A stretch of DNA of 64,000 bases from Acuticoccus mangrovi (GTDB lineage: Bacteria; Pseudomonadota; Alphaproteobacteria; Rhizobiales; Amorphaceae), in contig NZ_JAEKJA010000021.1 of NCBI RefSeq assembly GCF_016411865.1, positions 1 to 64,000 on the forward strand. Direction: 5' to 3'. The notes beneath the pieces were generated by a model that saw only the letters and a program-made list of their open reading frames with translations, did not search any database and was not told where the DNA came from. How positions within the stretch are numbered: position 1 is the stretch's first letter; each line of letters starts with the position of its first letter. Position numbers and translations under genes: made by a program. Positions 1 through 64,000 of this stretch are shown here, piece after piece.

Positions 1-314
1 GACGGTCCGGCACGCCTCCCCGCAGTCGAGCAGCCCAGCGACAATGCCATGGGGGGATCGAGGCGGGGATAAGATTCTGACTAGAAGAGCAGTGACAATC
101 ATTCGTATGATGGTTATTGTGTTCGCTGGGCGTTAATGTAAGTAGTATTCAATAAACTATCCAGGTTCGAATATATTTTTCCTGTATAGTGAGTGATCGG
201 ACGCAATTCTCACGTATCTTGTTATTAATAATGGCTATATCAATTTATATTAATGGTAGTTTTGGATTTAACTTATAGTAAAATGTAAATTTACATATCA
301 ATGGAGGGGGCTAT
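1..314. other. Non-coding flank, AT-rich from about 60
   Basis: No supportable gene is seen. The first 60 bases are GC-rich like the rest of the chromosome; from about 60 the composition becomes strongly AT-rich up to about 810. A perfect 14-bp palindrome, ATGTAAATTTACAT, lies at 283-296, just before a strong Shine-Dalgarno sequence (GGAGGGGG at 302-309), and could be an operator for the gene at 315. That role is inference. Confidence 0.5.
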
Positions 315-767
315 ATGTTGATGTTAGATGAATTTTCAGTAAGTACACTTACTGGCATGGAGTTAAAGTGCCTCATACTACCCTATACGGAGCACGGAAT
401 TGTTGCAATTAGCGGTAAGAGGGACGGGAAGAAAGTATTTGTGGCGCTTTCTGGCGAGGTTCAATTCAGAATTCTTAGGAGTAATTCAACAAGAGAGGGT
501 ATAGTCGTGCCGAATGTATCCTTTAGGGTCGATCCAAAGACAGCAAACGATTATGCTTATGTTAGTAATTCACTAGGATCAGTCGTACGGCATGATACGA
601 ATTTGTCGATTTCTGCCAAGAGAGAGACCGATTTTGGTGAAGAATTGATCGTGATTGAGGAGAATTTGCCGTCAATTGGTTCTCATGAAGTCGCTTTCTC
701 GGGCTGGAATATTATTCTGGGTGATGCCGTTTTGAATAAAGTATTGTGGAGTACTAAGAACTCATAA
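315..767 (+). CDS. Hypothetical protein, AT-rich orphan gene
   Basis: A 150-residue protein that I do not recognise. The start is supported by GGAGGGGG six bases upstream of the ATG. No signal peptide, membrane segment or clear motif is visible; the sequence alternates short hydrophobic and polar runs, as a small beta-rich soluble protein would. Base composition and codon use (many A/T-ending codons) differ sharply from the transporter operon next door, suggesting recent acquisition. A palindrome at 283-296 may regulate it. It stands alone, tail to tail with the peptide ABC operon that ends at 817. Confidence 0.6.
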   Translation: MLMLDEFSVSTLTGMELKCLILPYTEHGIVAISGKRDGKKVFVALSGEVQFRILRSNSTREGIVVPNVSFRVDPKTANDYAYVSNSLGSVVRHDTNLSISAKRETDFGEELIVIEENLPSIGSHEVAFSGWNIILGDAVLNKVLWSTKNS

Positions 768-816
768 ATTCGATTAGGGATAATACAGTTATATTATAGT
801 ATATAAAGCCTGCTCC

Positions 817-1617
817 TCACCCCAACCACCCCGCCTCCACCTCCGGCAGGGGGATCGCCGCCTTCAGCGCCTGCGTGTGCGGGTGCTGCGGCGCCTCGAA
901 GATCGTCGCCGTGTCGCCCTCTTCCACGATCCGCCCGTTCTGCAGCACGATCAAGCGCTCGCACAGGTGCCGCACCACCGACAGGTCGTGGCTCACGAAC
1001 GCCAACGTCAGCCCGTGATCGGCGCGCAGGCGCTCGATGAGGGCGATCACCTGCGCCTGCGTCGAGGTGTCGAGCCCCGACACGATCTCGTCGGCGAAGA
1101 TGAAGCGTGGCGACAGCGCCACCGCCCGCGCGATCCCCACCCGCTGACGCTGCCCGCCCGACAGCTCGTGCGGATAGCGCCGCGCCGTCTGCGCCGGTAG
1201 CCCCACCTCCTCGAGCACCGCCGCGACCCGCCCCTTCACCCCCTCCACCCCATGAAAGCGCAGCGGCCCGGCGATGATCCGCCCCACCGTGTGACGCGGG
1301 TTGAGCGAGGACGAGGGATCCTGGAAGATCACCTGGAGATCGCGCCGCAACGGCCGCATCGCCGCCGCGTCGCGGTGGGTGATGTCCTCGCCGCGAAAGC
1401 GGATCGTGCCCCCCGTCGGCTCCATCAGCCGCACCAGGGCGCGGCCGAGGGTGGACTTGCCCGACCCCGATTCCCCGACGATCCCCACCGACGCCCCCTC
1501 GGCGATCGCGAAGGAGAGGCCGCGCAGGATCTCGATGCTGGGTGCGGCGCGGAACGGGCGCTTCTCGGCAAGGTCGGGCACGGCGAGGCGGAGGTCGGCG
1601 ACCTCGAAGAGGCTCAT
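817..1617 (-). CDS. Oligopeptide/dipeptide-type ABC transporter ATP-binding protein (DppF/OppF-like)
   Basis: A 266-residue cytoplasmic ATPase that powers import with the partner ATPase encoded just upstream. Visible motifs are Walker A GESGSGKST (residues 48-56), signature LSGGQRQR, Walker B ending FADE, and the switch histidine in FVSHDLSVV. Family members are usually 260-330 aa; this one lacks a long C-terminal oligopeptide extension but has the typical PQHPHTQAL segment before it. It is the last gene of a five-component operon, and its start overlaps the stop of the preceding ATPase gene (ATGA). The substrate is inferred only as peptide-like; nickel, glutathione or other solutes use the same family. 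Confidence 0.93.
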   Translation of the reverse strand: MSLFEVADLRLAVPDLAEKRPFRAAPSIEILRGLSFAIAEGASVGIVGESGSGKSTLGRALVRLMEPTGGTIRFRGEDITHRDAAAMRPLRRDLQVIFQDPSSSLNPRHTVGRIIAGPLRFHGVEGVKGRVAAVLEEVGLPAQTARRYPHELSGGQRQRVGIARAVALSPRFIFADEIVSGLDTSTQAQVIALIERLRADHGLTLAFVSHDLSVVRHLCERLIVLQNGRIVEEGDTATIFEAPQHPHTQALKAAIPLPEVEAGWLG

Positions 1618-2483
1618 GCGAGGAAGCGCGCGTCGGCCGCCGCCACCGCCGCGCGCATCTCGGCGATGATCTCCGGCGCCACGGGGGTGAGGTCGGCGGG
1701 GCGGTCGTAGCGCGGCATCGCCGCGAGGAGGGCGGCCGTATAGGGCGAGCGGGGCGCTGCGAGGAGGTCGGCCGTCGGCTGCGTCTCTACCACGCGACCG
1801 GAAAACAGCACGCTGACGCGCTGGCAGATCTTCGCCACCACGCCGAGGTCGTGGGTGACGAAGAGGAGGGCGGCGCCGTGGCGGGCCTGCATTTGGGCGA
1901 TGAGGCCGAGGATGGTCTTCTGCACCGTCACGTCGAGCGCGGTGGTGGGCTCGTCGGCGACGATGAGCTTGGGCTCGGCGGCGAACGCCTCGGCGATGAG
2001 CACGCGCTGGCGCATGCCGCCGGAGAGCTCGTGCGGGTAGGCGGCGAGGACGCGGTCGATGTTGCGGATCTTCACCTCGTCGAGGAGACCGGCGACGCGG
2101 TCGCGGGCGGCGCGCCGGCCCATGCCGAGGATCGCGACGAGGCGGTCGGTGAGCTGCGCCTCAATGCGCCGCGACGGGTTGAGGGCCGTGAGCGGGTCCT
2201 GCGGGATCAGCGCCATCTCGCGGCCGACGAGGCGGCGCCGGCGGGTGCGGTCCATCGCGAGGAGGTCGCGCCCGCCGACGGCGACGGTGCCGGCGACCAC
2301 CTTCGCCGCGCGCGGCAGGATGCCGAAGACGGTCTTGCCGATCATCGACTTGCCGGCGCCCGATTCGCCCACGAGGCCGTGCACCTCGCCGGTCGCGACG
2401 TCGAGCGAGACGCTGCGCAGGAGGCGCCGGCGCGGATCGCCGTCGAGGGCGACGGAGAGGTCGCGGATTTGAAGGTGGCTCAT
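1614..2483 (-). CDS. Oligopeptide/dipeptide-type ABC transporter ATP-binding protein (DppD/OppD-like)
   Basis: A 289-residue ATPase paired with the DppF-like protein. Walker A is GESGAGKS (residues 39-46), the signature is LSGGMRQR and Walker B ends VADEPTTALD. The start at 2483 (MSHLQIRD) is chosen because it overlaps the stop of the upstream permease gene as ATGA and gives the normal DppD N-terminus; the open frame continues far upstream only as a shadow of the permease gene. Translational coupling with both neighbours suggests equal production of the two ATPases. Confidence 0.93.
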   Translation of the reverse strand: MSHLQIRDLSVALDGDPRRRLLRSVSLDVATGEVHGLVGESGAGKSMIGKTVFGILPRAAKVVAGTVAVGGRDLLAMDRTRRRRLVGREMALIPQDPLTALNPSRRIEAQLTDRLVAILGMGRRAARDRVAGLLDEVKIRNIDRVLAAYPHELSGGMRQRVLIAEAFAAEPKLIVADEPTTALDVTVQKTILGLIAQMQARHGAALLFVTHDLGVVAKICQRVSVLFSGRVVETQPTADLLAAPRSPYTAALLAAMPRYDRPADLTPVAPEIIAEMRAAVAAADARFLA

Positions 2484-3334
2484 CGCAGCACCGGGTCGAA
2501 GCGGTTCTTGAGCCCTTCGCCGAACTGGCCGAAGGCGAGGACGGTGAGGAAGAGGGCGAGCAGCGGAAAGACGAGCACCCACCAGGCCTGATGGATCGCG
2601 GTGCGCCCCTCCGCGATCATGCCGCCCCAGGTGGGGGCGTCGGAGGAGAGGGAGAGGTTCACGAAGGAGAGGATCGCTTCGACGATGACGGCGATGCCCA
2701 TCTCGAGCGAGAACAAGACGACGATCGCCGGGGCGACGTTGGGCAGCACCTCGGCGAGGAGGGTGCGCCAGCGCGAATAGCCCGCCACCTCGGCGGAGGC
2801 GACGTACTCCATGACGCGCTGCTGCATCGTCTCGGCGCGCACCACGCGGCAGAAGCGCGTCCAGTCGATGACGGCGATGGCGAGAACCACGGAGAGGAGG
2901 CCGGTGCCGAGGACGGCGACGAGGAGGATGGCGAAGAGGACCGGCGGGAAGGCCATCCAGATGTCGACGATGCGGCTGACGATCCGGTCGGTCCAGCCGC
3001 CGAAATAGCCGGCGAGGAGGCCGAGGGCGGCGCCGATGAGGCAGGCGGCCGAGCCGGCGACGACGGCGACGATCAGCGCGATGCGGGCGCCGTAGAGGAG
3101 GCGGGAGAGGACGTCGCGGCCGAGGCTGTCGGTGCCGAGCGGGTAGCCGGGCTCGGCGCCCGTCATGAAGAAGGGCGGCATGCGCGTCAGGAAGAGGTCC
3201 TGATAGAGCGGGTCGTGCGGCGCGAGGAGCGGCGCGGCGAGGGCGGCGACCACGAGCGCGGCGAGCCAGCCGCCGGCGAGCCACAGGCGCGGGGCGGGCC
3301 GGGAGCGGGCGCGGCGGAGGGCGGCGTCAGCCAT
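2480..3334 (-). CDS. ABC transporter permease (DppC/OppC-like)
   Basis: A 284-residue inner-membrane permease with an N-terminal transmembrane helix (about residues 18-36) followed by the OppC-type cytosolic segment LGTDSLGRDVLSRLLYG and about five further helices. The EAA loop lies near YASAEVAGYSRWRTLLAEVLP. It pairs with the DppB-like permease encoded immediately upstream (8-bp overlap) and is coupled by ATGA to the downstream ATPase gene. Length and motif order are normal for DppC. Confidence 0.93.
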   Translation of the reverse strand: MADAALRRARSRPAPRLWLAGGWLAALVVAALAAPLLAPHDPLYQDLFLTRMPPFFMTGAEPGYPLGTDSLGRDVLSRLLYGARIALIVAVVAGSAACLIGAALGLLAGYFGGWTDRIVSRIVDIWMAFPPVLFAILLVAVLGTGLLSVVLAIAVIDWTRFCRVVRAETMQQRVMEYVASAEVAGYSRWRTLLAEVLPNVAPAIVVLFSLEMGIAVIVEAILSFVNLSLSSDAPTWGGMIAEGRTAIHQAWWVLVFPLLALFLTVLAFGQFGEGLKNRFDPVLR

Positions 3335-4328
3335 GGCGGAGCCTCGGGTTGAGGACGGCGTAGAGGAGGTCGACGGCGAGGTTGATCGCGACGAAGAGCA
3401 CCGCGAAGAGCAGGACGATGCCCTGGATCAGCGGCAGGTCGCGGTTGATGACGGCGTCGATCGCGAGGTTGCCGAGGCCTTCGTAGGAGAACAGGCGCTC
3501 GATGATGACGGTGCCGCCGATCAGGAAGGTGAACTGCACGCCGACGAGGGTGAGGGTGGGCAGCACCGCGTTCTTCAGCGCCTCGCGGAGCATCACCCGC
3601 GTCTCGGAGAAGCCGCGGGTGCGCGCGAGCGTCACGTAGTCGGCCCGCATCGCCTCCTTGAGCGAGGTCTTGAGGAGGGTGGCGATGACGGCGGCGAGCG
3701 GCAGGGCGAGGGCGAGGGCGGGCATCGCCATGTGGGCGAGGAGGTCGCGCACCACGTCGAGCCGCAGCCGCACGAGCGCCTCGAGGAGGTAGAAGTTGGT
3801 GGCGAAGGCGACGTCGAGGCGCGGCGAGATGCGGCCGGAGATCTCGAACACGGGAAAGGCGACGCCGAAGAGGAGGATGAAGACGAGGCCCCAGAGGAAG
3901 TCGGGGATCGACAGGAAGACGCCGTTGGCGACGTCGACGCCCGCCTCAGCCGGCGTGCCGCGCCAGCGCGTGCCGAAGAGGGCGGCCGCCCCGCCGAGCG
4001 CCACCGCGATGAGGAGCGCGAGGATGGAGAGCTCCAAGGTGGCGGGCAGGCGCGCGAGCACGATGCGGGCGACGTCCTCGCGCAGCGAGATCGAGGTGCC
4101 GAAGTCGCCCTGCACGACGTTGCCGAGCCACAGGGCGAACTGCTCGGGGATCGACTTGTCGAGCCCGTAGAGGGCGTTGAGGCGGGCGATGTCGGCGTCG
4201 GTGGCGCCGGGCGGCAGCATCATCGCGACGGGATCGCCCGGCGCGAGGCGGATCACCACGAACACCACCACCGCCACCCCGAAGAGGGTGACGAGGGTCG
4301 TCGCGAGCCGCACCAGCGCGCGCGTCAT
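3327..4328 (-). CDS. ABC transporter permease (DppB/OppB-like)
   Basis: A 333-residue inner-membrane protein. The N-terminus (RLATTLVTLFGVAVVVFVVI) is the conserved first helix of DppB proteins, followed by the typical periplasmic RLAPGDPV segment. The EAA loop is in DYVTLARTRGFSETRVMLRE. It forms the translocation pore with the DppC-like subunit. Two long hairpins (4355-4488) separate it from the binding-protein side of the operon, which could lower permease expression relative to the binding protein. Confidence 0.93.
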   Translation of the reverse strand: MTRALVRLATTLVTLFGVAVVVFVVIRLAPGDPVAMMLPPGATDADIARLNALYGLDKSIPEQFALWLGNVVQGDFGTSISLREDVARIVLARLPATLELSILALLIAVALGGAAALFGTRWRGTPAEAGVDVANGVFLSIPDFLWGLVFILLFGVAFPVFEISGRISPRLDVAFATNFYLLEALVRLRLDVVRDLLAHMAMPALALALPLAAVIATLLKTSLKEAMRADYVTLARTRGFSETRVMLREALKNAVLPTLTLVGVQFTFLIGGTVIIERLFSYEGLGNLAIDAVINRDLPLIQGIVLLFAVLFVAINLAVDLLYAVLNPRLRHG

Positions 4329-4354
4329 CGCGCCCCGGCGCGGATCGGGGGCAC

Positions 4355-4488
4355 GGAGGGCTTCGGGCGCGTCAAGGACGCCGCAGGCGCCCGCAGGGCT
4401 TGTCCTTGACGCGGCCGAAGCCCTCCCAACGCTCGAACAAGGGCTCCAGGCAAGAGGACCGCGACGCGGTCGTCTTTCCTGGAACCCT
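4355..4488. repeat. Two tandem long inverted repeats (intercistronic hairpins)
   Basis: The first inverted repeat pairs 4355-4379 with 4402-4426 (24 of 25 positions complementary, 22-base loop). The second pairs 4440-4462 with 4466-4488 (20 of 23, 3-base loop). Both lie inside the peptide ABC operon, between the TM2 gene and the DppB-like gene, and have no T-run. They resemble REP/BIME-type intercistronic elements that stabilise upstream mRNA or lower downstream expression. Whether copies occur elsewhere in the genome cannot be seen here. Confidence 0.75.
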
Positions 4489-4563
4489 GCCCATCGGCGA
4501 GATGGAGGGGAGTGCGAGGGGGGGAACTCCCCCTCGCCGCGGCGCCGGCCGGGTCCGCCATCG

Positions 4564-4899
4564 TCAGCCGTATCGCTCGGCGAACCGTTCGTCCGACATC
4601 GTCAGGTAGATGATGCCTTCGACGATCGCGATGATCCCCGGAATGACCGTCCAGAAGAAGACGAGGTAGAGGAGCCCCATGCCGATCTGCCCGAGATAGA
4701 AGCGGTGGGCGCCGAAGGAGCCGAACAGGAAGGCGAGGATCGCCGCGATCACCCGGTTGCGCCGGCCGGACACGCGCTCTTGGCGGGCGCCGCAGTGCGG
4801 GCAGACGGCGGCGTCGGCGCGGATCAGCGTGCCGCAGCGGAAGCAGAATTTCTGCTCGTTGCCGACCTCGGGGTCGGTGGACAGGATGCCGTCGGACAT
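4564..4899 (-). CDS. TM2 domain-containing zinc-ribbon membrane protein
   Basis: A 111-residue protein. Residues about 18-38 form a zinc ribbon (CFRCG...CPHCG). A TM2 domain follows: a basic segment, a helix with the hallmark FGSFGAHRFYLGQ, a turn, and a second helix rich in FFWTVIPGIIAIVEGI. TM2 proteins are small membrane proteins of unknown biochemical function. The start at 4899 gives the complete zinc ribbon. It sits between the binding-protein gene and the permease genes of the peptide ABC operon in the same orientation, an unusual place that may reflect insertion of an unrelated gene. Confidence 0.88.
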   Translation of the reverse strand: MSDGILSTDPEVGNEQKFCFRCGTLIRADAAVCPHCGARQERVSGRRNRVIAAILAFLFGSFGAHRFYLGQIGMGLLYLVFFWTVIPGIIAIVEGIIYLTMSDERFAERYG

Positions 4900-4976
4900 G
4901 GGCGCGCTCCTCGCTCGGGCGGCGCCGGAGGACCGGCGCCGCGGGGGAGGGGATGATACTCCCCTTCGCCATCGCG

Positions 4977-6515
4977 TCAGGAGGCGGGTTTCATCAGCGA
5001 CGGCATCACCGCGCCGGAGACGTTGGGCGTCACCTCCACGGTGTCGGCGTGGATGATCGGCTGAACGTACTGGAGGAGGGGGATCACGTAGGCGTTGTCG
5101 GCGATCATCTTGTCGACGGCCTTCCAGCCGGCGATGCGCGTCTCCTCGTCGGCCTCGCCCCAGAGCGGGATGATCGCCTCGATGAGATCCTGGCCGTCCC
5201 ACACCGAGTGGGGCGAGGGGCCGAACATTGCGAACCCGGTCGAGGTCGCTGGGTCGCCGATGGCGTTGCCCCAGTTGTAGAAGGCGGCCGGGGCGAGGGT
5301 GTCGGCGGCGCGCAGCTCGTAGTGCTTGGCGATCTCGTAGACCTCGATGTCGGCCTCGATGCCGATGCGGCGCCACAGTCCGACGATCGCCTGGATCATC
5401 TCGTAGTCCTTCGGCTTGAAGCCGCGCGTCGTCTGGATGGTGAAGCGCACCGGGTTGTCGGTGGAGTAGCCGGACGCGGCGAGGAGCTCCTTGGCATTCT
5501 CAGGATCGTAGCCGACGCTGATCGAGGGATCGTAGGCGTCGTATTCGGGGGTCTGGAGGGTGTCGATCGGCACGCCGTAGCCCGACAGGAGGCGGTCGAT
5601 GAGGACGTCCTTCGGGATCGCGAGGGCGGCGGCTTTGCGCACGTTGGGGTCGAGCATCGGCTCGACGTCGTTGAGGAAGATCATGGCGATGTCGGAGATC
5701 GGCGTGGCGACGCCCGACAGCCCGTCCTTCTCCTTCAGCCGGTCATATTCTTCGTAGGGCATGTCGAAGGCGACGTCGGAGGCGCCCGATTCCACCTCCG
5801 CGACGCGGCTCGTGGCGTCGGGCACGAACTTGATCACCACCTCGTCGTAGGCCGGCTTGCCGCCCCAGTAGTCGGGGTTCGCCTTGAGGCGGACGAAGGC
5901 GTTGCGCTCGAAGGCGTCGACCATGTAGGGGCCGGAGCCGACCGGATGGGCGGCGAAGCCTTCGGGGCCGACCTCCTCGTAGTAGTGTTTCGGCAGGACG
6001 TAGCCTGTCAGGAAGGCCATCCACTTGAAGAGGGTGGGCTCGAATTCCAGGACGTCGGCGGTGACGACGTTGCCGTCGATCGCGAAGTTGCCGACCTTCG
6101 ACCAGACGAACTGGATCGGGTTGCCGGTCTCCGCGTTGCCGGCGCGCTCCAGCGACCAGACGACGTCCTCGGGCGTCAGCGGATCGCCGTTGTGCCAGGT
6201 GACGCCCTCGCGCACGACCATGCGGATCTTGGTCTTGTCCTCGTTCCAGCCCCATTCGGTGAGGATGCCGGGGGCGAAGGACAGGTCGGGATTCTGGCCG
6301 ACATATTGGTCGAACACCGAGCGGTAGATGCCCTGGATCGTGGGGTTCACCGCCGAGGGGCCGACGGTCGGATCCCAGGAGGGCAGCGACACGTTGTAGG
6401 CGATGGTGAGGGTGGTGTCCTCGGCGAGCGCCGGGGCGGGGCGGAGCCCTGCCGGTGCGGCGAGGAGGGAGAGGATCAGGGCGCCCTTCACGAGCGCGCG
6501 GCGAGTGACGGCCAT
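4977..6515 (-). CDS. Peptide-type ABC transporter substrate-binding protein (DppA/OppA-like, SBP family 5)
   Basis: A 512-residue periplasmic binding protein. The start at 6515 is supported by GGAGG six bases upstream and gives a signal peptide (basic MAVTRR, hydrophobic core, cleavage near ALA-ED, residue 31). Family 5 features include the early SLPSWDPTVGPSAVN segment, WHNGDPLTPEDVVWSLER and PVGSGPYMV. It is the first gene of the operon and presumably the most highly expressed. The open frame extends 23 codons further upstream but lacks a comparable ribosome site. Substrate unknown; dipeptide or oligopeptide is the default for the family. Confidence 0.93.
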   Translation of the reverse strand: MAVTRRALVKGALILSLLAAPAGLRPAPALAEDTTLTIAYNVSLPSWDPTVGPSAVNPTIQGIYRSVFDQYVGQNPDLSFAPGILTEWGWNEDKTKIRMVVREGVTWHNGDPLTPEDVVWSLERAGNAETGNPIQFVWSKVGNFAIDGNVVTADVLEFEPTLFKWMAFLTGYVLPKHYYEEVGPEGFAAHPVGSGPYMVDAFERNAFVRLKANPDYWGGKPAYDEVVIKFVPDATSRVAEVESGASDVAFDMPYEEYDRLKEKDGLSGVATPISDIAMIFLNDVEPMLDPNVRKAAALAIPKDVLIDRLLSGYGVPIDTLQTPEYDAYDPSISVGYDPENAKELLAASGYSTDNPVRFTIQTTRGFKPKDYEMIQAIVGLWRRIGIEADIEVYEIAKHYELRAADTLAPAAFYNWGNAIGDPATSTGFAMFGPSPHSVWDGQDLIEAIIPLWGEADEETRIAGWKAVDKMIADNAYVIPLLQYVQPIIHADTVEVTPNVSGAVMPSLMKPAS

Positions 6516-6857
6516 CGGTATCCTCCATCCTCCGCGATCGTTGTGGACCGCGGTTTGTTTCATACCTGAAATATGGAAATGCAACGATCGTGCCGTGTCA
6601 ACGTGGCGCGCCGTGCCACCAGCGGTGGCGGCGAAGAGTTGTAACGCTGAGTAGATGTCTTCTAAAAGTTGTGTAGTTTCATAGATTATTTCGCCTCATC
6701 AGTGTTCATCGGCATCGTGATCCTGAGCTATGCAGTAAGTATGGACGGATAGCGTGGCTCTATGCAGAATGGATCGATCTCAGTGTGCCGTGTTGTCCTA
6801 TGGTAGCGGCTCACCCCACCGAAGGCCGGGGCCAACGATAAGAAAAGGACCGCGGCC
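6516..6857. other. Divergent intergenic region, no gene seen
   Basis: This is the presumed promoter region of the leftward peptide ABC operon and of the rightward CSLREA locus. A moderately AT-rich stretch lies at about 6655-6745. A short palindrome (GCCACC AGC GGTGGC, 6615-6629) is present. No convincing -35/-10 pair could be chosen by eye. Confidence 0.4.
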
Positions 6858-7293
6858 ATGGCGGAATTCATCGTCGATACGCTGGCGGACGAGGCGGATG
6901 GGGCGGGGGTCGGTCGCGGACCTCGCTGCGCGAGGCGATCGCCCTCGCCCTCGCCCTCGCCCTCGCTCTCGCCAACGCCGCGACGGACGCCGACACCATC
7001 CGCTTCGCCGACGCGGTGACGGGCGGCACCATCATGCCGACCCTCGGCGAGATCGCCGTGACCGACGCGCCCGCCCTCGACGAGGCGGATCGCTTCATCC
7101 TCTCCGACAACCAGCGGGTGGCGCTGATCCGCGACTTCGAGGTCGGGGAGGACAAGATCGGCTTCGATCGAGGTGTGCACGTCGACGCGCCGGTCTTCGA
7201 CGGCGACACGCTGCGCCTCGATGGCGGGACCATCGCGGTGCGGCCCGGGGTCGACACGCGCGCGCCGACCGAGAGCGACGTCGCATCTTCTGA
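6858..7293 (+). pseudogene. Internally deleted, frameshifted copy of the CSLREA/RTX protein gene
   Basis: The first part matches the N-terminus of the gene at 7338 (MAEFIVDTLADE start, then a CSLREA-type segment). It then jumps to the gene's last 65 or so codons (LSDN...IRDFE.GEDKIGFD...PGVDTR..TESD). About 600 residues of beta-helix and RTX repeats are missing. One base is lost near 6920 (GGCACC became GGACC), and another is lost in the final codons so that the stop at 7291-7293 is out of frame. The ribosome-site region is also similar to that of the intact gene. The parental sequences at the two sides of the junction share GGGGCGGAC, suggesting microhomology-mediated deletion after tandem duplication. 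Confidence 0.85.
6941..6970 (+). repeat. Hexanucleotide tandem expansion GCCCTC
   Basis: Four exact GCCCTC units followed by one GCTCTC lie inside the CSLREA pseudogene, where the intact copy has a single GCGCTC. The unit encodes Ala-Leu, so the expansion is in frame and gives an (AL)n run. It looks like slipped-strand expansion. Confidence 0.85.
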
Positions 7294-7337
7294 CGTCACC
7301 GACGAACGAGACCAAAGACAAGAAAGGGAGCCCTCCC

Positions 7338-9572
7338 ATGGCGGAATTCATCGTCGACACGCTGGCGGACGAAATGGATGGGGCGGGGGTCGGTAGCGGC
7401 ACCTCGCTGCGCGAGGCGATCGCGCTCGCCAACGCCGCGACCGGCGCCGACACCATCCGCTTCGCCGACGGGGTGGCGGGCGGCACCGTCACGCTGACCC
7501 TCGGCGAGATCGCCGTGACCGACACGCTCACCCTCGACGGGGCGGACGCCACCGGCGGCCGGACCACCGTCGACGGCAACGGGGACGCGATCTTCGAGGT
7601 CTCCGGCGCCGATCTTGCGATCACCACCATGGAGCTCACCGGCGCGGTCGGCCGCGCCGTCGACATGACGGGCGGGCATTTGACGATCACCGACTCCCGC
7701 TTTTCCGACAACGCGGGAGACTCGGGCGCCGCGATCAGGTTGCGCAACGGCGAGGCGCTGATCGTCGAGAGCTCCGAATTCGTCGGCAACACCTCAGAGG
7801 GAAATGGTGGTGCGATCTACGTCGACGCCGACGAGGCGACGATCCGCAACAGCACGTTTGTGGAGAACAGCGCGACATCGGGTGGCGGCATCTACGCGCC
7901 CACCGGAACGGTCCTCATCGAGGGGTCGACGTTTGAAGAAAACGCCGCCAGCAACACCGGCGGCGGCGTCTCATTCGGCGGGGCGTACCGAAATATCGAA
8001 CTGTCGATCACCGACAGCGTCTTCGAGGGCAACGAGGCGGCGACCGGCGGTGGGCTTTACGTCGGGTCGGGAGATGCGCAGCTCGAGGGCGTCGTCGTCA
8101 CCGGCAACCATGCGTCGGCGGAGACGTCTTCCGGATCGCGGGCCGGCAAGGGCGGCGGGATCGCGCTCTACGACTATCGCGCGGCTTCCTCTGTCACGAT
8201 CACCGATTCAGATATTAGTAGAAATAGTTCTGATGTAACTGGGGGTGGAATTTGGGAAAATATAGCTTTCTCCATCGAATCTACGACGATTTCCAACAAT
8301 TTGTCGGTAGAAGGTGGTGGGATTTATGCGTATGAAACTATTGTTTCCAGTGATAATATTTACCAAGCGAACGTGGCTGAGGTATCCGGTGGCTCGATAT
8401 TTCTTAACCGGACATCCGCAACGTTCACCGACGATACCTTCGTCGACAACGAGGCCGGTGAGTCCGGGGGCGTGATCTATCAGTGGGGCTCGGCGCAGTA
8501 CTCCGGCGTGACGATCGCGGACAATCGGGCCGGTCTGTACGGTGGTGCGATCGATCAAAGGTGGGGCTCCCTGGTACTCTCCGAATCGGAGATCACGGGC
8601 AACAGGGCGGGCGAAAGCGGCGGTGCCATCTATGCCGTGCGCAATGCCGATGCCACCACCATCACCGACACCACCTTCGACGACAATGTCGGCAGCCGCC
8701 TCGACCTTTTCGAGTCGGTCGGTTCGAGCATCGGCCGCCCGTCCCTCACCATCCAAGGGGTGGACTTCGGCGGGGCCGTGCTCGAGACGGATAGTTCCGG
8801 CTTCGTCGTCGGCGACGAGGACGGCAACGTCATCGTGCTGGGCCCGGGGCCCGACTCCATCCTTGGCGAAGGGGGGGACGATGAGCTCTCGGGCCGAGAT
8901 GGCGACGACAAGCTCCTCGGGGGTGACGGGGACGACACCGTCGATGGCGGCCGGGGCGCCGATCAGATCCGTGCCGGGGCCGGCGATGACAGGGTGTTCG
9001 GCAGGACCGACGACGACACCATCGCCGGCCAGAACGGGGACGACACGATCGGTGCCGGCGATGGCGCCGACACCGTCAGCGGGGGTGCCGGCCGCGACCT
9101 GATCGTCGGCCAGGACGGTGACGACTTCATCGACGGCGGCGGGGCGGCCGATACCGTCGCCGGTGACGACGGCGACGACACGGTGCGCGGCGGCAATGGG
9201 CGCGATGTCGTCGACGGCGGCAGCGGCGACGATGCGGTGATCGGCGACGACGGCGACGACTGGTTGAGCGGCGGGGCCGGGAACGACATGATCATCGGCG
9301 GTTCGGGCAACGACACGCTCGATGCGACCGACGGCTTCGACACGCTGACCGGCGGCACCGGGGCGGACCTCTTTCTTCTCTCCGACAACGGCCAGCTGAC
9401 GGTCATCCGCGACTTCGAGCTCGGGGAGGACAAGATCGGCTTCGACGGGGGCGTGCACTACGACGAGCTGATCTTCGACGGCAACAAGCTGCGCGTCTAT
9501 GGCGAGATCGTCGCCGTGATGCCGGGGGTCGACACGCGCGAGATGACCGAAAGCGACTTCGTGTTCTTCTGA
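7338..9572 (+). CDS. CSLREA domain, parallel beta-helix and RTX-repeat secreted protein
   Basis: A 744-residue probable secreted or surface protein. A CSLREA-type motif lies near the N-terminus (TSLREAIALANA, residues 22-33). Residues about 80-470 are degenerate parallel beta-helix repeats of the polymorphic-outer-membrane-protein kind (repeated GGGIY, GGAI, FxxN). Residues about 500-675 are calcium-binding RTX nonapeptides (GGDGDDTVDGG type, more than a dozen). The last 70 residues (VIRDFELGEDKIGFD to VFF) resemble a type I secretion signal. No Sec signal is visible, consistent with type I export. The ribosome site is GGGAG upstream of 7338. An AT-rich stretch at about 8205-8405 differs from the rest of the gene. 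No secretion ATPase or HlyD gene is nearby. Confidence 0.9.
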   Translation: MAEFIVDTLADEMDGAGVGSGTSLREAIALANAATGADTIRFADGVAGGTVTLTLGEIAVTDTLTLDGADATGGRTTVDGNGDAIFEVSGADLAITTMELTGAVGRAVDMTGGHLTITDSRFSDNAGDSGAAIRLRNGEALIVESSEFVGNTSEGNGGAIYVDADEATIRNSTFVENSATSGGGIYAPTGTVLIEGSTFEENAASNTGGGVSFGGAYRNIELSITDSVFEGNEAATGGGLYVGSGDAQLEGVVVTGNHASAETSSGSRAGKGGGIALYDYRAASSVTITDSDISRNSSDVTGGGIWENIAFSIESTTISNNLSVEGGGIYAYETIVSSDNIYQANVAEVSGGSIFLNRTSATFTDDTFVDNEAGESGGVIYQWGSAQYSGVTIADNRAGLYGGAIDQRWGSLVLSESEITGNRAGESGGAIYAVRNADATTITDTTFDDNVGSRLDLFESVGSSIGRPSLTIQGVDFGGAVLETDSSGFVVGDEDGNVIVLGPGPDSILGEGGDDELSGRDGDDKLLGGDGDDTVDGGRGADQIRAGAGDDRVFGRTDDDTIAGQNGDDTIGAGDGADTVSGGAGRDLIVGQDGDDFIDGGGAADTVAGDDGDDTVRGGNGRDVVDGGSGDDAVIGDDGDDWLSGGAGNDMIIGGSGNDTLDATDGFDTLTGGTGADLFLLSDNGQLTVIRDFELGEDKIGFDGGVHYDELIFDGNKLRVYGEIVAVMPGVDTREMTESDFVFF

Positions 9573-9600
9573 CCGGCGGGCGCCGCCTGCCGTGCCGGCC

Positions 9601-10389
9601 TCACGCCTTGCGGGCGGAGCGCCACTTGGCGGCGAAGGTGGCGAGGAGGACGCCCGTCGTCACGAGCGCGATGAGGATGGTCGAGGCGGCGTTGATCTCC
9701 GGCGAGACGCCGAGGCGGACGGCGGAGAAGATGCGCATCGGCAGCGTGGTGGAGCCGGGGCCGCTGGTGAAGCTCGCGATCACCAGATCGTCGAGCGACA
9801 GCGTGAAGGCGAGGAGCCAGCCGGCGACGATCGCGGGGGCGATCAGCGGCAGCGTCACCAGCACGAAGGCCTGCCACGCCGGGGCGCCGAGGTCCTGCGC
9901 CGCCTCCTCCAGCGACAGGTCGAGCGCGGTCAGGCGCGACTGCACCACCACCGCCACGAAGCAGAGCGAGAAGGTGGTGTGGGCGATGGTGATCGTCCAG
10001 AAGCCGCGGTCGAAGCCGATGGCGACGAAGAGCAGCAGCATCGACAGGCCGGTGATCACCTCCGGCATGACGAGGGGGGCGTAGGTCATCGCCCGCAGCA
10101 GCGAGTGGCCGGGCAGGGTGCGGGCGCGGTTGAGCGCGATCGCCGCCAGCGTGCCGAGCACGGCCGACAGCGTCGCCGTGACGAAGCCGACCGAGAGCGA
10201 CACCCAGGCGGCGTCGAGGAGCTGCTTGTTGCGCCAGAGCTCGCCGTACCACTTGACGGAGAAGCCGCCCCACACCGTGACGAGCTGCGAGGCGTTGAAG
10301 GAGAAGATCACCAGGATGATGATGGGCAGGTAGAGGAAGGTGAAGCCGAGGGTGAGCGACACGGCGTTGATCGTCGTAAAGCGGATCAT
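9601..10389 (-). CDS. Spermidine/putrescine-type ABC transporter permease (PotC/PotI-like)
   Basis: A 262-residue inner-membrane permease with six predicted helices. The first, beginning near residue 8 (TLGFTFLYLPIIILVIFSF), is typical of PotC/PotI. The EAA loop is EEAAQDLGAPAWQAFVLVTLP. The start at 10389 overlaps the stop of the partner permease gene (ATGA). It is the last gene of a four-gene operon and converges on the CSLREA gene with only 28 bases between stops. Confidence 0.93.
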   Translation of the reverse strand: MIRFTTINAVSLTLGFTFLYLPIIILVIFSFNASQLVTVWGGFSVKWYGELWRNKQLLDAAWVSLSVGFVTATLSAVLGTLAAIALNRARTLPGHSLLRAMTYAPLVMPEVITGLSMLLLFVAIGFDRGFWTITIAHTTFSLCFVAVVVQSRLTALDLSLEEAAQDLGAPAWQAFVLVTLPLIAPAIVAGWLLAFTLSLDDLVIASFTSGPGSTTLPMRIFSAVRLGVSPEINAASTILIALVTTGVLLATFAAKWRSARKA

Positions 10390-11315
10390 CGTTCTCGCCC
10401 CGCCTCCCGCCATTGGGCGCGCTGGAAGAGGGTGAGCGGCACCACCAGCACCAGGAGGAGCACGATGGCGACGGCGCTCGCGAGCGGCCAGTCGCGGTTG
10501 AGGAAGAACTCGTCCCACAGCGTCTGGCCGATCATCAGCGTGTCGGAGCCGCCGAGGAGGCTCGGAATGACGAACTCTCCCACCGCCGGAATGAAGACGA
10601 GCAGGCAGCCGGCGAGGATGCCGGGCACGGAGAGGCGCACGGTGACCTGCCAGAAGGCGAGCCAAGGCGGGCTGCCGAGGTCGGCCGCGGCCTCGAGCAG
10701 CGCCGGGTCCTGCCGCTCCAGCGAGGCGTAGAGCGGCAGGATCATGAACGGCAGATAGGCGTAGACGATGCCGATGATCACCGCGATGTTGGTGTTCAAG
10801 ATGGTGAGCGGCTCGCTGATGAGGCCGATCTGGGTGAGCGCGGCGTTGAGCAGCCCGTCGCGCTTCAGGATGCCGATCCAGGCGTAGACGCGGATCAGGA
10901 AGCTCGTCCAGAAGGGCAGGATCACCATGGCGACGACGAGCGGGCGCCAGCGCTCCGGCACCCGCGCCATGGCGTAGGCGATGGGGTAGCCGACGAGGAG
11001 GGTGATCGCCGTCGACAGCGCCGCGATGCGCGCCGAGGAGAGGTAGGCGCGCCAGTAGAGGGCGTCCTCGGTGAGGAAGGCGAAGTTGTAGAGGGTGAGC
11101 GCGCGCAGCCGCTCGAGGAGATCGCCGACGCCGCCGATGCCCTCGAAGGTCGGCGCGTAGGGCGGCATCGCCACCACCGCCTCCGACAGCGAGATCTTGA
11201 GGACGATGAGGAAGGGCACCAGGAAGAAGGCGAGGAGCCAGAGGAAGGGGAGCACGGCGACGAGATTCGCCGGCGCCCGCCAGCCTCGGCGCACTGTGGG
11301 GGGCGGCGTCGTCAC
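10386..11315 (-). CDS. Spermidine/putrescine-type ABC transporter permease (PotB/PotH-like), GTG start
   Basis: A 309-residue permease. The GTG at 11315 is chosen because it overlaps the stop of the ATPase gene as GTGA and gives the normal N-terminus (VTTPPPTVRRGW, then a helix from about residue 18). The EAA loop is EAAADLGSPPWLAFWQVTV. It partners the PotC-like subunit. The longer open frame upstream is a shadow of the ATPase gene. Confidence 0.92.
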   Translation of the reverse strand: MTTPPPTVRRGWRAPANLVAVLPFLWLLAFFLVPFLIVLKISLSEAVVAMPPYAPTFEGIGGVGDLLERLRALTLYNFAFLTEDALYWRAYLSSARIAALSTAITLLVGYPIAYAMARVPERWRPLVVAMVILPFWTSFLIRVYAWIGILKRDGLLNAALTQIGLISEPLTILNTNIAVIIGIVYAYLPFMILPLYASLERQDPALLEAAADLGSPPWLAFWQVTVRLSVPGILAGCLLVFIPAVGEFVIPSLLGGSDTLMIGQTLWDEFFLNRDWPLASAVAIVLLLVLVVPLTLFQRAQWREAGRER

Positions 11316-12448
11316 CGGTCGAGGAAGAGGGCGTCGGCGGCGTGGAAGGTCAGCACCACGCGCTCGCCGATGTCGATCGGAAGGGCCGCCTGCCGGCGGC
11401 TGTTGGCGAGCTTCACCTTCACCATCGGCCCTCCGTCGGTGGCGACGCGGTAGAGGGTGTCCTCGCCCATGTAGGCGGCGTCGGTGACGGTGCCGGTGGC
11501 GACGTTGTCGGCCGTGGGGGCGTGGCCGTTGGTGCGGCGCATCGCGACCTTCTCGGGCCGCACCGCCACGGCGCCGCGGGTGCCGACCGGCGCGCAGCCC
11601 TCCGCCGGCACGCGCAGCGGCGTCACCATGCCGTCCGCCGCCACCTCGGCGAAGCCGTCGACGAGGCGCGTCACGCTGCCGTCGAAGAGGTTGATCTCGC
11701 CGATGAAGCCGGCGACGGCGCGCGAGGCCGGCGTCTCGTAGATCTCCGTCGGCCCGGCCACCTGCTCGATGCGGCCGTCGCGCATCACGGCGATGCGGTC
11801 GGCGAGCACCATCGCCTCGTCCTGGTCGTGGGTGACGACGCAGAAGGTGATGCCGAGCCGGCGCTGGATGGAGGTGAGTTCGAACTGGGTCTCGCCGCGC
11901 AGCTTCTTGTCGAGCGCGGCGAGCGGCTCGTCGAGAAGGAGGATGCGCGGCGACTTCGCCAGCGCCCGGGCGAGGGCGACGCGCTGGCGCTGACCGCCGG
12001 AGAGCTGGTGCGGCTTGCGCCGCGCCTGGGCGGTGAGCTGCACGAGGTCCAGCATCTCGGCCACGCGGCGCTTGATCTCGGCCGCCCCGAGCCCCTCGCG
12101 CCGCAGCCCGAAGGCGATGTTGTCCCACACCGAAAGGTGCGGGAAGAGGGCGTAGGACTGAAACATCATGTTGGTGGGGCGGCGGTGGGCCGGCACGTCG
12201 TTGATCACCGCCCCGTCGAGGAGAATGCGCCCCTCCGTCGGCGTCTCGAAGCCGGCGAGGAGGCGCATCAACGTGGTCTTGCCGCAGCCCGACGGGCCGA
12301 GCAGGGCGAAGAACTCGCCGGCGTGGATGTCGAGCGTCAGATCGTCGACGGCGACGACGGAGCCGAAGCGCTTCGTCACCCCCTCGAAGCGGATCAGCGG
12401 GGGGGCCGGCACCACCACCGGCGTGGTCAGCGTCGCCGCTTCGCTCAT
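11312..12448 (-). CDS. Spermidine/putrescine-type ABC transporter ATP-binding protein (PotA/PotG-like)
   Basis: A 378-residue ATPase. Walker A GPSGCGKTT is at residues 51-59, the Q-loop is in [11 protein letters not shown], the signature is LSGGQRQRV and Walker B is ILLLDEPLAALD. A C-terminal TOBE regulatory domain follows (about 290-375, including VAVRPEKVAMRR). It energises the PotBC-like permeases downstream. It lies 30 bases after the binding-protein gene. Confidence 0.95.
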   Translation of the reverse strand: MSEAATLTTPVVVPAPPLIRFEGVTKRFGSVVAVDDLTLDIHAGEFFALLGPSGCGKTTLMRLLAGFETPTEGRILLDGAVINDVPAHRRPTNMMFQSYALFPHLSVWDNIAFGLRREGLGAAEIKRRVAEMLDLVQLTAQARRKPHQLSGGQRQRVALARALAKSPRILLLDEPLAALDKKLRGETQFELTSIQRRLGITFCVVTHDQDEAMVLADRIAVMRDGRIEQVAGPTEIYETPASRAVAGFIGEINLFDGSVTRLVDGFAEVAADGMVTPLRVPAEGCAPVGTRGAVAVRPEKVAMRRTNGHAPTADNVATGTVTDAAYMGEDTLYRVATDGGPMVKVKLANSRRQAALPIDIGERVVLTFHAADALFLDR

Positions 12449-12478
12449 CGCCCGCCCTCCCGAGAGGCCGTCAGCATG

Positions 12479-13564
12479 CTATTGGCCGGTCTTGATGCGC
12501 GTCCACTCCCGCGTGGCGACGCGCTGCACCCGGGGCGGCAGCTCGGTGGTGGTGAACAGCGTCTCCTGCACCTCGTCGGGCGGGTAGACGGCGGGGTCGC
12601 CCAACACGCCCTCGTCGACGAACTCGCGCGAGGCGGCGTTGGCGTTGGCGTAGTTCACGTAGTTGGTGGCCTTGGCGATCACCTCCGGCCGCAGGATGAA
12701 GTCGATGAACTTCAGCGCGTTGTCCATGTGCGGCGCGTCGGCGGGGATCGCCATCATGTCGAACCACATGGGCGCCCCTTCCTTGGGGATCGAATAGACG
12801 ACGGTGACGCCGTTGTCGGCCTCGTCGGCCCGGTCGCGCGCCTGGAGGACGTCGCCCGACCAGCCGACGGCGAGGCAGATGTCGCCGTTCGCCAGCGCGT
12901 TGATGTACTCGGAGGAATCGAATTTCTGGACGAACGGGCGGATCTTGGCGACGAGCTCGGCGCCGGCGCGGATGTCGTTGGGGTCCTTGGAGTTGGGGTC
13001 GAGGCCGAGATAGTTCATGGCGATGGGCAGAACGTCGGACTGGGCGTCGAGCACGTGGATGCCGCAGTCGGCGAACTTCGACACGACGTCGGGATCGAAC
13101 AGCATGTCCCAGGAATCGACCGGCGCGTCCGGCATCCGCTCCAGGATCTTTTCCTCGACATAGCCGAGGCCGGTGGTGCCCCACATGTAGGGAATGGCGT
13201 ACTCGAGGCCCGGGTCGTAGGTCGCCGTCTCCTTGGTGATCTTGTCCCAGAGGTTGCCGAGATTGCTGAGCTTCGACTTGTCGAGCGGGGCGAACACGCC
13301 GGCGCGGATCTGGCGGGAGAGGAAGTAGGCGGTCGGCACCACCACGTCGTAGCCGGTGGAGCCGGCGAGCAGCTTCGCTTCGACGAATTCGTTGGAATCG
13401 AACACGTCGTAGCGGACTTCGATGCCGGTTTCGGCGGTGAAGTCCCCGAGCACCGACTCGTCGATATAGTCGGACCAGTTGTAGACGTTGACGACCTCCT
13501 GCCCCGCGGCGGGTGCGACAAGAAGCGCCGTCAGCGATGCGGCGACTGCAAGCCTTGCAAACAT
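12479..13564 (-). CDS. Polyamine-type ABC transporter substrate-binding protein (PotF/PotD-like)
   Basis: A 361-residue periplasmic protein. AGGAGG upstream supports the start at 13564, and a signal peptide ends near residue 21. The mature N-terminus has NVYNWSDYID, the hallmark of PotF/PotD, and VGWSGDVLQA and AMNYLGLDPNS are also typical. The likely ligand is putrescine or spermidine, inferred from the family. It is the first gene of the operon; the longer open frame upstream has no support. Confidence 0.94.
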   Translation of the reverse strand: MFARLAVAASLTALLVAPAAGQEVVNVYNWSDYIDESVLGDFTAETGIEVRYDVFDSNEFVEAKLLAGSTGYDVVVPTAYFLSRQIRAGVFAPLDKSKLSNLGNLWDKITKETATYDPGLEYAIPYMWGTTGLGYVEEKILERMPDAPVDSWDMLFDPDVVSKFADCGIHVLDAQSDVLPIAMNYLGLDPNSKDPNDIRAGAELVAKIRPFVQKFDSSEYINALANGDICLAVGWSGDVLQARDRADEADNGVTVVYSIPKEGAPMWFDMMAIPADAPHMDNALKFIDFILRPEVIAKATNYVNYANANAASREFVDEGVLGDPAVYPPDEVQETLFTTTELPPRVQRVATREWTRIKTGQ

Positions 13565-13678
13565 AGTCCCTCCTATCCTTGGCCAGCCCGGCGTCACGGA
13601 CGGGGCGCGCGAGCGAAGACTGGCATGCGTCCGCGACGGAGAAAAGCCGAACGGCGCGTCATCGGTGGCTGATAAACT

Positions 13679-13805
13679 GGGCAGGCGGCGGTTGGTGCCC
13701 CAGCTGTCATTGGGGGAATGGGAATTGGTGCACAGGATGGCGAGAACGCTCTCGCCGTTCGTGCTATCGAACGCGCCGACGAGCGCCGCCAACCGCCGCC
13801 CGCCC
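13679..13805 (+). ncRNA. Candidate structured 5' leader of mgtE (possible riboswitch)
   Basis: A closing stem pairs 13679-13695 with 13789-13805 (16 of 17 pairs). Three hairpins lie inside it: CCCCA/TGGGG (13698-13702 with 13711-13715), a perfect 7-bp stem with ACGC loop (13739-13745 with 13750-13756) and, directly abutting it, GTTCG/CGAAC (13757-13761 with 13768-13772). The 3' strand of the closing stem continues into CCC-TTCG-GGG, so it could instead pair with 13808-13818, giving mutually exclusive folds 20-30 bases before the start of mgtE. I could not match it to the M-box or another named class. A metal-sensing role is inference from the gene downstream. Confidence 0.5.
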
Positions 13806-13837
13806 TTCGGGGGGAGCGGTCGAAGCTGGGATGGGGA

Positions 13838-15208
13838 ATGGCCGAAGCGAACATCGAGCCGGAAGAGACGCTCACCGACGAGATGCGCGAGGAAGCTGCC
13901 GCCCTGATCGAGGCGGAGGACGCGCTGGGGCTCGTCGCGCTCGTGGAGCCGCTGCACGCGAGCGACGTCGCCGATCTCCTCGGCCGGCTGTCGCCCGACG
14001 AGCGCAGCGCCTTCGTGCGCCTGCTCGGTGCCGACTTCGACTTCGCCGTGCTCACCGAGCTCGAAGAGCCGGTGCGCCTGCAGATCTTGTCGGAGCTCGA
14101 TCCGAAGGCGGTGGCCGACGGCCTCGCCGACCTCGATTCCGACGATGCCGTCTACATTCTGGAGGACCTCGACGAGGCCCAGTCGGAGGCGATCCTCGCC
14201 CAGCTCCCCTTCGCCATGCGCCACCGCCTCAAGCGGTCGCTGGACTTTCCGGAGGAGAGCGCCGGACGGCGGATGCAGACCGACTTCGTCGCGATGCCGC
14301 CGTTCTGGACCGTGGGCCAGGTGATCGACACCTTGCGCGAAGAGGAGGACCTGCCGGACGAGTTCACCGAGATCTTCGTGGTGGACGCGGCCTTCCGCCT
14401 GCTCGGCACGGTCAAGCTCAACCACCTGCTGCGCACGCGTCGCCCGGTGAAGATCACCGACATCATGGACGCGGAACCGCGCACCATCCGCGCCGACGAG
14501 GACCAGGAGGAGGCGGCCCGCCTGTTCCAGCGCTACGACCTCCTGTCGGCCGCCGTCGTCGACGAGGGCGACCGGCTCGTCGGCATCCTCACCATCGACG
14601 ACATCGTCGACGTGATCGAGGCGGAGGCGGACGAGGACATCCGCGCCCTCGCCGGGGCCGGCGACGCGGAGCTGTCCGACACGCCGTGGTACGTCGCCCG
14701 CACGCGCATCCCCTGGCTGATGATCAACATGGGCACCGCCTTCCTCGCCTCCGGCGTGATCGCCCTCTTCGACGACACCATCGCCGCCATGGTGGCGCTG
14801 GCGATCCTGATGCCGGTGGTGACCGCGCTCGGCGGCAATGCCGGCATCCAGGCGATGACGGTGACGGTGCGCGCCATCTCCCAGCGCCAGATCACCAAGC
14901 GCAATCTCATACGCGTCGTCGGGCGCGAGGTGGTGGTGGCGCTGATGAACGGCGGGGCGGTGGCGATCGCGGTGGGCTTCGCCGCGGGCGTCGCCTTCGG
15001 CAACGTCCAGCTCGGGCTGGTGATCGCGACGGCGATCGTCTTCAACATCCTCTGTGCCGGCTTCTTCGGCACGACGATGCCGATGCTGCTCGACCGGGTC
15101 GGGATCGACCCCGCCGTCGCCTCGTCCGTGTTCCTGACGACGCTGACGGACGTCATCGGCTTCTTCGCCTTCCTCGCCCTCGCGAAGTGGTGGTTCGGGC
15201 TCGCCTGA
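13838..15208 (+). CDS. mgtE: Magnesium transporter MgtE
   Basis: A 456-residue Mg2+ channel/transporter. An N-terminal superhelical domain (about residues 15-130, with HASDVADLLGRL and LDSDDAVYILEDL) precedes two CBS domains (about 140-260, including VGILTIDDIVDVIEAEADEDI). Five transmembrane helices follow (about 290-455), with the conserved pore motif MPVVTALGGNAGIQA. The start at 13838 gives the usual MgtE length; the open frame runs 40 codons further upstream, but that stretch coincides with a highly structured leader. In characterised MgtE proteins the cytosolic domains close the pore when Mg2+ is high. Confidence 0.95.
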   Translation: MAEANIEPEETLTDEMREEAAALIEAEDALGLVALVEPLHASDVADLLGRLSPDERSAFVRLLGADFDFAVLTELEEPVRLQILSELDPKAVADGLADLDSDDAVYILEDLDEAQSEAILAQLPFAMRHRLKRSLDFPEESAGRRMQTDFVAMPPFWTVGQVIDTLREEEDLPDEFTEIFVVDAAFRLLGTVKLNHLLRTRRPVKITDIMDAEPRTIRADEDQEEAARLFQRYDLLSAAVVDEGDRLVGILTIDDIVDVIEAEADEDIRALAGAGDAELSDTPWYVARTRIPWLMINMGTAFLASGVIALFDDTIAAMVALAILMPVVTALGGNAGIQAMTVTVRAISQRQITKRNLIRVVGREVVVALMNGGAVAIAVGFAAGVAFGNVQLGLVIATAIVFNILCAGFFGTTMPMLLDRVGIDPAVASSVFLTTLTDVIGFFAFLALAKWWFGLA

Positions 15209-15249
15209 GGAGACGGGCGGGGCCCAATGCGCAATATCGGTCCGGCGGG

Positions 15250-15822
15250 TCAGGCCCCGGCCGTGTCGAGATCCGCCTCGGCCGCCGGGGCGGGATGCGG
15301 CGCGGCGTCGTTCCCGTCGTCCGCCTCGTCGTCCGTCCGGTCGGCAGCGGCCTCCGGTGCGTCGGCGTCCGGCGCGGCGTCGATGACGCTCGACGCGTCG
15401 GTGGTGGCGCTCGACGCATCGTCGACGGCATCATAGGCGTCGTCCGCGTCCTCCTCCGGTTGCGGCGTGGCGATGCCGTAGGCCGCGCCGCCGGGCTCGG
15501 CGACGAGGGCGATCCGGCCGATGTTCGGCACGTCGAAGGGCTGGCGGATCACCGTGCCGCCCGTCTCGATCACCGCCTCGACGGCGGCGTCGACGTCCGG
15601 CACCACGATGTAGGTCAGCCAATGGGGCATGACGTTCTGGCCGAGCACGCTGCGGGGCATCAGGCCGGCGACCGGCTCGCCGTCGACCTCGGCCACCCAA
15701 TAGGTGTCCTCGCCCATCGCGAGGGCCGTGAACGTCCACCCGGCGATGGCCTTGTAGTGCGCCATCGCCGCTTCCACATCGTCGGTTGCGAGTTCCGACC
15801 AGCAGATCCTCCCATGGGCCAT
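15250..15822 (-). CDS. VOC (glyoxalase/bleomycin resistance) family protein with acidic C-terminal tail
   Basis: A 190-residue protein. Residues 1-120 form a VOC fold (start GRICWSEL, later GGTVIRQPFDVPNIGRIALVAEPGG). These domains bind a metal and a small molecule, but the substrate is not predictable. The last 70 residues are an unusual low-complexity tail of Ala and Asp/Glu, probably disordered. The start at 15822 has GGAGA upstream and the family N-terminus. It is transcribed away from the OxyR-like regulator gene, so the two may share a control region (15823-15968). Confidence 0.85.
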   Translation of the reverse strand: MAHGRICWSELATDDVEAAMAHYKAIAGWTFTALAMGEDTYWVAEVDGEPVAGLMPRSVLGQNVMPHWLTYIVVPDVDAAVEAVIETGGTVIRQPFDVPNIGRIALVAEPGGAAYGIATPQPEEDADDAYDAVDDASSATTDASSVIDAAPDADAPEAAADRTDDEADDGNDAAPHPAPAAEADLDTAGA

Positions 15823-15968
15823 GCCGGTTGTCTCCGATCGTCTTGCCACCTCGACGCACCATAGCGTCACAATTCGGCCATGGTCGAGCACCCCTCGACA
15901 GAGCGATCGATAACGCCTATCAAAATGGCAGCTCCAGTAAAGGCAACATCAATGCGCGACATCACGTC

Positions 15969-16967
15969 ATGATGCGCCTCCTGCGCTTTCGCGACCTCGA
16001 ATATTTCATCGCGATCGCCGAGAACGGCTCCTTCTCTCGGGCTGCCGAGGCGTGCGGCATCTCCCAGCCCACGCTGTCGGCCCAGGTGCGGCGGATGGAG
16101 GAGCTGCTCGGGCTGACGCTCGTGGAGCGGCGCCACGGCCGGGTGACGCTGACCCCGGAGGGAAGCGAGATTCTGTCGGCGGCGCGCGAGATCATGGAGG
16201 CCTTCTACCGCGTTCAGCGCACCACGAGCGGCGACGGGCTGCTGCTCGGCCGGCCGATCCGCTTCGGCGTGCTGCCGACCATCGCGCCTTATTTCGCGCC
16301 GCGTTTCCTGAAGCTCCTCGAGCCGCTCAACCGCGACGCGCCGATCGACTTCGTGGAGGACCGCAGCGACACGCTGGAGGCCGCCGTCAACGCCGACACG
16401 CTCGACTTCGCGATCACCGCCACCTTGCCGCGGGTGACCTCGCTGACGGCGATCCCCCTCATCGACGAGCGCCTGGTGGTGGTCAGCGCCGAGCCGCTGC
16501 CCGAGGCGGTCGCCATCGACGATCTGCAGCGGCCGGTGCTTCTGATGCAGGAGGGGCACTGCTTCCGTGAGGTGGTGTCGGACGCGATCCGCCGCGCCCA
16601 CCAGCGCTGCGGCTCCGACATCCGGACGCGCATCGGCCCGTCCTCCTTCGCGACCCTCCTCAGCCTGGTGCGCTCCGGCCACGGCGACACGGTGCTGCCC
16701 GAGCCCTACGTGCGCGGCAGCTTCCACGCGATGGACGGGCTGTCGGTGAGCCTGATGGAGCCGCGCGACGAGGGGCGCCAGCTGCAGCTCGTGGTGCGCG
16801 CCGGGCGCGAGCGCTATCGCGACGTCGCCCGTCTCGTGGCCGCCGCCCGCAACGCGCTCGCCGACGCGGCCGGCGCCTCCGTCGACGACCTCGACGAGCT
16901 CGGGACGTCCGTGCCCCACGTGACGCCGCCGATCGCCCACCGTGTCGAGGACCGGGCCACCCGATGA
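15969..16967 (+). CDS. LysR-family transcriptional regulator, OxyR-like
   Basis: A 332-residue regulator with an N-terminal winged helix (about residues 6-65, GSFSRAAEACGISQPTLSAQVRRMEELLG) and a periplasmic-binding-like effector domain. Residues 193-200 (MQEGHCFR) match the peroxidatic-cysteine loop of OxyR, and a second cysteine occurs at 214, 16 residues later; in E. coli OxyR the spacing is nine. This suggests a peroxide- or thiol-responsive regulator, but the altered spacing leaves the disulfide mechanism uncertain. Two ATGs in tandem (15969, 15972) are possible starts. It is coupled by ATGA to the glycosyltransferase gene and divergent from the VOC gene. Confidence 0.88.
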   Translation: MMRLLRFRDLEYFIAIAENGSFSRAAEACGISQPTLSAQVRRMEELLGLTLVERRHGRVTLTPEGSEILSAAREIMEAFYRVQRTTSGDGLLLGRPIRFGVLPTIAPYFAPRFLKLLEPLNRDAPIDFVEDRSDTLEAAVNADTLDFAITATLPRVTSLTAIPLIDERLVVVSAEPLPEAVAIDDLQRPVLLMQEGHCFREVVSDAIRRAHQRCGSDIRTRIGPSSFATLLSLVRSGHGDTVLPEPYVRGSFHAMDGLSVSLMEPRDEGRQLQLVVRAGRERYRDVARLVAAARNALADAAGASVDDLDELGTSVPHVTPPIAHRVEDRATR

Positions 16968-17896
16968 GCCCCACCGCCTACATCGTCGGCGGCTACATTC
17001 CCAACGGCGGGACCTACATGGCCTACGACATCGGCCGGATCCTGCACGAGCACTTCGGGCATGCGGTGACGGTCGTCGCGACGTCGGACCACGGGCCGGA
17101 CAACGGCATCTTCCGCTACAAATATCCGTTTCCCACCCTCGGCATCGAGGCGATGCTCGCCGCCGCCACCGCGGCCGACGTGCTCGTGTGCAATCCGTCC
17201 TTTTCCAACAACGCCTTCGGCCTGCGCTTTCCCGGCCGCAAGATCATGTACGTTCAGGACTTCAAGACCTTCGCCACGCTGGACATCTACTTCGACCACT
17301 ATGTGAGCGTGAGCGGCACGGTGCAGGACTTCCTGCGGCGCGTCTACGGGCTGCGCACACCGGTCATTCCGGCCTTCGTGCTGGCGCCGGACGCGCCGCC
17401 GCGGCCGTTCGCCGAGCGGCCGGCACGTGAGGTGCTGGTGCACGTCAAGGGCAAGGATCTCCTGAGCCGGGGGATCGGCGAGCGCGTCGCCGACGCCGTG
17501 CGGGCGCGCGATCCGTCCATCGAGCTGGTGCCGCTCCATTTTGCGACGAAGGTGCCGCATGCGCGCGTCCTGGAGCGGCTCGGCGAGGTGCGCACCCTGT
17601 TGTCGCTGGTGCCGGCGGAGGGGTTCGGCCTCACGCCGCTGGAGGCGATGGGGGCGGGCACCCTCGTGTGCGGCGTCGACGGGATCGCGGGGCGCGAATA
17701 TATGCGCCCCGGCCGCAACTGCCTCGTCACCCGCTACGGCCCGATCGAGGCGATCGCCGACACGGTGCTCGCGGCCGTCGCCGATCCCGCCCGCGCCGAG
17801 GCGATCGCCGCGCGCGGCGCCCGCACCGCCCGCGACTACGGCCCCGATCGCTTCGAGGTCCACTGGCGCAAGGCCCTTACCGCGATGCTGCGATAG
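16964..17896 (+). CDS. Glycosyltransferase family protein (GT4-like fold)
   Basis: A 310-residue probable cytoplasmic enzyme. The N-terminal half starts with a Rossmann-like strand (TAYIVGGYIPNGGTYMAY). The C-terminal half has the donor-binding pattern of GT-B enzymes: LLSLVPAEGFGLTPLEAMGAGTLV, where E-x7-E binds the nucleotide sugar. Acceptor and product are unknown. The start overlaps the stop of the OxyR-like gene. No other polysaccharide genes are adjacent. Confidence 0.8.
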   Translation: MSPTAYIVGGYIPNGGTYMAYDIGRILHEHFGHAVTVVATSDHGPDNGIFRYKYPFPTLGIEAMLAAATAADVLVCNPSFSNNAFGLRFPGRKIMYVQDFKTFATLDIYFDHYVSVSGTVQDFLRRVYGLRTPVIPAFVLAPDAPPRPFAERPAREVLVHVKGKDLLSRGIGERVADAVRARDPSIELVPLHFATKVPHARVLERLGEVRTLLSLVPAEGFGLTPLEAMGAGTLVCGVDGIAGREYMRPGRNCLVTRYGPIEAIADTVLAAVADPARAEAIAARGARTARDYGPDRFEVHWRKALTAMLR

Positions 17897-17917
17897 CGGG
17901 CCCCGCTTCGGCGGCGG

Positions 17918-18415
17918 CTATCGGTGCAGGACGATCAGCCCCAACATGTGGAACTCGTCCATCCGGTGCGCGCTCGCGAGCTCGTCGATCGACTGGTCGG
18001 GCGTCGCGCTGATGCCGTGCGCCGCGAGCCGCTGCAACAGCTCGTCGGGCTCGACGCGGGTGAGCGCGGCGAGGACGGACAGGGGCGCTTCGAGGAGGGC
18101 CTCGGCGAGCGGCCACTTCAGTTGCGGCGCGGTGATCTGCCCGAACGAGATGGTGGAGGCGAGGAGGACGGCGGCGAAGAGGGCGACGCTCGCCCGGCCC
18201 CACGTGGATCTGAGGTGGAACTTGAGGGGGCGGACGTTCACCGCGATGTGGGCGCCCGCGCCCAGCAGGAAGAGCCACGAGAACCACTCGTGGACGAAGG
18301 TGACGTAGCCGGGCACGACGTCGAAGAACATCAGGACGCCCGTCGCCGCCATCAGGATGAACGAGCCGAGGGTGAGCGGCGTCGCCCAGGTGCGCATCGT
18401 GAACGCCTTCGCCAT
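17918..18415 (-). CDS. DUF4405 domain-containing membrane protein
   Basis: A 165-residue membrane protein. Three hydrophobic segments (about residues 10-30, 40-57 and 75-95) with conserved histidines (VHEWFSW, GAHIAVN) resemble DUF4405, a heme-cytochrome-b-like fold. The C-terminal 60 residues look soluble. The start at 18415 (MAKAFTM) is preferred because GAGG lies eight bases upstream; an ATG at 18433 overlapping the monooxygenase stop is an alternative. It probably shares the transcript of the MarR-controlled monooxygenase. Function unknown; a membrane redox role is inference. Confidence 0.8.
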   Translation of the reverse strand: MAKAFTMRTWATPLTLGSFILMAATGVLMFFDVVPGYVTFVHEWFSWLFLLGAGAHIAVNVRPLKFHLRSTWGRASVALFAAVLLASTISFGQITAPQLKWPLAEALLEAPLSVLAALTRVEPDELLQRLAAHGISATPDQSIDELASAHRMDEFHMLGLIVLHR

Positions 18416-18425
18416 GATGGGGACC

Positions 18426-19970
18426 TCAGCCATGAGGAGAGACCTCGGTGGTGGTGACGGGGCGCGCCGGATGCGCGACGACGCCGAGGGCCGGGAAATA
18501 GGCGTCGAGCGCGGCGGTGTCGTCGGCGCCGAGGATCGCGCCGACATAGCCGTCGGGGCGGACGAGGGCGCACTCGCCCGGCGCGAGCCCATAGGCGGCG
18601 GCGATGTCGCCGGAGGTGTCGAGGATGTCGCCGGCGGGGCCGATCACGTGGATGTGGAGGTTCGCGCGCGGGGCGATCGCGCCGTGTCCGCCCGCCTGGA
18701 CGAGGAGCGTCCAGTGCGGTCCCTTGAAGAGGTGGAACAGTCGCGAGGGCTGGCCCGCGGCGCCGTGGAGGCGGGCGTCGGGCGCGCGATCGCCCGCCCG
18801 CAGCCCGCGCCGGCGGTCCAGCGCCTCGACGGTGAGGGGGGAGCCGCGATAGCCGATGTCGAGCTGGCGCACCTCGCGCCCCCGCCGCATCGCGCCCTGC
18901 GTCTGCGCATCGAGCAATCTGGTCGCGAGGCGCAGCATGTCCTCAGCCACGGGGCGGCGCTCGGCCTCGTAGGTCGCGAGGATGTCGTCCCCGGCGCCGG
19001 CGATGACGGCGGCGAGCTTAAAGCCGAGATTGTAGGCGTCCTGCACGCTGGTGTTGAGGCCCTGCCCGCCGGTCGGCGGGTGCACGTGGGCGGCGTCGCC
19101 GACGAGGAGGACGCGTCCCGCACGATAGCGCTCGGCGAGGCGGGCGCTCATCTCGTAGGCCGACGCCCAGGCGACCGATCGGACGGCGATGTCGTCGCGG
19201 CCGGTGCGCCGCGCGAGGAGGGCCGTCAGCCCCGTGGCGGTGAGGTCGACGTCGCCGTCCATCGGCACCGGGCCCTGGATCTGAAAGAGGTCGGTGCCGG
19301 CGAGTGGGGTGATCGAGACCTGCTCGCTCATCGCGCCGCCGCGGGCGAAGCGGTGCGCGAGGCCGCGCGAGAGGCCCTCGAGGGCGACGTCGGCGACGAT
19401 GGCGCGAACCCCGAGCGTGTGGCCCGGAAAGGCGATGCCGAGGGCATGGCGCACGAAGCTGCGCCCGCCGTCGGCGCCGATCAGCCAGCCGACGCGGAGG
19501 GTTTCGGTGCCTTCGGCGGACGTGATGCGGGCGGTGACGCCGTCCCCGTCCTGCTCGAAGCCGACGAGCGTGCGGCCGGCCTCCACGTCGACGCCGAATT
19601 CGCTCAGGCGATCGCGCAGCAGGCGCTCGGTCACGAACTGCGGCACCATCAGCGGCATCTGGTAGGGCTCGGCCGGCGTCGGCTCGGCGGGCTCGGCCAT
19701 CGCGGCGTCGGTGACACTGCCATCGTCGTGATAGGTGCGCTGGGGCGGGTAGCGGCCGCCGGCGGCCACGGCTTTGTCGAGCACGCCGAGATCCTCGAAG
19801 ATCTCCTGGGTCCTCGGCTGGATGCCCTTGCCGCGCGAGCCGGGGAAGGGATCCGCGGCCTTGTCGATCAGCCGGAAGGATATGCCGCGACGCGCGAGGT
19901 CGATCGCCAGCGTGAGGCCGGCCGCACCCGCGCCGCAGATGAGTACATCCGCGGCAAGACGATTTGTCAT
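18426..19970 (-). CDS. FAD-dependent aromatic-ring monooxygenase (PheA/TfdB family)
   Basis: A 514-residue class A flavoprotein monooxygenase. It has the N-terminal dinucleotide fold VLICGAGAAGLTLAIDLARRG (about residues 9-29), the DG motif in GWLIGADGGRS, and the FAD ribityl motif VLLVGDAAHVHPPTGGQGLN. A thioredoxin-like C-terminal domain (about 400-510) is typical of the family. It likely hydroxylates a phenolic or polyketide-like aromatic with NAD(P)H and O2; the substrate is unknown. GGAGG lies six bases upstream of 19970. The gene is divergent from a MarR gene with a duplicated operator between them, so induction by the substrate is likely. Confidence 0.92.
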   Translation of the reverse strand: MTNRLAADVLICGAGAAGLTLAIDLARRGISFRLIDKAADPFPGSRGKGIQPRTQEIFEDLGVLDKAVAAGGRYPPQRTYHDDGSVTDAAMAEPAEPTPAEPYQMPLMVPQFVTERLLRDRLSEFGVDVEAGRTLVGFEQDGDGVTARITSAEGTETLRVGWLIGADGGRSFVRHALGIAFPGHTLGVRAIVADVALEGLSRGLAHRFARGGAMSEQVSITPLAGTDLFQIQGPVPMDGDVDLTATGLTALLARRTGRDDIAVRSVAWASAYEMSARLAERYRAGRVLLVGDAAHVHPPTGGQGLNTSVQDAYNLGFKLAAVIAGAGDDILATYEAERRPVAEDMLRLATRLLDAQTQGAMRRGREVRQLDIGYRGSPLTVEALDRRRGLRAGDRAPDARLHGAAGQPSRLFHLFKGPHWTLLVQAGGHGAIAPRANLHIHVIGPAGDILDTSGDIAAAYGLAPGECALVRPDGYVGAILGADDTAALDAYFPALGVVAHPARPVTTTEVSPHG

Positions 19971-19979
19971 TGCTGCCTC

Positions 19980-20050
19980 CATATGTGTATTATGCACGTA
20001 ATAGGAGCCGAGGCATGTCGTCAACAAAAAACGTGCATAATACACATATG
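19980..20050. promoter_or_regulatory. Paired MarR-type operators (perfect 20-bp inverted repeat)
   Basis: The 20 bases at 19980-19999 (CATATGTGTATTATGCACGT) and their exact reverse complement at 20031-20050 are separated by 31 bp. Each arm holds a quasi-palindrome GTGYAT-N-ATRCAC of the size bound by MarR dimers. Centre-to-centre distance is 51 bp, close to five helical turns. The pair lies between the divergent monooxygenase and marR genes; the second arm overlaps the beginning of the marR reading frame. Confidence 0.85.
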
Positions 20051-20512
20051 AGCCCGATGATGCGTGACCTGCACGGCGCGCTGATCGAGATCGTCAGCGT
20101 CATGAATCGGCCGCAGCGGGACGAGGAGCTGGTGCGCGAGGCCGGCGTGTCGCTGGATCGCGCGTTGTTTCGGCTGTTGGTGGCGGTGGAGCGGCTCGGT
20201 CCGATCGGCGTCGTCGAGCTCGCCGACCGGTTGGGTGTCGACCACACCACCGTCAGCCGGCAGATTGCCAAGCTCGACGGTCTCGGCCTCGTCTCCCGGC
20301 AGGGCAATCCGGCCGACCGCCGGGTCCGCGAGGCCGTGGTCACCGAGGCGGGGAAGGCGATGACGGACAAGATCGACGCGGCGCGCGAGCGGATGAGCCG
20401 GGCGATCTTCGAGACCTGGAAGGACGAGGACGTCGCCGATCTCGTCCGCCTGATGTGCCGCTTCGCCGAAGCCTTCAGGGACGGGCCGAAAGAGGGCGGC
20501 GGCGAAGGGTAG
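20015..20512 (+). CDS. MarR-family transcriptional regulator
   Basis: A 165-residue dimeric winged-helix repressor. The DNA-binding part is IGVVELADRLGVDHTTVSRQIAKLDGLGLVSRQGNPADRR, with the wing DRR. The start at 20015 is preferred because AGGAG lies seven bases upstream; an ATG at 20048 has no ribosome site but would give the more usual N-terminus. It most likely represses the divergent monooxygenase and itself through the two operator arms. The LysE exporter gene follows after 10 bases in the same direction and may be co-regulated. Confidence 0.9.
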   Translation: MSSTKNVHNTHMSPMMRDLHGALIEIVSVMNRPQRDEELVREAGVSLDRALFRLLVAVERLGPIGVVELADRLGVDHTTVSRQIAKLDGLGLVSRQGNPADRRVREAVVTEAGKAMTDKIDAARERMSRAIFETWKDEDVADLVRLMCRFAEAFRDGPKEGGGEG

Positions 20513-20522
20513 GGGAGACAGA

Positions 20523-21137
20523 ATGGTCGATCTGTCGGACATCGTGTCCGTCGCCGCCGCGTTCTTCGTGGTGACGGTCTCGCCGGGGCCGGCGAACGTC
20601 GCCGTCGCCACCGTGGCGATGGGCTCGGGGCGCCGCGACGGGTTCCTCTTCGGCGTCGGACTGTCGGTCGGGCTCGCCGTCTGGGGCGTCGTCGCGGCGA
20701 CCGGGCTCGGCGCGCTGCTCCACGGGGCGACGGCGCTTCTGACGGTGCTGAAGCTCGGCGGCGGGCTCTATCTGCTGTGGCTCGCGGTTCAGTCCGGCCG
20801 CGCGGCGCTGAGGGCGGGGGACGCGCCGGCAGCGGCGCCGCGGCGGGGCTTCCGGCACGGGCTGGTGCTCAATCTTTCCAATCCGAAGGCGGTCGTCGCG
20901 TGGATGGCGGCGCTTTCGATGGGGCTCGGGGCGGGCGACAGCGCGCTTCAGGTGGCGGTCGCGACGCTCGTCTGCGCCGCGCTGGGGTTCGTGAACTACA
21001 CGGGCTATGCGCTCGCCTTTTCGCTGCCCGGCGTGATGGCCGGATATCGGCGCCTGCGCCGATCGATCGACGGGCTGGTCGCCGCGCTGTTCGCGGCCGC
21101 GGGCGTCGGCCTCATCCGGTCCGCCTTGGCGCGCTGA
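20523..21137 (+). CDS. LysE/RhtB-family exporter
   Basis: A 204-residue inner-membrane exporter with about six helices. The N-terminal VTVSPGPANVAVATVAMGSGRRDG matches the conserved SPGPN region of LysE/RhtB proteins, and LNLSNPKAVVAWMAAL is the second family motif. Such proteins export amino acids or related small molecules. Placement just behind the MarR gene suggests export linked to the monooxygenase pathway, which is inference. Confidence 0.9.
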   Translation: MVDLSDIVSVAAAFFVVTVSPGPANVAVATVAMGSGRRDGFLFGVGLSVGLAVWGVVAATGLGALLHGATALLTVLKLGGGLYLLWLAVQSGRAALRAGDAPAAAPRRGFRHGLVLNLSNPKAVVAWMAALSMGLGAGDSALQVAVATLVCAALGFVNYTGYALAFSLPGVMAGYRRLRRSIDGLVAALFAAAGVGLIRSALAR

Positions 21138-21412
21138 GCCGCGCAGCCGGGCGGCGGCATCGCGCCGCTGGCCCGCCGTCCGGCTTGCCAGGGCGGCCCA
21201 TTTTGTATTTACATATATGAGGTATTCACAAGCATGCGACGGTCGATCGGCCGCGCCGCTCAACGGCGGATTCCTGCATGGATGCGATCCATCGCCCGGG
21301 CGTCATCGCGTGGCGGACGCCCCCTGCCATCGCCCGCGCGGCCCCTTCCGGCGCGCCGTCGACGGGCGCGCCGTCCTCCCCATTCTCCGAGCAGCGATAG
21401 GCAGGATCTCAG

Positions 21413-22768
21413 ATGGTGAAAGACGGAAAGATGTCGCTCGCGCTGTTGGCGCTGGTGAACGGCCATCACAGCGCCGGCTGGCGCAACACGGCGAGCGACA
21501 CCGACACCGCGACCGACATCGACTATTTCACCTACCTGGCGCAGCGGGCCGAGCGGGCGAAGTTCGACCTCTTCTTCATCGCCGACACGCCGGGTGCGCG
21601 CATCGACCACCTCGACGCCTATTCCCGTGGCCCGAACTACATGAACTGCCTGGAGCCGACGACGCTGCTGTCGGCGCTCGCGCGCGGCACCGAGCGGATC
21701 GGCCTCGGCGGCACCGCCTCGACGAGCTTCTACGAGCCGTTCAACCTCGCCCGCCTGTTCGCCTCGCTCGATCACATCAGCCATGGGCGGGCGGCCTGGA
21801 ACGTGGTGACGTCGAGCAACGACCACGCCGCGCGCGCCTTCGGCCACGCCAAGCTGCCGCCGCACGCGGAGCGCTATGCGCGGGCCAAGGAGTTCGTGGA
21901 GATCGTGCGGGCGCTCTGGGACACCTACGAGGACGACGCCATCCGCTTCGACAAGGCGACGGGCGAGTATTTCGATCCGGCGAAGTTCCACCCGATCGAT
22001 CACGAGGGCGCCTTCTTCAAGGTCCGCGGCGCGCTCAACATCGCGCGGCCGCCGCAGGGCCAGCCCGTCATCATCCAGGCGGGGGCGTCCAACGCCGGCC
22101 GCGAGCTCGCCGCCGAAACCGCCGACCTGGTGTTCAACTCCGACGACACGTTCGAGGAGGCGAAGGCCTACTACGACGACGTGCGGGCGCGCGTGGCGCG
22201 GTTCGGCCGCGACCCGTCGACGCTGAAGGTGCTGGCCGGCTTCGCCCCGGTGTGGGGCGAGAGCAAGTGGGAGGCGGAGGACAAGCACCGCACGCTGCAG
22301 GAGCTGGTCACCCCGATGGTGGGCAAGCAGCGGGTCGGCCAGGACCTCGAGGCGGACCTTTCCGGCCTCGATCCCGATCAGCCGGTGCCGCTCGACATCA
22401 TCCCCGCCTCGGCCAACCAGCACACCCGCTACTTCGAGCAGCTCGTGCACATGATCAAGCACGAGCGGCTGACCCTGCGCCAGCTCTGGCAGCGTTACGA
22501 GCGCGGCAACAAGCGCGTGCTCGGCACCGCCAAGGACATCGCCGACGTGATGGAGGAGTGGTTCGCTGGCAAGGCCTGCGACGGCTTCATGGTGATCTGT
22601 CCGCAGCTTCCGGTGGGCATCGAGGAGTTCGCCGACCACGTGGTGCCCGAGCTGCAGCGTCGCGGCCTCTACCGCGAGGACTATAGCGGGACGACGCTGC
22701 GCGACCATCTCGGCCTCGCGCGGCCGCAGAGCCGCTACGCGAGGACGGCCGAGCCGGCGATGGGCTGA
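21413..22768 (+). CDS. LLM-class flavin-dependent oxidoreductase (NtaA/SnaA/DszA monooxygenase family)
   Basis: A 451-residue TIM-barrel FMNH2-dependent monooxygenase. Family features include GWRNTASDTDTATDIDYF near residue 25, FFIADTPG, LEPTTLLSALARGTERIGLGGTASTSF, and GRAAWNVVTSSND. Members oxidise chelators, dibenzothiophene sulfone or alkyl compounds using flavin supplied by a separate reductase; none is encoded next to it. Substrate unknown. AGGA upstream supports 21413. The preceding 275 bases (21138-21412) contain only a short AT-rich patch near 21200-21235. Confidence 0.92.
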   Translation: MVKDGKMSLALLALVNGHHSAGWRNTASDTDTATDIDYFTYLAQRAERAKFDLFFIADTPGARIDHLDAYSRGPNYMNCLEPTTLLSALARGTERIGLGGTASTSFYEPFNLARLFASLDHISHGRAAWNVVTSSNDHAARAFGHAKLPPHAERYARAKEFVEIVRALWDTYEDDAIRFDKATGEYFDPAKFHPIDHEGAFFKVRGALNIARPPQGQPVIIQAGASNAGRELAAETADLVFNSDDTFEEAKAYYDDVRARVARFGRDPSTLKVLAGFAPVWGESKWEAEDKHRTLQELVTPMVGKQRVGQDLEADLSGLDPDQPVPLDIIPASANQHTRYFEQLVHMIKHERLTLRQLWQRYERGNKRVLGTAKDIADVMEEWFAGKACDGFMVICPQLPVGIEEFADHVVPELQRRGLYREDYSGTTLRDHLGLARPQSRYARTAEPAMG

Positions 22769-22812
22769 CGGTGGCCCGCCGCCGGTCGGAGTGTCGCGGA
22801 CGTCCCGGCCGG

Positions 22813-24054
22813 TCAGCCGAGGAGGTCGCGCGCGATGATGGTCCGCTGGATCTCCGAGGAGCCTTCGTAGATCCGCAGGATGCGCGCGTCGCGCACCAGG
22901 CGCTCGACGCCGAGCGCGGCGGTGTAGCCGTAGCCGCCGTGGATCTGCTGCGCCGCGTCGACGATGCGCCCCACCGCCTCCGCGGCGAAGAGCTTGGCGT
23001 GCGCCGCCTCGCGGGTGAAGCGGGCGCCGGCGGCGCGCAGCCGCGCCGCGTTGAGGCCGAGGAGGCGTGCCGCCTCGAGTGCGGTCGCCATGTCGGCGAG
23101 CATCCACTGGAGGCCCTGGAAGTGGGCGATCGGCCGGCCGCCGATCTCGCGCGCCTTCATCCAGTCCCGCGCCGCGCCGAGGCCCGCGCGGGCGATCCCG
23201 GTGGCGGCGGCGCAGACCTCCACGCGGCCGTTGTCGAGCACCTTCATGGCGGTGGCGAAGCCCTTGCCCTCGGGGCCGAGCCGATCCCTTTCGGGCACGA
23301 CGACCGCGTCGAGCGAGACCTCGAAGATGTGTCCGCCGCGGATACCCATGGTCGGCTCGGCCGGACCGCAGCGCACGCCCGGCGCCTCGCGCGGCACGAC
23401 GAAGGCGGAGATCCCCCGCGCGCCGGCCGCGGGGTCGGTGACGGCGAACACGATGATGAAATTCGCGGCACCGGCGTTGGAAATGAAGTGCTTCGTGCCG
23501 GTGAGGACGTAGTCGCCGCCGTGGCGGCGCGCCCGCGTCGTCATGTCGGCGGGGTTGGAGCCGGCCTGCGGCTCGGTGAGGGCGAACGCGCCGAGGAGGG
23601 TGCCCGCGGCCGCGCCGGGCAGCCAGCGGGCGCGCTGGGCGTCGTCGCCGCCGAGGAGGATCGCGTCGGTGGCGAGATAGTGCGCCGTCAGCATGGAGCA
23701 GGTCGAGGCGCAGGCCGCCGCCACCTCCTCCACCGCCAGATAGAGGGCGAGCGGGGAGGCGCCCGCTCCGCCCCATGCCTCGGGCAGGTTGAGGCCGGCG
23801 AGGCCGATCGCGCCGAGCGCCGGCCAGTGGCAGCCGGCGAAGGCGGCGTCGCGGTCGATCCGCGCCGCCTCGGGCGCCAGCACGTCGCCGGCGAAGCGGG
23901 CGATGTGTCGCGCCATCGCGTGGTCGTCTTCCGTGGCGAACGGGGTCGCGCCGGGCGGCATCTCGAAAGTGTTGAACACGGGCGGGGCCTGAGCATCTGC
24001 GGTCGGCCCGAACATTGCAGAGGGCGGGTATCCGAAAAAATACTCGTTGGTCAT
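22813..24054 (-). CDS. Acyl-CoA dehydrogenase family protein
   Basis: A 413-residue FAD enzyme. LTEPQAGSNPADMTTRA binds flavin and substrate. The catalytic glutamate is in the C-terminal YEGSSEIQRTIIARDLLG, and IHGGYGYTAALGVERLVRDA is typical. It would oxidise an acyl-CoA to the enoyl-CoA, passing electrons to ETF. The N-terminal 30 residues before the conserved domain are unusual, so an internal start is possible. Only 17 bases separate it from the divergent LysR gene, which probably controls it. Confidence 0.92.
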   Translation of the reverse strand: MTNEYFFGYPPSAMFGPTADAQAPPVFNTFEMPPGATPFATEDDHAMARHIARFAGDVLAPEAARIDRDAAFAGCHWPALGAIGLAGLNLPEAWGGAGASPLALYLAVEEVAAACASTCSMLTAHYLATDAILLGGDDAQRARWLPGAAAGTLLGAFALTEPQAGSNPADMTTRARRHGGDYVLTGTKHFISNAGAANFIIVFAVTDPAAGARGISAFVVPREAPGVRCGPAEPTMGIRGGHIFEVSLDAVVVPERDRLGPEGKGFATAMKVLDNGRVEVCAAATGIARAGLGAARDWMKAREIGGRPIAHFQGLQWMLADMATALEAARLLGLNAARLRAAGARFTREAAHAKLFAAEAVGRIVDAAQQIHGGYGYTAALGVERLVRDARILRIYEGSSEIQRTIIARDLLG

Positions 24055-24071
24055 AGGGCGTATAGGGCTCG

Positions 24072-25019
24072 ATGATACGCTTCACATTCCGGCAGCTCTC
24101 CTACTTCGTCGCCGCGGCCGAGACCGGCTCGACGCTGAAGGCCGCCCAGCGGCTGAGCGTCAGCCAGCCCGCGGTGTCCGTCGCGATCAGCCAGCTCGAG
24201 GAGCTGTTCGAGCAGAAATTGTTCATCCGCCGGCACAGCCAGGGGATGGAGCTGACGCTCTACGGCCAGCGCAAGCTCGTCGCCGCCCGCCACCTCCTCG
24301 CCCAGGCGAACGCGTTCGGCCAGCTCGACATCGACGGGGCGGTGTCCGGCGCGCTCGAGATCGGCGTGTTCTCCACCCTCGCGCCCGCCTTCGCGCCGGG
24401 GTTGCTCGCCGCGTTCGCCAAGGCCCACCCGGGCGTGCGGGTGACGATGCGCGAGGAGGACCTCGACGGGGTCAAGAAGTCGCTGATGAGCGGCCGGGTC
24501 GAGCTGGCGCTCCTCTACGAGCTCGAATCGAGTGACGAGCTGACCCGCATCCCGCTCGCCGACTTCCATCCCTACGCCCTGTTGCCGGCCGGTCACCCGC
24601 TCGCCGCGCAGGACAAGGTGAGCCTGCGCGACCTCGCCAAGGAGACCTTCCTCCTCATCGATCTGCCGCAGAGCCGGGACTATTTCATCTCCCTCTTCCG
24701 CCAGGTGGACGCGATGCCGGCGAAGGTGCTGCCCTGCACCTCGATCGAGACGCTGCGCGGGATGGTCGCCAACAATTTCGGCGTGTCGGTCCTCGTGACC
24801 CGCCCGCCGTGCAACATCAGCAACGACGGGATGCCGCTCGTCTCGCGCACGCTGCGCGAGGCCGTACCGCCCCAGCGCGCGATCATCGCCACCTCGGCGA
24901 ACGTGTTGCCGACGCCGGCCGCGCAGGCCTTCATCGAGGTGGCGAAGACCTGGCTGCCGGCCCGCGCGCACGAGCTCGCGACGGTCCAGCCGCTCGCCTA
25001 CGCGATGGCGGCTGAATAA
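24072..25019 (+). CDS. LysR-family transcriptional regulator
   Basis: A 315-residue regulator. The winged helix covers residues 1-60 (LSYFVAAAETGSTLKAAQRLSVSQPAVSVAISQLEELF), followed by a two-lobed effector domain. Divergent orientation with almost no spacer to the acyl-CoA dehydrogenase suggests that it regulates that gene, and perhaps the hutU operon behind it. The inducer is unknown. Confidence 0.92.
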   Translation: MIRFTFRQLSYFVAAAETGSTLKAAQRLSVSQPAVSVAISQLEELFEQKLFIRRHSQGMELTLYGQRKLVAARHLLAQANAFGQLDIDGAVSGALEIGVFSTLAPAFAPGLLAAFAKAHPGVRVTMREEDLDGVKKSLMSGRVELALLYELESSDELTRIPLADFHPYALLPAGHPLAAQDKVSLRDLAKETFLLIDLPQSRDYFISLFRQVDAMPAKVLPCTSIETLRGMVANNFGVSVLVTRPPCNISNDGMPLVSRTLREAVPPQRAIIATSANVLPTPAAQAFIEVAKTWLPARAHELATVQPLAYAMAAE

Positions 25020-25136
25020 GGATCGTTCATCCTCCCTATCGAAAATCATTAGTTCTGCTTAGGCCGCTTCGCTCCTACCGTCTGGCCGGCTCGCCGCGCG
25101 GTGTCGTCGCCGCCGGCGGATGGAAGCGGAGGGCCG

Positions 25137-26813
25137 ATGAACAGCGAGCCTGCCAACCGACGGATCGTGCGCGCCCCGCGCGGAACCACGCTCACCGCCC
25201 GATCCTGGCAAACCGAAGCGCCGCTTCGGATGCTGATGAACAATCTCGATCCGGAGGTGGCGGAGCGGCCGGAAGACCTCGTCGTCTACGGTGGGCGGGG
25301 TCGCGCGGCCCGCAACTGGGAGGCCTTCGACCGCATCGTCGCGACGCTCACCGACATGTCCGACGCCGAGACGCTGCTCGTCCAGTCGGGCAAGCCCGTC
25401 GGCGTGCTCGCGACGCATCCGGACGCGCCGCGCGTCCTCATCGCCAACTCCAACCTCGTCGGCAAATGGGCGACGCAGGAGGTGTTCGACGCGCTGGAGC
25501 GGCAGGGCCTCATGATGTTCGGCCAGATGACCGCCGGCTCGTGGACCTATATCGGCTCGCAGGGGATCATCGGCGGCACCTTCGAGACCTTCGTCGAGGC
25601 CGGGCGGCAGCACTATGGCGGCGACCTCTCCGGGCGCTGGCTCCTGACCGGCGGGCTCGGCGGCATGGGCGGCGCACAACCGCTCGCGGGCGTCATGGCG
25701 GGCTGCTCGGTGCTCGCGGTGGAGATGCGCCCCGCCGCCATCGCCCGGCGCATCGAGAGCGGCTATCTCGACCGCGAGGCGGCCGATCTCGACGAAGCGC
25801 TGCGGCTCATCGACGAGGCGAAGGCGAGCGGCACGGCGATCTCGGTCGGCCTCCTCGGCAACGCCGCCGAGGTCTACGAGGAGATCCTCGCGCGCGGTGA
25901 CCTCCCCGACCTCGTGACCGACCAGACCGCGGCGCACGACCCGCTGCAGGGCTATGTTCCGGCGGGCTGGACGATCGACGAGTGGGAGAGCCGGCGCGAG
26001 CGCGACCCGGCCGGCGTGATCGCGGCGGCGAAGGTCTCGATGGCGCGGCAGGTGCGCGCGATGCTCGCCTTCAAGGCGCGCGGCGTGCCGGTGTTCGACT
26101 ACGGCAACAACATCCGCCAGATGGCGCGCGACGCCGGCGTCGAGGAGGCGTTCGACTTCCCGGGCTTCATCGCGGCCTACGTGCGGCCGCAGTTCTGCCG
26201 CGGGCGCACGCAGTTCCGCTGGATCGCGCTGTCGGGCGAGGCGGAGGACATTCGCGTCTCCTCCGAAGCGCTGAAGGGGGTGGTCTCCGACCCGACCTTC
26301 ACCCGGTGGATCGAGATGGCGAGCGAGCGCATCCGCTTCCAGGGGCTGCCCTCGCGCAGCTACTGGATGGGGCTCGCGGACCGCGTCGCGGCGGGCCTCG
26401 CGCTCAACCGCATGGTGGCGGAGGGGGTGGTGTCGGCGCCGATCGTCGTGACGCGCGACCACATCAGCTCCGGCTCGGTGGCGAGCCCCAACCGCGAGAG
26501 CGAGGGGATGCTCGACGGCTCCGACCCGGTGGCCGACTGGCCGATGCTGAATGCGATGTCGGCCTGCTCCAGCGGCGCCACCTGGGTGTCGCTGCACCAT
26601 GGCGGGGGCACGGGCATCGGCTTTTCCCAGCACGCGGGCTTTGCGTGCGTGGCGGACGGCAGCGATGCGGCGGCGGCGAAGATCGCCCGCGTTCTCGGCA
26701 ACGATTCGTCCGTCGCCGTGTTCCGTCACGCCGACGCCGGCTACCCCGAGGCGGTGGAGACGGCGCGTGCCGAGGGGCTGAGGCGGCCCTACGCCGAGGC
26801 GCTGCGGGGCTGA
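25137..26813 (+). CDS. hutU: Urocanate hydratase
   Basis: A 558-residue NAD+-dependent enzyme converting urocanate to imidazolonepropionate in histidine breakdown. It is full length for the family (about 557). The NAD-binding glycine-rich stretch is [32 protein letters not shown] is conserved, and the C-terminal [15 protein letters not shown] is intact. The start at 25137 has GGAGGG just upstream. Other hut genes (hutH, hutI, hutG) are not in the window; its partners here are a MmgE/PrpD protein and a CoA transferase. Confidence 0.95.
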
Positions 26814-26814
26814 G

Positions 26815-28224
26815 ATGGCCGCCGCGCCGCCGCCGGCGATCCTCGCGCGCATCGGCGGCTGGGCGGCCGCGCTCGCGCCGGGCGACATTCCCGAGCCCGT
26901 TCGCCACGTCGCGCGCCGGGCGATCATCGACACCATCGGCGTGATGATCGCCGGGGCGGACACCGCGGTGGGCCGCCTCGCCGCCGTGGAGGCGCGCGCG
27001 ACCTATGCGCCGGGCCCGGCGCGGCTCGCGGCCGGCGGCGCGCTCGCCGGGCCCGGCGCCGCCTTCGCCAACGCCACGGCGGCGCACGCGCTCGACTTCG
27101 ACGACAATTGCTACGCCGGCGTGGTGCACGGCTCGGCGGCGGTGCTTCCCGCCGCGCTCGCCTCGGTGCAGGAGGCCGGCGGCGACGGCGCCGCTCTCCT
27201 CCTCGCCTTCGTCGCGGGGTCGGAGGTCGAATATGCCATCGGCGAGGTTCTCGGCGACGCGATCTACGCCCGCGGCTGGTGGACGTCGGCGCTCTTCGGC
27301 ACGGCCGGCGCGGCGGCGGCGGCGGGGCGGGCGATGGGGCTCGTGCCGGGCGCGATGGCGGCCGCGCTCGGGACGGCGCTCGCCGGTGCGGGCGGCGTCA
27401 AGGCGGCCTTCGGGAGCGATGCCAAGCCGCTGCTCCTCGGTCGCGCCAGCGCCGCGGGCCTCGGCGCGGCGCGGCTTGCCGCGATGGGCGCCTCGGGGCC
27501 CGACGCCGCGCTCGAGGCGGCGGCGGGACTTGCCGCCCTCCTCGGTGTGACGCCCGCGGCGGAGCGGGCGGGCGGCCCGGCCGAGTGCGGCTGGCGCCTC
27601 CTGACACCGGGCCTCGACGTCAAGCGCGTGCCGGTCTGCCTCTCCGCCCACGCGGCGATCGATGCGTTGGAGGACCTATGCCGGGAGACCCGCGTCGCGG
27701 GCGAGGCGATCGCTGCGATCGAGGTCGACGCACCGGCGCTCGTCTGGCGCAATCTCGGCCATCCGCGGCCGCGCACGGCGCGCGAGGCGCAGTTCTCGAT
27801 GCCCTTCGTTCTCGCGATGACGGCGCTCGGGCGGCCGCTGACGGTCGCCGCGCTCGACGAGGCCGTCGCCCCCGACGCCCCGCTCGCGGCGCTGATGGAG
27901 AGGGTGAGCGCGCGCTCCTCGCCGGAGTGGGACGCTCCGGCGCGCCGGGCGGCGGCCCCCGAGGGCGCCGCCCTCAGGGTGCGTCTGCGCGACGGGCGGG
28001 TGCTCGAGGCGGCGCGCGACCGGCCGCGCGGCGGCGCCGACGACCCGCTCTCCGACGCCGAGCTCGATGCGAAATTCCTCACCTGCGTGGCGCCGAGCCT
28101 CGGTGTGGACGCCGCGGCGGCGCTTCTCGCCCGGCTCCGGCGCCTCGAGGCGATCGCCGACCTTTCGGATCTTCCCCGACCCGCCGCGGCCGCGTCCGCC
28201 GCCCCCAAGGAGACGAGCTCATGA
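26815..28224 (+). CDS. MmgE/PrpD family protein
   Basis: A 469-residue cytoplasmic protein of the 2-methylcitrate dehydratase-like family. Conserved features are the N-terminal ARRAIIDTIGVMIAG, FANATAAHALDFDDN, and a middle KAAFGSDAKPLLLGRASAAG. Many members have no known substrate, so a methylcitrate role is not assumed. It starts one base after the hutU stop and overlaps the following CoA-transferase gene (ATGA), so the three form one operon. Confidence 0.9.
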   Translation: MAAAPPPAILARIGGWAAALAPGDIPEPVRHVARRAIIDTIGVMIAGADTAVGRLAAVEARATYAPGPARLAAGGALAGPGAAFANATAAHALDFDDNCYAGVVHGSAAVLPAALASVQEAGGDGAALLLAFVAGSEVEYAIGEVLGDAIYARGWWTSALFGTAGAAAAAGRAMGLVPGAMAAALGTALAGAGGVKAAFGSDAKPLLLGRASAAGLGAARLAAMGASGPDAALEAAAGLAALLGVTPAAERAGGPAECGWRLLTPGLDVKRVPVCLSAHAAIDALEDLCRETRVAGEAIAAIEVDAPALVWRNLGHPRPRTAREAQFSMPFVLAMTALGRPLTVAALDEAVAPDAPLAALMERVSARSSPEWDAPARRAAAPEGAALRVRLRDGRVLEAARDRPRGGADDPLSDAELDAKFLTCVAPSLGVDAAAALLARLRRLEAIADLSDLPRPAAAASAAPKETSS

Positions 28225-29387
28225 CCGACCTGCCGCCGCCCCTCGACGGGGTTCGCGTCCTCGACTTCTCGCGCGTGCTCGCGGGGCCCTTCTGCACGGC
28301 GCTGCTCGCCGACGCGGGGGCGGACGTCGTGAAGGTCGAGGCGCCGGCGGGCGACGATGCGCGCCACTTCGAGCCGCGGACGGGTGAGGAGAGCGGCTAC
28401 TTCCTGCTCATCAACCGCAACAAGCGGTCCGTGGTGCTCGACCTCAAGAGCGAGGAGGGGCGGGCGGTGGCGCACGCCCTCGCGCGGCGGGCCGACATCG
28501 TGGTGGAGAACTTCAAGCCCGGCGTCGCCGCGCGGCTCGGCATCGACTACGCGAGCCTCGCGGCGCAGAACCCGCGCCTCGTCTACGCCTCCATTTCGGG
28601 CTTCGGGCAGACCGGGCCGCTCACCGACCGGCCGGCCTACGACATCATCGCCCAGGCGATGAGCGGGCTGATGAGCGTCAACGGCAGCCGCGACGGGCCG
28701 CCGACCCGCGTCGGGGAATCGATGGGCGACCTCATCTCCGGGCTCCACGCGACGTGGGCGATCCTCGCCGCGCTCAACGGGGCACGGCGTGACGGGCGTG
28801 GCCAGCATCTCGACGTGGCGATGGTCGATTCCTTGTTTGCCACCATGCTGACGGTGCTGGCGCAGCACCTCTTCACCGGCAGGGTGCCGCAGCGGGAGGG
28901 GAACGCCCATCCGCTGTCGGCGCCGCTCGACGCGTTCCAGGCGGCCGACGGGATGCTGATCATCGCGGTTGCCAACGACACGCTCTTCGCCCGCCTCGCG
29001 AGCGCGATCGGCAAGCCGGGTCTCGCCGCCGATCCGCGCTTTGCGACGGACGCGGTGCGCAAGGCCAACGAGGGGGCGCTGAAGGGGGAGATCGAGGCGT
29101 GGACGGGCGCGCGTACGGCGGTGGACGCCGTCGCGGCACTGAGCGCGGTGGGGGTGCCGGCCTCGCCGATCCTCGCGATCGACGAGGTGGTGGCGAGCGC
29201 TCACGCGAAGGCTCGCGGTCTCGTCTCGAGCGCGCTCCACGACGCCCTCGGGGAGATCCCCGTGGTGCGCCAGCCGGTGCATTTCCTCGGCTCCGGGCCG
29301 CTTCCCTGCCGCGCCGCCCCCACCCTCGGCGCCGACACCCGGGACGTGCTGGCGGAGATCGGTTGGCCAAGCGCCGCGGCGGAGTGA
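28221..29387 (+). CDS. CaiB/BaiF family (class III) CoA transferase
   Basis: A 388-residue CoA transferase. The N-terminus LDGVRVLDFSRVLAGPFC and the segment DVVKVEAPAGDDAR are hallmarks, and the catalytic aspartate lies in the region of VGESMGDLISGLHA. It would move CoA between carboxylic acids. The ribosome site AAGGAG precedes 28221. As the last gene of the hutU-mmgE operon it may activate an organic acid for beta-oxidation; the acid is unknown. Confidence 0.92.
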   Translation: MTDLPPPLDGVRVLDFSRVLAGPFCTALLADAGADVVKVEAPAGDDARHFEPRTGEESGYFLLINRNKRSVVLDLKSEEGRAVAHALARRADIVVENFKPGVAARLGIDYASLAAQNPRLVYASISGFGQTGPLTDRPAYDIIAQAMSGLMSVNGSRDGPPTRVGESMGDLISGLHATWAILAALNGARRDGRGQHLDVAMVDSLFATMLTVLAQHLFTGRVPQREGNAHPLSAPLDAFQAADGMLIIAVANDTLFARLASAIGKPGLAADPRFATDAVRKANEGALKGEIEAWTGARTAVDAVAALSAVGVPASPILAIDEVVASAHAKARGLVSSALHDALGEIPVVRQPVHFLGSGPLPCRAAPTLGADTRDVLAEIGWPSAAAE

Positions 29388-29800
29388 GGCTGTGGCCCGG
29401 ATGTCGAGCGATGTGTGTTGACCCATTCCCGCCTTTCACGCCAGGGTTAAGCGACCCCCTAAGCGGAAGTTCATGGATGGCTGATGGCCATCACTTGCGC
29501 CAGATTAAGCCGCCAGGAAGATGCCCCGGCCGTTTCAGTAGTCTGTGTCCAGACCCTTTAGCGGCGATCGCACGCTGCTCGGCGGGCATGTCCACGCAAG
29601 TCTGATCGGATCCGCAATCGATGCGCCTTAATTGATATACTTCAAGGTCCGCCGGTCTTGTCAGGATCTAGCTTTGACAAACTGACAAACGCAATTGACG
29701 TCGTGGGGCAGTGCAATTATTGTTGCATCGCTGGCTCGTGTTGATCGCCCAGGGTGGGTGCGTCGTTGTAGCGGTCAGCGGAAAAATGGAAGGTGATACC
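29388..29800. promoter_or_regulatory. Intergenic region with candidate promoter for the AIPR-like gene
   Basis: No gene is seen. A plausible sigma-70-type pair for the downstream gene is TTGACG (29695-29700) and TATTGT (29718-29723), 17 bp apart. Just upstream, TTGACAAACTGACAAACG contains a short direct repeat that could bind a regulator. Composition becomes less GC-rich from about 29440, marking the left edge of probably acquired DNA. Confidence 0.35.
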
Positions 29801-30958
29801 ATGACCGCTCCAGCGAGCGACGTATACACGTTCGGCTTTCACAAGTGCCGAAACATCTCCTCCCCCGATGATGAAGCTGCCAACCGACGAGTGTATTCCG
29901 GATCGGCGCCAGCTCGGTCGGTAATCGGACTCGATGATAACGAGAATGTCCGAGAGTACTTGGTTGACGCCAAGGGGAAGCAGAAAAAGTCCCCTACACT
30001 TGTGCATCAGGCGATGCGTAAGAGCCTTAGAGAGACCCCGGACACTTTTGGTGTACTCAACAGCGGAACTGTCATCGTCGCACGCCAAGCCGAAGTCGAC
30101 GATAAAAACCGCAAGATTTATTTAACTCGCGCTAGTATAATTAATGGATCGCAGACCCGCGGAGAGTTGAAGCGCTACTTTGACCAAAAAACAGCCGATG
30201 ATGTCGCGGAACCAAGTATTAAATTTGAGATTATCGTCACAACAGACGACGATTTGATAGCCGAGATCTCGATCTCTAGAAACTTTCAAAATGACGTTAA
30301 GCCGATCTCGATTGCCGGGAGGCGTGGTCAACTTGATGAGCTTGAAAAGAGCATTCAACTTGTTGATCCGTCTGGGAAGCTGCGCAAAAGCGAGAGTGAC
30401 TTGCTAGCGGACGACAACTTCGTCGATACCGAGAAGGTCATACAAGCCACATTCGCATTGCTCCCCGACGACCTCTTGCCGCCGGAGGGAATGGTCATTG
30501 ACCTCACCAGTAAGGTATTTGCCTACAGCCAGAAGACACGTTGCCTGAAAGTTTTTCAGAAGCTGGCCGATGAGTCTGATTCGGACATGTATAAGGCCTT
30601 TCTTGGCATCGCTCCACTTGCGTGGTCGCTGTACAAAAAGTGGAAGGTCCATCAAGGTTTCATTGGCACCGGAATCCGTTCAATCGAACGTGCGAACGGT
30701 CAGGTGGTGGAAGTTCCGGATGGCATCATTTTTCCCATAATCGCCGCTCACTCTGTCTTCGTATATAAGGCCGAGGCCGGTTGGCAGTTAGGCAAGCCCG
30801 ATCAGCTTAGCGATGAAGAGATTATTGGAGTCGCAAAGCAAGCATACATGGAAATAGCAGGTCACAACCCCCAGACCATGGGGAAGAACAAGGCGTGCTA
30901 CACGTCATTGATGCAAATTACGTCGATCTACGCTAAGCTTCTGAAGAGTATGGCATAA
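29801..30958 (+). CDS. AIPR-like (abortive infection phage resistance) protein
   Basis: A 385-residue protein. Residues about 88-115 read LNSGTVIVAR, then after a variable stretch SIINGSQTRGEL, matching the paired NNG(I/T) and (I/V)NGxQT motifs of the AIPR family. That family is linked to abortive phage infection and often accompanies restriction genes. The start at 29801 has GGAAGG seven bases upstream. Lower GC and isolation from any operon suggest acquisition. No restriction, methylase or toxin gene is adjacent, so it is either a solo defence gene or a remnant. The family call rests on the motif only. Confidence 0.6.
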   Translation: MTAPASDVYTFGFHKCRNISSPDDEAANRRVYSGSAPARSVIGLDDNENVREYLVDAKGKQKKSPTLVHQAMRKSLRETPDTFGVLNSGTVIVARQAEVDDKNRKIYLTRASIINGSQTRGELKRYFDQKTADDVAEPSIKFEIIVTTDDDLIAEISISRNFQNDVKPISIAGRRGQLDELEKSIQLVDPSGKLRKSESDLLADDNFVDTEKVIQATFALLPDDLLPPEGMVIDLTSKVFAYSQKTRCLKVFQKLADESDSDMYKAFLGIAPLAWSLYKKWKVHQGFIGTGIRSIERANGQVVEVPDGIIFPIIAAHSVFVYKAEAGWQLGKPDQLSDEEIIGVAKQAYMEIAGHNPQTMGKNKACYTSLMQITSIYAKLLKSMA

Positions 30959-31204
30959 CCATTTGTTTTCTCGAGACGAAACGTCCTTGGCTGGATCACG
31001 TCCTGCCAGGGACGGAGGTACATTTGGGCAGCGTCGTAGCGGCGCCCACCTATGAGCTGCCGGACGACTGCATTCAACCGCTTGCTCCGACGCGGCGAGC
31101 GTCCGGAATTGGCACATTGGCGACACCACCATGCGGTGATGCGCCGTGGCGCCGTCCCTCCCCGCGGGGGCATCACCCGCCGCCAGCGGCGCGTCGCCGC
31201 CGCC

Positions 31205-32035
31205 TCAGATCTTCGCGTTCTCGAACTGGGCGGTGCGCCACTTGACGGCGGCGCCGAGGCCTTCGGCCTTGACGATCTCGCGGAACTTTGCGCCCGCCTC
31301 GGTCTGGGCCGCGTAGAGCGGGGCGACGACGTCGAGGCCGACGTGCATCGCGTCGCGGAAGCCGGCCCGGTCGGCGCCGCGCACCAGGGCGAGCTTCGTC
31401 GTCGTCAGCGCCTCGGCGTCGACGAGGGCGAGGCGGTGGGCGTATTTGAGGGTCTTCTCCTCGAGCTCGGCGAGCGGCACGACGCGGTTCACCATGCCGA
31501 GGCGCAGCGCCTCCTCCGCGTCGATCATGTCGCCGAAATAAAGGAGCTCGCGGGCGCGCTTGAAGCCGACGATCCAGGGCATCACCAGCGCGGGCCCGGA
31601 GTTCGCGAAGCGGATCTCCGGCTCGCCGAACTTCGCGTTGTCGGCCGCGATGGTGAGGTCGCAGAACATCGCGAGCTCGCAGCCGCCGCCGATCGCGTGG
31701 CCTTGCACCGAGGCGATCACCGGCTTGCGCATGTACCAGGGGATCATCTCGAACTCGAGCTGCGGGGTGAGGTGCTTGTGATACTGCAAGGGATCGCTGC
31801 GCCAGGCGTCCTTCACCGGATCGCGCGGGCCGCCGATGTCGTAGCCGGCGCAGAAGCTGCGGCCCGCGGCGCGCAGGATCACGACGCGCGTGGCGGGATC
31901 CTCGTCGGCGCGCACCAGGGCGTCGGTGAGGTCGGTCCGCAGCTCCTTGCTGAGGGCGTTGAGCTTCTCGGGCCGGTTCATCGTGACGATCGAGACGTTG
32001 CCGTCGACGGCGTAGTTGGCGAGACCTTCAGACAC
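31205..32035 (-). CDS. Enoyl-CoA hydratase/isomerase family protein, GTG start
   Basis: A 276-residue crotonase-fold enzyme. The oxyanion-hole segments are SFCAGYDIGG and QGHAIGGGCELAM; the region KFGEPEIRFANSG carries the second catalytic position as a glutamate-containing motif. The GTG at 32035 has AAGGAA seven bases upstream and gives the standard N-terminus. It follows the acyl-CoA ligase gene by 32 bases at the end of the transporter operon, suggesting that an imported acid is activated to a CoA ester and hydrated. Exact substrate unknown. Confidence 0.92.
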   Translation of the reverse strand: MSEGLANYAVDGNVSIVTMNRPEKLNALSKELRTDLTDALVRADEDPATRVVILRAAGRSFCAGYDIGGPRDPVKDAWRSDPLQYHKHLTPQLEFEMIPWYMRKPVIASVQGHAIGGGCELAMFCDLTIAADNAKFGEPEIRFANSGPALVMPWIVGFKRARELLYFGDMIDAEEALRLGMVNRVVPLAELEEKTLKYAHRLALVDAEALTTTKLALVRGADRAGFRDAMHVGLDVVAPLYAAQTEAGAKFREIVKAEGLGAAVKWRTAQFENAKI

Positions 32036-32067
32036 GTCGCATTCCTTTCGACAGTTCGGGCGCGGGG

Positions 32068-34182
32068 TCAGCCCGCCGCCGCGCCGGCGGCCCGTTCCAC
32101 CACGAGATCGACGCCGACGACGCCGTGGCCGCGCTCCAGCACCATGAGGGGGTTGATCTCGACGGCGGCGATGTCGGCGCCCATCCCGGCCGTCAGCTCG
32201 GAGAAGCGGGCGATGGCGGCGGCAGCGGCCGCGACGTCGGACGGCGGCGCGCCGCGCACCCCGGCGAGGAGGCGCCCGGCCGTGGTCTCGGCGAGCATCT
32301 CGTGCGCGCTCGCCTCGTCGACGGGGCCGATGCGCACGCTGACGTCGTTCAAGAGCTCCACGAGCACGCCGCCGACGCCGACGATGATCGTGACGCCGAA
32401 TTCGCCGGCATGGCGCGCGCCGACATAGAGCTGCACCGCCTTGCCGGTCATCGGCTGGACGACGATCTCGCCGGCGTCCGACGCGCCCGCGTATCGCGAC
32501 AGGGTGGCGGCGGTCTCGCGGTAGGCGCGGCTGAGGGCGTCCGCGTCGGCGAGGGCGAGGTGGACGAGGCCGTGCTCGCTCTTGTGGGGCATCGCGGCGA
32601 GGAGACCCTTGAGCACCACCGGGTAGCCGAGCTCGTCGGCGATGGCGAGGGCGGCGGCCTCGGAGGCGGCGACGCGGGTCGGCGCCATCGGCACGCCCGC
32701 CTCGCCGAGGAGGGCGTAGCGCTCCGCTTCGCCCGCCTCGAGGAGGTTCGGCGCCGAGGCGGCGGCCGGCGAGCGGGCGAGCGCGGGGGCGGGGCGGCGC
32801 CGGCTCCACGGCGACAGGGCGCCGAGCGCGGTGCGCATGCCGGCGAGGTAGGGCAGGCCCGCCTCGTCGAGCAGCGCCTTCACCTTGGGGTTGGGGCCGC
32901 AGGGGGCGGTGTTGTTGGCGAGCACCAGGCGGGTGCCCTCGGGCACCTTGCCGGCGCGCAGGAACGCGCCGTAGGTCGCCGCGATGTCGATCGCGGTGCG
33001 CCCGCCGTTGGGGTCGGTTCCGGGCGCGTCGACGGCGGCGAGGATGGTGCCGACGCCGGGCTCCGTCATCAGCGTCTCGAGGAGGGTGCCGAACAGCGAG
33101 CCGTCCCAGCCGAGGCCGTAGGCGTCGACCGGGTTGTCGCGCGCCGTCGCGGGGTAGAGGTCGCGCACCTGCGCCTTCGCCGCCGGCGAGAGCGGCGGCA
33201 GCGCGAGCCCCGCCGCCTCGGCGAGGTCGGCGAGGAGGGCGCCCTCGCCGCCGGAGACCGTGACCGCCGCGACGCCGGGCGCCGCCGGCGGCTCCGGGTG
33301 CGCCGCGCACAGGATGGCGAGCTCCATCAGCTCGTCCATGTCGGCGGCGCGCATGATGCCGAGGTGGGCGAAGAAGGCCTCGTAGGTCGCGTCCTCGCCG
33401 GCGAGGGCGCCGCTGTGGGAGGCGACCATCGCGCCGCCCTGCGCCGAGCGGCCGGCCTTCAGGACGATGACCGGCTTGCCGCGCTCGGCCGCCCGCAGCG
33501 CCGCGGCGGCGAAGCGGCGCGGGTCGCGGATCGTCTCGATATAGAGCGCGATCACCCCGGCGTTGTCGTCGTCGACGAGGGCGTCGACATAGTCGGCGAG
33601 GGTGGAGACCGCCTCGTTGCCGACGGTGATGATGTGGGAGAAGCCGCCGCGCGGCTCCGTGCTCAGCGCGATGGCGACCGAGCCGCTCTGGGAGACGAGT
33701 GCGATGGGCCCGCGCGCGGGGCGCAGCGGCGATCGCCCGGTCCACAGGATGACGTTCCCCGCGACGTTGGCGAGCCCCATGTTGTTGGGGCCGCACAGCA
33801 CCATGCCGGCTTCGCGCGCGATGGCCGCGAGCCGGTCCTGGCGCGCGAGCCCCTCCGCGCCCGCGTCGGAAAAGCCGCTGGCGTTGACGATCGCCGCCTT
33901 GACGCCGGTGTCGGCGGCATCGCGCAGCACCGCCTCGACGTTGGCGGCGGCGACGGCGATGAAGACCGCGTCGGGCGGGGCGGGAAGCGCCGCAAGGGAG
34001 GGGTGGCAGGGCGCGCCGTTCAGCTCGGCATATTTCGGGTTGATCTGGTGGATCTCGCCCGGAAAGCCGCCGTCGCGCAGTCCGCGGAAGACGCGGTTGC
34101 CCGCCGAGTCGCGGGTGGAGACCCCCACCACCGCGACCGAGCGGGGGGAGAGGAGGGCGTGCATGCTGGCGTGTCGGGTCAT
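32068..34182 (-). CDS. ADP-forming acetate/acyl-CoA ligase family protein
   Basis: A 704-residue fused alpha-beta NDP-forming acyl-CoA synthetase. A CoA-binding Rossmann domain begins near residue 10 (SPRSVAVVGVSTRDSAGNRVFRGLRDGG). A succinyl-CoA-ligase-like domain follows (PIALVSQSGSVAIALS). A C-terminal ATP-grasp domain covers about residues 480-700 (LGYPVVLKGLLAAMPHKSEHG, GVTIIVGVGGVLVELLNDVSVR). It couples acyl-CoA formation to ATP hydrolysis to ADP. It lies between a polyamine-type ABC transporter and an enoyl-CoA hydratase in one orientation. Confidence 0.92.
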   Translation of the reverse strand: MTRHASMHALLSPRSVAVVGVSTRDSAGNRVFRGLRDGGFPGEIHQINPKYAELNGAPCHPSLAALPAPPDAVFIAVAAANVEAVLRDAADTGVKAAIVNASGFSDAGAEGLARQDRLAAIAREAGMVLCGPNNMGLANVAGNVILWTGRSPLRPARGPIALVSQSGSVAIALSTEPRGGFSHIITVGNEAVSTLADYVDALVDDDNAGVIALYIETIRDPRRFAAAALRAAERGKPVIVLKAGRSAQGGAMVASHSGALAGEDATYEAFFAHLGIMRAADMDELMELAILCAAHPEPPAAPGVAAVTVSGGEGALLADLAEAAGLALPPLSPAAKAQVRDLYPATARDNPVDAYGLGWDGSLFGTLLETLMTEPGVGTILAAVDAPGTDPNGGRTAIDIAATYGAFLRAGKVPEGTRLVLANNTAPCGPNPKVKALLDEAGLPYLAGMRTALGALSPWSRRRPAPALARSPAAASAPNLLEAGEAERYALLGEAGVPMAPTRVAASEAAALAIADELGYPVVLKGLLAAMPHKSEHGLVHLALADADALSRAYRETAATLSRYAGASDAGEIVVQPMTGKAVQLYVGARHAGEFGVTIIVGVGGVLVELLNDVSVRIGPVDEASAHEMLAETTAGRLLAGVRGAPPSDVAAAAAAIARFSELTAGMGADIAAVEINPLMVLERGHGVVGVDLVVERAAGAAAG

Positions 34183-34249
34183 CGTCTCTGCCGGGTGGGG
34201 TGGTCCACGGGAGCACCGCCCCCGTGGATCCGAAGCGTTGATCGGGCGG

Positions 34250-35401
34250 TCAGGACTGGAGCCAGGCCTCGAAGCGCTCGAAGATCTCGGCCTGATGCTC
34301 CGACCACCATTGGTAGTTGATCGGGAAGGCCAGCTTGGAGTTGTCCGGATAGGACGGCAGGAACGGACCGATGCTGTCGTCGAGATAGTCGTAGGCCTTG
34401 AGGTTCGTCGGGCCGTAGTAGGTGGCGCGGGCGAACACGGCCTGCGGCTCGGCGCGGCCGACGATGTCGAGGAGCTGCATGGCGCCCTCGGGGTTCGGGC
34501 TGTTGCGCAGCGCGAACCACAGCTCGTAGTCGGAGTTGTAGGTCGCCTGGTTCCAGACGATGCCGAAGTTCGCCCCGTTGTCCTTGATCGACTGGACGGC
34601 GCGGCCGCTCCATATGACGCAGAGGTCGACCTCGTTGTCCTGGATGAGCTGCTGGGTCTCCGAGCCCGAGTTCCACCAGAAGTTCACGTGCGGCTTGATC
34701 TCGTCGAGCTTGGCGAAGGCGCGGTCGAGGTCGAGCGGGTACATCTTCTCGGGGTCGAGCGGCATGCCGTCGGCGATCAGCGCCGCCTCGAGGGTGGAGT
34801 AGGGGCGGCGGAACATGGCGCGCCGGCCGGGGAACTTCTCGACGTCCCAGAAGTCCGCCCAGCTCTTGGGGTGATCGTCGCCGGGCCACTTCGCCTTGCT
34901 GTAGACCATGAGGGTCGACAGCGTGATCGAGGAGATGGCGTTCGGATACTTGAGCTGGTTCGGCGTGAGCGCGCTCTTGTCGATGACGTTCCAGTCCATC
35001 TCGGCGTTGAGGCCGAGCTTGAGCATGCGCATGCTCTCGAGCGCGCCGGCCTCCATCACGTCGATCTGCTGGCGCTTGGCCTGGTCCATCGCGATGACGC
35101 GGGCGAACTGCATCGGCGTGACGTAGTTGTAGCTCTCGCCGGTCTTCTCGCTCCAGGGGTCGAGATAGGCCTTCTGCATGGCGTCCTGCCACGAGCCGCC
35201 GTAGCCCATGGTGGTGATCGGCCCGGATGCGCGCGCGGTGCTCATCGCCATGGAGTGGACGCCGGCGACGAGCGGGGTCGCGACGGCCGCCTTGCCGAGG
35301 ACCTTCAGGAAGCCGCGGCGGTCCATCCCTCGCGTCTCGTGCAGCACGTTGCGCAGAATATCGAGCGAGCGCTCGACCTCGTCCTTGTCCCTATAGGTCA
35401 T
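34250..35401 (-). CDS. ABC transporter substrate-binding protein (PotD/PotF-like), Tat-type signal
   Basis: A 383-residue periplasmic protein. A 25-residue N-terminal extension precedes a twin-arginine signal (RRGFLK, residues 28-33, then a hydrophobic core with cleavage near residue 58). The mature part begins ITTMGYGGSWQDAMQKAYLDPW, typical of spermidine/putrescine-type binding proteins. AAGGAGG upstream strongly supports 35401. It is the fourth gene of the operon, after the ATPase and both permeases. The ligand is unknown and may be a carboxylic acid rather than a polyamine, given the neighbouring acyl-CoA enzymes. Confidence 0.92.
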   Translation of the reverse strand: MTYRDKDEVERSLDILRNVLHETRGMDRRGFLKVLGKAAVATPLVAGVHSMAMSTARASGPITTMGYGGSWQDAMQKAYLDPWSEKTGESYNYVTPMQFARVIAMDQAKRQQIDVMEAGALESMRMLKLGLNAEMDWNVIDKSALTPNQLKYPNAISSITLSTLMVYSKAKWPGDDHPKSWADFWDVEKFPGRRAMFRRPYSTLEAALIADGMPLDPEKMYPLDLDRAFAKLDEIKPHVNFWWNSGSETQQLIQDNEVDLCVIWSGRAVQSIKDNGANFGIVWNQATYNSDYELWFALRNSPNPEGAMQLLDIVGRAEPQAVFARATYYGPTNLKAYDYLDDSIGPFLPSYPDNSKLAFPINYQWWSEHQAEIFERFEAWLQS

Positions 35402-35435
35402 GTCGTACCTCCTTCGTTGCGTCGTTGCGGAGAGG

Positions 35436-36230
35436 TCAGGCGGCGCGGCGCCTCACGTCGGTCCGTCGGATCAGGGCGATCATGATGAGGAGCAGCACGC
35501 CGAGGGCGATCACCGAGGTGGTGGCGGCGGCGATGGTCGGATCGACCGTCACCTTCACGCCCTCCCACAGCTTGACCGAGATCGGCTTGCGGATCGTGCC
35601 GAGCACGAAGGTCGCGATCAGCAGCTCGTGCGCCGAGTGCATGAACGCGAAGATCGCCCCCACCATGACGCTCGGCGCGATGATCGGCAGGGTGACGTTG
35701 ACGAACGCGCGGGCCGGCCGCGCGCCGTGCGCCACCGCGGCGCGCTCGATGTTCTCGTCGATCTGACCGAGGCTCGCGACGACGTTGATGACGACGAACG
35801 GGATGCCGGAGACGGCGTGCGCGAAGGCGAGCCCGTAGACCGTGTCGAGCAGGCCGAGCGGCACGTAGAACTGATAGATCGAGATCGCCTGGATGATCGT
35901 CGGCGTCATGAAGGTGGACAGGAGCAGGCCGCTGAGGAAGCCGCGGCCGCGCCTGACGTAGCGCACCAAAGCGATCGCCATCGGCACGGAGACGACCACC
36001 GCGACGACGACCGAGATCACCCCCACCTGCACGGTGAGGACGAGGGCGTTGACCCAGGACGGGTCGGTCAGGATCTTCTCGTACCACTGCAGCGAAAGCC
36101 CCGGCGGCGGGAAGCGCAGGAAGCTCGCCGAGCTGAACGAGATGCCCACCACGACGATGACCGGGAAGAGCAGCATCGCGAGGACGAAGACGTTGACCCC
36201 GCGCAGGATGTTGGTGAGGACGGCGCTCAT
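35436..36230 (-). CDS. ABC transporter permease (PotC-like)
   Basis: A 264-residue inner-membrane permease with about six helices, beginning ILRGVNVFVLAMLLFPVIVV. The PPPGLSLQWYEKIL segment after helix 1 is the PotC hallmark, and the EAA-type loop is ERAAVAHGARPARAFVNVTLP. The start overlaps the stop of the partner permease as ATGA. It works with the PotB-like and PotA-like subunits encoded upstream. Confidence 0.93.
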   Translation of the reverse strand: MSAVLTNILRGVNVFVLAMLLFPVIVVVGISFSSASFLRFPPPGLSLQWYEKILTDPSWVNALVLTVQVGVISVVVAVVVSVPMAIALVRYVRRGRGFLSGLLLSTFMTPTIIQAISIYQFYVPLGLLDTVYGLAFAHAVSGIPFVVINVVASLGQIDENIERAAVAHGARPARAFVNVTLPIIAPSVMVGAIFAFMHSAHELLIATFVLGTIRKPISVKLWEGVKVTVDPTIAAATTSVIALGVLLLIMIALIRRTDVRRRAA

Positions 36231-37069
36231 GACTTGCCGTCTCCGCCGAACAGCCGGTCCATGCCGAAGACGAGGTTGTAGACGACGAGGATCGCCACGC
36301 TGAAGACGAGCAGGATGACGCCGGCGGCCGAGGCGACCGACCAGTTGAGGAGCTCGGTGGCGAGGATCATGATCGTCTGGCTGATCATCGTCTCGCTGGG
36401 GCTGCCGAGGAGGGCGGGGGTGACGTAGAAGCCCATCGCCACGACGAAGACGAGAAGGCTCGCCCCGTAGATCCCCGGCATGCTGAGCGGCAGGAACACG
36501 GTGAGGAAGGCGCGCGTCCGGCTCGCGCCGTGGATCGCCGCGGCGTCGAGGAGGCGGCGGTCGATGCGCAGCATGGCGCCGAACAGCGTCAGGATCATGA
36601 GGGGCAGGAGGATCTGCGTCATCGCCAAGGTGACGCTGAAGAGGTTGTAGAGCATCGCGATGGGCTGCTCGATGATGCCGAGCGAGATCAGCAGCCGGTT
36701 GATGAGCCCCTCGCGCCCCAAGAGGACGAGCCAGGCGTAGCTGCGCACGATGTAGTCGAGCCAGTAGGGCACGATCACCATGACGAGGGCGACGGCCCGC
36801 CACCAGCCCGACAGGACGGTGAGCATGTAGGCGATCGGGTAGCCGAGGAGGAGGGTGCAGACGGTGGTGACGACGGCGACGCGCAGCGTGTTGCCGAGGA
36901 CCTTGGAGTAGACCGGCGAGGTGAACACCGTCTCGTAGGAGGCGAGGCCGCCCTCCCGGAAGCCGTTGATCGCCAGGAGCACGATCGGCAGGATGAAGAA
37001 GAAGCCGATCCAGATCAGGCACGGCGCCATGAGGAGCGCACCGGTCGTGTTTCGCGTCAGGTGGCGCAA
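36227..37069 (-). CDS. ABC transporter permease (PotB-like)
   Basis: A 280-residue permease with six helices. The first (LLMAPCLIWIGFFFILPIVL) and the segment YWLDYIVRSYAWLVLLGREGLIN are typical of PotB. The EAA loop is DAAAIHGASRTRAFLTVFLP. It follows the ATPase gene by 49 bases and is coupled to the PotC-like gene. Confidence 0.93.
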   Translation of the reverse strand: MRHLTRNTTGALLMAPCLIWIGFFFILPIVLLAINGFREGGLASYETVFTSPVYSKVLGNTLRVAVVTTVCTLLLGYPIAYMLTVLSGWWRAVALVMVIVPYWLDYIVRSYAWLVLLGREGLINRLLISLGIIEQPIAMLYNLFSVTLAMTQILLPLMILTLFGAMLRIDRRLLDAAAIHGASRTRAFLTVFLPLSMPGIYGASLLVFVVAMGFYVTPALLGSPSETMISQTIMILATELLNWSVASAAGVILLVFSVAILVVYNLVFGMDRLFGGDGKS

Positions 37070-37118
37070 GTAGGGGCTCCGTGGACGGGGTTCGGCGTTC
37101 TCACGGCGGTGGCCGCCG

Positions 37119-38207
37119 TCATCGCTTCAGGAGGCGGGAGACGTCGACCTTCCAGCTGACGCCGATGTCGGCGCCGCCACCGACCGGCTGATGCCGTCCG
37201 GTGCGGATCGAGATGACGTCGGAGGTGTTCTTGATGCGGGCGGTGATCCTGAGGGAGTCGCCGTGGAAGTCGACCGTCTCCACCGTCGCGGCGACGTCGA
37301 CGGTGCGCTCCTGCGCGCCCGTCGGCGCGCCGACCGTGATGTCTTCCGGGCGGATGAAGATATACGCTGCCTCGCCGACGTTCATCGACTGGCCGCGCCG
37401 CGGCACGGCGAGGCGGGTGCCGTCGCCGAGGGCGACGAGGTAGTCCGATGCGTCGACGCCCTCAACCGTCGCCGGAATGAGGTTCGAGCCGCCGAGGAAG
37501 TTGGCGACGAACACGTTGTCGGGCTCGTCGTAGATCTGCGTCGGGGTGCCGACCTGGCTGATCCGGCTGTCGTTCATGACGACGACGAGGTCGGACATGA
37601 CGAAGGCTTCGGTCTGGTCGTGGGTCACGTAGATGAAGGTGGCCCCGGTCTGTCGCTGGATCTCCTTGATCTCGATCTGCACCTGGTCGCGCAGGCGACG
37701 GTCGAGGGCGCCGAGCGGCTCGTCCATGAGGAGGAGACGGGGCCGGGAGGCGAGGGCGCGGGCCATCGCCACGCGCTGCTGTTGGCCGCCCGAGAGCTGC
37801 TTGGGCAGGCGCGTCTCGTAGCCTTCGAGGCGCACCATCGCGAGACACTCGCGCACCCGCTCGGCGACGGCGGCGCGGCTCATCCGGTCGCGCATCTTCA
37901 GGGGATAGGCGACGTTGTCGCCTACCGTGAGGTGCGGGAAGAGGGCGTAGGACTGGAACACCATGCCGATGTTCCGCTTGTAGGTCGGGATCTGCGACAC
38001 CGCCTGGTCGTTGAAGCGGATCTCGCCCTCGTCGGGCGTCACGAAGCCGGCGATCGCGTTGAGCGTGGTGGTCTTGCCCGATCCGCTCGGGCCGAGAAGG
38101 GTGGCGAAGGAGCCGGAGGGAACGCGCAGCGAGATGTCGTCGATGGCCGCAAAGGAGCCGTAGCGCTTGGTCAGATTGCGCAACTCGACATCAATGCCAT
38201 AGGCCAT
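37119..38207 (-). CDS. ABC transporter ATP-binding protein (PotA-like)
   Basis: A 362-residue ATPase. Walker [10 protein letters not shown] is at residues 39-47, the Q-loop is in [18 protein letters not shown], the signature is LSGGQQQRV and Walker B is [12 protein letters not shown], with a C-terminal TOBE domain (about 275-360). The start at 38207 (MAYGIDVE) gives the normal N-terminus. It is the first gene of a six-gene operon ending in the enoyl-CoA hydratase, so the promoter should lie in the AT-rich stretch around 38310-38350. Confidence 0.93.
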
Positions 38208-38734
38208 GCAGCGGTCCTTGTCGGCTCCCGGATGGTCGCGGAACGGGTGCGGAGGCCGGCGAGGCGCCGTCCGCGGAGCACAGCTAGGCATGCCCGTCGG
38301 GGCGCTTCAAATGATATTATGGCATTGTCTATATAAGTGGTTCTTATTACTTCGGCACGACCCGAAGTCTCGGCGAATGCAGGGCGATCGGTTTTCGGCG
38401 GCGGGCGCGGCCTGCGCGGCGTCGCGGGCGCCGCTCGGCGATCGCGGCGAAACCCTGTTCCGGCCGGCACGACGGGCGTTTGCAGCCCACGCCGATCGAT
38501 CGGGCCCGGTCGTTCCGGTCCGGGTCGTTCGGGGCCGGATCATGAGGTCGGGTCATGAGGTCGGGTCATGGGGCCGGCGGCTGCGCCTCGGGGGTCGTGC
38601 TCCGCGATGCGACCGGCGCATGGCGCTCAGGGTGCGCCACCGTGCCGCGCGGCCCGTCTTCCTGCCCTCCGTAGCGACGTTTGGCAAGGGGCGGGAGCGG
38701 TGATCGGGGAGGGGCCAGTCGGCCGGAGCGGGGG
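38208..38734. other. Intergenic region: operon promoter and a short tandem repeat
   Basis: No supportable gene. An AT-rich patch at about 38308-38350 is the best place for the promoter of the leftward transporter operon. At about 38540-38570 the 13-mer TCATGAGGTCGGG occurs twice in tandem with a partial third copy. The rest is GC-rich with open frames on both strands that show no recognisable protein. Confidence 0.4.
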
Positions 38735-38753
38735 TGGCGGAGCCGGAGGGATT
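38735..38753. repeat. Left attachment site (attL core)
   Basis: TGGCGGAGCCGGAGGGATT, identical for 19 bases to 50466-50484, the 3' end of tRNA-Ser (CCA, discriminator, acceptor stem and part of the T arm on the minus strand). The match stops at the next base on both sides, as expected of a crossover core. Confidence 0.92.
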
Positions 38754-38811
38754 ACGATTATCGACATAAGCCGCTGATATTCAATGGATACCCCGCTCTT
38801 TAAGCTCTATC

Positions 38812-38850
38812 GTGCCTAACGTAGTGCCTAATATTTTGCAGTGCGTAACG
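38812..38850 (+). promoter_or_regulatory. Left integrase arm-type repeats
   Basis: Three direct copies of a 10-mer: GTGCCTAACG (38812-38821), GTGCCTAATA (38824-38833) and GTGCGTAACG (38841-38850). The same 10-mer recurs near the other end of the element in the same orientation (50324-50354), as arm-type integrase binding sites do. Confidence 0.7.
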
Positions 38851-38859
38851 GACTCGCGT

Positions 38860-39447
38860 TCATGGAAAGTTCTTTCCGTTGTCCACAGATGGATCTCTCG
38901 CGCGCTTACGTGCTGCACATAGCCGCCCAGCTGCCCGTTGTCGCTCGCGTCGGCAGCCGTCGCATATCCGGCGCCGGCACTGCGTCGCTTCAGGGATAGG
39001 CCCATCGCAATCCACGCATCGCAGAGCCGCCAGCGCCTCGGAGAGCGGCGGTTGATCACGGCTTGCCCGCTTCCGATCGTACTCGGCTCGCCGTCCGCAG
39101 GCCCGGCTGCAATAGATGGCATCGCTCCGAGTGCCGGTGAAGGTCGTGCCGCAATGGGCGCATGATCGATTCGCGCGCGCTCGCCGCCGCTCCTCCGACT
39201 CGACCGCGGTGTTGAAGACGCTCGCCGCCCGCGCACGGCAGCGCCCGCTACAATATTTCGCGTCGTTGCGCCGTGGGGTGAACACCTCGCCGCAGCGTGG
39301 ACAGGTGCGAGGCACCGCAGGATGGTGCCGCCGGTAGTGCGCCCGCGCGGCGCATCGACGGCTGCAATAGCGTCGATTGCTGGCCGTCGTCTGGATCGCC
39401 GTCCCGCACCACTCGCACACGTCGTCGGGCAGGTCGTCGAGGTTCAT
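38860..39447 (-). CDS. Tandem zinc-ribbon protein (four C2C2 units)
   Basis: A 195-residue basic protein with four successive zinc-ribbon units: CEWCG...YCSRRC (from about residue 11), CPRCG...YCSGRC, CAHCG...YCSRAC, and a variant CVDCD...ICDGC. Each has C-x2-C, about 14 residues, then C-x3-C (C-x2-C in the last). The spacing and Arg-rich linkers suggest nucleic-acid binding. The start at 39447 overlaps the stop of the next zinc-ribbon gene (ATGA). It is the distal gene of the satellite head operon. I do not recognise a named family. Confidence 0.75.
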   Translation of the reverse strand: MNLDDLPDDVCEWCGTAIQTTASNRRYCSRRCAARAHYRRHHPAVPRTCPRCGEVFTPRRNDAKYCSGRCRARAASVFNTAVESEERRRARANRSCAHCGTTFTGTRSDAIYCSRACGRRAEYDRKRASRDQPPLSEALAALRCVDCDGPIPEATQCRRRICDGCRRERQRAAGRLCAARKRARDPSVDNGKNFP

Positions 39448-40070
39448 GCCTGCCGCCGCATCTCGCGCTGCGTGGCGTAGAAGCACGCCGAGCCGCAATA
39501 TCGTTGGTCCCGCTTCCGGCTTCGGTACATCGTCCCGCACCGCTCGCAGGCCCGTGCCGGCGCACGATCACGATAGGCCGCATCGGACGCTGCACGCTGC
39601 GCTCGCGCCTCGTCGCTCGTGTCGCGTTCGCGACGGCTGGTGTGCCACGCGGCCGCGCACACGGTGCTGCAAAACTTATAGTGATGGCCCTCCAGCGGCC
39701 CGCGGCACCGGAGGCAGTTCTCGCGCTCGATGGGCAGGGCGCCGTCCTGGGTCCATTCCGGCTGGCCCTCCTTCCATGATGGCCGGGTGGCGCCGATCAT
39801 CGCCAGCGCGCGGGACACAATGTCGGCGGCCGCTGCGTCGGCCTCCTGCCACGTCCATCCCTCGGTGCAGAGGCCGGAACGGATGCCGTGACGGCAGGAC
39901 GCCTCGAACGCGAACCGGGACGGTGCGCCGGCCTCGAACCCCGCCTTCATGATCTCGGCCACGTTGTCGATCATGCGCCGCCGTCTGGCGTCGTTGAGCT
40001 GCCGCTGCTTCGGCTTGGCCGTCTTCTTGGTCTCCCGCTTTGGCGGCGACCAGGGGACCCGAGCAAGCAT
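39444..40070 (-). CDS. Zinc-ribbon protein of the satellite head operon
   Basis: A 208-residue protein with a basic N-terminus (KRETKKTAKPKQRQ), a central alpha-helical region, and two C-terminal zinc ribbons: CLRCRG...FCSTVC and CERCG...YCGSAC, the same type as in the downstream gene. It starts one base before the portal gene stop and overlaps the next gene by ATGA, so portal and both zinc-ribbon proteins are made together. A packaging or DNA-binding role is possible; function unknown. Confidence 0.72.
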   Translation of the reverse strand: MLARVPWSPPKRETKKTAKPKQRQLNDARRRRMIDNVAEIMKAGFEAGAPSRFAFEASCRHGIRSGLCTEGWTWQEADAAAADIVSRALAMIGATRPSWKEGQPEWTQDGALPIERENCLRCRGPLEGHHYKFCSTVCAAAWHTSRRERDTSDEARAQRAASDAAYRDRAPARACERCGTMYRSRKRDQRYCGSACFYATQREMRRQA

Positions 40071-40071
40071 G

Positions 40072-41154
40072 TCATTCCCAGTCGATGAACTTGAAGCTGT
40101 CCTCGATCGCCTGCGGGTCCAGCCCCGCCTCCTTTGCCTGGGTGAGTGCTTGGACCATGGTGGCGAAGGCGCGCGCTCGGCCGCCGGCATCGAACGCCTG
40201 CGTCGGTCGAACTACGTCCATCGTGATGGGTGTTCCCAATTTGTTGGTGGCCTCCTCGGCCATGAGTCCGACCATGGGCTGGAGGACCCATTGCGCCAGG
40301 TGCCTCTGGGCCTCGCGCACGAGGGGGCCTTGCGCGTTCGTCGCCCACATCGCCGGCAGCACGCCGAAGGCTGCGAAAATGCTGCTTCGCGACGCCTCTA
40401 GGGTCTCCAAGGCCATGCTCTTCGCCATGTCGGGCGTGAGGTCGTTGGGCCTCCAGTCTTGCGCGGGAGCCGGGCCACCGGCCGCTGACACGGCCACCGA
40501 TTCGCGCACCAGAACGCGGCCTCGCGAGCCCCTGAAGGAACGCTGCATCCGGTTCATGCCGGCTTCGTCGTGCTCCGGCAACGGGACGATTTGAGAGCCA
40601 AGCGGAGCGAATTCGTAGATCTCTCCGAGGGCGGTTTCGAGGGCGTGGAGGAGTCCTGCAGAGAGCCGAGCGCGTCGCAGCGGGGCCGATCCGTACCAGG
40701 GCGCGACCATGTCCACCGCGGTTCGGAAGTGCAGCACCTCGGCCGCCAGCGCCGTCTCGGTGTGGCCACCGCCGGCATCAGGGATGGAGAGGCGATAGGC
40801 CCGTGGTGTTCCGTCTCGCGTGGACACCTCCCAATCCGTGGCCGGTGCCAGGTTATCCTCCCGGATAACCCAAACCGCCTCGCCGCGCAGGGCCAGGGAG
40901 CGCGCGGTAGCCGCCATGACCGAGTGGTTAATGAGGTCTGTGCCCACAATATCGGCGAGCGCGAGGCCCGATTCCCACATGGTGACGCAGGTCTGAACCG
41001 TGCCCGTCAGCTCGGCCATTCCGCGGGCGCCGCTAATGTACGCCTCGCGCGCCGCGATGATCTCGGCGGTGAAGCCGGAACCGCTGGAGCGGGTCTCGCG
41101 AGATGTCCTCAAATCTGATGACATCTCCTCGCGCTTTTGCCAGGGCCACCTCAT
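40072..41154 (-). CDS. Phage portal protein (HK97-type)
   Basis: A 360-residue protein. It has the early VQTCVTMWESGLALADIVGT core, a middle VLHFRTAVDMVAPWYGSAPLRRAR segment, and the conserved LEASRSSIFAAFGVLPAMW helix region typical of HK97-family portals, which form the dodecameric DNA channel at one capsid vertex. It is slightly short (usual 380-430). The start at 41154 (MRWPWQKREEM) overlaps the stop of the connector gene. Here the portal follows capsid and protease, the reverse of the usual portal-protease-capsid order. Confidence 0.8.
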   Translation of the reverse strand: MRWPWQKREEMSSDLRTSRETRSSGSGFTAEIIAAREAYISGARGMAELTGTVQTCVTMWESGLALADIVGTDLINHSVMAATARSLALRGEAVWVIREDNLAPATDWEVSTRDGTPRAYRLSIPDAGGGHTETALAAEVLHFRTAVDMVAPWYGSAPLRRARLSAGLLHALETALGEIYEFAPLGSQIVPLPEHDEAGMNRMQRSFRGSRGRVLVRESVAVSAAGGPAPAQDWRPNDLTPDMAKSMALETLEASRSSIFAAFGVLPAMWATNAQGPLVREAQRHLAQWVLQPMVGLMAEEATNKLGTPITMDVVRPTQAFDAGGRARAFATMVQALTQAKEAGLDPQAIEDSFKFIDWE

Positions 41155-41693
41155 GCGGTCGTCCTCCGATATGGGCGAAGAAGATCCGCTGCCCCGCTGT
41201 TGCGCAGCGCATCGGCCATCCACGACGGCGAGCGACGGTGTGCGATCGAAACGGAGCCCGCGGTGACGGACTCGGACATGACGCCGGGCTTACCGGGCGT
41301 GGCCGCCATGAACTCGGCAAGGCGTCGGAAGGCCTCGCCTACCACCTCGGGAAGGTCGCCGCCGCCAACCTCACCAGTGAAGCGGTAGGCCTTGCAGCTC
41401 GGGAGGCAGAAGCCGCCGAGTGGCGTCGGCGACAGTTCCACCGCGGTCCAATCGTCCTCGCAGTCCCACACCTCCACGGTGCTGATTGTCGCGGGCGTCA
41501 GCGGCGGTACCCATCCGCCGGGACCTTCGACGATCCAAGCGACGGTGCGCGCGGACCACCGGTGGACGATGTACGCCTCGATGCGCTGCCATAGCATCGC
41601 CTCATCGAGCGCGGCGGCGGCGGTAGAGAGCGTCAGCCCATGGTCAGGCCATGACGTCGGGACGCCTTCGGTCTGTTTGATCGTCTCGGCCAT
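41151..41693 (-). CDS. Head-tail connector/adaptor protein (gp6-like)
   Basis: A 180-residue protein. The centre is beta-rich (VEVWDCEDDWTAVEL), followed by a helix PEVVGEAFRRLAEFMAA and a C-terminal LLRPYRRTTA, the usual ending of HK97 gp6-type adaptors. Such rings attach below the portal. GGAGG lies five bases before the start at 41693, which also overlaps the protease stop as TGATG. It is longer than most gp6 proteins (about 100 aa), so the call is moderate. Confidence 0.65.
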   Translation of the reverse strand: MAETIKQTEGVPTSWPDHGLTLSTAAAALDEAMLWQRIEAYIVHRWSARTVAWIVEGPGGWVPPLTPATISTVEVWDCEDDWTAVELSPTPLGGFCLPSCKAYRFTGEVGGGDLPEVVGEAFRRLAEFMAATPGKPGVMSESVTAGSVSIAHRRSPSWMADALRNSGAADLLRPYRRTTA

Positions 41694-42337
41694 CACAGCC
41701 TCCACCGGTTGAGAAGGTGGCGCGGGCGGGGGGAGATGATCCCCATTGGGTTTATCTCCCAGCTCCGGCCTTCCTCGGCGCCTTCCTCCTCCTTGGCCAT
41801 CGCCTCGCGGTATGCCGCTACCGTGACAAGGGATAACTCATAGAGGAGCGCAGCGAAGATGGTGCGGATGAGCGCCGTGCCCTCGGCAGGGTCCTCTTCC
41901 GTCACCTCCTCAGCCTTGGGGACAGCGCGCGGTGGCGGAATCCGAAAGCCGGGACTGATGCCCCGGATCAAGCCGCTATCGAACGCCGCCGCGAAGTTCC
42001 GCCCATAGGGCGCGTCTAGGATTTCCGGCGAGATGTCAGCCTCGAAGGTCAACGCCGCGTCGGTGTCTTTCAGCTTCAAGGTGCCATTGGCGCGAGAGGC
42101 GAGCGGCCGATCATAGCTGTGGCCGACCAGGAGGTGGATTTCCTCCTCCGGCCGTTCGACCCGGTAGGCGAAAGCCCGAGGGGCAATCCGCTCCTTGCGA
42201 GGCCGCCCACCATTACGCCCGCCGTCGCTCATGACAGCGTTCGAGTTGTACGGGAACGACCCCGTGAGGCGGCGCCCACCGCCCCGCGAGCCGCGACGCA
42301 GTTCAAGTTCTCCGATGGCGCCGCCGTACAGCATCAC
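41693..42337 (-). CDS. HK97-family prohead protease
   Basis: A 214-residue capsid maturation protease. The catalytic histidine is in LLVGHSYDRPLAS and the catalytic serine in LYELSLVTVAAY. Residues before about 45 are Gly/Arg-rich and atypical, so an internal start is possible. The start overlaps the capsid stop, so the two are translated together. Substrate would be the N-terminal delta domain of the adjacent capsid protein. Confidence 0.88.
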   Translation of the reverse strand: MMLYGGAIGELELRRGSRGGGRRLTGSFPYNSNAVMSDGGRNGGRPRKERIAPRAFAYRVERPEEEIHLLVGHSYDRPLASRANGTLKLKDTDAALTFEADISPEILDAPYGRNFAAAFDSGLIRGISPGFRIPPPRAVPKAEEVTEEDPAEGTALIRTIFAALLYELSLVTVAAYREAMAKEEEGAEEGRSWEINPMGIISPRPRHLLNRWRL

Positions 42338-43584
42338 TGAATCCCGCTGATGATCTCAAGCTGGGAAGCGCGGGCCACGGTCACATCCATCGTCGCCAGC
42401 GCCGTGATGCGAAGACCGCCGGACTGAGCGTCGCTGAAGGGGTCGCGGATCATGTCCACAGCGCCCCAGGTGCCGACGAAGATCGGCGCGACACCGCCCG
42501 CCGAGGTGGTGAGCAACCCAACACTTTCGGCCGGATCACCGGACGGCGCCGCGAGCGCGTTCGTGGTCAGGACCGTGTTGCCGATCTTCGCGGCGATGCG
42601 GTCCCACTCGGAGATGGCGAGGCCGGTGATCAGATCGTCCGTGGCGTCCCACACTTCCGGGCGGAGCATCAGCCGGACGCCCGCCGGGCCGGTGGCCGAG
42701 TTGGCGAGCATGAAGCGCAGCACCGCGCTACGGAAGGCCGCCCAGTCAGGGGCCGCCCCGATGTCGGTGTTGGTGATGCCGTAGGTCGCCGCCCCGGTGA
42801 TGACGCCGAGCGGTTCGCCATCGGCGCCGGAGCCCAGGAACACCACCCGATCCATTTCCACCGCGATCGCCGCGTTCATGTCGCGCCGTACGGCCTGCTC
42901 CAGCGCCTCGCCGGACTGCTTCAGCGCCTTGCGGGTGATCCTCATCTGAACGCCCAGCGTGTGGTCAGGCGACAGCGCATGATCGGTCGTGGCGTAGGCC
43001 GAGGGCGAGGCAACATTGCCCGTCTCCGACGATTGCCAACCCACGGATGCACCCGCGGTAGCAACCGGCCACTCGACGGAGCCGGAGCCGATGTTGATCA
43101 TGCTCGCGCCCATCCGCCCGGCCACCGAGTCGGGGAATAGGCGATCGATGATCGGGCGCGTCTGCATCGGGTCCGGAGTGCCGGTCGAGACCGTTTCGCC
43201 CGCGCGGAGTTCGAGTGCCTGCCACGGCACCGGTACGCCGCGATATCCGTTGGCGCTACGCAGCTCCTGTACCACCTCAGCGGTGCGGCCTTCGAGCTGG
43301 CGCCCCTCATCCAGGTAGCGCGCCACCTGGCGCATCTCGAAGCCAGCCACGAGGTCCGCGTATTCGCGCTCGCCGCGGGTCTCCAGCTCGGCACCAGCCT
43401 CGCGCCGCTCCTCATCCTCGGCGATCAGAGCCGCACGGTAGCGAGTCTCGTTCTGGCGGAATTCGAGGTCCAGCGTTTCAATCTGCCGGGTCTCGTCTTC
43501 ACTCGGATTGTCGTTCGCCACCAGCGGGGCGAGCGCCTGCCTGATCTCAGACTGTCGGCGCTGGATCTTCACAGAAGTCAGCAT
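42334..43584 (-). CDS. HK97-family major capsid protein
   Basis: A 416-residue capsid protein. Residues 1-110 are charged and helical with coiled-coil character (delta/scaffolding domain removed by the protease). The HK97-fold core follows (residues about 130-416), with SVEWPVATAGASVGWQSSE, TLGVQMRITRKALKQSGEALEQAVRRDM and the C-terminal RITALATMDVTVARASQLEII. GAGG lies ten bases before the start, which overlaps the end of the HNH gene by 38 bases. Confidence 0.9.
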   Translation of the reverse strand: MLTSVKIQRRQSEIRQALAPLVANDNPSEDETRQIETLDLEFRQNETRYRAALIAEDEERREAGAELETRGEREYADLVAGFEMRQVARYLDEGRQLEGRTAEVVQELRSANGYRGVPVPWQALELRAGETVSTGTPDPMQTRPIIDRLFPDSVAGRMGASMINIGSGSVEWPVATAGASVGWQSSETGNVASPSAYATTDHALSPDHTLGVQMRITRKALKQSGEALEQAVRRDMNAAIAVEMDRVVFLGSGADGEPLGVITGAATYGITNTDIGAAPDWAAFRSAVLRFMLANSATGPAGVRLMLRPEVWDATDDLITGLAISEWDRIAAKIGNTVLTTNALAAPSGDPAESVGLLTTSAGGVAPIFVGTWGAVDMIRDPFSDAQSGGLRITALATMDVTVARASQLEIISGIQ

Positions 43585-43870
43585 CGTCTAGTTCCTCACG
43601 TAGGAGCCTCGTCCACGCGAGGCGTTGGGGGTTGGGGAGAGAGCGCCCCTGTTCGAGGCAAGTTTTTCGGGAGTGACAGGGCACGCACAGCGCCTGGAGG
43701 TTGGCGGGGTCCCACGCGCGTTCGGGATGTGTCCGAACCGGGTGACGGTGATCCACTTCCAGCCGGCCGCGAGCGCCGCACTCGACGCATTGGAACCCAT
43801 CCCGCCGAAGGATGTCCCAGCGCAGCCTCGCCCATCGTTTGGAGCGGGTGATGTGAGCGGAATGCCTCAT
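43547..43870 (-). CDS. HNH endonuclease
   Basis: A 107-residue HNH nuclease. A zinc-binding CVECG is followed by the HNH core LEVDHRHPV, NLQALCVPCH and a final SRKT. HNH proteins encoded beside TerL assist cleavage during DNA packaging in many HK97-like phages. The start at 43870 overlaps the terminase stop as ATGA, and the 3' end runs 38 bases into the capsid gene in another frame. Confidence 0.9.
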   Translation of the reverse strand: MRHSAHITRSKRWARLRWDILRRDGFQCVECGARGRLEVDHRHPVRTHPERAWDPANLQALCVPCHSRKTCLEQGRSLPNPQRLAWTRLLREELDDADFCEDPAPTV

Positions 43871-45372
43871 GCCCAAAAGACCCTCCGGGCCGGCTGAGAC
43901 CGGGCCGTCATGCGCGCCCCTTCGGCCACGGCTAATACTGTCGCACTCGCCGCATCGATCCGACCGTTACTTCTCGCCTTGGCAAGTTTCATGTTGTTTG
44001 CAGGATCACGAAGTACAATGGCATCCGCGAAGGCGCTGCGGAGTAGTAAAGACGGGAGGGACACAACCTTGCCGTCGAAAGCCGCGCGCTGGAACCGCTC
44101 GCAGTCCTCACCGCCGTCCTTGAAGCCGAACCCACGCCACGTGACGGGCGTCCTGATGCCGACCGCGTCCATCGCCTCGCCCAACTCGGATTGGCGATAC
44201 CGGTCAGCCAGGATTGCCGCGATGCTTTCGCCGGCAACGTGCTGCATCACCACCTTGAGCCATGGCGCCACCGGGACCGTTTGGTCACCGAGAGCTGCCA
44301 GCTCGCCCCGGTCCAGCATCTCGACGTAGCGGCTGGACACGCCGTCCCGCTGCCCCCTGTCCAGCAGGGAGGGCTTAGAGGGGAACCAGCCGAGGGTTTC
44401 GAGGCGGTGGGTCTCCGGCCAATAGTAGGCCGCCGCCGACATGCTGGAGGAGCCGCCGAGGTCGATCCCGATCACGCACGGGCCGGAGCGCGGGGGCACG
44501 TCCTGCGCCTCGCATTGCAACCACTCGTCCACAGTCAGCAGGCAATCACGGTTCTCGGCGGCGACGCGTTCGTTGCGGTGGTAGAGCCGGTAGCTCGTGA
44601 GGGTAGATCCACCGCGAGCGATGGCGCGCCGAGCCTGCGCCTCCAGCCACTCAAGGCTTGCGCCGATGCCGCCCTTGGCACCCGGGTTGGCGATCAGGAG
44701 GCTTTCGCGATCGTCTGCAGGGAGAGCCGGAGCGGGTCGGTGCTCCTGGACGTAGACCCCCTCCTGGGGCTCATCCAGCCAACGGCTGAACGGGTGCGCG
44801 TCGTCGCTCGCGCTGGTGCTGATGATCAGCGCCTTGCCGTTCCTCTTGCCGAGGCCGGTGAGCAGCGCGTGCTCCAGCGCATCGCCCTTGTCGAGAGCCC
44901 AATGTCCCCGTTCATCCATCAGCACGAAAGTCGGTGACGTGCCGAGGGCCGATTTGCCGTCTGCGGCGAGCACGCGAATCTCATGCTCGTTATCGAGGGT
45001 GACCGAGAGGATCGGCGAGCGCCGGAACTGGAGCCGGGCGCGTATCTCGTCCGGGAGCGAGCGAGCCAAACCTTCGATGTACTGCCACGCGACGCGGCCC
45101 TGATCGCGCGTGCGTGCCGCTACCAGGATTTCCCGCCGGGGCTGATCATCCCAAACGCCTAGGAGAGCACCTAGTGCGAGGCCGGCCGACAGCGCCGTCT
45201 TGCCGTTGCCGCGTCCGACGCTGAGGCAGGCCACGTTCACGTCGTTGGACAGCGCGCCCTTGATAAACTGCCGCTGGAACGGAGCGAGCTTCAGAGGCCG
45301 GCCCGCCATCGGTCCTTCTGGGATCTCCAGCGAGGTCAAGAAACGGGTTGCGAGTGTCGAGGGGGTTGCCAT
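43867..45372 (-). CDS. Phage terminase large subunit
   Basis: A 501-residue packaging motor. The ATPase domain has Walker A SVGRGNGKT (residues 51-59) and Walker B FVLMDE (149-154). The nuclease domain begins near GIDLGGSSSMSAAAYYW. The start at 45372 overlaps the stop of a 33-codon micro-ORF as TGATG. No small terminase subunit is recognisable nearby, so either an unrecognised small gene supplies it or a helper does. Confidence 0.9.
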   Translation of the reverse strand: MATPSTLATRFLTSLEIPEGPMAGRPLKLAPFQRQFIKGALSNDVNVACLSVGRGNGKTALSAGLALGALLGVWDDQPRREILVAARTRDQGRVAWQYIEGLARSLPDEIRARLQFRRSPILSVTLDNEHEIRVLAADGKSALGTSPTFVLMDERGHWALDKGDALEHALLTGLGKRNGKALIISTSASDDAHPFSRWLDEPQEGVYVQEHRPAPALPADDRESLLIANPGAKGGIGASLEWLEAQARRAIARGGSTLTSYRLYHRNERVAAENRDCLLTVDEWLQCEAQDVPPRSGPCVIGIDLGGSSSMSAAAYYWPETHRLETLGWFPSKPSLLDRGQRDGVSSRYVEMLDRGELAALGDQTVPVAPWLKVVMQHVAGESIAAILADRYRQSELGEAMDAVGIRTPVTWRGFGFKDGGEDCERFQRAAFDGKVVSLPSLLLRSAFADAIVLRDPANNMKLAKARSNGRIDAASATVLAVAEGARMTARSQPARRVFWA

Positions 45373-45473
45373 CACCACCACCCCTCGTAGCGAGAGAGAA
45401 AGACCCAGCCCGCGTACCTGGCTCCCTCCAAGGTGCCGACCATTGGGACCAAATGCGCACTGAGCGCGCTCAT
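45372..45473 (-). CDS. 33-residue micro-ORF coupled to terminase
   Basis: A 33-residue frame starting MSALSAHLVPM and ending SRYEGWW. Its start overlaps the stop of the head-closure gene as ATGA, and its stop overlaps the terminase start as TGATG, so it fills the gap exactly and keeps ribosomes moving between the two genes. It is aromatic-rich at the C-terminus. It may be a coupling leader or a small protein; no family recognised. Confidence 0.5.
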   Translation of the reverse strand: MSALSAHLVPMVGTLEGARYAGWVFLSRYEGWW

Positions 45474-45832
45474 CGGCGAGCCTGCAGGGTGAACGTCGCG
45501 TTCGCCGGGTCGGTGGTGATGTTGATGATGTTGTAGGTGAGCCCATCCACTGTGACCGTCTCGGACGAGGTCGGGACGATGGAGAGCGTGGTGGCGAGGA
45601 CGACGATCTTCACGTCGTTCTGCTGGATCAGCGTTCCGTCCACCACGTCTTGATCCCACTCGTCCCGCCAACCACGGCACGGGTATTCGGTGGGCACGGG
45701 ATCGGTTGGCGGGTCCCAGGGGTTCGCAGGCTCGCCGCCTTCCATGCGCGTGACGGTCACGGCGTACGGCACACCCTCGGCTTCGAGGGCGGCGGCAATC
45801 TCAGTGGCGAGCGGTCCGACCAGGAGCGACAT
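45470..45832 (-). CDS. Phage head-closure/head-tail joining protein
   Basis: A 120-residue protein. The N-terminal helix (LATEIAAALEAEG) and the C-terminal VDGLTYNIINITTDPANATFTLQARR-like beta hairpin pattern resemble head-tail stoppers that plug the connector. It is the first gene of the leftward head operon; the phased GCTATCA array lies 88-175 bases upstream of its start. No strong ribosome site is visible before 45832. Confidence 0.6.
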   Translation of the reverse strand: MSLLVGPLATEIAAALEAEGVPYAVTVTRMEGGEPANPWDPPTDPVPTEYPCRGWRDEWDQDVVDGTLIQQNDVKIVVLATTLSIVPTSSETVTVDGLTYNIINITTDPANATFTLQARR

Positions 45833-45920
45833 GGCTATATCCGTTGGTGCGGTACCCTAATACCACTTAGTCTGCTATGGTTCAAGATAAATTTGAGGTA
45901 TCCACATGCAGGAATAGAGC

Positions 45921-46007
45921 GCTATCAGACGCTATCAATCGCTATCAATCGCTATCATAGCAAATGCTATCTACTGATATGCTATCATATGCTATTGCGC
46001 GCTAGCG
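45921..46007. repeat. Helically phased GCTATCA array
   Basis: GCTATCA occurs at 45921, 45931, 45941 and 45951, exactly 10 bp apart. Variants follow at 45966 (GCTATCT), 45981 (GCTATCA), 45991 (GCTATTG) and 46001 (GCTAGCG), so the spacings are 10,10,10,15,15,10,10. More half-matches lie at 45874, 46026 and, inverted, 46035. The array lies between the divergent head operon and the rightward HTH gene. It looks like a multimeric operator or replication-origin iterons. Confidence 0.85.
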
Positions 46008-46048
46008 TGCGCCCGCCTATCTTGTGCTAGCATATGATAGGAGGTGCT

Positions 46049-46564
46049 ATGGTTCTTGTCCAAGCGAATGCCCGCGTCCCGGAAGAAGCCCGCCCGGTTC
46101 TGCTCGCGGTTGCCGCCCGCCTTCGGGACGAGCCGGACTTCCTGGCCCGCCTCAATGCCCTCTTGGAGGACGACGCCGCGGCTACCCGGTGGGCCGATCG
46201 TTTCGAGGCGCTCGAGCAGAGGATCCAGGCACTGGAGGCGGAGCGGGGGCCGGGCGGGGCGAACAACCCGCACGGTCTTGGCGGTCACTCTGGCAAGACC
46301 GCCAAAGAGATTGTCACCGTTAACAATGTACACGACCGGCCTACCGGAACGTCGGCCGCTGCCGATGGCACCGACTGGAGCGCTCGCGCTGCCGCCATCG
46401 AGGTGTCCTCCGGCGAGGGACGGGGCCGTCGCCTGACAGAAGCCGGTTCCGCCCTGTTCGATGAAATGGCCGGCGCGGGTCTTAGCGCACAGGACATCGC
46501 AAAAACCCTGGGGATGACGCGGCCCTCTGCGGCTTCGCGCCTCAAAAAAATCGGAGGAGGCTGA
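46049..46564 (+). CDS. Putative DNA-binding protein with C-terminal helix-turn-helix
   Basis: A 171-residue protein. The N-terminal half is helical (ARPVLLAVAARLRDE, then FEALEQRIQALEAE with coiled-coil spacing). The middle is a Gly/Asn-rich linker. The last 30 residues (LSAQDIAKTLGMTRPSAASRLKK) form a helix-turn-helix. AGGAGG at 46039-46044 supports 46049. It is the only rightward gene of the satellite and starts just behind the phased GCTATCA array, making it the best candidate for the array-binding regulator or initiator; this is inference. Confidence 0.65.
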   Translation: MVLVQANARVPEEARPVLLAVAARLRDEPDFLARLNALLEDDAAATRWADRFEALEQRIQALEAERGPGGANNPHGLGGHSGKTAKEIVTVNNVHDRPTGTSAAADGTDWSARAAAIEVSSGEGRGRRLTEAGSALFDEMAGAGLSAQDIAKTLGMTRPSAASRLKKIGGG

Positions 46565-47040
46565 GGCCGTCGCTCCCCCGTTTTGGGGAGCGGCACCGCC
46601 TTTGGGCGCCGACGCTTATCACCGTGCAGTTTTTGTTCTTCCCTGCTGAACGATGGAAGGAGCGGTGGTGAGGACGCACCACTCCCTTGCAGGGGAGTGA
46701 GCGCGTCCTTTCAGTCCTGAACGACGGAGCCGTCGCGTATGGAGCCTGACGTGCATCGGATCAGTGAGGGCCGGCGGGGGGCTTGCGCCATAACCGGCAG
46801 GGACGGGGCTGGCCTGTCGTCCCATGCTCACTGCCACTCAATTCCAGCGGCGTCCCACGTCGCCGATCCGACGACGGCGTGGGTTCGATGTCTCCATCTT
46901 CCGAGCGGTGGCGGTATCCCGCGCACTATGCGGTATCCCGCGGGTTAGGGGTTGATTCGAAAAAGTGCCCGGTGGCCGGTTGGGGTCCTTGTCCCCCTGT
47001 GAGCGGCCAGACGATATGGTGGGCTATGGAGGGGCGCCGC
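46565..47040. other. Convergent non-coding region with hairpins and a direct repeat
   Basis: No supportable gene. Directly after the HTH gene lies a hairpin CGCTCCCC/GGGGAGCG (46573-46595), a possible terminator without a T-run. A second perfect hairpin CACTCCC/GGGAGTG is at 46680-46686 with 46693-46699. The 13-mer GCGGTATCCCGCG is repeated at 46911-46923 and 46930-46942. The region separates the rightward HTH gene from the leftward early operon and could hold an origin or a packaging site. Confidence 0.5.
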
Positions 47041-47262
47041 CTACTTGGCGGGCGGCGTCCAAACGAACTTGTTCTCGCGCGTCAGACGGGCAAAACCTCG
47101 CTTCATGAAGTGCATGCCGAGCTTCAAGCCGAGCTTCTCGCGCCCCTCGAAGCGGCTAACCTCACCCGCAACGGCTGCGTTGCCGAGTTCGATAGCGCTC
47201 ACCTCGCGGCGGGATATGAGGAGCTTGAGCGCCTGCCTCTCTCGTAGATCACGCCTGCGCAT
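47041..47262 (-). CDS. Small basic hypothetical protein
   Basis: A 73-residue basic protein (RRRDLRERQALKLL, later KLGMHFMKRGFARL) ending FVWTPPAK. It may be a small winged-helix-like protein, but no family is recognised. Its start overlaps the stop of the upstream small gene as TGATG, supporting it as a real member of the satellite early operon. Confidence 0.55.
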   Translation of the reverse strand: MRRRDLRERQALKLLISRREVSAIELGNAAVAGEVSRFEGREKLGLKLGMHFMKRGFARLTRENKFVWTPPAK

Positions 47263-47519
47263 CAGCCGGCGTCTCCGTCCACCTTGCCGAGGAAGCCGCG
47301 GTCGGAAAGCTCAAGCCGGCGGCGGTTCATCTCGGGATAACTGAGGCCGGGAATGATCTCCGACGGCCCCTTGGTCGGCTGGATGCGGATGCGCCACAGA
47401 CCGACGCTGTCGGGGTCCGGCTCGACCACGAACGTGTCGCGATCACTCGGGCCACGAAGCGTCTTCCGACCGGCCTTGAATGCCGAGGCCTCGGCAGCGA
47501 GCTTCTTGTGCAGGGTCAC
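47262..47519 (-). CDS. Small hypothetical protein, GTG start
   Basis: An 85-residue protein. The GTG at 47519 overlaps the stop of the HNH-like gene as GTGA and is preferred over upstream ATGs that lie inside that gene. The sequence contains a beta-rich VVEPDPDSVGLWRIRI followed by a helical end. No family recognised. It is coupled on both sides within the early operon. Confidence 0.55.
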   Translation of the reverse strand: MTLHKKLAAEASAFKAGRKTLRGPSDRDTFVVEPDPDSVGLWRIRIQPTKGPSEIIPGLSYPEMNRRRLELSDRGFLGKVDGDAG

Positions 47520-47848
47520 GCCGCTTCCTCCCGCTTCTCTGCGTGGAGGCGTTGGTGATGCGTACGGCATAACCAGCGGATCGCGAGCGGCCGCGTGTGG
47601 TCGTCATGGTGCGCGTCCGCCGGCTCGGCCCCACAGATCTCGCAGGGCTTGCGGTTGATGATGCCACGGCGGATCGCAGACCGGACGGCGTTGTGCGCCC
47701 AGAGGGCGAGCGGGTTCGCGGCGTTCCATTTCGCTTGCGATGAGATGGTGTCGGGGCTATCTTTCGCTCCGACGGTTGCTTTGCTGTCTCGATCTGCCCG
47801 GTTGCCGTCTGCCAACGGCGCCGGGCCCTTCACTTCCTCCTCCGTCAT
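47516..47848 (-). CDS. HNH-like small protein
   Basis: A 110-residue protein. The C-terminal half has CEICGAEPADAHHDDHTRP and WLCRTHHQRLHA, a compact zinc-bound HNH-like fold common in small phage proteins. The N-terminal 40 residues are polar and probably disordered. The start overlaps the stop of the upstream gene as ATGA. It may be a nuclease or only a structural zinc protein. It is distinct from the HNH beside terminase. Confidence 0.7.
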   Translation of the reverse strand: MTEEEVKGPAPLADGNRADRDSKATVGAKDSPDTISSQAKWNAANPLALWAHNAVRSAIRRGIINRKPCEICGAEPADAHHDDHTRPLAIRWLCRTHHQRLHAEKREEAA

Positions 47849-48087
47849 GCGGCACCGCCCTTGGTTGCCGCATGGTATTCGGCTAGGAGTGCGTGAAAGA
47901 CCAAAACAGAGTCGACGAGGTCAATGCCGCCCCGCACTAGTGGATCGAGTTCGTCCGCGCTAAGCCCGTCCGCGGCGATCTTTTCGGAGGCAGCCAGGTA
48001 AAAGCGAACCCGACTTTCGAGAACGTCGAACTCGTCAACGAGGGCCATCACCGTCGGCGCTGGCTCGGTCTTTTCGGTGTCAGCCAT
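47845..48087 (-). CDS. Small helical hypothetical protein
   Basis: An 80-residue acidic, helical protein (VMALVDEFDVLESRVRFYLAAS). The start at 48087 overlaps the stop of the AlpA-type gene as TGATG and its stop overlaps the HNH-like start as ATGA. No family recognised. Confidence 0.6.
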   Translation of the reverse strand: MADTEKTEPAPTVMALVDEFDVLESRVRFYLAASEKIAADGLSADELDPLVRGGIDLVDSVLVFHALLAEYHAATKGGAA

Positions 48088-48329
48088 CACGCGGCCTCCA
48101 CCATGTTGCGGCGGGACGCGCGGCTGGCCACCCAAGCTTCCAACTCGGCGACGATGAGGCCCTTGCGGCCGGGCGAGCATTCGATGGGCTTAGGGAAGGC
48201 GGGATCGGTGTCGATCAGCTTATAGCCGGTCGAGCGGCCGACGCCGACCATGCGGAAACCGGCGACCAGGGGAACAACGAGAGGCTTCGGCGCCTCCGTG
48301 GCTCGGTAGGTTTCCATCTGGAAGGTCAT
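48087..48329 (-). CDS. AlpA-family/excisionase-like transcriptional regulator
   Basis: An 80-residue protein with the AlpA/MerR-like winged helix: FRMVGVGRSTGYKLIDTDPAFPKPI followed by GLIVAELEAWVASRASRR. AlpA proteins activate integrase or excision and start induction in P4-like and PICI satellites. GGAG lies six bases before the ATG at 48329; another ATG at 48335 has poorer spacing. It heads the chain of TGATG/ATGA-coupled small genes. Confidence 0.85.
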   Translation of the reverse strand: MTFQMETYRATEAPKPLVVPLVAGFRMVGVGRSTGYKLIDTDPAFPKPIECSPGRKGLIVAELEAWVASRASRRNMVEAA

Positions 48330-48393
48330 GTCCATCTCCGTTCAAAGGGATGACATGATTAGTATCCGCGACAGCCTAGTACGGCATTCCGAT

Positions 48394-49134
48394 TTAAGAG
48401 AGAGGCTTATCTCGTAAGCGGCAGCCTCGCTCGTATGCCTCTTGTGCTCGACTTGGTGCCTTGTCTTGGCCAGGCCAAAGCACTTCGGTCATCTCCTTCC
48501 ATGTGATTGCCGGCTCCTGTTCTTTAGCGTCGATGGCACGTAGAGCGGATATCCGATCTACCTTCCGGTTGCGGCGCCGTTTCGGGGGGGCATCATCTTC
48601 CTCCCCATCCTCGTCAGCCCACCCGATTAGATATTCACGCGCCTTTTCGAGTTGCTTCTTAAGCGGCATGCGCCGGTCAAATGTTACCGCAGTTAGTTCG
48701 TGTTCGTCGTATTCGGGAAATCCAAACTCGAACCCGTCGTACTCTGCAAACTCGACATAGATTACTTGGCTTTCCCCGATTGCCGGGTTGAGTAGACTGT
48801 ACATGCCGTATTTCGCCGGGTCGGGCGCGTCTATTGAAAAGCCTGGCATGTCGGGATGCTCGAATGCAATTTCTTCAAGTCGCCCACGCTCTTCCTCTGT
48901 GAAAACGCCTAATTCGCTTTCGGGGACAACCATACCAGTTGCAACTGCATGCGCGATCAAATGCTTCTGACTCCAGGTGATTGACTTTCGTATAGGAGCC
49001 GCCACCTCCTCGAAATCACGTCTATATTCATCTCTGCGGCGTAGAAATTCCCACCGCCATCGCTTCTCGGACCATCCTTCGACATAACCGTAATCGTCGA
49101 GGTCTCGCCAATCTGGAGTGCCCCAATCCATCAT
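48394..49134 (-). CDS. DUF6499/transcriptional-regulator-like domain protein
   Basis: A 246-residue protein. The N-terminal PDWRDLDDYGYVEG and RWRWEFLRRRDEYRRDFEEVA match the short N-terminal domain seen in alphaproteobacterial transcriptional-regulator-like proteins of mobile elements (W-x-FLRRxxxYRRDF). The C-terminal part has basic PPKRRRNRKVDRISALRAIDA and a WKEMTEVLWPGQ segment. The start at 49134 overlaps the integrase stop as ATGA. Function unknown; a regulatory role is inference. Confidence 0.65.
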   Translation of the reverse strand: MMDWGTPDWRDLDDYGYVEGWSEKRWRWEFLRRRDEYRRDFEEVAAPIRKSITWSQKHLIAHAVATGMVVPESELGVFTEEERGRLEEIAFEHPDMPGFSIDAPDPAKYGMYSLLNPAIGESQVIYVEFAEYDGFEFGFPEYDEHELTAVTFDRRMPLKKQLEKAREYLIGWADEDGEEDDAPPKRRRNRKVDRISALRAIDAKEQEPAITWKEMTEVLWPGQDKAPSRAQEAYERGCRLRDKPLS

Positions 49135-50318
49135 CGCTCGGCCTCTGAACTGATCGGAGACACCTTGTCCCAAGAGATGCAGTGCATGGCCCACTGCTTC
49201 ATCAGCGCCCGCCGTCGCGTGAAGTGGTCGGAGCGGTTATAGGCAGCGGCCACACGGTCCCCAGCAGCGTGTGCCAACGCCGCCTCGCGAACCTCAATCG
49301 TCGCGTCGGTGCACTCCGTCACCCATGTAGAAAAACTGGAGCGAAAACCGTGGACGGTCAGCTCGTCCAACTCCATGCGTTTCAAGACGGCGCCGAGCGT
49401 CATGTCCGACATGGGCCGACCGCGTTTCGCACCGGGGAACACCAGCTCGTCTGGCTCGCCCTTGGGCAGCGCTTCGAGGATGGCGAGGGCGGCCGGTGAG
49501 AGGGGGACCCGGTGCTCGCGCCCAGCCTTCATCCGATTGGCGGGAACAGTCCACACCGCCTTGTCCATGTCGATCTCTGACCACGTTGCACCGCGGACCT
49601 CGCCGCTCCGAGCCGCGGTCAGAACGGTGAAGGTGAGGGCGCGCGCTGCCGTCCCTCGCCGAGCGGCGAGCGCCTTCATGAAGGTCGGTACCTCCCCGTA
49701 GGGCATGGCCCCGTGGTGGCCGCGCCTGAGTTTCCCGGCGGCGGGGAGGACGGCGGAGAGATGGCCGCGCCAGATGGCTGGATTGATGCCGTCCCGCCAT
49801 CCTCGCGCACGGGCGAAGTCTAGGACACGTTCTATCCGGCCGCGGACCCGAGACGCGGTCTCGGCCTTCGTGTGCCATATGGGTGTTAGGCACGCGAGCA
49901 CGTCGTTGGTATCGATCTCGGCGACGCTCTTATCGGCCATCGGCTTGCAGTAGGTGCCGAGTGTGTTGCGCCACTGCTGCCGGTGCTTCGGGTTCTTCCA
50001 GCCCGCCTCCATGCTGTCGACGAACTGCTCGGCCGCCTCGGCGAATGTGGGGACGGTGGGTGCAGCCTCGGCCTTGGTGAACGGGTCCTCGCCGTCATCC
50101 ATTGCAATGCGGATTCGCGCCGCAGCCTTGCGAGCGTCGGCGAGCGTCACCTTGGGGAAAGCCCCGAGGCCCTTTTCACGGCGCCGGCCGCCCTTGTTGG
50201 TGATGAACTTCCAGCCGCGCCACCCGCCCGGCTTCACATGGAGATAGAGCCCTCCACCATCGGCGTGGCGTCCTTCGTCGAGGGCCTTCACCTGGGTCGC
50301 TGTGAGTCTTCCAGCCAT
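49131..50318 (-). CDS. int: P4-type tyrosine integrase
   Basis: A 395-residue site-specific recombinase. It has an N-terminal DUF4102-type arm-binding domain (LTATQVKAL, then GGGLYLHVKPGGWRGWKF), a core-binding SAM-like domain (about 90-180) and a catalytic domain with R237, H323-x-x-R326, H350 and nucleophile Y360, all intact. It lies 147 bases from the att core in tRNA-Ser, and three repeats at 50324-50354 sit directly upstream of its start, where integrase binding could also autoregulate the gene. Confidence 0.95.
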   Translation of the reverse strand: MAGRLTATQVKALDEGRHADGGGLYLHVKPGGWRGWKFITNKGGRRREKGLGAFPKVTLADARKAAARIRIAMDDGEDPFTKAEAAPTVPTFAEAAEQFVDSMEAGWKNPKHRQQWRNTLGTYCKPMADKSVAEIDTNDVLACLTPIWHTKAETASRVRGRIERVLDFARARGWRDGINPAIWRGHLSAVLPAAGKLRRGHHGAMPYGEVPTFMKALAARRGTAARALTFTVLTAARSGEVRGATWSEIDMDKAVWTVPANRMKAGREHRVPLSPAALAILEALPKGEPDELVFPGAKRGRPMSDMTLGAVLKRMELDELTVHGFRSSFSTWVTECTDATIEVREAALAHAAGDRVAAAYNRSDHFTRRRALMKQWAMHCISWDKVSPISSEAER

Positions 50319-50323
50319 CCCGC

Positions 50324-50354
50324 GTGCCTCATGTGCCTAACGGGGTGCCTAACG
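50324..50354 (+). promoter_or_regulatory. Right integrase arm-type repeats
   Basis: GTGCCTAACG occurs at 50333-50342 and 50345-50354, with a weaker copy GTGCCTCATG at 50324-50333. The 10-mer matches the repeats near the left end (38812-38850) in sequence and orientation. The repeats overlap the leader of the integrase gene. Confidence 0.7.
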
Positions 50355-50465
50355 CAAACCCCGGATATGGACACATAATTGCGAACGCGGATGGACCGCC
50401 GCAAGAGGCAAGGCCCGGGATTCCTGGGGCTTTTGGATGCGAGTGGACGGCATTGGAAGGGTAGA

Positions 50466-50484
50466 TGGCGGAGCCGGAGGGATT
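50466..50484. repeat. Right attachment site (attR core)
   Basis: This is the second copy of the 19-base direct repeat, forming the 3' end of tRNA-Ser including the encoded CCA. The intact tRNA lies on this side, next to the integrase gene. Confidence 0.92.
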
Positions 50485-50558
50485 CGAACCCTCGAGACGG
50501 GTTTACCCCGCCTAACGGTTTAGCAAACCGCCGCCTTCAGCCTCTCGGCCACGGCTCC
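50466..50558 (-). tRNA. tRNA-Ser(GCT)
   Basis: A 93-nt class II tRNA. The acceptor stem GGAGCCG pairs with CGGCTCC, with discriminator G and encoded CCA at 50466-50468. The anticodon GCT lies at 50522-50524 within loop TTGCTAA. A long variable arm is present, and the T loop reads GGTTCGAATCC. It is the integration target of the satellite and is restored intact at this end. Confidence 0.96.
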
Positions 50559-51374
50559 TTATTGATTTACAAGGGTTTTTTGCCCTTGCCGCCGCTGCGC
50601 TTCGGCACTCCTCGTGCCGGCTTGGCACGCGCCGTGCGCGCGAAGCTCGGTAGCATGGCGACTGACGCTTCCGCAAGGCGCCTTTGCTCGACGTCACGGG
50701 TGCGGTGTTGCGCAGTCCCGGGCGTGGGGTGTCCCGGCGTGGCGGCGGGGGCGGCGTGCGTTTCGGCGAGCGTGTCTGCGTGGGTGGCGCGCGGGACCTT
50801 GGAGGGTGCACCCTTCGGCGTGTCCGCTCGCGCCGGCGCCGCGGCCACCGTTGTATCGGAGGAACTGGCGATCGGCCATCGTTCAGACGCGGCACCTACC
50901 GGCGGCGAGCCCACGCTTTTGCCCCACCTCCGCCGCAGGGCGCGGCGCCGGTTCAGCCGCAGCGCCGCATCGGCAGCTGCATCGCTCGGACGGGGAGCGG
51001 GACCTCGTGGCGCCTTGACCGTCGCTGACAGGTGATTGAGCGCACTGTTGCGTCGCGATGCTCTCACGCTTCCGTCGTCTAACCCTTCACGACAGCCGTC
51101 GGGCTGAAATACGCATTGCTTTCAACCCACTCGTCGCGACGCGCCGCACCTGTCGCCTTTGCTTGAAGTGAGTTTTCCGGTGCTCCGGAAAGCGTCGACA
51201 CGACGAGCATAACACCCTATCCTCCCGACGTGAGGCCAAATAGTCCGACGAGAGATGCTCTAATGAAACTTCCTGTTGCGCAGCAACGCCAAGTTACAAC
51301 TATATATTGTGAGAGGTATATAACTACGTCGACTTCGGAAGTTCTGACTGCAACCCTTGTGAGGGGGCGAGTAG
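50559..51374. other. Intergenic region, possible weak ORF
   Basis: A 166-codon open frame on the minus strand (50567-51067) encodes an Ala/Arg/Pro-rich protein ending in a basic KRSGGKGKKPL tail. It has no recognisable family, and frames in other phases are equally open, so I do not call it. AAGGG/CCCTT (about 50570-50588) forms a hairpin with an A/T-rich loop near the tRNA. From about 51080 the DNA becomes AT-rich up to the sulfotransferase gene. Confidence 0.35.
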
Positions 51375-52112
51375 ATGAATAAAGTCGTTATTGTTACTAA
51401 GGCCCGTAGCGGGTCAAATTTACTCTTATCCCTCTTGAATAGTCACCCCGATTTCTATTTCCATGGGGAAGTTTATAAGCCTGGTTTTGTTGCAACCTTC
51501 AGGACGAGCGGAAAATTTAGAAGAATTTATGGGGTAGAACCCATAGAATTACGTGAAAATGATCCGATTAAATTTCTCGATGCAATATATAGTACGTCGC
51601 CTCGGAAACAGAAGGCGGTTGGATTTAAGCTTTTCTTTTATCACAATAAAGATGTTTTAGATTATATTATTAATGATAAAGATATTAAAATCGTCCTTCT
51701 TGAGCGTGAAAATAGATTGGCATCGTTTTCGTCTCTCCTGATTGGGCAGCGGACGTCGACGTGGCAACAGCAGGTTGATAAGGACGAAAATAGTGCATCG
51801 CCAGGTACCGTGAAGGTTGATTTCAAAGTCGAGGATTTGATTGAGTACAAGCGAAAAACAGATAGAACGTACGAGAGGTTTCGCAATAGAATCACTGACC
51901 CGTCAAGATTGTTCGAGGCCCGTTATCACGAGCTGCTTGATTCGGAATTTCAACAAAGATTAGTGTCATTTCTTGGCGGGGAGCCCAATGTGCCGCTCGA
52001 GGCGGGGGTTGTGAAGCAAAATCCAGCCAAATTGGTCGATCGCTTTACGAATGCTCAAGATGTAATGAGCTACTTGGAATCTGCTGGATTATCCCATTGG
52101 GCCGAGGAGTAA
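51375..52112 (+). CDS. Sulfotransferase family protein (Stf0-like)
   Basis: A 245-residue enzyme. The N-terminal VIVTKARSGSNLLLSLLNSH is the 5'-phosphosulfate-binding loop, FHGEVY follows as in Stf0-type enzymes, and the 3'-phosphate-binding region is near LLERENRLASFSSLLIGQ. It would move sulfate from PAPS to a carbohydrate or lipid; the acceptor is unknown. GAGGGGG upstream supports 51375. Strongly AT-rich codon use marks it as acquired. The broken DUF6473-like gene follows after five bases. Confidence 0.8.
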   Translation: MNKVVIVTKARSGSNLLLSLLNSHPDFYFHGEVYKPGFVATFRTSGKFRRIYGVEPIELRENDPIKFLDAIYSTSPRKQKAVGFKLFFYHNKDVLDYIINDKDIKIVLLERENRLASFSSLLIGQRTSTWQQQVDKDENSASPGTVKVDFKVEDLIEYKRKTDRTYERFRNRITDPSRLFEARYHELLDSEFQQRLVSFLGGEPNVPLEAGVVKQNPAKLVDRFTNAQDVMSYLESAGLSHWAEE

Positions 52113-52117
52113 TTTAG

Positions 52118-53616
52118 ATGAATTATCAGTTCTATGATTGAGAAGCATTTCGGTACGATTTATATCGCATCGATGGAATTGGTTATTTGCGTGGTCCAGA
52201 CCCTCGACCGTTGACCCCGGGACAATATATCTCCGCTATTGGATCAGCCCATACGTTTGGGCGATTTGCGCAAATTCCTTTTCATCAGAAATTAATGGAT
52301 AGTATTGGTATTCCTATCATCAATTTATCTACATCCGCCGTGGACCCGAGTTATTTTTCTGAAAAAGAGCGGATTATTGAAATTATTAATTCTGGCGCCG
52401 CGTGTGTCGTGCAATTGGTTTCGGCGCGCTCCTGTGGAAATAGCGAATATACTAATCGTGTTTGGCGGAACAGCGTGTTCCAAAAAGTGGCTGATGGGCC
52501 TGATGGGCCAATGATGCAAGAATTTGATATTTATCCTGAATTGTGGGAGCGCGATCGAGATCACGCCATCCAGTTACTGAGTGAAAGCCAAGATACTTGG
52601 ATTGAGGAGATGCAACAATTATTATCACAGATTGTTGTTCCGAAAGTTCTGCTATGGTTTTCCTCAAGGGCGCCCGAGCTGGAGTATAATAAAGAAAGCT
52701 ACGTTAAGTACGTAGGAGATTTTCCTCAGCTAGTTGACCGTCGGATGGTCGATGCCGTTGCTCCACTAGGCGATGCCTATGTCGAAGTTGTGAGCCAAGA
52801 TGGTTTACCGGTGGAATTCAAGAATCGCTATGTGGGGGGGGGCATTGTTATTTTGGCACAAAACAGCGCGTAAGCCATGGTTACTATCCGTCACAAGAAA
52901 TGCACAATGCAGCGGCAGAGGCGCTTGCGCCAACGTTGAAGAATATATTGGCCGAAGCCCCTCAATCCGCACCTGGTGCGCCGTCTTTGTCACTCGGTGC
53001 CCACTCGAAAATACTGGAGTTGGCGCGAATTGCAGCGCAAGTGCCCCGTGACCCTGAGCCTTATGCGCTGGTTTCTTTCCTTGAGTCGATAAACGCCTAC
53101 CACTTCGATATTGATGCATCAGGCGGCGTGATGATAAAAGGTAAGATTGATGGGTACTTTGGCGGCTTCATTGCGGCATGTGGGGATCTGGCAACTGATA
53201 ACGACCCTGTCCGCTTGCTTGTTATTTCAAATCAAGACTTAATTGAGTCAATAGAGCTTCCTGTGCTTGCGGAGGGGGCAGCAATTCTTGTCAGGGGTGC
53301 TGTTCGGCACGGTGAAGATGGCGCTTTGGTTCAAAGTTTAATGGCCGCAGGCCTGGTACCTCTAGCGCTTTTTGATACAATGCTTCTTATGAACACTCGG
53401 AGTGACAGCAGGGGGTTGCTGCGGTCTATTGTAGCATCGTTGAACGCTCGTCATAACCCTGGTTGGCGTCGCTCGACAATACGTTACTTAGATAAGGGGA
53501 GTTTTCCTCTATATATCAGCCGGGGACCATCAGAGTACGACCTGGACCAACTGGAAATCGTTCAGACTGAGCGGAGTATGAGGAAAAAGGCTCCGAGTAA
53601 GATCCCAAGCATGTAG
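52118..53616 (+). pseudogene. DUF6473-like gene with early TGA and G9-tract frameshift
   Basis: The frame from ATG 52118 reads MNYQFYD then TGA (52139-52141), and continues in the same frame with conserved-looking protein (RYDLYRIDGIGYLRGPDPRP, then YISAIGSAHTFGRF, VVPKVLLWFSSR) up to a run of nine G at 52834-52842. One added G (or two removed) shifts into HCYFGTK...HGYYPSQEMHNAAAEAL and on through the open frame to 53616. The order of segments resembles DUF6473 proteins, often found with sulfotransferases. The first lesion is a nonsense codon; the second could be slippage or a sequencing error. The C-terminal 200 residues are not recognised. Confidence 0.7.
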
Positions 53617-53649
53617 GTGCCGTCTGCGCTCAGCGTCGGCATCTCGTCG

Positions 53650-54760
53650 GATCAAGCCCGAGGCAATCGGGCTCGATCGTCCACCACTTGTCGGCGAGTT
53701 TGTGCGGCGGCAGGAGGCGACTGCGGGTGGCGAAGCGGCTCATGGTCGTTGCCGGAGAAGCGTTTGCCGGTGGCCTCTTTTGTGATCCGCTCTATCCGTT
53801 CCAGCGTAAGCGTCCTGAGCTGGCCCCCCTTGTCTGGATCACCCCCGTTGGAGTTTCGCGGCTTCATCGGGACGGCTGGCCGGTGACGGGGCCCTCGATC
53901 GGTCGGCTTGCCCGGACGCGAGAAGTCGAGGGCGACGCCGTTGGCGTCGGCCCACGGGTCGAGATCGCGCGAGACGAACTCCGAGCCCTGGTTGGCCCGG
54001 ATTGTCTTCGGCGTCCCGAGCTCGGTGCAGACGTGCTCCAATGTCGCCATCACGTCCTCGACCCGGTCGCTGAGCTTCGCATCAACAGCCGGCGCGTACT
54101 GGAAGAACGTGTCGACGATCCTCGGGATCCGCGGCTCGCGCCGGGGCGCCAGCTGAATGTGGACGACGTCCATCGCCCATGTCTCGTTCGCGGCGGTGGC
54201 CGGAACGCGGTCCGCGCGCAGCTTCGCCTTCACCCGCGGCTTCGGCGACTTCGATCTCAACTGCAGCCCAACTCGTTGTAAATGCGATGAGTTCGCTTGT
54301 GGTTGATTGTCCCGCCCTCGCGGCGCAGCGGAACATGGACGCGCCGACAACCGGAGCGCACCCCGCGTCGTCCAGATGTCCTTGATCCTCTCGGCCAACG
54401 GGGCCTGCTCGGGCCGATGGGACCGGTCGTGGTGCGTCGACGTGCGGAACTCGAACGCTCGGCATGCTCGCCGGATCGACGCGCCCCACTCCCGGCAGAC
54501 CTCGTCCACCAGCTTGCGTTTCCGGATAGGCTTCGGAGCTTTCGGCGGATCACGTCCTGCCGCATCTCGCGGTTGAGGCTGAGATGGCCACCAACTTGTT
54601 CAGCTTGGCGTTCTCGTCCTCGAGCTGCTTCAGTCGCTGCATCTCCGCCGGCAGCAGCCGACCGTGCTTCTTGTTCCAGTGGAAGAACGTCGCGGAGCTG
54701 GTCCCCGCCTTCCGGCGCGCCTCCGCCACCGACCGTGCACCGTCGTACGCGCATTCCAAT
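53650..54760 (-). mobile_element. Degenerate IS3-family insertion sequence
   Basis: On the minus strand, OrfA remnants (SVAEARRKAGTSSATFFHWNKK, then LLPAEMQRLKQLEDENAKLNKLV) are followed by OrfB pieces in different frames: HKRTHRIYNELG, AKLRADRVPATAANETWAMD, and LEHVCTELGTPKTIRANQGSEF. The second catalytic aspartate (normally DQGSEF) is asparagine, the part after KPTD is lost or scrambled, and several frameshifts separate the pieces. An 11-bp inverted repeat GGTTGTTCACC/GGTGAACAACC (54764-54774, 54824-54834) lies just beyond the right end. The element is dead. Confidence 0.85.
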
Positions 54761-54850
54761 GCGGGTTGTTCACCTCATCGGGCTCCGCCGGTGGTTTGGC
54801 GATTCCAGCCTAAACCCGATGCGGGTGAACAACCTTCCGAGACGTCACAA

Positions 54851-55756
54851 CTAGCCGCTGCTTGCCGCGATGAGGACGGCGACGCCGGCGACGACGAGGA
54901 TCATGCCGAAGATCTGCCGCGGCGTGGTCGCCTCGGCGAGGCGGCGCGAGACGACGTGGGCGAACAGCACCTCCACGAGGCCGAGGGTGCGCACGTTGGC
55001 GGTCGAGGTGAGCGAGAAGCCGAGAAACCAGAATTGCGTCGCGAGCGCGCCCATGGCGCCGGCGAACAGCGATTGGCGCCATGCCGCGATCGTCGCGACG
55101 ATGACGCCGCGATTGGTGACCGCGAGCCAGCCGATGAGCATCGCGGACTGGATCGCCTGGGCCCAGACGAGGGTGGTGGTGGCGCGCACGAAGTTGCTGG
55201 CGTCGCCGAGCGACAGGATGGCGCCGCGAAAGCCCACCGACGCGCAGGCGAAGGCGGCCGCGGAGGCGAGGCCGAACAGGGCCGGCCGCAGCGCCCCGCT
55301 GCGTGCCAGCGAGGCCCCGCGCACCTGCGACATCACGATGACGCCGACCGTCGCCACGACGATGCCGACGACCCCGAGCGTGCTCAGCCGGTCGCCGAGA
55401 ATGAGGAAGCCGAACACCGCCACCTGGATCGGCTCGGTCTTCATATAGGCGACGGTGATCGAGAAGGTGGTGATGCGCATCGATGCCAGCATCAGCGCCG
55501 TGCCGGCGATCTGGCACGCCGAGGCTAAGGCTACCTGGCCGACATAGAAGAGGCTCGGGGAGGGGACCGCTTCGCCGGTGACGTTGACCACGATGATCAG
55601 GAACGCGATCGCGAACGGCAGCCCGTAGAGAAAGCGCACGAGCGTCGCCCCGAGCGTGCCGAGGGACGCGGTGAGGTGGCGTTGCATGACGTTGCGCGCC
55701 GTCTGAGCGGCGGAGGCGCTGACGGTCGCCAGCACCCAAAGGGGTATGAAAGTCAT
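54851..55756 (-). CDS. DMT-superfamily (EamA) transporter
   Basis: A 301-residue inner-membrane protein with about ten helices arranged as two EamA repeats: helices from residue 1 to about 135 and from about 155 to 300. YMKTEPIQVAVFGFLILGDRLS in the first repeat and LVEVLFAHVVSRRLAEATTPRQI in the second are the typical EP...F...E positions. It probably exports or imports a small metabolite; the substrate is unknown. It appears intact although both sides are occupied by pseudogenes. The start at 55756 gives the first helix directly. Confidence 0.88.
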   Translation of the reverse strand: MTFIPLWVLATVSASAAQTARNVMQRHLTASLGTLGATLVRFLYGLPFAIAFLIIVVNVTGEAVPSPSLFYVGQVALASACQIAGTALMLASMRITTFSITVAYMKTEPIQVAVFGFLILGDRLSTLGVVGIVVATVGVIVMSQVRGASLARSGALRPALFGLASAAAFACASVGFRGAILSLGDASNFVRATTTLVWAQAIQSAMLIGWLAVTNRGVIVATIAAWRQSLFAGAMGALATQFWFLGFSLTSTANVRTLGLVEVLFAHVVSRRLAEATTPRQIFGMILVVAGVAVLIAASSG

Positions 55757-55849
55757 CGAGAAGGTATCGCTTCGACGCTCGGGCACGCGGGCGCGTGCCA
55801 TTCAGGAATGTACAGACTATGCGCCAGTCGCGCGCCGTCGGCAAACCCG

Positions 55850-56610
55850 TATCCGTCGCGCGGCATCGCCACGGAGCGGGCGGCGGGGCGGCGCCTGGAC
55901 GGTGGCGCGATCCCGGAGATGTCGAACGTCGCGCTGATGGAGAAGGGGCACACGCTCGGCGCGGGCCAGGCGATCGGTGCGGCGAACGCGGCGGGCTCCA
56001 CGAAGCGGCCCGGTGGCACGTGGGCAAGGGGGCTCCGGCGGCGCTCCTGGTCGAGCGTGCCGACGGGGTGACGCAGTTCACCAGGGCGCCCCTGGTGGCG
56101 AGCTCCTTGGCGAGCGACTTGGCGAAGGCGATCTGCCCCGCCTTCGATGCGGCGCAGGCGCAGACGAAGGGGATGCCGTCCGTGCCGGCGACGGAGGTGA
56201 CGTTGACGGCGCGGCCGCAGCGGCGTGCCGCCATCTGCGGCACGAGGGCGCTCGCGCAGTCGAAGGTGCCGACGAGGTCGATCGTGAGCACCCTCCGGAC
56301 GGCCTCGAAGGGGGAGTCGCCCACCGCGGCGCGGGGGCCGAGGATGCCGGCGTTGTTCACCAGGATGTGGATGCGGCCGTAGCGGGCGAGGGTGGCCGTG
56401 CCAGCTGCGTTGATGATCGCGGGTCGATGCGCTCGGGCGTGCCGAGGCGCTCGGCGGCGGGCGCCTCGCGGTGGCGGCGCTGACGGTCTCGGCGATGCGC
56501 CGTCGGCGAGGAGGGTGCGCCGCCTCCAGCCCGATGCCGCGACCGCCCCCGTCGCCACTGCGACATCGCTGGCAAGCGGTCGTCCTCGCCGACTCCGACA
56601 GAAGTCTTTT
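55850..56610 (-). pseudogene. Short-chain dehydrogenase/reductase pseudogene
   Basis: Minus-strand remains of an SDR. ILVNNAG, then SALVPQMAARRCGRAVNVTSVAG, then ASKAGQIAFAKSLAKELATRG lie in one frame, and the C-terminal end (GRFVEPAAFAAPIAW...FDISG) lies in another frame after about 56080. The cofactor-binding glycine motif is unrecognisable, and the catalytic tyrosine of Y-x3-K is cysteine (CAASK). The gene cannot make a working enzyme. Confidence 0.8.
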
Positions 56611-56611
56611 A

Positions 56612-56726
56612 ATATGAACGTTTTCAATTTTAGAAAGGAGGAGATAATTCGATATTTAGCGTGATATCCCGAGGGAGTGGGCGTTCCGATAAAGGTTCAT
56701 CTGGAAATTCGTTGAAACGTTTTCAT
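56612..56726. promoter_or_regulatory. Two LacI-type operator-like palindromes
   Basis: TGAACGTTTTCA (56615-56626) and TGAAACGTTTTCA (56713-56725) resemble the TGAAA-CG-TTTCA operators of LacI-family repressors. They flank the likely promoter region of the TRAP transporter remnant. No LacI gene is in the window. Confidence 0.5.
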
Positions 56727-56764
56727 ATGCTGCTACAGTCCGCGGAACAGGGAGGAACAATAAG

Positions 56765-57656
56765 ATGACGTCTCGCTGCATTCGCCGTGCTCTGCTGGGC
56801 ATGGCCGCGCTGCCGGCGGCCGCCGACGCCACGCCTACGTGCGCGGGCTCCTGATCCTCTATGCGATCTCTACCGAGACCGCGATCGTCGGCCTCTTCCT
56901 CGCCGGCATCGCGCCGGGCCTGCTGACGGCGGTGCTCTATGCGCTCATGCTCGTCCTGTGGGCGAAGTTCGTGCCGGGGGTGGGGCCGTCCGAGCGACCG
57001 GCGCCGACGAGCCTCGGCGACAAGGCGCGGACGCTCTTCGGCTGCCGGGAGATCATCCTCCTCGTCGTTATGGGCACGATCTGTCTCGGCATCGGCATGG
57101 CTACCGAGGCGGCGGCCTTCGGGGGCGCGGCGGCGCTTCTCATCGTGCTGATGCGGCCTGCCAACCGCGGGCGGATCAGCGGGCGCGGTCTCGTCGACGT
57201 CGGGGCGACGACGTCGTGCGTCTTCCTGCCCGTCATCGGAACGGGGCTCTTCGGCCGCGCGCTCACCACCCCGCAGGTGCCCCAGCCGCTGCCCGAATGG
57301 CTGACGGGCTTCGACCTGTCGCGCTGGCAGCTCACATCGCACCCCTCATTGCCTATCTGGTGCTCGGCGTCTTCGTGGATGCCGGCACCATGATGCTGCT
57401 CACCTTGCCCATCATCGACCCGGCGGTGCAGCACGCCGGGATCAACCCGATCCTCTTCGGCGTCTTCGTGACGAAGGGCGCCGAGATCGGCGCCATCACG
57501 CCGCCGGTGGGGCTCAACACTTTCCTCGTCAAGAACACCGTGCCGGAGATCGACATCATGCGCGCTTTCAGGGGAGCGATTCCCTTCGTGGTCGTGGAGC
57601 TCATCATCATTGCGCTCCTCGTTTCCTTCAACGACATCGCACCGGTGCTGGCATGA
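56765..57656 (+). pseudogene. TRAP transporter remnant (dctP start fused to dctM C-terminal half)
   Basis: GGAGG and ATG at 56765 begin a signal-peptide-like CIRRALLGMAALPAA that stops within 30 codons, as the start of a TRAP binding-protein gene would. It is followed from about 56839 by the C-terminal half of a DctM large permease: AVLYALMLVLWAKFVPG, IGMATEAAAFGGAAALL, then after a frameshift near 57330 LGVFVDAGTMMLLTLPIIDPAV and GLNTFLVKNTVPEID. The dctQ gene and the N-terminal half of dctM are missing. It ends overlapping the intact SDR gene (ATGA). Confidence 0.85.
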
Positions 57657-58414
57657 ACCCGGCGCGGCTTCTCGACGGCCGGCGGGTCGTCGTCACCGGG
57701 GCGGCGCGCGAGCGGGGCATCGGCCGGGCGACGGCGGCGCTGTTCGCCGCCCACGGGGCGCGCGTTGCGATCCTCGACCTCGCCGGCGAGGCGCCGCAGG
57801 CGGCGGCCGACGTCATCGGCAACGGCGCCATCGGGGTGGTCGCCGACGTGACCGACGCGGCGGCCTGCCGCACCGCGATCGCCGAGGTGGTCGACGCCTG
57901 GGGCGGGGTCGACGTGCTCGTCAACAACGCCGGCCTCACCCAGCGCCGCGGTCTTCTCGATGTCACCGCGGAGGACTACGAGCTCGTGAGCGGGGTGATC
58001 CTCAAGGGCACCATCCAGATGTCGCAGGCCGTGCTGCCGCACATGCCGCGCGGGGCGGCGTCGGCGATCGTCAACGTCTCCTCGCTGTCGGCGCTGCAGG
58101 GCGGCGGGGTGTTCGGCGGGCCGCACTATTGCGCGGCGAAGGCCGGCGTGCTCGGCCTGACGCGGGCGATGGCGAAGGAGTTCGGTCCGCAGGGCATCCG
58201 CGTGAACGCGGTGGCGCCGGGGCTCACGATGACCGACTTCTCGCGCGGGGCGAACCCGGACGCGAACAAGATCGAGGCGGGCAAGGCCTATCCGCTCGGC
58301 CGGCCAGGACGACCCGACGAGATGGCGCAGGCGTGCCTGTTCCTCGCCTCGGAGATGTCCTCCTACATCACCGGGGTGACGCTCGACGTGAACGGTGGCG
58401 CCTTCATCCACTGA
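57653..58414 (+). CDS. SDR-family NAD(P)-dependent oxidoreductase
   Basis: A 253-residue classical SDR. The cofactor motif TGAARERGIGRA (residues 15-26), VDVLVNNAGLT, and the catalytic serine in NVSSLS with Y-x3-K in HYCAAKAG are all present; the C-terminal GVTLDVNGGAFI is typical. It probably acts on a sugar acid or hydroxy acid once imported by the now broken TRAP system, to which it is coupled by ATGA. The substrate is inferred only from context. Confidence 0.9.
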   Translation: MNPARLLDGRRVVVTGAARERGIGRATAALFAAHGARVAILDLAGEAPQAAADVIGNGAIGVVADVTDAAACRTAIAEVVDAWGGVDVLVNNAGLTQRRGLLDVTAEDYELVSGVILKGTIQMSQAVLPHMPRGAASAIVNVSSLSALQGGGVFGGPHYCAAKAGVLGLTRAMAKEFGPQGIRVNAVAPGLTMTDFSRGANPDANKIEAGKAYPLGRPGRPDEMAQACLFLASEMSSYITGVTLDVNGGAFIH

Positions 58415-58508
58415 CGCCTCCCGCTCGGGCGGAGTCATTTGAGCGGGAACGACCTGCCCGCGGTCGAGGAGTTGGAGCGTCCCATCTACGCTCGGTAGCG
58501 CAGAGGGA

Positions 58509-58531
58509 CGCCCTCGTTCTCCTGGAGGGCG
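58509..58531. terminator. Hairpin between convergent operons
   Basis: CGCCCTC (58509-58515) pairs perfectly with GAGGGCG (58525-58531) seven bases beyond the stop of the leftward carboxylase gene and about 95 bases beyond the SDR stop. There is no strong T-run, so a bidirectional terminator is plausible but not proven. Confidence 0.45.
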
Positions 58532-58537
58532 AGCGGC

Positions 58538-61500
58538 TCAGCCCTCGAGCGTGAGAAGGGCCTCGCCGGCGGCGACCATCTGCCCTTCGGCGACGAGCAG
58601 AGTGGCGACGCGGCCGGCCCGCGCGGCGGCGATGGGGATCTCCATCTTCATCGCCTCCAGCACCACGACCGTGTCGCCGGCGGCAACGCTCTCGCCCGCC
58701 GCGACGGTGATGCGCCAGACGATACCGGCCATGGTGGCGTCGAGCGTCGGGGCGTCGAGGTCGGGGCGCGGGGCGGCTATCTCCGGCTCGTCCGGCGTCG
58801 CGGCGAGGCCGGCCGCCTCCCAGCGGGCCCGCTCGGCGGCGAAGGCGGCCTCGCGGTGGCGGCGGAAGGTGGCGATCTCGTCGGCCGCGCTCGCCATCGC
58901 CTGCTTATGCGCGGCGACGGAGAGGGTGCCCTCTTCGATCGCGACGGGCACCCCGCCGTAGGGGAAGGCCTCGCGCATCTCGAGAAGGTCCGCCTCCGAC
59001 ACCGGGTGGAAGCGGATGCGGTCGAAGAAGCGCAGGAGCCAGGGCACCCCGTCGCGGAAGGGAGCGGTACGCCGCCAGGTGTTCCACACCTGCACCGTGC
59101 GGCCGACGAACTGGTAGCCGCCCGGACCCTCCATGCCGTAGATGCACAGATAGGCGCCGCCGATCCCCACCGCGTTCTGCGGCGTCCAGGTGCGGGCCGG
59201 GTTGTATTTGGTGGTGACGAGGCGGTGACGCGGGTCGAGCGGCGTCGCGACGGGCGCGCCGAGATAGACGTCGCCGAGGCCGTAGACGAGATAGTCGGCG
59301 CCGTAGACGATGGCGCGGACCTCGTCGATGCTGTCGAGACCGTTGATGCGGCGGATGAACTCGAGGTTCCACGGGCACCATGGCGCGTCCGGTCGCACGC
59401 TCGTCTGATAGCGCTCGGTGGCAAGGCGCGTCTGGCTGTCGTCCCAGGCGAGCGGCAGGTTGACGACGCGGGAGGGGACGACGATGTCGTCCGGCGGCGG
59501 CAGCTCCCGTTCCAGCTCGGCGACGATGTCGAGAAGGGCGGGCTCCGACATCGTCATGTTGTCGTAATGGAGCTGCAGCGAGCGGATGCCCGGGGTCACG
59601 TCGATGAGGGCGGGAAGCTTCGCCTCCGCGATGCGCTCCATGAGCTGGTGGGCGCGCACCCGCAGCTCGAGGTCGAGGACGTTGTCGCCGAACTCCACGA
59701 GGAGGTTGTCCTCGCCGGTGCGGCGGACGGTCATGTCGATCGGGCCCTCGCGGTAGAGGCGGATCGCGGGTTCGAGCGCCACGGGGCGCAGCGCCAGCGG
59801 GGCCGGCAGCGCGGCGCCGGCGAGGCCTGCGCCCATCGCCCGCTCGCGCGCCTCCGCCGCGGCGAGGCCGAGGGGGACGAAGCGCACGCTGTCACCCGCC
59901 TTGAGCTGGCCGAGGATCCAAAGGTCCGCCTTCGCCACCACGAACGGGCAGACGAAGCCGCCGAGGCTCGGGCCGTCGGGGCCGAGGATGATGGGCATGT
60001 CGCCGGTGAAGTCGAGCGCGCCGACGGCGTAGGCGTTGTCGTGGATGTTCGAGGGGTGAAGCCCGGCCTCGCCCCCGTCGGGGCGCGCCCAGCGCGGCTT
60101 CGGCCCGGCGAGGCGCACCCCCGTCCGGTCGCTGTTGACGTGGACGCGGTAGGGCTCGGCGGTGAGGGCGGCGATGTCCTCCTCGGCGAAATAGTCCGGC
60201 GCGCCGTGCGGACCGTAGAGAACGCCGATGGTCCAGGCGTCGGTGAGGGCCGGGCGGGACGCCTCGGGGATCGCGGTCGGCGCACCGCCGGAGCCGCCGC
60301 CGCCGACGGCGAGCACGTCGCCGGCCTTGAGGGCGCCGGGCGCGTGCCCGCCGAAGCCGCCGAGCATGAAGGCGGCGCGGCTGCCGAGATAGGGCGGCAC
60401 GTCGAAGCCGCCGGCGACGGCGAGATAGGCGCGGTTGCCGGGCCCCGTCACCGGGCCGAGGGCGAGGGTGGCGCCGGCCTCGACCTCGATCGGCACGAAG
60501 CGGGCAACGGCGGCGCCGTCGAGCGTCGCTCCCATGTCGGCGCCGGTGAGGGCGATGGTCGCCGCGCCGTGGAAGCGCAGGGTCGGGCCGATGAGCGTCA
60601 TCTCGAGCGCCGCCGCGTCCTCCGCATTGCCGACGGCGCGATTGGCGAGGCGGTGGGAGAGGGGGTCCATCGGCCCCGACGGCGGCACGCCGACGTGCCA
60701 GTAGCCGAGACGGCCCGGCACGTCCTGAAGGCTCGACTGGGCGCCCGGCGCCAGCACCTCGACGGTGCGGGGCGCGAAGCAGAAGTCGGCGAGGGCGCGG
60801 GTGGAGACGGCGGCGGTGGCGAACATCTCGGAACGGGCGATGGCGGCGAGATAGTCGAGATTGGTGGCGATGCCGTCGATGCGGGTGGCGGCGAGCGCGT
60901 CGGCGAGGCGCGCGACGGCCACCTCGCGCGTCGCACCGTGGACGATGATCTTGGCGATCAGCGGGTCGTAGACGGCGGGCACCTCGCTGCCGGTCTCGAC
61001 GAAGGTGTCGACGCGCACATCGGGGAAGCGGGCGTTGATGATGCGGCCGGAGGAGGGGCGGAAGTCGCGCGCGGGATCCTCGGCGTAGACGCGCGCTTCG
61101 ATGGCGTGGCCGGCGGGGGCGGGCGGATCGGGCAGCCGAGCGCCGTCGGCGACGCGGATCATCCACTCGACGAGGTCGAGACCGGTGACGGCTTCGGTGA
61201 CGGGGTGCTCCACCTGCAGGCGGGTGTTGACCTCGAGGAAATAGAAGCGGTCGGCGGCCGCCTCGTAGATGAACTCCACGGTGCCGGCGGAGCGGTAGCC
61301 GACGCTGTCGCCGAGGCGGATCGCGGCGGCCTCCATGGCGGCGAGGGTCGCCGGCGGCAGGAGGGGGGCGGGCGTCTCCTCGACGACCTTCTGGTTGCGG
61401 CGCTGGAGCGAGCAGTCGCGCGCGCCGAGGGAGACGACACGGGTCCCGTCGCCGAAGATCTGCACCTCCACGTGTCGCGCGGTGGCGACGTAGCGCTCCA

Positions 61501-62092
61501 GGAACACGCCGTCGTCGCCGAAGTTGGCGCCGGCGAGGCGGCGCACGCGGGCGTAGAGGTCGGGAAGAGCCTCGGGGGTCTCGCAGAGCTGCAGGCCGAT
61601 GCCGCCGCCCCCCGCCGTCGACTTCAGCATCAGCGGAAAGCCGATCGCGGCCGCCGCCGTCTCCGCCTCGGCGAGCGAGGCGAGGAGGCTGGTGCCCGGC
61701 AGGAGCGGCACGTCGGCCGCCTCCGCCGCCTCGCGCGCGGTGTGCTTGGCGCCGAAGCGGCGGATGTCCTGCGCCCGCGGCCCGATGAAGCGGATCCCCT
61801 CGGCCTCGAGCCGCTCGGCGAAGCGCGCATTCTCCGACAGGAAGCCGTAGCCCGGGTGGACCGCGTCGACCCTCTCGGTCCGGCAGGCGGCGAGGAGCGC
61901 ATCGACGTCGAGATAGCTCTCGGCCGCGGGCGCCGGGCCGAGGCGCACGGCCGCGTCGGCGAGCCCGACATGGGCGGCGTGACGGTCGGCGTCGGAGTAG
62001 ACGGCGACCGCCGTAAGGCCCATCGCCTTCAGCGTCCGGATGATGCGACAGGCGATCTCGCCCCGGTTGGCGACGAGGACGCGGCCGATCAC
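58538..62092 (-). CDS. uca: Biotin-dependent urea/guanidine carboxylase
   Basis: An 1184-residue multidomain enzyme. The biotin carboxylase domain covers about residues 1-450 (VLVANRGEIACRI; ATP-grasp LMLKSTAGGGGIGLQLC; YFLEVNTRLQVEHPVTE). The carboxyltransferase follows as KipA-like (about 460-770, LGYWHVGVPPSGPMDP) and KipI-like (about 790-1000) parts, then a linker and a biotinyl domain with EAMKME (biotinylated K1149). It carboxylates urea or guanidine using ATP and bicarbonate. The guanidine-I riboswitch and the two DUF1989 genes in the operon favour guanidine as the true substrate. Allophanate hydrolase is not in the window. Confidence 0.95.
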   Translation of the reverse strand: MIGRVLVANRGEIACRIIRTLKAMGLTAVAVYSDADRHAAHVGLADAAVRLGPAPAAESYLDVDALLAACRTERVDAVHPGYGFLSENARFAERLEAEGIRFIGPRAQDIRRFGAKHTAREAAEAADVPLLPGTSLLASLAEAETAAAAIGFPLMLKSTAGGGGIGLQLCETPEALPDLYARVRRLAGANFGDDGVFLERYVATARHVEVQIFGDGTRVVSLGARDCSLQRRNQKVVEETPAPLLPPATLAAMEAAAIRLGDSVGYRSAGTVEFIYEAAADRFYFLEVNTRLQVEHPVTEAVTGLDLVEWMIRVADGARLPDPPAPAGHAIEARVYAEDPARDFRPSSGRIINARFPDVRVDTFVETGSEVPAVYDPLIAKIIVHGATREVAVARLADALAATRIDGIATNLDYLAAIARSEMFATAAVSTRALADFCFAPRTVEVLAPGAQSSLQDVPGRLGYWHVGVPPSGPMDPLSHRLANRAVGNAEDAAALEMTLIGPTLRFHGAATIALTGADMGATLDGAAVARFVPIEVEAGATLALGPVTGPGNRAYLAVAGGFDVPPYLGSRAAFMLGGFGGHAPGALKAGDVLAVGGGGSGGAPTAIPEASRPALTDAWTIGVLYGPHGAPDYFAEEDIAALTAEPYRVHVNSDRTGVRLAGPKPRWARPDGGEAGLHPSNIHDNAYAVGALDFTGDMPIILGPDGPSLGGFVCPFVVAKADLWILGQLKAGDSVRFVPLGLAAAEARERAMGAGLAGAALPAPLALRPVALEPAIRLYREGPIDMTVRRTGEDNLLVEFGDNVLDLELRVRAHQLMERIAEAKLPALIDVTPGIRSLQLHYDNMTMSEPALLDIVAELERELPPPDDIVVPSRVVNLPLAWDDSQTRLATERYQTSVRPDAPWCPWNLEFIRRINGLDSIDEVRAIVYGADYLVYGLGDVYLGAPVATPLDPRHRLVTTKYNPARTWTPQNAVGIGGAYLCIYGMEGPGGYQFVGRTVQVWNTWRRTAPFRDGVPWLLRFFDRIRFHPVSEADLLEMREAFPYGGVPVAIEEGTLSVAAHKQAMASAADEIATFRRHREAAFAAERARWEAAGLAATPDEPEIAAPRPDLDAPTLDATMAGIVWRITVAAGESVAAGDTVVVLEAMKMEIPIAAARAGRVATLLVAEGQMVAAGEALLTLEG

Positions 62093-62721
62093 GCCGGATC
62101 CCAGATCAGAACCTCGATGGGGGTCGGGTCGAAGCCGTTGCAGGGATTGTTGATCTGCGGGCAGTTGGAGATCAGGCAGATGACGTCCATCAGCGCCACG
62201 AGCTCGACATAGTTGCCGGGCTCCGACAGCCCGTCGACGATTGCGAGACGCCCGTCCGGCTCGATCGGCACGTTCATGAAGAAGTTGATGTTGGAGACGA
62301 TGTCGCGCTTCTGCATCCCCCAGCGGGCGGCTTCGACGACGAAATTCTCGCGGCAGGCGTGGAGGTGGCGCGTCTCGTGACCGAAGCGGACGGTGTTCGA
62401 TTCCACCGAGCAGGCGCCGGCGGAGGTGTCGTGATAGCCCACCGTGTCGGCCGTCATCGTCAGCATCGGGTTGCCGTCGTTGGAGATCAGCGTGGTGCCG
62501 GCGCGGATGTAGGCGTAGCGGGCGGCCTGAAGGGTGTCCTGGGCGCTGTAGCGCTCGGAGGTGTCGTGGGCGTTGTAGAAGAGGGTGTCGACCGCCTGCT
62601 GGCCGCAGCTGTCGACGATGCGAATCGACTGCCCCTTCTTGACGAGGCCCGACCAGCCGAGGGTGGCGGCGATCTCGTGGCGGGCGACGGCGGCGGCGGG
62701 GTCGAGAGAGGAGCGTGTCAT
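62089..62721 (-). CDS. cgdB: Urea carboxylase-associated protein 2, DUF1989 (carboxyguanidine deiminase subunit)
   Basis: A 210-residue DUF1989 protein. Conserved features include IVDSCGQQAVDTLFYNA, RYSAQDTLQAAR, HETRHLHACRENFVVEAAR and the C-terminal PIEVLIW; the cysteines and histidines probably bind a metal. In guanidine-degrading bacteria the two DUF1989 proteins form carboxyguanidine deiminase, making allophanate. The start at 62721 overlaps the stop of the first DUF1989 gene, and its stop overlaps the carboxylase start. The A/B naming is by analogy. Confidence 0.9.
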   Translation of the reverse strand: MTRSSLDPAAAVARHEIAATLGWSGLVKKGQSIRIVDSCGQQAVDTLFYNAHDTSERYSAQDTLQAARYAYIRAGTTLISNDGNPMLTMTADTVGYHDTSAGACSVESNTVRFGHETRHLHACRENFVVEAARWGMQKRDIVSNINFFMNVPIEPDGRLAIVDGLSEPGNYVELVALMDVICLISNCPQINNPCNGFDPTPIEVLIWDPA

Positions 62722-63497
62722 CGGCCGGCCTCGTTGTTGATGAAGGCGCGTTCGGCCTCGGGCGTCGCGGTGCGGCAGAAGTCGGGCGCGGACGCCGGGC
62801 GCCACAGCGTGATGGTGATGGGCCGCGCCTCGGCCGACGGGGCGAGCGGGTGCGGGCAGTTCGCCACGGCGGCGATGAGGTCCATCTCGGCGAGGAGGTC
62901 GACGCGGCCGGCGAGCGGGGCGTCGCCCCACACGAGGTTGCCCTCGGCGTCGGTCACGACGGGCGCGAAGAGGCTCATCACCGGGCCGACGTCCCGCTTG
63001 CCGAGGCCGTGCTTGGCGGCGGCCTTGATGAAGTGGTCGCGGGCGTTGAACCGGCCGGGGCCGGCGGAGAAGGCGGTGGAGCCGCCGGCGACGAAGTCCA
63101 TCGCCGCGTCCGGCCCGTCGACGACCGAGGCCATGGCGCGGCCCATGTCGGACAGGAGCACGCGGCCGCGGCCGATGGCGGCGGTCCACTGCACCTTGAT
63201 GGTGTCGGCCGGGTTGAGGCGCTCGGAGGGGTCGACGGCGCTCCACAGGATCAGCGACGCGCCGGGGGTCGCCGCGGGATTGTCGATGGACAGAATCTCG
63301 CCGGCGGCGACGTGGCCGTGCCAGTACCAGTCGGCGGGGATCTCGTCGGTGAAGCGGGCGGCGTCGGCGGGGATGGCGCCGAGGCGGGGGGCGGCGTCGC
63401 GCCTCGCCTCGAAGGCACCCTCGGTCTGGCCGGCGGCCTTCAGCTCGCCATAGCGCGCCTTGGCGGCGGCAATGATCTCGGGGGAGAAGGTGGTCAC
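62718..63497 (-). CDS. cgdA: Urea carboxylase-associated protein 1, DUF1989 (carboxyguanidine deiminase subunit), GTG start
   Basis: A 259-residue DUF1989 protein. YWHGHVAAGEILSIDNP, DTIKVQWTAAIGRGRVLLSDMGRAMASVV, GKRDVGPVMSLFAPV and PITITLW are typical of UAAP1. The GTG at 63497 has AGGAG about six bases upstream. It is the first gene after the guanidine-I riboswitch and overlaps the second DUF1989 gene, so the deiminase subunits and carboxylase are made together when guanidine is present. Confidence 0.9.
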   Translation of the reverse strand: MTTFSPEIIAAAKARYGELKAAGQTEGAFEARRDAAPRLGAIPADAARFTDEIPADWYWHGHVAAGEILSIDNPAATPGASLILWSAVDPSERLNPADTIKVQWTAAIGRGRVLLSDMGRAMASVVDGPDAAMDFVAGGSTAFSAGPGRFNARDHFIKAAAKHGLGKRDVGPVMSLFAPVVTDAEGNLVWGDAPLAGRVDLLAEMDLIAAVANCPHPLAPSAEARPITITLWRPASAPDFCRTATPEAERAFINNEAGR

Positions 63498-63599
63498 GGC
63501 GCTCCTCTCGTCACTGTGCGGGACGCACCCGCGGGGTGGACGATGCGGAGGAGGCGACGGCGACGGGACGGGTCACCGATGCGTTCGACCGCATCAAGG

Positions 63600-63698
63600 A
63601 CCTCCCGGGCTTTTGTCCCGCCGTGTACCTGCATGGGCAGGCGGCGGCTCTCGGACCAGCCGCGACGCCGAAGCGCCGCCGGAACCCTAGCCGCTAGC
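63600..63698 (-). ncRNA. Guanidine-I (ykkC) riboswitch
   Basis: Read on the minus strand, the leader has the conserved blocks of this class in order: GGCTAGGGTTCCG (about 63680-63693), CTGGTCCGAGAG, ACACGGCGGGACAAAAGCCC and CCCGGGAGG at the 3' end (63601-63609). The aptamer is followed about 100 bases later by the first DUF1989 gene. A GATGCG/CGCATC hairpin (63578-63583 with 63590-63595) just downstream is probably part of the expression platform. Guanidine binding would switch the operon on. Confidence 0.93.
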
Positions 63699-63710
63699 TT
63701 TGTTCCGACC

Positions 63711-64000
63711 TTAGCGGGTCGCGGCGGGGTTGGAAAGCGTGCACCCCTCGCGCCAGGGCAGCGTCGAGTGGAGGATCAGCCAGCGGCCGTCCGCGATCCG
63801 GCCGAGCGAGATCTCGCAGTCGAGGAGGGCGGCGGGATCCGCGCCGGCCTCGACGCTCGCGACGAGAGTGCCCGGCGGAGGCGGCACGGGCCGGCGCTCC
63901 TCGGCGGAGAGGAACGCGTCGCCGGCCCGCACCACGATGTGGCGCGGCGCGTCGAGCACCACGGCGAGCGGCGCGCCGGGGGCGTCGTCCCACCAGTGCT
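63711..64000 (-). CDS. Hypothetical protein, 5' end outside the window
   Basis: The open frame enters from the right edge (HWWDDAPGAPLAVVLDAPRH...) and ends at 63711; 96 codons are visible. It contains LLDCEISLGRIADGRWLI and ends WREGCTLSNPAATR. No family is recognised from this part. It reads in the same direction as the guanidine operon and ends 13 bases before the riboswitch, so the riboswitch promoter either overlaps its end or the operon is partly read through. Confidence 0.6.
   Translation of the reverse strand, partial: HWWDDAPGAPLAVVLDAPRHIVVRAGDAFLSAEERRPVPPPPGTLVASVEAGADPAALLDCEISLGRIADGRWLILHSTLPWREGCTLSNPAATR

What the first reader, a model, noticed from the sequence alone, without database searches (positions are those of the whole stretch)
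38735..50484. A capsid-forming, tail-less phage satellite in an alphaproteobacterium
The element has perfect att repeats in tRNA-Ser, an intact P4-type integrase, an AlpA-type switch and a full HK97-type head set (TerL, HNH, capsid, protease, connectors, portal) in only 11.75 kb. There is no tail, lysis or replication gene. This fits the capsid-forming PICI lifestyle, in which the satellite builds its own capsid and uses a helper phage's tails. Such elements are best described in Enterobacterales; one with unrecognised accessory genes here would widen the group.
Basis: partly seen in the sequence, partly recalled or inferred. Interest (0 to 1): 0.88.

Follow-up and report, generated by a model that had tools for sequence, protein, structure and literature searches.

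The report
Capsid-building, tail-less phage satellite
This 11.75 kb genomic island, one of many similar ones in alphaproteobacteria, carries the genes to build and fill a virus head but no tail genes, so it most likely spreads by borrowing tails from other phages.

Summary
The element lies exactly at 38735-50484, between perfect 19-nt repeats, one being the 3' end of tRNA-Ser(GCT). Integrase, TerL, HNH, HK97-type capsid, S78 protease, portal and head-closure genes are intact; the AlpA match is weak; no tail, lysis or replication family was matched. It does not look like a decayed prophage. The same TerL-HNH-MCP-protease-(neck)-portal block occurs in 112 fetched relatives (94 with the full set), in no other order. 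Thirteen copies bounded by tRNA repeats span 9.6-13.7 kb, and one metagenomic contig closes to a 10,093-bp circle. Head and packaging genes are under purifying selection (dN/dS 0.11-0.41). No record of 50,697 phages matches over 80% of the capsid; the portal has no match there (E 0.01). Weak matches of two tail-facing proteins fall mostly in alphaproteobacterial phages, and a sister species has a tailed prophage with distant homologues. The capsid tree rejects joining the E. coli cf-PICI-type Sp7 group (AU p 0.007); the TerL tree does not (p 0.61). Best reading: an alphaproteobacterial lineage that works like cf-PICIs. Helper-dependent transfer is inferred, no TerS was recognised, and the primary cf-PICI papers were not available, so priority is unchecked.

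The parts
38735..38753 (.). att repeat (19 nt), far end of the element
   Evidence: perfect copy of the tRNA-Ser 3' end
50466..50558 (-). tRNA-Ser(GCT); its 3' end 50466-50484 is the other att core
   Evidence: ARAGORN; repeat
49131..50318 (-). tyrosine integrase, 395 aa (P4-type label recalled)
   Evidence: PF22022, PF00589, PF13356, phrog_1; 89% aa identity to G005 copy, dN/dS 0.10
48394..49194 (-). regulator-like protein; start probably nearer 49134 (inferred)
   Evidence: PF20109 3e-8
48087..48335 (-). AlpA/excisionase-like regulator, weak match
   Evidence: PF05930 0.0011, below cut-off; phrog_66 0.0026; homologue in the G005 element
47845..48180 (-). conserved small protein of unknown function
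   Evidence: no family match; tblastn matches in G005 (38%) and G003 (51%) elements
47516..47848 (-). endonuclease-like protein
   Evidence: phrog_2340 endonuclease 5e-19
47041..47570 (-). two small unknown ORFs (47262-47570, 47041-47262)
   Evidence: no family match
46034..46564 (+). HTH-like protein on the + strand; possible regulator or TerS analogue (guess)
   Evidence: HTH matches, all below Pfam cut-offs; tblastn matches in L014 and L040
45470..45832 (-). head closure protein Hc1 (tail-facing)
   Evidence: phrog_161 1e-20; PDB stopper protein gp12, 10lj_A, E 0.006; 14 weak phage matches, 9 in Rhizobium/Sinorhizobium phages
43867..45372 (-). terminase large subunit, 501 aa (the longer ORF to 45546 overlaps Hc1; start inferred)
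   Evidence: phrog_9 1e-54, PF03354 6e-9 (on the longer ORF); dN/dS 0.11
43547..43876 (-). HNH endonuclease between TerL and capsid
   Evidence: PF01844, phrog_589
42334..43584 (-). HK97-type major capsid protein, 416 aa
   Evidence: PF05065 8.5e-15, phrog_617 6e-20
41693..42337 (-). S78 prohead protease
   Evidence: PF04586 2e-15
41151..41705 (-). neck/head-tail adaptor-like connector
   Evidence: no sequence family; AF2 model pLDDT 89.7, top fold matches phage neck proteins, best E 0.005; alternates with Ad1 across the family: 48 / 41 / 0 both
40072..41223 (-). portal protein; start probably near 41154 (inferred)
   Evidence: PF04860 2e-13
39444..40190 (-). conserved domain plus zinc-ribbon-like cysteines; start probably near 40070 (inferred)
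   Evidence: tblastn match in 17 of 112 relatives; alignment of 8; dN/dS 0.47
38860..39540 (-). zinc-finger-rich protein, start uncertain
   Evidence: phrog_1271 1e-14, stretch 27-158

Best explanation
It is an intact, integrated phage satellite of the capsid-forming type. Shown by sequence: it sits in tRNA-Ser with att repeats, carries an integrase, and encodes packaging (TerL, HNH) and an HK97-type head with neck proteins, but no recognised tail or lysis gene. Inferred: a tailed phage induces it; the integrase excises it as a circle; replication uses host or helper functions (several relatives carry their own primase or initiator); it makes its own capsids and fills them with its DNA; its head-closure protein mates with the helper's tails; helper lysis genes release the particles. 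It belongs to an alphaproteobacterial lineage with a fixed head-gene order, MCP before protease before portal, the reverse of HK97, phage 16-3, the host's GTA-like cluster and the G004 prophage.
For: Exact att repeats and intact genes. Same block and order in 112 relatives, 94 with the full set. Thirteen att-bounded copies, spans 9.6-13.7 kb, in Ser, Arg, Phe, Cys, Glu, Thr and Met tRNA genes. A circle of 10,093 bp with an exact 141-bp overlap. In 13 of 14 complete elements the largest ORF called is TerL (504-662 aa), in one a 576-aa minus-strand ORF where neck and portal are expected; no tape-measure-sized gene. Scans of 65 chosen accessory ORFs of nine elements showed no tube, tape measure, baseplate, holin or lysin family (25 of 26 families shown, all 18 shown). 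dN/dS 0.11-0.41 for head and packaging genes. Capsid: 32 of 50,697 phage records, none covering 80%; portal: none. Hc1 and gp10-like matches lie mostly in alphaproteobacterial phages (9 of 14, 9 of 13), and a sister-species tailed prophage has both.
Against: No induction, particle or transfer data. No TerS recognised. AlpA below Pfam's cut-off. No replication gene matched in this copy. Hc1 matches in phages are weak (E 1e-4 or worse, none over 80% of the protein), and the window's Hc1 has no direct match to the G004 prophage at E 0.05. No matching prophage in this host by three markers: PF10145 tape measure, PF04883, G004-type major tail candidate; the only other HK97 capsid in the genome is in a GTA-like cluster. 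An Hc1 homologue was recognised in only 21 of 112 relatives. TerL is not satellite-specific: 94 phage records match, 76 of them over 80% of its length. Two relatives gave a stop inside a matched range.
Confidence: 0.76

Rival explanations
1. A decayed prophage that lost its tail, lysis and replication genes by deletion.
For: It has an integrase, an AlpA-like gene and a head module like a prophage, and no recognised tail genes.
Against: The same tail-less block recurs in 112 loci and at several tRNA sites with similar size; genes open and under purifying selection; no phage record carries this capsid over 80% of its length, and the portal has no match there; none of 139 contigs tallied exceeds 18.4 kb, though I take IMG/VR proviruses to be trimmed by software (recalled).
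Confidence: 0.07
2. A capsid-forming satellite whose tails come from the resident gene transfer agent (GTA) rather than from a phage.
For: The host genome has a GTA-like cluster, the only other place with an HK97 capsid match. The GTA-like Ad1 is about 35% identical to Ad1 of relatives L034 and L062 and matches 11 loci.
Against: The GTA-type head closure has no match in the 112 relatives. The window's Hc1 is of the phrog_161 type, found in this genome only in the element itself.
Confidence: 0.07
3. A tail-less autonomous virus or domesticated particle that needs no tail.
For: No tail gene recognised in complete copies; a circular form exists.
Against: Neck proteins that serve tail attachment are kept under selection (Hc1 0.35, neck 0.41) and some copies add a gp10-like protein; no lysis gene found.
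Confidence: 0.06

Closest known systems
E. coli cf-PICI-type element Sp7 of O157:H7 Sakai (NC_002695.2 1594711-1610171; its identity with the EcCIEDL933 type is recalled, not tested)
   Same: Small island with integrase, HK97-type capsid, protease, portal, connectors, TerL and a gene annotated 'holin' that matches the window's HNH (E 6e-4); no tail genes annotated; MCP before protease before portal.
   Different: Packaging genes after the head genes instead of before; has primase, SSB and TerS; TerL 23% identical over 324 aa, capsid without a blastp or phmmer match at E 1; capsid tree rejects a joint clade (AU p 0.007), TerL tree does not (p 0.61).
Streptomyces satellites MulchRoom/MiniFlayer (PMC10690885, passages read)
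   Same: Capsid and packaging genes with helper dependence; MulchRoom's tail length matches its helper's.
   Different: Actinobacterial, scaffold protein, direct terminal repeats, virulent helpers; no sequence comparison run here.
cf-PISP satellite-plasmid TG54 of Vibrio (PMC13230959, passages read)
   Same: Capsid-forming, tail-less, about 15 kb.
   Different: Plasmid-maintained; capsid groups with gammaproteobacterial cf-PICIs according to that paper.
Fused protease-capsid phages (Arya, Mica, VP882)
   Same: Nearest phage capsids in the tree.
   Different: 24-30% identity; one long capsid gene in place of protease plus capsid (fusion inferred from length), portal before capsid, baseplate genes, 38-44 kb.

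Membership tests
cf-PICI | Discrete island with attachment repeats and integrase | tested here: met
cf-PICI | Head set: MCP, protease, portal, connectors (PMC10690885, passage) | tested here: met
   Hc1; neck protein by fold only, best E 0.005
cf-PICI | TerL and HNH | tested here: met
cf-PICI | Small terminase subunit | tested here: inconclusive
   the only TerS-named match was phrog_4581 to the HNH protein, read as an HNH domain; none to other ORFs in the results shown
cf-PICI | AlpA homologue (PMC10448857, passage) | tested here: inconclusive
   PF05930 E 0.0011, below cut-off; one accessory ORF of the relatives scores 9e-9
cf-PICI | Pri-Rep replication initiator (PMC10448857, passage) | tested here: not met
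   none matched in the window; Prim-Pol in G007, AAA_25 or O-like initiators in other relatives
cf-PICI | No tail or lysis genes | tested here: met
   for the window; for relatives, with one gp10-like neck protein in G005
cf-PICI | Capsid groups with a known cf-PICI clade | tested here: not met
   rejected for the E. coli type; other published clades were not available to test
cf-PICI | Phage induction, own small capsids, helper tails | not testable with these tools
   needs experiment
Decayed prophage | Broken or relaxed structural genes; tailed relatives with the same head | tested here: not met
Gene transfer agent | Head plus tail cluster, no att sites, portal-protease-MCP order (recalled) | tested here: not met
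   the element has att and int, no recognised tail; the host's GTA-like cluster lies on another contig

The most novel reading that the evidence does not exclude
A class-wide, independently founded lineage of capsid-forming satellites in Alphaproteobacteria. Its head cassette is conserved while its neck parts (neck protein or Ad1, Hc1 of several types and positions, sometimes a gp10-like protein) are swapped like adapters to fit different tails, phage or even GTA.
Probability: 0.5. Interest if true: 0.78.

Novelty: new variant of a known kind. Interest (0 to 1): 0.63.

Why it matters
[quoted passage not shown] A large family with its own capsid in Alphaproteobacteria would suggest that tail-stealing satellites arose more than once, and it offers a natural set for testing which head proteins decide the tail that can be borrowed. 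Named isolates carry relatives (Ponticaulis koreensis DSM 19734, Paracoccus salipaludis WN007, Pseudorhodobacter turbinis S12M18).

Tried and rejected
Empty-site search with the left flank failed because it holds ABC-transporter genes that match in many places; the flanks gave no useful synteny with G005, G007 or G003. The portal as a single query found nothing in IMG/VR. The first guess for the E. coli cf-PICI-type element was wrong, the next region held Sp6, and Sp7 was in the one after. The TerL tree did not decide between one and two origins, so independent origin rests on the capsid alone, in a quick tree with long branches; for the AU test HK97 and L127 were dropped from the rows and L126 left out of the cf set. 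The zinc protein model was poor (pTM 0.36) and was not searched. A PHROGs scan of 47 further ORFs from 12 long contigs showed no tail family among the 25 of 52 families displayed; 27 families were not shown. The 47 were taken by me from 61 non-core ORFs; of the 14 left out, 12 were on the minus strand. The 65 ORFs were also chosen by me: core genes, ORFs scanned before and some at the element edges were left out; one of the 65 matched a 'virion structural protein' family and one or two 'tail completion or Neck1' families (the tool lists counts, not members). Literature searches listed no paper whose title or shown abstract describes an alphaproteobacterial capsid-forming satellite; the two primary cf-PICI/SatelliteFinder papers are not held.
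Full report
OBSERVATION. The repeat core occurs at 38735-38753 and 50466-50484 and nowhere else in the window; the second copy is the 3' end of tRNA-Ser(GCT). The element is 11,750 bp, found once in the host genome, about 90% coding by my gene list, 65% G+C against 64-67% in the flanks. Integrase, TerL, HNH, capsid, protease, portal and Hc1 match Pfam or PHROGs families. The AlpA match is weak in this copy. The connector 41151-41705 has no sequence family. Its model (pLDDT 89.7) has as best PDB matches Agrobacterium phage 7-7-1 neck 1 (E 0.005, probability 1.00), the T5 portal complex and phage Milano neck proteins, with no match at 0.001 and unrelated enzymes from rank 5 on: suggestive only.

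GENE ARRANGEMENT. From Hc1 (45832) to the far end all listed genes run one way; with inferred starts (TerL 45372, portal about 41154, zinc protein about 40070) most overlap their neighbour by a few bases, as expected of one late operon. One HTH-like protein (46034-46564) is on the other strand.

RELATIVES. The capsid found strong relatives in three other species of the genus (4 of 8 genus genomes counting this one, E below 1e-120; a fourth, G002, only at 4e-5), 8 loci in genome contigs and 23 in IMG/VR, one close match in the plasmid collection (Pseudorhodobacter, 72%), and one further genome among 385 drawn from the class (2 of 385 with the host itself, E 1e-30). So it is frequent in this genus and sparse elsewhere. 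An alignment of 27 capsids found 536 relatives in IMG/VR, of which the best 80 were fetched; two more divergent queries gave 18 and 26 loci. Named hosts are Paracoccaceae, Hyphomonadaceae and Methylocystaceae. Most of the 536 were not seen, and the best-80 cut favours close relatives.

CONSERVED UNIT. In 112 loci (three duplicates dropped beforehand: L019, L187, L035) the order TerL-HNH-MCP-protease-(neck)-portal is complete in 94; the other 18 miss a gene at the tblastn threshold or a contig end; none shows another order (L013 is the same order on a circle). Of 95 loci with TerL, MCP and portal, 48 have the window-type neck protein, 41 have Ad1, 6 neither, none both. Ad1 was recognised as phrog_442 in two members. 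Hc1 stands upstream of TerL in the window and G005, between TerL and HNH in G003 and G007, and after the portal in L013 (my assignment; two of the 65 ORFs match PF05521, members not listed). A homologue of some Hc1 was found in only 21 of 112 loci, so many copies have an unrecognised or missing closure protein.

BOUNDARIES. Of 26 relatives with a tRNA in view, 12 show a perfect repeat of 15 nt or more enclosing the block; with the window that is 13 copies, spans 9,647-11,731 bp for 12 of them and 13,731 bp for one with two integrases. The other 14 gave no repeat; many of these loci are cut short. The Gemmobacter contig L013 ends in an exact 141-bp overlap, so it closes to 10,093 bp; k141 in its name fits the assembler word length. 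No other of the 112 loci has such an end overlap of 25 nt or more, but most are cut stretches. Of 139 distinct IMG/VR contigs tallied, none exceeds 18,341 bp, 71 lie between 9 and 13 kb, 58 below 9 kb, and the median of those of 9 kb or more is 10,624 bp (the 31% outlier L248 and duplicates were dropped). Lengths alone are weak evidence if the proviruses were trimmed.

NO TAIL. In 13 of 14 complete elements the largest ORF called is TerL (504-662 aa); in L065 it is a 576-aa minus-strand ORF lying where neck and portal are expected, taken as spurious. Among 65 chosen accessory ORFs of nine elements, PHROGs and Pfam gave HNH, Hc1, excisionase, HicAB, protease, replication-related and HTH families, one 'virion structural protein', and 'tail completion or Neck1'/HK97 gp10-like matches (the G005 element, by sequence), but no tube, tape measure, baseplate, holin or lysin (25 of 26 PHROGs families shown).

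SELECTION. Window against G005: dN/dS int 0.10, TerL 0.11, portal 0.16, protease 0.17, capsid 0.24, HNH 0.26, Hc1 0.35, neck 0.41, AlpA-like 0.46, zinc protein 0.47. dS is 0.64-1.06 for the first eight, so values are approximate. The last protein (38860-39540) gave 0.71 with a doubtful partner frame and is not used.

ORIGIN. The capsid matches 32 of 50,697 phage records, none over 80% of its length, identity 24-30% in the 30 listed. TerL matches 94 records, 76 of them over 80% of its length, at about 28% or less in the 30 listed, so the terminase is of an ordinary HK97-like kind. The portal has no match at E 0.01. The capsid tree puts all 29 family rows on one side of a branch (SH-aLRT 97; 85, not starred, after removing HK97 and L127). 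An AU test rejects a clade of these with the Sp7-type capsids (p 0.007; L126 left out of the cf set); the program warns of long branches. The cf-like rows themselves are not one group. The TerL tree does not reject a joint clade (p 0.61). Both lineages have MCP-protease-portal order, whereas HK97 and phage 16-3 (annotated) and, by my reading of the ORFs, the host's GTA-like cluster and the G004 prophage have portal-protease-MCP.

HELPER. Sister species G004 has a prophage with a tape-measure match (PF10145) and tail genes read by me from order and length. Its Hc1 is 34% identical to that of the G005 element over 73 aa (E 1e-4) and its gp10-like protein 31% (E 5e-17); the window's Hc1, capsid, portal, protease, TerL and neck protein have no match to it at E 0.05, though its Hc1 belongs to the window's family phrog_161 (E 6e-7). 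A co-resident prophage of G005 also has a gp10-like match (30%, E 2e-4). In phage records the window's Hc1 has 14 weak matches (9 Rhizobium or Sinorhizobium, 4 Pseudomonas, 1 Erwinia) and the G005 gp10-like protein 13 (9 Rhizobium, Sinorhizobium or Paracoccus; best Paracoccus phage vB_PkoS_Pkon1, 38%); Sinorhizobium phage phiLM21 has both close to its tail terminator. The tail-facing parts thus point, weakly, to local tailed phages. This host carries no such prophage by the three markers used. That does not argue strongly against the model: a review reports that none of 17 prophages of the EcCIEDL933 host mobilised it at detectable frequency (PMC11389934, passage).

WHAT IS SHOWN AND WHAT IS INFERRED. 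Shown: anatomy, boundaries, conservation, selection, a circular form in one relative. Inferred: excision by this integrase, induction by a phage, packaging of its own DNA, small heads, helper tails and lysis. Unknown: TerS, replication in this copy, role of the zinc proteins.

NOVELTY. My searches listed no paper on such elements in Alphaproteobacteria, but the primary cf-PICI papers were not readable and cf-PICIs are called widely distributed across Bacteria (PMC10690885, passage), so some may already be on a published list. Hence 'new variant of a known kind'.

Noticed in passing
G000:C12 (L083 approx. 1552-19687): GTA-like head-and-tail cluster in the host genome with portal-protease-MCP order; GTA label by gene order, length and recall.
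   Followed up: partly
L041:7768-8325: The G005 element carries an HK97 gp10-like tail-completion protein, the outermost neck part; tblastn finds it in 3 of 112 relatives.
   Followed up: partly
L013:1-10234: Gemmobacter MAG contig closes to a 10,093-bp circle by an exact 141-bp overlap: an excised or packaged form.
   Followed up: yes
L062:4254-18039: Pseudorhodobacter copy has two integrases within 13.7 kb between 55-nt repeats; perhaps two elements in tandem.
   Followed up: no
L012:4392-5462 and L038:3374-3985: A stop inside the matched range of the portal (L012) and of the zinc gene (L038): broken copies, assembly errors or neighbouring ORFs; not resolved.
   Followed up: no
window 39444-40190 and relatives: Zinc-ribbon-like protein after the portal, matched in 17 of 112 relatives, with a conserved N-terminal domain; a TerS or regulator role is only a guess.
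   Followed up: partly
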